IMG/VR virus record: IMGVR_UViG_3300017788_000177
Coordinates: 1 to 23,492 of that record
DNA: 23,492 nt
Direction: 5' to 3' (one strand)
Source: a virus
In this document: in pieces, positions 1 through 23,492 of the stretch
Layout of the letters: each line of letters opens with the position of its first letter
How positions within the stretch are numbered: position 1 is the first letter of the stretch
Translations under genes and position numbers: made by a program
The notes under the pieces: generated by a model
Told to the model about the DNA's origin: nothing
The model's database searches: none
What the model saw: the letters and a program-made list of their open reading frames with translations, nothing else

Positions 1-2306
1 CTCGCCACGGTCAGTGTGGGATAATTACCTTGATATCCGGTTACGGTGTAGGCGAAACCCGGATTTTGGAACACGAAGGTCTGTCCCTGTCCTGGCAGAT
101 CGTTCGCGGTCGCAACAGATCCTCGGAGGTTGACGCTGGTACCTTGTGGACCTTCTGGACCGCGACTACCAGTATAGCCCAGATCTCCCTGTGAACCTGT
201 GTAGCCTAGGCTACCAACAAAACCTGTAACTCCCTGACTACCAGTATAACCTAAGCTTCCTGTGAAGCCCTGTGATCCAACAAAACCAACGCTACCAGTA
301 TAGCCACGATCTCCTTGGCTACCTGTGTAACCTAGGGCAGCGAATTCTCCTGGAATACCTTGACTACCAGTGTAACCTAGGTCGCCTCGGCTACCGGTAA
401 ATCCTCGTAATCCTGGATTTCCCGGCAATCCTTGGCTACCTGTATATCCTATAACAGCCGGACCGATTGCATACCAACTAGTGCCATTCCATCCCCATAA
501 CGTCATTGTATCGTCGGTTATTCTTAGATCTCCTAGCACATTACCGCTAGTTGGGAGGTCCCCCACACCGCTAACAGTAGATTTTAAAGATAAGCTAAGA
601 CCTTGGCTACCTGTGTACCCGATATCTCCCCGACTGCCAGTAAATCCCGGCACCGTGCTTTGACTACCGGTAAAACCTATGCTTCCTGTGAATCCTACGC
701 TTCCTGTGAATCCTACGCTTCCTGTGAATCCTATGCTTCCAATACTACCTGTGAATCCAGCATCGCCTTGTGGGCCTCTAACAGAACCGACATCATTCCA
801 ATTATTACCGTCCCAAACCCAAAGATTTCCAGTATCTTGAACAATGTATCCGTCCCCAACACTACCAGTATATGGATCCGGTAAATTAATCGATGATGCC
901 ACTGAACCCACAATAGTCACTGACGTTCCAGCCTCGCCTTTACTTCCTGTAAATCCCACACTTCCTGTAAATCCCACACTTCCTGTAAATCCCACACTAC
1001 CTGTAAATCCAGGAACATCACTAGCTGATCCAGTAAATCCAACACTGCCTGTAAATCCCTGACTGCCACTAAATCCCTGTTCGCCTTGTATACCTTGAAG
1101 TCCTCGACTACCAACAAAACCAGTAGCTCCTGTGGAGCCCCTTGAACCAACAAACCCGATATCGCCTTGGCTACCTGTGAAACCTATGCTGCCAGTAAAA
1201 CCAAGGCCTCCAATATCGCCTTGGCTACCTGTGAATCCACTACTACCAGTAAACCCGATACTGCCCGTAAACCCCAGGCCACCAATGCTTCCTGTAAATC
1301 CCTGAGTTCCTTGGCTGCCACTAAATCCAATACTTCCTGTAAATCCCTGTATACCTTGACTTCCAGTAAACCCTTGACTTCCTACGAAGCCCGAAAGTCC
1401 TCTACTACCTGTAAAACCTATGTTTCCTTGCTCACCTTGGCTGCCAGTGTAACCTATTTCTCCTTGGCTACCTGTGTATCCTTGGCTTCCTGTATAACCA
1501 AGACTTCCTGTAAATCCTGGAATTTCACTAGCCGATCCAGTAAAACCTGCACCTTGGCTTCCGGTGAATCCGGTACTTCCTGTAAATCCTGGAATTTCAC
1601 TAGCCGATCCAGTAAAACCTGCACCTTGGCTTCCGGTGAATCCGGTACTTCCTGTGAATCCTAAGTCACCTCGACTACCCGCAAATCCTGTAGTACCTGG
1701 TATACCTTGACTACCTGTGATTCCCCGTGGACCTATATCTCCTCGGCTGCCGGTATAACCTATAGCAGCAGCTTCACCTGGAAGTCCTTGGCTTCCGGTG
1801 AATCCGGTACTTCCTGTGAATCCTAAGTCACCTTGATCTCCTTGATCGCCAGCAAATCCCTGCTCGCCTTGGCTGCCTACGAAACCTGTATCGCCACGAC
1901 TACCAGTAAAACCTGCACCTTGGCTACCTGTGTAACCTATAGCAGCAGCTTCACCTGGAAGTCCTTGGCTTCCGGTAAATCCAAATTCTCCAGGATCACC
2001 ACGACTACCGGTAAAACCTCTAAATCCCTGTATACCTTGACTTCCAATAAACCCGATGCTACCGGTATAACCTAGATCACCGCGATCACCGCGATCACCT
2101 TGACTACCAGTAAAACCGCCTGCAGGGCCTCGCGGTCCTTGGCTTCCAGCAAAACCTCGCTGACCTTGCGGACCTTGCGGACCTTGCGGTGTAAATGCAG
2201 CTATTTGACTAACACGAATAAGTTTAGTTTGTCCGTCATTCACTACAAGGATTACATCGTTAATTGTAGGATTAACTACCAATGGAAGTTCAGATATTTT
2301 AGGCAT
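1..2306 (-). CDS. Collagen-like (Gly-X-Y) tail fibre protein, C-terminus beyond window edge
   Basis: An open frame starts at the ATG at 2306 and runs 768 codons to the left edge without a stop, so the C-terminus is missing. The start lies 3 bases after the stop of the giant gene. Residues 1-39 form a short head (MPKISELPLVVNP...), a type common at the start of phage fibre proteins. From residue 40 the chain is almost wholly Gly-X-Y triplets, mostly GFTGSx or GYTGSx hexads with Thr and Ser where animal collagen has hydroxyproline. The triplets are broken by non-collagen inserts near residues 460-510 and 569-619, each with a Trp-rich motif (LWVWDGNNW and LWGWNGTSW), and by a third starting near residue 722 (GTSVNLRGSVA). 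The family is known to form trimeric rods, so a fibre or spike exposed on the virion is likely. GC content is visibly higher than in neighbouring genes because of Gly, Pro and Gln codons. Host receptor binding is inferred. The ribosome site is weak (GAG 12 bases upstream), so coupling to the gene before is likely. Confidence 0.88.
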   Translation of the reverse strand, partial: MPKISELPLVVNPTINDVILVVNDGQTKLIRVSQIAAFTPQGPQGPQGQRGFAGSQGPRGPAGGFTGSQGDRGDRGDLGYTGSIGFIGSQGIQGFRGFTGSRGDPGEFGFTGSQGLPGEAAAIGYTGSQGAGFTGSRGDTGFVGSQGEQGFAGDQGDQGDLGFTGSTGFTGSQGLPGEAAAIGYTGSRGDIGPRGITGSQGIPGTTGFAGSRGDLGFTGSTGFTGSQGAGFTGSASEIPGFTGSTGFTGSQGAGFTGSASEIPGFTGSLGYTGSQGYTGSQGEIGYTGSQGEQGNIGFTGSRGLSGFVGSQGFTGSQGIQGFTGSIGFSGSQGTQGFTGSIGGLGFTGSIGFTGSSGFTGSQGDIGGLGFTGSIGFTGSQGDIGFVGSRGSTGATGFVGSRGLQGIQGEQGFSGSQGFTGSVGFTGSASDVPGFTGSVGFTGSVGFTGSVGFTGSKGEAGTSVTIVGSVASSINLPDPYTGSVGDGYIVQDTGNLWVWDGNNWNDVGSVRGPQGDAGFTGSIGSIGFTGSVGFTGSVGFTGSIGFTGSQSTVPGFTGSRGDIGYTGSQGLSLSLKSTVSGVGDLPTSGNVLGDLRITDDTMTLWGWNGTSWYAIGPAVIGYTGSQGLPGNPGLRGFTGSRGDLGYTGSQGIPGEFAALGYTGSQGDRGYTGSVGFVGSQGFTGSLGYTGSQGVTGFVGSLGYTGSQGDLGYTGSRGPEGPQGTSVNLRGSVATANDLPGQGQTFVFQNPGFAYTVTGYQGNYPTLTVA
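682..735. repeat. Three 18-bp tandem units in the collagen-like gene
   Basis: The unit cttcctgtgaatcctacg occurs at 682-699, 700-717 and 718-735, with one mismatch in the last copy. Each encodes one hexad of the GFTGSV/I type on the minus strand. Confidence 0.9.
943..1014. repeat. Four 18-bp tandem units in the collagen-like gene
   Basis: The unit cttcctgtaaatcccaca is perfect at 943-960, 961-978 and 979-996, followed by a degenerate copy at 997-1014. Each codes for one GFTGSV hexad. It is distinguished from the array at 682-735 by consistent silent differences (gtaaatccc against gtgaatcct), so the two arrays expanded separately. Confidence 0.9.
1503..1655. repeat. Perfect 72-bp tandem duplication inside the collagen-like gene
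   Basis: Bases 1503-1574 and 1575-1646 are identical over all 72 positions, and identity continues for 9 more bases into a third, divergent copy. The unit is 24 codons, so the frame is kept. It encodes a block containing GFTGSTGFTGSQGAG and the non-triplet break SASEIP. Complete identity, including silent positions, points to a recent in-frame duplication by slippage or unequal recombination. Confidence 0.95.
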
Positions 2307-2309
2307 AAT

Positions 2310-5300
2310 TTATTTGATCTCTAAAGGATTTCCACTTTCATCAGTTAACGGACCGGATCCATCTTCTAACAATAATGTATTGACATTTATTACATCTTTA
2401 ATTTCTTTGTATTTATCGACCGTAGTTCCTAGCGAGTCAGCTCTGGTTTGTTTGATAAACAGCGCCGAAATGTCGTCTGAATCCCTTAGGGCAATCCCTT
2501 TTGGACTCCACATTTTTCCTATGCGCTTTTGTACAACTATTTTTTGACCTATCTCCGGTAATTCCGTCAGTCTTACTGACTGTGAAATCCCGTCAACTGA
2601 AAATTCGGCTTCTAATGTATCGTCTCCATTAATACTATCTTGCCCCAAATCAGTATCCCATTTACGTATCGGCATTTTTCTTAGACGGCGGCCAGCAACA
2701 AAAACTTCAATTTCGTCGCATTGTCCGAAATTATCTGGTATAGTTTTTCTCGTCCAACTATCTCCGATCAAACTAGCAGCGGTTACATTTGGCACAAAAT
2801 TTAAAGGTATGATTCTAGATTGATTACTTATCACCATGACGTTAGTCACAAATTCATCTTTATAAGGTATAAGTTGCTGTACACTAAAATCTTTTACTAA
2901 AGTATCTATAGGGTATTCGTTTGCTATACCAGTTCCTAAGGTACCTCGTCTAATTTTTCTTAAGGAATTTCCAGATTTTTCTAAGTATTCTATACGCTCT
3001 CCGTCGACTAGTATTACCCCCGGAATCTGATTGTTAGTATCAGGTTCGAGAAGACCGGTCGAATCAAAAACTTCAATAGATGTGTCATATTTTTTCAGAG
3101 GTTTAGTTAAAAGTGTGGTTCTACGATCATCTATTCGAATGTAAGATATTCTGTTCAACAAATCTTTGAATATTTTATAGCCGAATGTAGTATCCGACGG
3201 ATTAGTGTCAAATACTATAATATCAAAAAACCCAACATCTTTCGTAATCCTATCTGGATTAATTTTTATAGATTTTCCGTCGTCATCTAAAATATAATCT
3301 CTATAAGGAAGTAACCAATCTCCATCGTCGATCACCCAAACTGAAAATATGTTTTTAGCTGGTTTAGTTAGATCGATGATACCATTCCTTAATTTATTAA
3401 ACCTAAAATATCGAGGAGATTCCGGACTAGAAGTAGTGACTGATTTAATAACTTTATAATCTCTTTCTATAGATAATATATCATGATTAGAGAATGTTGT
3501 AATTGTGATAATTTCACCGGAGAGCGGAGATGTTTTTAATCTAATGGATACTATAGAATCAGTTTTATTAATTTTATAGTCACCGGTATTTAAAACTACC
3601 ATGGCTATAAAATCATTAGGTTGTAATACTGCCTGTCTAAATCTTAATTCGTTGTTTTGCGGTTCCCAATCATAGTCGACACCCAGTGTTTTTAAGGAAC
3701 CGTTTTGATAGACTTCAATATCTGTGATTAATAAATTGTTCAGAGGGAAATCTACACTATCAATAAAAAAACTTCGAGCTGGAGGGGATGCTCTAAAATA
3801 AAAAGTCCTGTTTGGAGTTTTTATTTTACCATTAACATTAACAATGATATTAGTTTCTAAAGGTCCTGATACTGCCGGAACATTTGGTATAACATATTCT
3901 AACAAAGAACCGTTTGACGTCACCGTATATTTTTGCATCTTGCTGATAGAATTTTCAATTTCAGAAGTTATAATATATTCTATCAATGCATCACGGGGCG
4001 GATTTTCAGCAAACCTAATACCGATGTACCCCTCATCAGATACAAAAGTAATAAATCCTGCATCTTTTCCATCTATCGTAACGAAAATTGAAAAATCTTC
4101 TCTAGATTTCGCTAATGTAACAAATTCATTTTTATTTCCTGTTGATCTGACCGTGTCTATATCTAACAGAGAAAATGCATTTTTTCCAAAACTAACTACT
4201 GTTAATATTTCATTTGACGGTAATGTTGAAAGCAGCAATTCTACAGAATTATCTATATAGTCAACTTTATAATCAACGTTCTGTGTTAAAATTTGATTTG
4301 AAACTTTTAGGAATACCGATGACTGATTTTGTAAAAATTGCCCAATTAAATATTTTCTAGTAGAACCATCTAGATAATAACTTTCAAACAATATAAATGG
4401 TTTTTTATCATAAATTCGATCATAAACAGAAATATCAATAGTATCCATTACTTGCCCGGGAATAACTTCCTCAGGTGCTCGGCTAGTAGTTGGTGTTACA
4501 AAATCATCACCGTCTAATATGATCTCTTCTGGTCGAAGGCCCCTAGCAGTATTATAAGAAAAATCACCACCGGTTAACTCTACATCAAATGTCTTGTCAT
4601 CAGGCTTAAAACTACCATCGCTGGTTGATTTTCTAAAAATTATAGTATCTATAAGATCATTTGGTGTAAAATCTCCAAGAAACGGAGCATCGGCCGGTAA
4701 GGTTATAACCGCTTGACTATTACCATTTCCTACAAAAGAATTCATTATTGCAAAAGGATTAGATAATTTAGGAGCTTGATCAAGCTGCTGACGAGTTATC
4801 AATATATCATTTTCTAAAGAAATTCGATCAACTTCTAAATTTGATATTAGACTAGTAGTTATATTTGCTTGGAATATTGCCGATGTTAGTTGATTATTTG
4901 TAGAATTATACAAGGCTTGCAACGACTGTTGCTGGTCAATTAAGGTTTGATTAGTTGGGTCGGCAAAAAGCCTTGCTGCTATTATAACTAATTGTGCATT
5001 TAAATTAATCAGCTGTTGTGTAGATGTTTGAATAGTTAAATTTAACGCGGTTAGCTGGCTATTTCCGATCAATATATCATTTTTAATTTGATCGAGATCT
5101 AATAATTGTTCTGCTAATTGAACTGAAAGAGGATTATTTGCATTGAAATTAATATCATCGATCCGTACACCGTTAAGGTATATGTTTATTATTTCTCCTG
5201 CTGCAGGAATATAAGGTAAAGTCCATGACCTTGTGGATCCGTCACTTTTTACCACAAAATCTGTGAAATCTCTATCAAAATTATCCCATCCCGAAATGCT

Positions 5301-8300
5301 CCAAGGTAATGCGTCCCACCCCGACCCAATATCGAAAGTTAATCCTCTAATTTCAACTCCACCGTAATCAACCCCTTCCATGAGTTGTCCAAGATCTTTA
5401 CCTATCATTCCAGAATTTGGTTTATAATAGTGTTGTATTCTATCACTGGCATTTAATAAAGATATATTTTTTCTATACTGTACCGTTATAGAAGAAAAGT
5501 TTTCAGGGGCCTGATCGAACATGATTCTTCCAAATAGTCTACTATATGAAGAATTAGCATCAGATATGTTCTCTAATAGATAATCAGTAGGCAATAATTC
5601 TTCTTGCGCAATTTTAATAATTGTTTTATCAATTCTCAGGTCTATAGGCCACTTTAAATCAAACACCCTCTTAGATCCAGTTCCTATAAAATTTTCAGAA
5701 ACATTTAAATTTGATATAAAATATTTTGGTGCTGTTCTATCAAATTTAATTTCCATCGAGTTAGTTCTAGTCAATGGCTTTCCTAAAATAGGAAAAGCTC
5801 TAGCAGATCTACCTCGATCATTAAAGGCTCCAATTATTTCTATCTGAGGGGTTGATGCATATCCGCTACCAGGTTCTTCTATCTCTATTCTAAATAATTT
5901 TCCTTCGCTGAGATATGCTCTAGCCCGAGCAGGGACATCTGCTATACCCTGAATATTAATAACAGGAGGAGTAAGATAACCCTCGCCCGGGTCTGTGACT
6001 TCTATTCTATCTATGCTAAATCCTAGGTTATTTGCCCAGTCAGTGTACGGTTCTCGATCTAACATCGGATCATCATAGATTACCAATCCAGATTGTACAG
6101 AAGTCCTAACTACTTCAATTTTTTTACTAGTAGTACTATAAACCGGTGGTAAATCGAAATCGGAAACTTTTGAATTTGTTTTTTCTATTTTTTCATAGGC
6201 CGTGACAAATTCTTTGATCTTAGTTGAATATGGTTTTACTTCTTCGATGTATTCTCTATAGCTATTAAGATTGTTATTTTTAAAATTAATCGGTTGATCT
6301 AATTCTCCTAGATTATGTTTACCCACAATAAATGCTGTTTTGAATGCCCAATCTACTAACTTTTGTTCGGTAAACACATATCGAAGGCTCGAAAAAAACA
6401 GCTCTTTATATCGAGGTTTCAATTGATCGACTAATATATTATTTTTAATAACATCTAAAATTATTCTTAATTCTTCTTTAGGCTGTTCGTCATATCCTTC
6501 ACTATCGAAGATAGGACCATCAAATCCAATTCTACTATTTTTAAATTTGTAAAGATTAGAATCTAATTTTATAGTTCCATCTTTTCTGCCGATCGTTTTA
6601 AAATTTATGTTCAGGTTTAAACTATCACTGTCACTGGTTTTTTCTAATAGCAACCATCCCCCAGACCCTTGATTGTTTACTTTAACCGTTTCCCCTAATT
6701 TAATATCTTCAAAAAATATTTGATAAGAAAAATCAACGATATGATCTATCTTAGTATACTGATTATATCCCTCAGCATACCAATCTTTATATTTCCAATA
6801 TAAGGTAGTGTCAAATGTCTGGGTTCGTTTTTTAAACCAAGTTAAATTCTCCCCGAGCTCATAAAGACTCCATTTTCTTGAACTCGTTTCATCGTTTATT
6901 ACTAAAGCAGAAAATCCTCTAGAAACTATAGCGGTGTCACTATTATATTCTTGCCCGGATCTTATTACGTCTATGGCGGTAACCTGTCCTTTAACATTGA
7001 TCGTAGCTTTAAGTTCAGCGCCATTTCCTGAGCCGACTACAATAATTACAGGTGCAGTAACATATTTCTGTCCCGGATCGTTTATTATTACTCTTACGAT
7101 TTTTCCTTGTTCTATAACCGGTTGTGCCTTTACTTTCTTAAATCCAAACACTGTTTCAAATCTGAGTTCACTAGATGTATTAACAACAACGTCAAACTCG
7201 CCCGAATCTATCGTGGGAGGTTCTTCTCGACTATAAAGTTTAGAAAGTTGAAAATCATCCACTAACAAGTTTTTTTCAAAAATCGAGTTGGCTCTTTCAA
7301 CAAATTGCTTCAATGCTTCTATTCGATTTACAAACATGCTTTGCCGGGGTCTATTTAAAATTCCATATTTTAATTTTTCTGGCAATTGATTATCAGGAAC
7401 AATATTTCCGAATTGGTCGTATCCTATGAGGCTATCTATCCATTTCTTTTCTATAAAGGAATTTAAATCATTAAGATCATCAGTTTCAGATAAAATCTGA
7501 TAATGAGAGTGTATGTTGACCTCAGTATTTCTTATAGTCCATATCTGTATATTAAGATTAATTTTGTTTCCGATAAACAGATTTCTACAATTTACTAGAT
7601 TGAATTGATTAGTTCCTAAAAAAGTAATAAACTTTAATTTCATCGAACTAGGATCTTCTATGTATCTAGCAACATCGCTGGCTGAAAGTTTTCTATTTTT
7701 AACACTTGGAGTCGTTGTTGGTCTAACTACCCAGTAATAATAAATATTCTTAAAGACTTTGCTAACATTGTCATAGCGTTTTTTCAGGGTATAAGCAGCA
7801 TCACCATAGAGACTACGTCCAGTAATATTTAGAGATTCCCCGTCATCTGAATTAGCTAATAAATCCCACTGTGAGGGAAGATAACTGCTTTCTACCCATT
7901 CGCACACACGCACTGATGTTCCTGAAAAAATAGAGTTCCATGTATTAGATTTATAAAGTACCGACCCCTGATTTGCTTCAATGAATCGAGTCGAAGAAGT
8001 GTCCCACCATAACTCACCTACATGATTTTTACCCCAAGACATATCTTCGTCTAACGATAACATAAAGTTATCACTGTAAGAATAAGTTGCAGGATCGTAA
8101 GGAACTTTATATGTTATTTCTTGATCTGCCACTCCTGCAATTTTTCCCCTTAGGGGATCGATAAAATCTAATTTTTCTATTATTTCACTAGTTTCAGTAT
8201 TATAGAGAGATACTGATTTGATTTTAGACAAGTCAACGATAGGCGCTGACTTTCTATAAATTTGCCAAGCTTTTCCAAAAGATTCAAATTCATATAGGAT

Positions 8301-11300
8301 TCCACTAAATTCTAGAGGATCATTGATGTAAACATGATTGTTTACTACTTTAATTTGCGATCCATAATTTGGTCCTAATTTTTTTATTTCATTTTGATCG
8401 ACTATTAATGTTTCAATATCACAGGAGTAGATAAACTTTTCTTCGTACCTATCAAATAATTTAACGGTACCGGTAAATTCAGATTCGTCTATGATCTTGG
8501 TATTATTGGCGTCAAATGTTGTTCTTCCTAGATCAAATGTTGTTTCGAACGTCTGGCGGCCGCCTGCACCAAAAACCACCAATTGGTCTGATGCAAAAAA
8601 CTTTAGCTTAGATCCAAAATTTTCAGAATCGGTAGTTGCTGCGAGTATCTGTGATAGGTCATAAAACCCGTCATCGTCATTTATTTGATAGATTGCTACG
8701 GCTCCATCCTGTGATCCTGATCCAGAAAAATTAGGAGCACCGATAGCTAGATATTCTGCTGTATGATCTAAAGATAGAGACTTACCAAACTCGGCGTTAT
8801 TAAATTGCTGGCTCGGTAATAACATCAGTTGCGTTTCGTTTAATGAAAGATCTAAAACAAAAACTTTATTATCTGTCAAGGAAACAACAATCCTATTTCC
8901 GGCAGTATCCATATCTATTATCTGCGCTTCTTGGAATGTTTTCTTTGAAATTATATTATTACTAGCTAAAGAAAATTTATATATAGCTGCAGGTGCGTAT
9001 TCCACGGGAGACCATAACGTTGTTACAGACGTGTTATTAACTGACGAGGACCTATGATTATTAACTGCGATAAATCCCTGCCATTGTCCATCAATCTCGT
9101 CGCAAACAACATCATTAATACTATAATCTTTATTAGACGACCAAAGTGCCTGACCCTTAGATGCGATAATAGCATATCCGTCATTAGAGTATGCTACCCT
9201 ATAACCAAATTGTTCTCCTGGGGCACGGTTTACTGAAGTATAAGTAGTTTTTAACGAAAAATAGATATTATTGTTATTTTTTTCGTATAGTACTGCAAAA
9301 CCTTCTCCTTCGGAGTTTGTGCTATCGCCTGAAATATTTTTTGCACGTGGGGCGCCAACTAATAATCGTTTTCCATCGTCGGATATGTCCATCGAATCAC
9401 CAAAACTCTGGCTTCCGAGGGATCGTCTAAAAGGAATATCAATAAATGGACTTATTTGATCGACGCTGACCCAATCGCTTTTTTCAGTAGGTCTAGTATA
9501 GTATAATAATCTATTAAAATTTGCTGTTACTAGTGTTAAGTTATCTTTGCTGACAACAAAATTTCTCGCAAATCTACGCTCAGTCTCTTTTAAATCTCTT
9601 CTACTATAAGAAGGAGAAAATTTCCAAACTTTCCATCCTGCATCGCTGCCAGCATTGTCAATCCAAACTAGCTCATTGGGCTTATGTTTAATTGTTCGTA
9701 TAATTTGGTTATCAAAAGACGCCAGTCTCCAAGGTATAATTTTATTAAAGACCAACGATTTTTTAAGAAAAATATTGTTTAATCGTTCCTGCGTGATATT
9801 CTTAGAATTTTGTATGGTAAAAGATTCGGGAGTTACTTTCAATATTTTTCTGAACCCAACTAGGTCAGTATTCGTTGTTTTTATTAAAATATATTCGTTT
9901 GCAACTATTCCTGCGTCAGTTAACCCATTATAAACGACTTTGATATTTCTATCAGAATCTATTTCCATAGACACAATAGTTTGATTAAAAGTCGTAAATC
10001 TTCGTACTTGCCACGAAGCCGTATCATAAGCGATCCATGCATAGTCTCCTTCTCGTATCTGATCTACGGCTAGGTCTTTGATATCCTCATAGGTTACTAG
10101 GCTGAAATTTACATCTTCTCTAACAACATATCCTGCAGAATCTAAAACCGTGCTATTACTATTCATTGTTAAAAACGGTTTATGATTATAACCTTCCGGT
10201 TTGATATAAATTTGATCAGGAAGGATCCTATAAACTATGTCGTTATCATAAGGATCAAGTTCATTGACTAATTCTATAGGTTGTACGTCAATTTTAAAAT
10301 TTTTTTCGTCTAAGTTGTATTCTAATTCGTCAAATGCCTCACTAGCTCCATATTGCCCTAGCCTGATAGCCCATTGTTCATGAAATTCTATGCTATCTTT
10401 CTGAGAAAAATTTAATGCATCAAACATTTTATTAAGACTGTTTTTAGTACCTTTTTCTCTAATCATCCCCTGATAAAATTTATACTGAGATACGTCATCA
10501 TTAATGATATTAGCTAGATATCTACGATTTTGATAACCTATTAAATGTTGCGCAAATTTTTGTTGGTTAACATCAAAATTATCACTATCTAAACTATAGA
10601 AGTCAGCAAATTGATTAGCTCGATATTCCCAGTTTGGTAACAATCTAGAAGTTGGTTTATTAACTTGTCTAATCCACTGGGTTGGATCAAATTCGATAGC
10701 GCCCGGAACATTAACTCTAGCACTGTAATAAAATTCTTTAAATCGAACAGTGTCACCAATAGAATAATCTACCCACGGCTTCCAATCTAAGGGAGTTACC
10801 TCATCATAGATAAACCCCGGTATAGAAAAGCTACCATTCCAATCAAATGTTTTATATCCTACTACTTTTATGCGGTCTTGCCTGTAACCAGTCTTTCTAT
10901 CATAGATGATATCATTAAAAATCGTAACATCATCTATAACTAATACATGTTCTTTGCTAACTAAATCTAGAGATATAAAATATATGCCGTCTGAAGTATT
11001 AACTGGAATTAAATTAAATTTATTTCCATCTCTATTCGAAGATATAAAATTAGTATCTAAAACATTGCCATCTTGTTTAAGGACGTTATATTCGTCCGGG
11101 CCATTTATTATATCATTTACTACAACGAAATCTTTAAAAAATTCTACATTTAATGCTGCAGGACTAAGGCTAATAGCTGAATTGATGTTCCAGTTCTGTG
11201 TAGTCCAATACGCAAATTCTCTAGCAGACAGCGACCAATCCATGATTGTCTGAAGTCTTTCATTGAATGTTTCAAAAACAAATCCTATGTGTTCTAGATA

Positions 11301-14300
11301 TTTTCCGTATCCTAACAGAAAATCGACTACCTCTTGGACTGATTTTAAGTTAGTTCCGTAACTTAAACGTGTTGGTGATGATTCGAATTTAGATCTTAAA
11401 ATAAAAGATCTTCCTCCGGAAATAGGCAACGACTCCAACTTATCAAAATACTTTAATTCGAATACCTGTGAACTACGATGCTCAATGGTTGTTCGATAAA
11501 ATCCGTTGTCGTATCTTACGATAGAACCCTTGGCGTAATATCGATCTGCTGCCCAGGTAACGTATGGTTCGGATATTCCCCCGATATTTAATACAGGATC
11601 TAACGCTATAGTTATAGGTTTAAAATAATCAAACTCTGACACATTTAGATCATAACCATTAACAGAATATCCAAACATAGTGCGCTCGATAACTACTCCA
11701 CTGTACGAAATACGTTCTATAGGCGAGCTTGTGTTTAAAATTATGCGATAATTTTCATTAGGTACAAAAACGTTACCCTCATTTATCGGTGTTCTGCTAT
11801 CTAAAATTAATTTAAATTTTTCTTTAGATACAAATCCTTCCAACTTAGAAGATAATTTAACCGACAAATTAGAAAATTTTTCTCTATAATCATTAACTGC
11901 TGATAAAGACTTATTAATTATAAATTCTGTGATATAATTAATAAGTCCACTACAAAATATCGAATTTTCCGAAGAATCTTGCACTGTGCTAGGATATTCG
12001 ACATTAAGATTACTAAATCTAAAATCACCTGATTTAGTTCTATATATTAATTGGTCGTCTTCGGAATATACCTGACGACTTTTGTCGAAGATTTTTGCAA
12101 ACATTTCAGCAGGTTTTAAAATGGTCAATGCGATAATTATAGCGAACGGATATTGGCTAGATCTCCTCCAAGCTGTTTCTATCGGACCTTGATCGCCGAA
12201 TTCGAAATCAGCGTCTATATATTCATTATAAAAGTTATCTATCAGCCCCGCTTCTAGCGGGTTTAATAAATCACCCGAAGAATTAACCGGTAAATGATCT
12301 AAGATAGTCGGTCTAGCAAAATTATTGTCGTATCTGGGAAATTTTGAATCTCTAATTAATCCCTGAGCGATGTCATTCCATAATATTTGATTGTCTTTGG
12401 TATATGGTGCCGGTCCATAAAAATCTTCCCACCAGATAGGTTTTTCAGAAAAACCCTGCATTTTCCATGGTTCTAAATGAGGGGCATCGGTATCATAGAA
12501 TAGATTATAAATCCCCCTCCAACTTCCGGGTAATTCTACCCCGCCCTTTGAAAGAAATCTATTATAATTGTAGCTCCATGGGTTATTATAATCAAAGAAC
12601 GTGTTTTTTATGAAATCTCTATTGATGGATCTATTCCATTTTAGGAAATCTTGCAATAAAACTGCATTGAAATTTTCCAAAGATACATCACTGGTACGAT
12701 ATGCGCCGGGTAAAAAAGATGTTAGATATCTATCATATTTTATTTTTGTATTATTATAAATTCTTTTTTCTAATTCTAATAACAAATGATCTCTAAAGTC
12801 ATCATAACAAACTATAGTACTCCCATCGTGACCTCTGATAACCTTAGTCGGAGTTTGATATGTTTCATCTACATATATTTCCGGGGTATATAACGGATAT
12901 ATCCCTAATTTAGTAGGGGTAGGGGGAATAAAACAACCATCAGTGGTTTCATATTGTACTATCTTTAAACGATCATTCCGTTGCACTTTAAAAATTCTTA
13001 CGAAATTATCATTGAAAAATTCGTATTCTTTACCGTGTAAAAGTTGTTGATCGTTAAGATATACTAAAACAGATTTATTAGACAATGAGGTTAGGTCAAA
13101 CGAAAAGCTCAAAGGATATTCTTTGATAGAATCATCAATGATAGTCTGAGAAAAAACTTTGTTAGCCCTATAGCCTAACATATCGCTAAGATAAAACGGC
13201 ATAGATTTATCTTTGTCTTTGGTCATCTCTGATAGGATTAAATCTAAATGTTGATAAACTTCACCGTCAAACCCTAGATCTTCTGCATGTTTAATAAAAT
13301 TCTTTTTAAATTTATTATACTCTTCCGACGCGAATCTCAGAGCAGATATGATGTTATAATCATTATTTGTAAAATGATATATTACTGGAAGCAGAGAACT
13401 AGAATGTTGTACTATTTTTTTACCGTAGTTCGAGATTGGACCTAGATCTCTTAGATTATTTGATCCAAAAAGGTCGCCTTGAAAGTTATCTAAATTCTCT
13501 ACGATCGACCGTATATGATCGATCATTTGACCCAACGTTAATTCAGAGAGGTTTTCGTTAAGGGGGTTATCTTCTAAGTTTGATGGGAATTCATAGAATC
13601 CCTGACTATTTTTAGGCTTTTTAGATCTAGTTTTTACTAGTAATACATCTCCCTGATCTAAATTTTCAAAAAATCTCAGGTATACTTTTTTATCTCTTTG
13701 AAAAATTTCAAAATCAATTATCGTTTGTCTTATATTATTTAGAAAAACTTTTATTTTTAAATCATCGAGATCAATATTATCATAAACATCAATAGGAAAC
13801 AAGTTTGTCGACGCATCAACAATATTATATTGATTAATCACCCATTGATCGCTGGTTGACGAAGATTTTATCCATCCATTGACTTTCTTTAATCCTGCAT
13901 CAAAAATCTTTAAAAGATAACCAGTGTCAATTTTTTTCTGTATCACACTTGAAGACAACTGGTATTGAAAATTATCTTGATGAAGATTAAAATCAAATAT
14001 TATATCACCTATATTTTCAATGCTTCTATACGAAATAGGAATTCCTAATTCGCTATCAATAGTGTTTCCAGATTTGTAACTAATAATTTTAGTACCACTA
14101 AATGTTGAACCTGGATATTTTGATCTATCGCTAAAACTAATTCCCCCCGAATCAACTACATCAAATAATGGTGATTGATTTATCTCGGTCTTTTGTTGTG
14201 CAGATACCCATTTACCTAGCATAAAATGATACATATTACCTGCATGATTTCCCATCAATGGCACTACTGTATCGCCTTCATTAGGTAATGAGTCATCTTC

Positions 14301-15995
14301 TTCTATCAAAGTTAATCTTTTGATTCCAAGATGGGTAACTGTGCTTACTTTAAAGATTCGACCATTAACTAATATGTCGGGGTCTGCGGTAAACAATACT
14401 CTCATTCCAGCAACAAGATTTTCTCCATCGACAACATATCCTATACTGCCTTCTATGCCGGACTGAACTCCCCCCACAGCCGATGATCCGAAAACATCTA
14501 GTGTTTTAGTATCGACCAAATCTACATATTTTTTAGCTCGAATACCAAAATTAAAAAGCTTTAATCCGGCATCAAATTCTATAATTGGTCTTTTCGCTCG
14601 CTGATTTTGATCTAAATCAATCGGTGTATCATTTATAATCGCACTTTGCTCTATCACTGATCGATGAAACCACCTATTATAACGACTCCATTGATTGCCA
14701 TCTTGGCTTGACCTATTGATTACTATATAATCCTTTTCAGCTGGGAAAGCATAATTTACATCGAATCCCTGAACGTCAAACGCCTCATTGTCAAACTCTA
14801 CGTCGCGATTATCCGAAAACGATCCCGGAACTATCAAATCATCTTCAGATATTAATTTAATTGTGGTGCCAACCCCCTCAACGTACCAATTTCCAGTCTG
14901 GTATCTCGTAGGTGTAACTTGTCCTATGAAATAAACTTTCATACCGTTAGATAACTCAGTTTCATCCTCTAATGAGTATTGTTTTTTTCCTAATATTTCA
15001 TTTTCAACATCAATCGATGTTGCTTCATCGATGTTATAAATCTTTATTAGACCGCCGGTATTAATATCATTTTTACTGACATAATACATTACATCGGGAG
15101 AATTTTCCGGTATAGTAAATTCTATTATACCTTTTTCTACATAGACCGTGGCAGATTCAACACCATCAGTCCAAATATCGTATAAATTAAATTTTCCAGT
15201 ATCTACTTTTGCTGTATTAACAGTGTAAGACCAGGATCCAGTATCAAAAGACAAAAGATCAAATGATTGAACGTCGTATAATCCGCCCGTCTCTACTCCA
15301 GATTCAGAAGCTATTATCAACGACTGCGTTGGAACAAAACTTCTAGTAGTGCTAAACGCCATGGGATGCCCTGGACAGTCGATCTCGAATCGATATCGCT
15401 GCCCTCTATACAGCTTTAACGAAGGATTCCTAGTTTTTCCGTCAGGTGAAAAGATATAAGCTTGATTATCGCCTTCATCAGATAATTCTACGGTGTATGT
15501 ACTAACTATCCCGATAGATTGTCCTTTGATTGCAATAGCCTGTGGTCCGTTTGGCAGCCAAAAGTACTCTCTATAATTGATTATCTTATCCCAGTCTATA
15601 TGCGGATTCCAGGGATAGAATTCCTGAGAATTCGCTACGCTGTGATCTGCAAAATTAAAATTATATCTCTTTAATTGGTTAGTGTAATCAACATAGTCTT
15701 TGAAATACTCAATATTTCCTAGTTTATCCTCATAAATTATTGCAGGTTCTAACTGGTAGGGCTGCCTCTGTTCGATATTATTATCAATATATTGATCTTT
15801 TACTGTAAATGCACTAGCAGTTTTTCTTCCGATAAACCCATTTATTTTTTCGACCGCACCATCTGAGATTAGTTGATCAACGGTGGCGGTTAAAAATTTT
15901 CTATTAGTATCAGTCCTAAAAAATTTAGGTAAGAATTCTAAAGATGATCGTTTATTGGAATTTTCAGAAGACTGAGTATTTTTTTTATTGGTCAT
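2310..15995 (-). CDS. Giant virion protein (4561 aa) in the gp7/gp8 position of the baseplate cluster
   Basis: It begins 1 base after the gp6 stop and ends 3 bases before the collagen-like gene, so it is surely co-transcribed with both. The N-terminus (FLPKFFRTDTNRKFL at 21-35; NPHIDWDKIINYREY at 130-144) matches my memory of very large structural proteins found after gp6 in marine T4-like phages. Segments visible in order: a cupredoxin-like stretch (about 175-320, with LYRGQRYRFEI and GHP); CBM5/12-like modules near 1481-1524, 1737-1777 and 2285-2330; an FG-GAP beta-propeller (2192-2571) with the third module between blades; GxGYxxxP repeat pairs near 2959-3022 and 3327-3396; a coiled coil (3626-3742); an EEIILDGDDFVTP / APEEVIPGQVMDT stretch (3817-3855); VDGERIEY followed by RRGTLGTG (about 4330-4360); and GQCDEIEVFVAGRR (4422-4435). 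No signal peptide or membrane segment is seen. T4 gp7 has about 1030 residues and shows no obvious likeness. A structural role is well supported; wedge or fibre-anchor function is inferred. Confidence 0.8.
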   Translation of the reverse strand: MTNKKNTQSSENSNKRSSLEFLPKFFRTDTNRKFLTATVDQLISDGAVEKINGFIGRKTASAFTVKDQYIDNNIEQRQPYQLEPAIIYEDKLGNIEYFKDYVDYTNQLKRYNFNFADHSVANSQEFYPWNPHIDWDKIINYREYFWLPNGPQAIAIKGQSIGIVSTYTVELSDEGDNQAYIFSPDGKTRNPSLKLYRGQRYRFEIDCPGHPMAFSTTRSFVPTQSLIIASESGVETGGLYDVQSFDLLSFDTGSWSYTVNTAKVDTGKFNLYDIWTDGVESATVYVEKGIIEFTIPENSPDVMYYVSKNDINTGGLIKIYNIDEATSIDVENEILGKKQYSLEDETELSNGMKVYFIGQVTPTRYQTGNWYVEGVGTTIKLISEDDLIVPGSFSDNRDVEFDNEAFDVQGFDVNYAFPAEKDYIVINRSSQDGNQWSRYNRWFHRSVIEQSAIINDTPIDLDQNQRAKRPIIEFDAGLKLFNFGIRAKKYVDLVDTKTLDVFGSSAVGGVQSGIEGSIGYVVDGENLVAGMRVLFTADPDILVNGRIFKVSTVTHLGIKRLTLIEEDDSLPNEGDTVVPLMGNHAGNMYHFMLGKWVSAQQKTEINQSPLFDVVDSGGISFSDRSKYPGSTFSGTKIISYKSGNTIDSELGIPISYRSIENIGDIIFDFNLHQDNFQYQLSSSVIQKKIDTGYLLKIFDAGLKKVNGWIKSSSTSDQWVINQYNIVDASTNLFPIDVYDNIDLDDLKIKVFLNNIRQTIIDFEIFQRDKKVYLRFFENLDQGDVLLVKTRSKKPKNSQGFYEFPSNLEDNPLNENLSELTLGQMIDHIRSIVENLDNFQGDLFGSNNLRDLGPISNYGKKIVQHSSSLLPVIYHFTNNDYNIISALRFASEEYNKFKKNFIKHAEDLGFDGEVYQHLDLILSEMTKDKDKSMPFYLSDMLGYRANKVFSQTIIDDSIKEYPLSFSFDLTSLSNKSVLVYLNDQQLLHGKEYEFFNDNFVRIFKVQRNDRLKIVQYETTDGCFIPPTPTKLGIYPLYTPEIYVDETYQTPTKVIRGHDGSTIVCYDDFRDHLLLELEKRIYNNTKIKYDRYLTSFLPGAYRTSDVSLENFNAVLLQDFLKWNRSINRDFIKNTFFDYNNPWSYNYNRFLSKGGVELPGSWRGIYNLFYDTDAPHLEPWKMQGFSEKPIWWEDFYGPAPYTKDNQILWNDIAQGLIRDSKFPRYDNNFARPTILDHLPVNSSGDLLNPLEAGLIDNFYNEYIDADFEFGDQGPIETAWRRSSQYPFAIIIALTILKPAEMFAKIFDKSRQVYSEDDQLIYRTKSGDFRFSNLNVEYPSTVQDSSENSIFCSGLINYITEFIINKSLSAVNDYREKFSNLSVKLSSKLEGFVSKEKFKLILDSRTPINEGNVFVPNENYRIILNTSSPIERISYSGVVIERTMFGYSVNGYDLNVSEFDYFKPITIALDPVLNIGGISEPYVTWAADRYYAKGSIVRYDNGFYRTTIEHRSSQVFELKYFDKLESLPISGGRSFILRSKFESSPTRLSYGTNLKSVQEVVDFLLGYGKYLEHIGFVFETFNERLQTIMDWSLSAREFAYWTTQNWNINSAISLSPAALNVEFFKDFVVVNDIINGPDEYNVLKQDGNVLDTNFISSNRDGNKFNLIPVNTSDGIYFISLDLVSKEHVLVIDDVTIFNDIIYDRKTGYRQDRIKVVGYKTFDWNGSFSIPGFIYDEVTPLDWKPWVDYSIGDTVRFKEFYYSARVNVPGAIEFDPTQWIRQVNKPTSRLLPNWEYRANQFADFYSLDSDNFDVNQQKFAQHLIGYQNRRYLANIINDDVSQYKFYQGMIREKGTKNSLNKMFDALNFSQKDSIEFHEQWAIRLGQYGASEAFDELEYNLDEKNFKIDVQPIELVNELDPYDNDIVYRILPDQIYIKPEGYNHKPFLTMNSNSTVLDSAGYVVREDVNFSLVTYEDIKDLAVDQIREGDYAWIAYDTASWQVRRFTTFNQTIVSMEIDSDRNIKVVYNGLTDAGIVANEYILIKTTNTDLVGFRKILKVTPESFTIQNSKNITQERLNNIFLKKSLVFNKIIPWRLASFDNQIIRTIKHKPNELVWIDNAGSDAGWKVWKFSPSYSRRDLKETERRFARNFVVSKDNLTLVTANFNRLLYYTRPTEKSDWVSVDQISPFIDIPFRRSLGSQSFGDSMDISDDGKRLLVGAPRAKNISGDSTNSEGEGFAVLYEKNNNNIYFSLKTTYTSVNRAPGEQFGYRVAYSNDGYAIIASKGQALWSSNKDYSINDVVCDEIDGQWQGFIAVNNHRSSSVNNTSVTTLWSPVEYAPAAIYKFSLASNNIISKKTFQEAQIIDMDTAGNRIVVSLTDNKVFVLDLSLNETQLMLLPSQQFNNAEFGKSLSLDHTAEYLAIGAPNFSGSGSQDGAVAIYQINDDDGFYDLSQILAATTDSENFGSKLKFFASDQLVVFGAGGRQTFETTFDLGRTTFDANNTKIIDESEFTGTVKLFDRYEEKFIYSCDIETLIVDQNEIKKLGPNYGSQIKVVNNHVYINDPLEFSGILYEFESFGKAWQIYRKSAPIVDLSKIKSVSLYNTETSEIIEKLDFIDPLRGKIAGVADQEITYKVPYDPATYSYSDNFMLSLDEDMSWGKNHVGELWWDTSSTRFIEANQGSVLYKSNTWNSIFSGTSVRVCEWVESSYLPSQWDLLANSDDGESLNITGRSLYGDAAYTLKKRYDNVSKVFKNIYYYWVVRPTTTPSVKNRKLSASDVARYIEDPSSMKLKFITFLGTNQFNLVNCRNLFIGNKINLNIQIWTIRNTEVNIHSHYQILSETDDLNDLNSFIEKKWIDSLIGYDQFGNIVPDNQLPEKLKYGILNRPRQSMFVNRIEALKQFVERANSIFEKNLLVDDFQLSKLYSREEPPTIDSGEFDVVVNTSSELRFETVFGFKKVKAQPVIEQGKIVRVIINDPGQKYVTAPVIIVVGSGNGAELKATINVKGQVTAIDVIRSGQEYNSDTAIVSRGFSALVINDETSSRKWSLYELGENLTWFKKRTQTFDTTLYWKYKDWYAEGYNQYTKIDHIVDFSYQIFFEDIKLGETVKVNNQGSGGWLLLEKTSDSDSLNLNINFKTIGRKDGTIKLDSNLYKFKNSRIGFDGPIFDSEGYDEQPKEELRIILDVIKNNILVDQLKPRYKELFFSSLRYVFTEQKLVDWAFKTAFIVGKHNLGELDQPINFKNNNLNSYREYIEEVKPYSTKIKEFVTAYEKIEKTNSKVSDFDLPPVYSTTSKKIEVVRTSVQSGLVIYDDPMLDREPYTDWANNLGFSIDRIEVTDPGEGYLTPPVINIQGIADVPARARAYLSEGKLFRIEIEEPGSGYASTPQIEIIGAFNDRGRSARAFPILGKPLTRTNSMEIKFDRTAPKYFISNLNVSENFIGTGSKRVFDLKWPIDLRIDKTIIKIAQEELLPTDYLLENISDANSSYSRLFGRIMFDQAPENFSSITVQYRKNISLLNASDRIQHYYKPNSGMIGKDLGQLMEGVDYGGVEIRGLTFDIGSGWDALPWSISGWDNFDRDFTDFVVKSDGSTRSWTLPYIPAAGEIINIYLNGVRIDDINFNANNPLSVQLAEQLLDLDQIKNDILIGNSQLTALNLTIQTSTQQLINLNAQLVIIAARLFADPTNQTLIDQQQSLQALYNSTNNQLTSAIFQANITTSLISNLEVDRISLENDILITRQQLDQAPKLSNPFAIMNSFVGNGNSQAVITLPADAPFLGDFTPNDLIDTIIFRKSTSDGSFKPDDKTFDVELTGGDFSYNTARGLRPEEIILDGDDFVTPTTSRAPEEVIPGQVMDTIDISVYDRIYDKKPFILFESYYLDGSTRKYLIGQFLQNQSSVFLKVSNQILTQNVDYKVDYIDNSVELLLSTLPSNEILTVVSFGKNAFSLLDIDTVRSTGNKNEFVTLAKSREDFSIFVTIDGKDAGFITFVSDEGYIGIRFAENPPRDALIEYIITSEIENSISKMQKYTVTSNGSLLEYVIPNVPAVSGPLETNIIVNVNGKIKTPNRTFYFRASPPARSFFIDSVDFPLNNLLITDIEVYQNGSLKTLGVDYDWEPQNNELRFRQAVLQPNDFIAMVVLNTGDYKINKTDSIVSIRLKTSPLSGEIITITTFSNHDILSIERDYKVIKSVTTSSPESPRYFRFNKLRNGIIDLTKPAKNIFSVWVIDDGDWLLPYRDYILDDDGKSIKINPDRITKDVGFFDIIVFDTNPSDTTFGYKIFKDLLNRISYIRIDDRRTTLLTKPLKKYDTSIEVFDSTGLLEPDTNNQIPGVILVDGERIEYLEKSGNSLRKIRRGTLGTGIANEYPIDTLVKDFSVQQLIPYKDEFVTNVMVISNQSRIIPLNFVPNVTAASLIGDSWTRKTIPDNFGQCDEIEVFVAGRRLRKMPIRKWDTDLGQDSINGDDTLEAEFSVDGISQSVRLTELPEIGQKIVVQKRIGKMWSPKGIALRDSDDISALFIKQTRADSLGTTVDKYKEIKDVINVNTLLLEDGSGPLTDESGNPLEIK
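4772..5120 (-). other. Coiled-coil hairpin segment of the giant protein
   Basis: Residues about 3626-3742 are rich in Leu, Ile, Gln, Asn and Ser, with Leu/Ile at heptad-like spacing (for example LAEQLLDLDQIKND and QQLINLNAQLVIIAARL). A break at FADPTNQT sits near the middle and a second helical stretch follows. The flanks are beta-rich, so this reads as an antiparallel helical hairpin projecting from the chain. Confidence 0.6.
8283..9420 (-). other. FG-GAP (integrin-type) beta-propeller segment of the giant protein
   Basis: About five blade-like repeats are visible: SFGDSMDISDDGKRLLVGAP; EQFGYRVAYSNDGYAIIAS; EFGKSLSLDHTAEYLAIGAP; ENFGSKLKFFASDQLVVFGA; and NYGSQIKVVNNHVYINDP. Each has FG (YG in the last), a strand, a turn often with DG, then a hydrophobic strand, which ends in GAP in two copies (VGAP, IGAP). 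This is the FG-GAP signature of integrin alpha chains and many bacterial surface proteins, which fold as a beta-propeller. Ligand and metal binding are not established here. Confidence 0.65.
9008..9145 (-). other. CBM5/12-like module 3, inserted in the beta-propeller
   Basis: The segment LWSSNKDYSINDVVCDE, then QWQGFIAVNNH, then TTLWSPVEY follows the same Trp / Tyr / D-x-V / closing-Trp plan as the module at 10664-10790. It lies between two FG-GAP-like blades, so it is probably a loop insertion displayed on the propeller surface. Confidence 0.5.
10664..10790 (-). other. CBM5/12-like module 2 in the giant protein
   Basis: The segment DWKPWVDYSIGDTVRF, then FYYSARV, then FDPTQWIRQ shows every landmark of the CBM5/12 fold: first Trp, Y-x-x-G-D-x-V, the Y-x-A strand and a closing P-x-x-W. 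This family binds chitin or cellulose in known enzymes. In phage virions it may bind host surface glycans or serve only as a spacer. Confidence 0.6.
11424..11560 (-). other. CBM5/12-like module 1 in the giant protein
   Basis: The translation reads W, then YYAKGSIVRYDNGFYR, matching the chitin-binding type 3 / CBM5/12 pattern of W, about six residues, Y, G-(D/S)-x-V, then an aromatic G-x-x-Y strand. The usual last Trp is replaced by FELKYFDKL, so this copy is the weakest match. Confidence 0.45.
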
Positions 15996-15996
15996 A

Positions 15997-18900
15997 TTAT
16001 CTGCTAGATATTCCTGTATTATAGTTTGTCAAAGCAGTTAACACCGGACCTAGAGACTTAATCTTAGTCGCTGTTATTTCTTGTATGATTTCAATGTCAT
16101 TAACTGTAGCACAATTAGCGAATATCTCGTCGGTATTTGATTTTATTTCGTATAAACTTCCAAACGCTAGATCTGCTCTTTTCGGAACTATGACAATATT
16201 CGATATTTTTGGTGTTAGTTTTGTCATTATGTATGTAGAAAGTTCTGCAAAATAAAAAGTATCGCCAAACTCCCAATTTTCAATACTAAAAAATTCATTC
16301 ATCGCTTCAATTACACCGGCTTTAATTTCACTGTCGCTAATTACCAAAGAATCATTCTTTACTACCTTTATAATACCTTGTAAAGACGAATCTGCTTTGT
16401 TACCGAATAAATTTTTAAATTTTACAGGATGGTATATTATCTCATCACTGATCGATTTAGTTTTTTCTATCTCTTTAGAAAAATTAATATAAAGATTATC
16501 GCTGCTAGGTGGTAACGGTTTCTCTTCTATTAGCCCGCTCAACCATCGTTTGTACTCTATCTCGTAAGACTTAGTTAATATATAGATATCTATTATATTA
16601 GTAGATGACGGATCTATTCGAGATGATCCGTCTGCAGCATGTACATATTGGAACTTAATATCATTCCTTCCCACTAATCCTCTAAAATTGGGTTGTATAA
16701 TAAAATCTGGGATTCCGGCAATATATTTCTTTACGGTATTTTCATCAACAACAAATACTAGTTGCCCGTCGGGCAGATTAGTTCTATCTCGATTAACTGC
16801 ATCCTGTGTAAGATATGATTTAATCTTAGTTCTACCTTCTTTATAATAATAAAAATCAATTACACCATCGGGCCCTAATCTGCTTTCTTGAAATATTATC
16901 TTTTTTTCTATATCTGTCCCAGGATTAACAAAGTAGTCAAAAACCGAAGGATCATCAACAACACCGTCATCATCTTTATCAAAAAAACTTACAGATATTT
17001 TTTTAGTATCAATGTAACCATCAGATCCTTTATACTCTTCGATTACTTCCCAATTTAAGTCAAACCCTATAGGCTGAGACGAGTCAGGCATCGTATTAAT
17101 ACCCAATATAGAAATCCTATCTTTAATTATAGAACTTGTAAGAATGTCGTAGACTTTATCTGTAGAATCATAGAAAAATCTTACTTCCTTTTCGCTTTCA
17201 AATACATAGCGATTACCTAGATATGTTGTTGTATATTTTGTATCATTGTTTTCAAATAACAATATCCAACTGGCATCTTGCTGTGTACCTGTCTGATCTC
17301 CTGATTTACCGAGATCAAAGCTAGAATTTTTATTAACATTGCTTCCAGTAACTATCGCCCATTTACTGTCAATTTGATCGTATCTGAGTCCGAAATCTTT
17401 TTTGGCAAAAATTAACTCGGCTGCTCTAGATCTAATCCCGTCATTTAAACTAGTAACAAATCGTGGTATAACGCTAGATAATATAGAATTTGATGGTACA
17501 ACCTCATTGAATACCAGCGACCCCTGAGATCCTATTATGCTTGTTCCATCTCCGACTAGTCTAACTACCTTGGTCCATATATGTAACTTTGCACCTTTAC
17601 CGGCTTTTGCTATAGGAATTAGCTCGTTATTTTCTGTAAAAATATAACCTGTCGGTGGAACAAATTTTAGTAAGGCTCCAACTTTTATGGTTCTAAATAT
17701 CGAAGAAGTAAATTCTCCGAGCTTAACAGGAGCATTATTAGCTGAATCTTTTAAAAATCCCGTTGTTTGATTTAAAGTTTTAGACAACTGAACAAAGGAA
17801 GCTAGATCTTCTGGCTTCAACTCTCTGATAGGATAATTTGATAGATAAAAATCTCTTAATATTTTTTTATTTAAAATTGTTTCTACATCGTCCCGTAGTA
17901 CCGCTTCAATATCAGTAAACGTATCAAAAGTAAAGTCAAACCTCTCTCTAACTATTTCTCTATAAACCAATCCGTCTGTTCCAAATATATTGGTACTACT
18001 ATATTTTCCGGTGACGTCTTTTAAATCAAAATATCTAGAAATGCCGGAACTAGCTCTGTTCAACGCTTTCGATTTTAAAATTTCTTGATTAGTAGAGGCC
18101 GGAATTAGATTATAATCTTCCCCGGTAATCATTCTGTTCTGAGTATAAAAACTAGCAGGAGCGTTGGATCTTATTTCGTCTGTAGTTTCAGATGAGGCAG
18201 CGTTAGAAACGGTATACTTTAGTGCTAAAGTCATTGACAAGGTTTCTTGTCGATTCTTTTTGCTGGTATAGGGAATGGATACTGTAACATTTTGTATGTT
18301 ATTAGGACTAATTGAATAAGAAATCCCATTACTGGTTCGATAATAGACCTTAAATCTGCCCTGAGGTAGATCTCCAAACACACCGTCCAAAAATAATAAT
18401 CGAACACGATCATTATCTCGTGTTATCGCGGAATATATTTTTCTTTGATTTTTTGAAAGTGAGTTATAGATAATATTATTACCGATCACTGATTCAACCT
18501 TAGTCCATAACTCAGATTCTCTATCTGTTGAATCTAAACTATACAGCCATACATCATCATTATTAATATTAATTGTTTCGATATCCACAGTCTCACTGGT
18601 ACTAGGTCGAGTGATTGAAAAAGTGTTTTCTCTTAATGCTCCCTGTTTAAACAGGCAAAAAAATCCCGTGTTACTACTTGCAGCTCCTCGACCATCTTCT
18701 CTATATAAAAGAGAAAACTTATTTCCAGGCAAAGGAGCTTCTTCGTAAATTTTGTCAGATTCTTGAAAGGTCCCAGAAACAACCTCGAAAGACATATTTC
18801 TTCCATCTATATTTTTTTCAAAACTAAAGACAGGTACCTGAGAGTTATTAGAATTTAATTTATATTGATGTACTAGTATGCCTTCTATATCGGCTGATGC

Positions 18901-19422
18901 TTGCGGATTACCAAATTGATTACCATTAGGGATGGCGGCATTAACGGCTTTTATAAATTGCTCGTACCAATTAGGATTAGATGGATCGTTCCACGAGATC
19001 GTTTGTTCTGAAATATCTCTACCATTACTATCTATAATAGATTCAGAAGTTGATATTGACACTAACTTTAATAACCCAGTAGCTGGGCGATTTCTTTTAG
19101 GAACATAACCTAAAAGCCTAGCTAGTCTCAGAACACTTTCTCTACGTTCTGCTAATTCAATAAAATTTTCTCTAGAATTTAAATCAAACCTAAAAGCAAG
19201 ATTTTGCCCTAAAAAGGAAATGAGGTCTATCAAAGATAAAAATTCAGAGCTTTCTATATAATCATTAAAATCTTCGGGATAATTTTCTCGGAGATAAGTG
19301 ATCATAGTCCTTCTCAGACTATCAAAATCATAGCTTTTAAAATCTGCGTTTTTAAAGCTTTGGTAGATTTTTTTCCAATCTTCAGCTACAATTAGTTTGT
19401 TTTGTCTATCGATACTTGACAT
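15997..19422 (-). CDS. 6: Baseplate wedge protein gp6
   Basis: In T4, gp6 forms the continuous inner ring of the baseplate that links the wedges. The N-terminal 30-115 region carries the family signature seen in marine T4-like phages: SYDFDSLRRTMITYLRENYP, DLISFLGQNLAFRFDLN, then ENFIELAERRESVLRLARLLGY. The C-terminus (SNTDEIFANCATVNDIEII) also fits. At 1141 residues it is far longer than T4 gp6 (about 660); the extra length is mostly beta-type sequence in the second half. A possible calcium-binding loop DKDDDGVVDD lies near residue 810. The ATG is chosen because AAGAGGA precedes it by 6 bases. It is the only gene in the cluster with a sizeable 5' gap, which holds a hairpin and a promoter-like box. 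Its stop is 1 base before the giant gene. Confidence 0.92.
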   Translation of the reverse strand: MSSIDRQNKLIVAEDWKKIYQSFKNADFKSYDFDSLRRTMITYLRENYPEDFNDYIESSEFLSLIDLISFLGQNLAFRFDLNSRENFIELAERRESVLRLARLLGYVPKRNRPATGLLKLVSISTSESIIDSNGRDISEQTISWNDPSNPNWYEQFIKAVNAAIPNGNQFGNPQASADIEGILVHQYKLNSNNSQVPVFSFEKNIDGRNMSFEVVSGTFQESDKIYEEAPLPGNKFSLLYREDGRGAASSNTGFFCLFKQGALRENTFSITRPSTSETVDIETININNDDVWLYSLDSTDRESELWTKVESVIGNNIIYNSLSKNQRKIYSAITRDNDRVRLLFLDGVFGDLPQGRFKVYYRTSNGISYSISPNNIQNVTVSIPYTSKKNRQETLSMTLALKYTVSNAASSETTDEIRSNAPASFYTQNRMITGEDYNLIPASTNQEILKSKALNRASSGISRYFDLKDVTGKYSSTNIFGTDGLVYREIVRERFDFTFDTFTDIEAVLRDDVETILNKKILRDFYLSNYPIRELKPEDLASFVQLSKTLNQTTGFLKDSANNAPVKLGEFTSSIFRTIKVGALLKFVPPTGYIFTENNELIPIAKAGKGAKLHIWTKVVRLVGDGTSIIGSQGSLVFNEVVPSNSILSSVIPRFVTSLNDGIRSRAAELIFAKKDFGLRYDQIDSKWAIVTGSNVNKNSSFDLGKSGDQTGTQQDASWILLFENNDTKYTTTYLGNRYVFESEKEVRFFYDSTDKVYDILTSSIIKDRISILGINTMPDSSQPIGFDLNWEVIEEYKGSDGYIDTKKISVSFFDKDDDGVVDDPSVFDYFVNPGTDIEKKIIFQESRLGPDGVIDFYYYKEGRTKIKSYLTQDAVNRDRTNLPDGQLVFVVDENTVKKYIAGIPDFIIQPNFRGLVGRNDIKFQYVHAADGSSRIDPSSTNIIDIYILTKSYEIEYKRWLSGLIEEKPLPPSSDNLYINFSKEIEKTKSISDEIIYHPVKFKNLFGNKADSSLQGIIKVVKNDSLVISDSEIKAGVIEAMNEFFSIENWEFGDTFYFAELSTYIMTKLTPKISNIVIVPKRADLAFGSLYEIKSNTDEIFANCATVNDIEIIQEITATKIKSLGPVLTALTNYNTGISSR

Positions 19423-19423
19423 A

Positions 19424-19445
19424 AAATATCCTCTTATGGATATTT
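19424..19445 (-). promoter_or_regulatory. RNA hairpin sequestering the gp6 ribosome binding site
   Basis: In the mRNA sense AAATATCC, loop ATAAGA, then GGATATTT form a perfect 8-bp stem that ends one base before the gp6 ATG. It would hold part of the Shine-Dalgarno in the 3' arm. The stem is AT-rich (two G-C pairs) and has no U tract on the 3' side beyond four T, so it is not a convincing terminator. Regulation of gp6 translation is inferred. Confidence 0.55.
19429..19435 (-). promoter_or_regulatory. Ribosome binding site of gp6
   Basis: The mRNA reads AAGAGGATATTTTATG, giving a strong Shine-Dalgarno AAGAGGA 6 bases before the ATG. It fixes the start. Its first four bases are in the loop, and its last three in the 3' arm, of the hairpin at 19424-19445. 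Confidence 0.8.
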
Positions 19446-19448
19446 ATC
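19441..19448 (-). promoter_or_regulatory. Possible T4-type late promoter box upstream of gp6
   Basis: GATAAATA matches the T4 late -10 box TATAAATA at 7 of 8 positions. With T4 spacing the first transcribed base would be an A at about 19435, giving a 13-base leader that still holds AAGAGGA but lacks the 5' arm of the hairpin. AT-rich DNA makes chance matches likely, so this rests on position as much as on sequence. Confidence 0.35.
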
Positions 19449-19471
19449 GAAAAAATAATATGCTCACTTTA

Positions 19472-19906
19472 TTAGGTCAAGATGCTGTTATCTTGATCAA
19501 ATCTAAACTGTAGGGCTTCAGAAATATTATAGGGAAGATATGTTAGCTCACATTCAATCTGAAGTCCGGTCTCATACTGACTTACTATTATATTGCTGGC
19601 CTGTACCCTAGGATCATAGTTTATTATTTCAGTAACATTGGCTAAAACTGCGGTTTTTGTAGTTTCATCTAAAGGATCAAACAATATATCCCAAATGATA
19701 CAACCAAACGTGGGATCTCCTATCTTTTCTCCCTGCCTTATGTAAAAATGATTGATCAAGTCTTGCTTTATAAGACTTAGATCAAATAACGCAGTTTCCC
19801 CGGGTCTGTTACCTACGGTACTCATGCCCTTATAAGTCCTAGTACCTGGCACGAAATTTTGATTAGCAGGCAAAACTGTTCTAGTATATAGAGATTTTTC
19901 TGACAT
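19472..19906 (-). CDS. 25: Baseplate wedge protein gp25 (gp25/GPW family)
   Basis: gp25 joins the wedge around the hub; it is the phage counterpart of type VI secretion TssE. Its 144 residues fit the family size (T4 about 132). Landmarks are GETALFDLSLIKQDLINHFY (36-55), RQGEK (58-62) followed by PTFG, LFDPLD (75-80), and DPRV (98-101) in the place of the family's conserved EPR motif. The C-terminal half forms the expected beta strands (GLQIECELTYL). The ATG lies 7 bases after the gp5 stop. The nearest Shine-Dalgarno (AGGA) is about 13 bases upstream, longer than ideal, which suggests coupling to gp5 translation. Confidence 0.93.
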   Translation of the reverse strand: MSEKSLYTRTVLPANQNFVPGTRTYKGMSTVGNRPGETALFDLSLIKQDLINHFYIRQGEKIGDPTFGCIIWDILFDPLDETTKTAVLANVTEIINYDPRVQASNIIVSQYETGLQIECELTYLPYNISEALQFRFDQDNSILT

Positions 19907-19913
19907 AAGATAT

Positions 19914-21533
19914 TTATTTTCCTATCTTTTTAAAGGTATCGACAGACAATTCTTTCTTCCATTGGGCAGGTTTAATATTAATCGAATCGCTAGTTCCTTC
20001 GTATCGGCCCTCGATGTCTCTATCTATCTTTTCCTCTTTAAATTTCTTAGGGTCCAAGTTTTCGTGGTGCGGCCAAGGCTCATGTGTGGGTATCCTGCGC
20101 ATTATAGATTCGGCCAATTTTCCTCCATTTTCGTCGGGTATAGTGTGCAGTTTTAACTTTTTCGGCAGCGTTGGCGCGGTCGCTTTTGTCGCTTGTTGGG
20201 CTGTAGGCCCGTTCATATGGATCTGACTACCTGTCATGATTATCGAAGCTCCGGCATTGACTTCCGTAGGGCCTGTCGAGGTCATCCAATTGTGTCCTGT
20301 CACAGTTAAATCCAAATCTGCTTTTATAGTTTCTTTAAGGTTTTCTCCGATTGTTAGATCTAGATTTTTTTTAATTTCTGTTTTTTGATCCTGTTCTACG
20401 GTGTAGTTTACATTCTTTTTTATCAATATTTTTTGATCGCCATCCACCATTAAAATCTGATCTTTTTCTACATGCGTGTGCATTTCTTCAGCAACTTTTA
20501 TGTTTAAATTTCGTTTAGCCTCGATGTTTATATCTCTGTCGGCATAAAAATTTAAATCTTTCTTTGTACGTAAGCTAACGCTGTCTTCAGCATAGATATC
20601 TATCTTTCCATCGCTGGTAAATTCTATCCAAGCTGTGCCTTTAGAATTAGCTATGTAGATTAAATCTTCAGAATTATGCAGAACTATCTGATGCCCGGTT
20701 CTGGTCCGAATCCTTATTAATTCGTTGTGGGGGAGATCATCAACACCAGATTCACCATCCTCGACACTGGCATATTCCGGCGGTCCCTCATTGGGTTTAG
20801 TTTTTCTTAGAAAATTTATATCTCCGTCATCCATGACGAATGTCGAACCCCCTAACCTTGAAACAAATGCTTGTGCTTTAGTTTGTTCTGATCCCACATA
20901 CCCCTTAGGGCCTTTTCTATCTAGCGGTCCCGGCGTAGATATTCCAAACACTGCGCTAGGAACTTCTCTCCTAGCACTGGAAGTCGTATAACCCCTGATC
21001 TCATCCTTTTCTAATCCTTGTTTTTTTAAAGTTTCATAGAACGGATGAACTGGTTTTTTAATCTTAGTGGTATCAGATGTGATATCACCTATTACTTTCT
21101 TATTGTATTCTGCGACCGGTTTCTTTTCCCCGTCGGAGTTAAATGTGGTAGCTGCTATGCCCGGGATCATAAAATTCATGAATTGATCTTGCACGCAGCC
21201 GATCCAATATCCATTTTTTATGGCTCCTTCAACAAAAATCACTAGCACGATCGTTCCTGGATCAGGAGGAATCATCCACATACCGTAGGATTTTTGTGTA
21301 GAATTATAATCGTCGTTGGCGGAATTGTAGGCTAGGCCTGTTACTCCGTAAAACGGAGGCAAGTATTTGACCTCTATGATCTGTCCGAGAGTGTTGGGCT
21401 GATTCCCAATATCTCTAAGTAATTGTACATTTAGTGAACCCATATACTTAGGATCAAGATGATTGATCACTCGAGCAAAATATGGTCCAGGGTCTATTCT
21501 ATCTCGTTCTATTGACCTAGTTAGTTCGGGCAT
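19914..21533 (-). CDS. 5: Baseplate hub / cell-puncturing needle, gp5-type without visible lysozyme domain
   Basis: gp5 trimers form the membrane-piercing needle under the hub. Three parts are visible. Residues about 14-125 are the OB-fold region (GPYFARVINHLDPKYMGSL; PPDPGTIVLVIFVEG; GYWIGCVQDQFMNFMIPG), as in gp5 and VgrG. Residues about 275-445 are short alternating strands in repeats such as KIDIYAEDSVSLRTKKDLNF, typical of the triple-stranded beta-helix of gp5 and VgrG. The C-terminal tail has MRRIPTHEPWPHHENLDP (478-495), which I associate with marine myovirus gp5 proteins. T4 gp5 has a lysozyme domain between OB fold and helix. Here that interval (about 135-270) is a polar linker without a recognisable Glu-Asp-Thr lysozyme site, so murein cleavage is probably done by another protein or is not needed. 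The upstream AGGA overlaps the stop of the preceding gene. Confidence 0.85.
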   Translation of the reverse strand: MPELTRSIERDRIDPGPYFARVINHLDPKYMGSLNVQLLRDIGNQPNTLGQIIEVKYLPPFYGVTGLAYNSANDDYNSTQKSYGMWMIPPDPGTIVLVIFVEGAIKNGYWIGCVQDQFMNFMIPGIAATTFNSDGEKKPVAEYNKKVIGDITSDTTKIKKPVHPFYETLKKQGLEKDEIRGYTTSSARREVPSAVFGISTPGPLDRKGPKGYVGSEQTKAQAFVSRLGGSTFVMDDGDINFLRKTKPNEGPPEYASVEDGESGVDDLPHNELIRIRTRTGHQIVLHNSEDLIYIANSKGTAWIEFTSDGKIDIYAEDSVSLRTKKDLNFYADRDINIEAKRNLNIKVAEEMHTHVEKDQILMVDGDQKILIKKNVNYTVEQDQKTEIKKNLDLTIGENLKETIKADLDLTVTGHNWMTSTGPTEVNAGASIIMTGSQIHMNGPTAQQATKATAPTLPKKLKLHTIPDENGGKLAESIMRRIPTHEPWPHHENLDPKKFKEEKIDRDIEGRYEGTSDSINIKPAQWKKELSVDTFKKIGK

Positions 21534-21540
21534 ACTATCA

Positions 21541-21544
21541 TCCT
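21541..21544 (-). promoter_or_regulatory. Ribosome binding site of the gp5-type gene, overlapping the upstream stop codon
   Basis: The mRNA reads TAGGATGATAGTATG. The TAG is the stop of the hub gene; AGGA lies 7 bases before the gp5 ATG. Ribosomes ending on the hub gene sit on this site, which suggests translational coupling of two proteins that probably assemble together. Confidence 0.65.
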
Positions 21545-23492
21545 ATGCTGTGTCTCGATAGATATCGAGATTAACTTCTTTTACAACTGCTTTCTCCGTC
21601 GAGCTTTCGCCGTACTGTCGAGGTCTACGCAATATAGTAAGTACCTGGATAAACTTCCCCTGTCTAAATTTATTAGAGGCCTGTATGACCTGATAAAGAC
21701 CAGAAAATCCCTTCATGATTTCTGTATTTCCAAAATCAGCTAGGCCGGTATCGGGGTCTATATCAACAGGAGTCCTAAAATTTAGTTCTATATCTACTTC
21801 TCCGTTTTGATAATTCATTTCTCCGTTTCCAGTTATATTATAAGATCCGGTATTACTAAAAGAGGCGTTCGCAGTTCCAGAACTGATAATGTAATAGGGA
21901 TCTCCCATGATTTCTAATTCCGCGGTTACCATTTCTACATAACTGTTAAGTAACGCTTCATGGAATGTTCTCGACAACAAGGAGAGCGCATCATGAGGTG
22001 GTCCTCCTACAGTGGCATCTCTGGCTGTTATCGATGATCCAGTAACCGAGCTTGGATTTCCGGGATCGGTGTTTGATCCGTCTAATTTAATGGGATCTGT
22101 AAATGTTAACGGCGCAGCCTTGGTTGTCTTTCCTCCGGCATTTAACTGCGCTCCATATACTATATCTGAATTATTTTGATTCTTATCGGCGTATGCTGTA
22201 GTAAAAAAACCGTATTTTAAATTTATATCAAAATTTAAAACTTCAGTATTTTTTCCTGTGTAGATATAATCATAGACCTTAACTACATTCGATTTCAATA
22301 TGTCGTAGTTGGGTTTAGCACTAGGATGCACTAATCTCGAAGAATGAATTTTATATTTGACTATCTTAAATGTAACGTCGTAGGCGGGCCGACCCCGGCC
22401 CTGTTCGGTATCTTTCGATCGAATCTCAGTTTCTATCCTAAACCAATCTATCATTCCGGTAGGATTTGCTTGTTTAGACTGCAGAGATTTTTTACAGTAT
22501 TCGCTACGAAGAATAATTTCTGTGATCGCTTTCACGACCGTGCTTCCTTGATTATAAGTAAATGCCGTGTTTTTATCATCATATTTCATCTTAGATCGAT
22601 TTACCTGCCCGTCGGTCATAACATCTGTTTCTTTAAGGGGACTCGATGCTCCTCCGGATTGCATATCAAATTTAATCATTGATGTTTTAATATCGGTGGC
22701 TTGTTCGTCAAATTTAATATTAATAGTATCGTATTGATCTAGTTTAGGGTTTGATTTTTCTGCTAGAGTCTTTGACGCGAGATTATAACCTGCCTCAAGA
22801 CTCTTTTCTGCTGTTTTTAAAATATCCTCTACAGTGTACGGCCCATTATTATTGAAAGAATAATTAAAGTCTGTTTTAAATCTATTAAATTCATCGGTCA
22901 ATGCGTACTCCGCCCAAGGAATAGCTTGTACTTTATATCTTGTACCTTTAGTAGAAATATCCATTTCTATATTGACTAATCGGAGAGCTATCCGTCTAAT
23001 AGCATCGGGAAGTTTTACACTGTTTCCATCGTCATCCCAGCCCACAAATTCTATAGTAAGCATGAAGGGAGCATTAGCATAGTTAATATATTTTACGTCG
23101 GATGCCGAAGAAGAGGTAGAAGTGGCTGTGGACACGATTACACCGCTAGCGACTTGAAGAGATTCTAAAAATAATCCGATGCTGTATGGTTCTATGACTG
23201 TAAATTCAATAGTAGTAAGATTAGTTCCTTGGGTTGGTCGGATATAACCGACAATAGTATCCATTTCTACTTCGTCTATATAAAAATCCCATCGACCGCT
23301 GGCTAATCGTTGACCTTCAAGACCGTTTGCGCTCTGTAAAATTACAGTACCGTATCCGTCAGGATTTTCCAACATCTGTTCAGGCACAACACCCAGAGTA
23401 AAGATATAAGAAAAGGACACAAATGATGTTAGCGGATTTGGGATCGGCTGCGCTTGCGTTGCAGCACCCTGTCCTACATTTGCTTGTTCGGC
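21543..23492 (-). CDS. Baseplate hub-type structural protein, N-terminus beyond window edge
   Basis: The frame is open from the right edge (650 codons) to a TAG, so the start is outside the window. A GTG at 23420 could be read as a start but has no Shine-Dalgarno, and the codons upstream continue sensibly as a linker (AEQANVGQGAATQAQPIPNP). The part seen has WDFYIDEVEMDTIVGYIRPT, then TTIEFTVIEPYSIGLFLESL, a central segment with KVYDYIYTGKNTEVLNFDIN (around window codon 400), and an end with SGLYQVIQASNKFRQGKF leading to LRRPRQ. This set recalls large structural proteins of marine T4-like phages, and the last motif resembles gp27/VgrG-type hub domains. Together with its place just before the gp5-type gene, this suggests the gp27-like hub partner. 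Membership in a virion structural family is fairly sure; the gp27 role is inferred. No enzyme motif is seen. Confidence 0.65.
   Translation of the reverse strand, partial: AEQANVGQGAATQAQPIPNPLTSFVSFSYIFTLGVVPEQMLENPDGYGTVILQSANGLEGQRLASGRWDFYIDEVEMDTIVGYIRPTQGTNLTTIEFTVIEPYSIGLFLESLQVASGVIVSTATSTSSSASDVKYINYANAPFMLTIEFVGWDDDGNSVKLPDAIRRIALRLVNIEMDISTKGTRYKVQAIPWAEYALTDEFNRFKTDFNYSFNNNGPYTVEDILKTAEKSLEAGYNLASKTLAEKSNPKLDQYDTINIKFDEQATDIKTSMIKFDMQSGGASSPLKETDVMTDGQVNRSKMKYDDKNTAFTYNQGSTVVKAITEIILRSEYCKKSLQSKQANPTGMIDWFRIETEIRSKDTEQGRGRPAYDVTFKIVKYKIHSSRLVHPSAKPNYDILKSNVVKVYDYIYTGKNTEVLNFDINLKYGFFTTAYADKNQNNSDIVYGAQLNAGGKTTKAAPLTFTDPIKLDGSNTDPGNPSSVTGSSITARDATVGGPPHDALSLLSRTFHEALLNSYVEMVTAELEIMGDPYYIISSGTANASFSNTGSYNITGNGEMNYQNGEVDIELNFRTPVDIDPDTGLADFGNTEIMKGFSGLYQVIQASNKFRQGKFIQVLTILRRPRQYGESSTEKAVVKEVNLDIYRDTA

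Follow-up and report, generated by a model that had tools for sequence, protein, structure and literature searches.

An FG-GAP propeller of predicted integrin type, with insertions on one face, in a giant baseplate-cluster protein of an uncultured phage

The baseplate gene cluster and its giant protein

Our analysis covered the whole record IMGVR_UViG_3300017788_000177, a stretch of 23,492 bases that is possibly a fragment and to which we refer as the window. Its minus strand encodes, in order, a virion structural protein, a gp5-type hub protein, gp25, a gp6-like wedge protein, a protein of 4,561 amino acids (aa) and a collagen-like protein (PF01391), the last gene in this order, which extends past the end of the window (Table 1). 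The original prediction had placed a propeller in a phage baseplate-region protein, and this placing is borne out both by the genes immediately upstream of the giant protein (gp25, gp5-type hub and gp6-type wedge) and by its homologues, which are virion proteins.

Homologues of the 4,561-aa protein occur in RaK2, 121Q, Munch, PA5oct, SCTP-2, Atu_ph07, Phosso, Vibrio 2.275.O and others, and in the RaK2-like jumbo phages they are encoded directly after the gp6-like wedge gene. Core homology, a score of 1103 bits and the place after gp6 identify the protein as a member of phrog_10938, the RaK2-like giant virion protein. For the PA5oct homologue, the annotation records detection by ESI-MS/MS. Seventeen peptides of phAPEC6 gp245, a 381.88-kDa 'hypothetical protein' whose number adjoins that of the wedge protein gp244, were found in virions (PMC7247149); its size, which fits a RaK2-type homologue, and its position suggest that gp245 is a homologue of the giant protein. 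Homology, gene order and the mass-spectrometric detection of homologues thus all support the assignment of the conserved core to the baseplate. The giant-protein gene comes after gp6, in the place that gene 7 takes in T4. If its core descended from gp7, the protein would belong in the wedge; three profile-profile comparisons detected no similarity between gp7 and the core (hhalign probability <1%).

Table 1. Positions in the window of the baseplate genes and of the features of the giant protein.
Feature	Residues	Coordinates	Strand	Basis
gp5-type hub protein		19914..21533	-	PF22178 Gp5_trimer_C above cut-off; phrog_13211
gp25 baseplate wedge protein		19472..19906	-	PF04965 31.2 bits, above cut-off; phrog_261
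gp6-like baseplate wedge protein		15997..19422	-	phrog_10646, 994 bits
Giant virion/baseplate protein P0001, 4,561 aa		2310..15995	-	phrog_10938 'virion structural protein', 1103 bits
Conserved N-terminal core	1-1987	10035..15995	-	Region 26-30% identical to jumbo-phage homologues
Insertion slot between conserved anchors	1988-2590	8226..10034	-	Alignment of relatives
Small domain before the propeller	1988-2127	9615..10034	-	Model pLDDT mostly >80; 'WNVYR' motif conserved in relatives
Predicted seven-bladed integrin-type FG-GAP propeller	2141-2582	8250..9575	-	Pfam, blade profile, model, structure match
Blade 1, RFARNFVVS...	2141-2184	9444..9575	-	Model; blade profile 4.8 bits
Blade 2, FGDSMDISDDGKRLLVGAP...	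2198-2259	9219..9404	-	Blade profile 25.1 bits
Blade 3, FGYRVAYSNDG..., module in 2-3 loop	2262-2354	8934..9212	-	Model; 2.4 bits
CBM5/12-like module, blade 3 2-3 loop, WSSNKDYSINDVV...WSPV	2280-2335	8991..9158	-	Motif resemblance
Blade 4, outer strand poorly defined	2359-2392	8820..8921	-	Model; 1.3 bits
Blade 5, FGKSLSLDHTAEYLAIGAP...	2402-2457	8625..8792	-	30.2 bits; best stretch in Pfam
Blade 6	2459-2529	8409..8621	-	Model; 1.1 bits
TTFD..RTTFDANNTKI hairpin, blade 6 2-3 loop	2477-2509	8469..8567	-	Family signature
Blade 7, YGSQIKVVNNHVYINDP...	2542-2582	8250..8372	-	Blade profile 11.5 bits
Conserved core after the slot	2591-3300	6096..8225	-	Sequence comparison with relatives

An alignment of 11 giant proteins showed a break in the conserved core at residues 1988-2590, which we call the slot. 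Its length ranges from 126 to 1,862 aa (n = 150 proteins); among cultured relatives it measures 143-147 aa in the RaK2-like phages, 126 aa in PA5oct and 432 aa in SCTP-2, where it holds a domain without a recognised family. The short slots of the RaK2-like phages appear to retain the small domain that precedes the propeller. The slot changes faster than its flanks, with a mean identity of 48% vs 68% for the most diverged pairs compared.

FG-GAP_2 was matched at E <= 0.01 in the slots of 73 of 84 representatives from uncultured viruses, a share that is no census, these representatives having been picked by similarity to the window, and Pfam gave no FG-GAP match in the slots of Atu_ph07, Phosso, PA5oct, SCTP-2, Vibrio 2.275.O or RaK2. 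The insert of about 1,060 aa that Atu_ph07 and Phosso have in the same place was rejected as a propeller for want of FG-GAP in Pfam; both inserts have glycine-rich GYxxPP repeats, and that of Atu_ph07 also has a weak CBM5/12 match. The SCTP-2 insert gave the impression by eye of a LamG-type lectin, an idea that we dropped, there being no Pfam or PDB match. The propeller alone, used as a query, retrieved no relatives from the viral or genome contigs searched, and a tblastn comparison of the propellers of two relatives with 50,697 named phage records found no match; the propeller-bearing relatives were recovered through alignments of the conserved flanks.

The propeller repeats and the predicted fold

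The FG-GAP repeats first noticed by reading the sequence are present in a single minus-strand ORF, that of the 4,561-aa protein, and were recovered both by a blade profile and by Pfam FG-GAP_2. The profile, built from blades 1, 2, 5, 6 and 7 of relatives with the window left out, marked seven consecutive units in the window protein, starting at residues 2141, 2198, 2262, 2360, 2402, 2459 and 2542. Its best unit scored 30.2 bits vs 6.0 for the top of 200 whole-protein shuffles, and four units exceeded 3 bits, a level that no shuffle passed with more than one; taken singly, blades 1, 3, 4 and 6 are weak (4.8, 2.4, 1.3 and 1.1 bits, respectively). Blades 3 and 4, among these weak ones, took no part in the building of the profile. 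We discarded an iterated version of the profile, which had shrunk to single repeats. The family PF01839, with which the original prediction had proposed to search, stayed below its curated cut-off (14.8 bits vs 22.1), and the match above cut-off came from FG-GAP_2 (PF14312), with 30.1 bits vs a cut-off of 23 (E 5.5e-7, whole protein) and 38.9 bits on the slot alone.

About five repeats had originally been counted, two of them closing with GAP. FG or YG is indeed found in five blades only (2, 3, 5, 6 and 7) and GAP in exactly two (2 and 5); the total is seven. Blade 1, with FA in place of FG, and blade 4, which lacks both motifs, had escaped notice for this reason. The interval then given for the propeller (8283-9420, residues 2192-2570) lies inside it, leaving out blade 1 and the last part of blade 7. 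The strict metazoan pattern, with an FG-GAP/Cage motif in all seven blades, is not found here. In metazoan integrin propellers, several blades bind calcium through DxDxDG-like 1-2 loops (PMC3192720). A D-x-[DN]-x-[DN]-G motif was found nowhere in the phage protein, and the 57 aligned sequences gave no DxDxDGxxD-like match; since the calcium loops are absent, we speak of an integrin-type fold, not of an integrin. In the TTFD hairpin of blade 6, D154, F160, D161 and T165 (A5 numbering) are invariant in 15 sequences.

We modelled residues 1988-2618 with AlphaFold2 from an alignment of 57 sequences (56 relatives and the window), which gave a pLDDT of 82.5, a pTM of 0.81 and strands that form seven four-stranded blades; a model of the region made without an alignment had a pLDDT of 32 and was useless. 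Foldseek listed WD40 and integrin propellers together among the matches of the model. When its top 1,000 matches were rescored by VIA-align, integrin alpha subunits made up all 50 of the 50 best (Z 34.1-35.5, 2.7-3.0 Å over 339-359 residues, 13-15% identity, model residues 141-593), and the seven four-stranded blades of the predicted model superpose on integrin alpha. A profile of blades 4-7 (15 sequences) had integrin alpha-L and alpha-M as its top PDB sequence matches, both weak (E 0.014 and 0.09). The predicted fold agrees with the integrin-type propeller that had been proposed from the repeats, and neither of the outcomes named beforehand as speaking against it, a fold other than a propeller or the lack of any FG-GAP match, was found. 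We consider the predicted propeller fold and its location in the protein to be well supported.

Insertions and modules on the FG-GAP face

The strands of the model were mapped onto an alignment of 133 slots and every loop was measured. Loops longer than 40 aa numbered 291 in the 2-3 and 4-1 loops vs 3 in the 1-2 and 3-4 loops, counts that depend on one alignment and on the strand boundaries of one predicted model, and that come from sequences of shared ancestry, not from independent events. In the 57 most compact sequences, 106 such loops lie on the FG-GAP face vs 0 on the opposite one. The longest inserts are found in the 2-3 loops of blade 2 (up to 831 aa) and blade 3 (up to 387 aa), and the linker between blades 2 and 3 is 10 aa long in most relatives. 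Pairwise alignments predating the model had placed a big insertion at window residue ~2222-2225, which is the 2-3 loop of blade 2. The FG-GAP end of the propeller is the ligand face of integrins. In the integrin structure, calcium is bound at one end of the blades (1-2 and 3-4 loops) and the FG-GAP motif sits at the other, which corresponds to the decorated end here; the alpha-I domain projects from between blades 2 and 3 (PMC3192720).

The comparison of homologues for variable loops that had been suggested at the outset showed variation in loop length and insert content. The higher residue variability that we expected on the decorated face was not seen by column entropy (mean of 2.57 bits in decorated loops vs 2.80 bits in opposite loops) and there was no sign of hypermutation, so that the difference between the faces is one of insertions, not of point changes.

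The module in blade 3 of the window is not matched by Pfam and corresponds to a low-confidence part of the model. In relatives, CBM_5_12, a family of the chitin-binding type, was matched at E <= 0.05 by 19 of the 44 inserts in blade 2 and by 8 of the 39 in blade 3, the best match in a blade-3 loop having an E of 1.1e-5. The core contains two further CBM-like segments (residues 1481 and 1738), and the CBM5/12-like copy at 1480-1508 scores 20.4 bits vs a cut-off of 26.2. Searches with the larger blade-2 inserts returned no identity for them. One slot representative matches Phage_T7_tail, a tail-fibre attachment domain (E 6e-7), and one representative in each of two slot sets matches End_beta_barrel of phage endosialidase; phage endosialidases contain propeller folds (PMC4901313).

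Possible role of the propeller and comparison with known systems

The explanation that we favour, and think probable, is that the propeller is a baseplate adhesion platform for host contact which displays exchangeable binding modules. It is based on the fold, the position in the gene cluster and the one-sided decoration, all of which were computed. The seven-bladed integrin-type FG-GAP_2 propeller would be an accessory module built into the giant baseplate protein encoded after gp6. Its 1-2 and 3-4 loops are plain; the face on the other side, that of FG-GAP (2-3 and 4-1 loops), is decorated and would carry the exchangeable modules, such as the short CBM5/12-like one of blade 3 here and the domains of up to ~830 aa in blade 2 of relatives. 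We infer how the propeller is oriented on the virion, that it binds ligands and that it takes part in adsorption: as a rigid body at the baseplate periphery, it would offer the cell surface, while the phage adsorbs, modules that bind glycans or proteins, in a presentation that may resemble that of the ligand-binding face of the integrin alpha propeller or of its inserted alpha-I domain. A binding platform for host contact was also put forward in the original prediction, to which the one-sided insertions lend indirect support; the pattern fits any platform use, and propellers of other functions commonly have unequal loops. Since the RaK2-like phages are without the propeller, it is no general requirement for adsorption.

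The main rival is that the decorated face docks other virion parts (tail fibres, decoration proteins or the adjoining collagen-like protein) and not the host. The gene indeed lies in the baseplate cluster, directly before that of the collagen-like fibrous protein (PF01391), and the Phage_T7_tail match in one slot representative (E 6e-7) would suit such a role. RaK2 and its relatives have numerous, elaborate fibres (PMC9700779) and lack the propeller, which may thus serve a different fibre set. However, the recurrent CBM5/12-like modules of the inserts point to sugars, and changing outside partners explain more easily that the slot changes faster than the core. On this evidence docking seems rather unlikely, and a spacer or an enzyme less likely again. 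If the propeller and its inserts were bulky filler that enlarges the baseplate and has no specific ligand, a slot that tolerates 126-1,862 aa and is short in the RaK2-like phages would be expected, as would the lack of a DxDxDG calcium-binding motif, but neutral filler needs neither a bias of insertions to one face (291 vs 3) nor conservation of the blades and the TTFD hairpin, which makes a spacer improbable. A seven-bladed glycan-degrading enzyme with CBM modules as targeting parts is very improbable: CBM5/12 modules often accompany chitinases and other glycosidases, and endosialidase propellers and the End_beta_barrel matches (one representative per slot set) are in its favour, but the best structural matches are all integrins, not glycosidases, and Pfam scans showed no enzyme family at a meaningful score in the slot of the window.

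To return to the adhesion platform, we suggest tentatively that, in one widespread group among uncultured jumbo phages, an integrin-type propeller might serve the baseplate as an exchangeable adhesin chassis, with domains swapped on the FG-GAP face near blades 2 and 3, convergent with the gain of alpha-I by integrins. Jumbo-phage baseplates contain very large virion proteins of obscure role, one of which now has a slot with a predicted propeller, and the restriction of extra domains almost entirely to the ligand face offers a concrete place to seek host-recognition parts in uncultured phages. It is already known that phage receptor-binding proteins contain propellers (PMC4901313) and that bacteria have integrin-type propellers (PMC3192720); the literature searched contained no precedent for an integrin-type propeller in a baseplate protein with insertions on one face, and in the open literature searched we found nothing on FG-GAP together with a phage baseplate or jumbo phage, which may exist elsewhere.

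The RaK2-like phages (phrog_10938; Atu_ph07 gp180, PA5oct gp355, 121Q gp582) share with the window the core on both sides of the slot and the gene order after gp6, whereas the slots of the cultured relatives are short or hold other domains, and those scanned are without FG-GAP. Like the FG-GAP_2 (PF14312) proteins of bacteria and viruses, the giant protein scores above the family cut-off, and similar folds in BFVD are annotated as FG-GAP in giant viruses and one uncultured phage; it differs from them in that the repeats are nested in a 4,561-aa baseplate-cluster protein and have domains inserted in their loops. Beta-propellers are also found in host-contact or baseplate-periphery proteins in phi11 gp45, PRD1 P2 and phiKZ gp131C (PMC4901313), none of which is among the structural matches listed. 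Of these, phi11 gp45 is the baseplate receptor-binding protein, with GlcNAc on teichoic acid as its receptor, and the propellers of phi11 and PRD1 differ from ours in being five-bladed, that of phiKZ gp131C being seven-bladed (PMC4901313). Compared with the integrin alpha propeller (PMC3192720), the phage protein is without the DxDxDG calcium loops, neither an alpha-I/vWA domain nor a beta-subunit partner was found in the phage, identity is only about 13-15%, and most inserts occupy the 2-3 loops of blades 2 and 3 instead of the linker that joins these blades. The two nevertheless have in common seven four-stranded blades, in which FG precedes strand 1 and GAP precedes the 2-3 loop, and added domains that emerge from the FG-GAP face, and the phage propeller may be an independent case of the integrin-like trick of domain insertion.

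Inserts in the propeller loops

Many relatives carry an insert of 500-800 aa in the 2-3 loop of blade 2 (between strands 2 and 3, on the FG-GAP face), as in L055, L076, L096 and L056, where it contains the stretches 'HxLVRAPxxxYxGS' and 'HTVYxLWDGY' and where CBM5/12, at the edges only, is the sole Pfam family found. In the 2-3 loop of blade 3, a module of about 80 aa with a 'YNPVGS...GFTSGQ' motif (L081, L070, L179, L042 and others) stands in place of the CBM-like module.

The neighbouring gene and other domains

The giant-protein gene is immediately followed by a collagen-like gene that is extremely rich in GFTGSxG repeats and whose reading frame is open at the end of the record. The SCTP-2 slot domain resembles a LamG-type lectin by eye, for which the databases give no support.

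Collagen-like gene and non-propeller slot domains
Feature	Location	Strand	Pfam
Collagen-like protein, at least 768 aa	window 3-2306	(-)	PF01391, 245 bits
Atu_ph07, slot domains other than propeller	L002:21352-24543		
SCTP-2, slot domains other than propeller	L004:20845-22140		

Repeats and a propeller-like fold in related phages

Three GxGYxxPP-type repeats lie in the C-terminal half of the giant protein (residues 2975, 3337 and 3376), and such repeats also partly occupy the propeller slot of Atu_ph07 (L002) and Phosso (L006), which suggests that modules are shuffled within the giant protein. Atu_ph07 also encodes a 393-aa 'Hemagglutinin protein' (BFVD A0A2L0UZX4) with a fold like that of the window propeller (Foldseek E 6.5e-13), and this protein may be a stand-alone version of the propeller.
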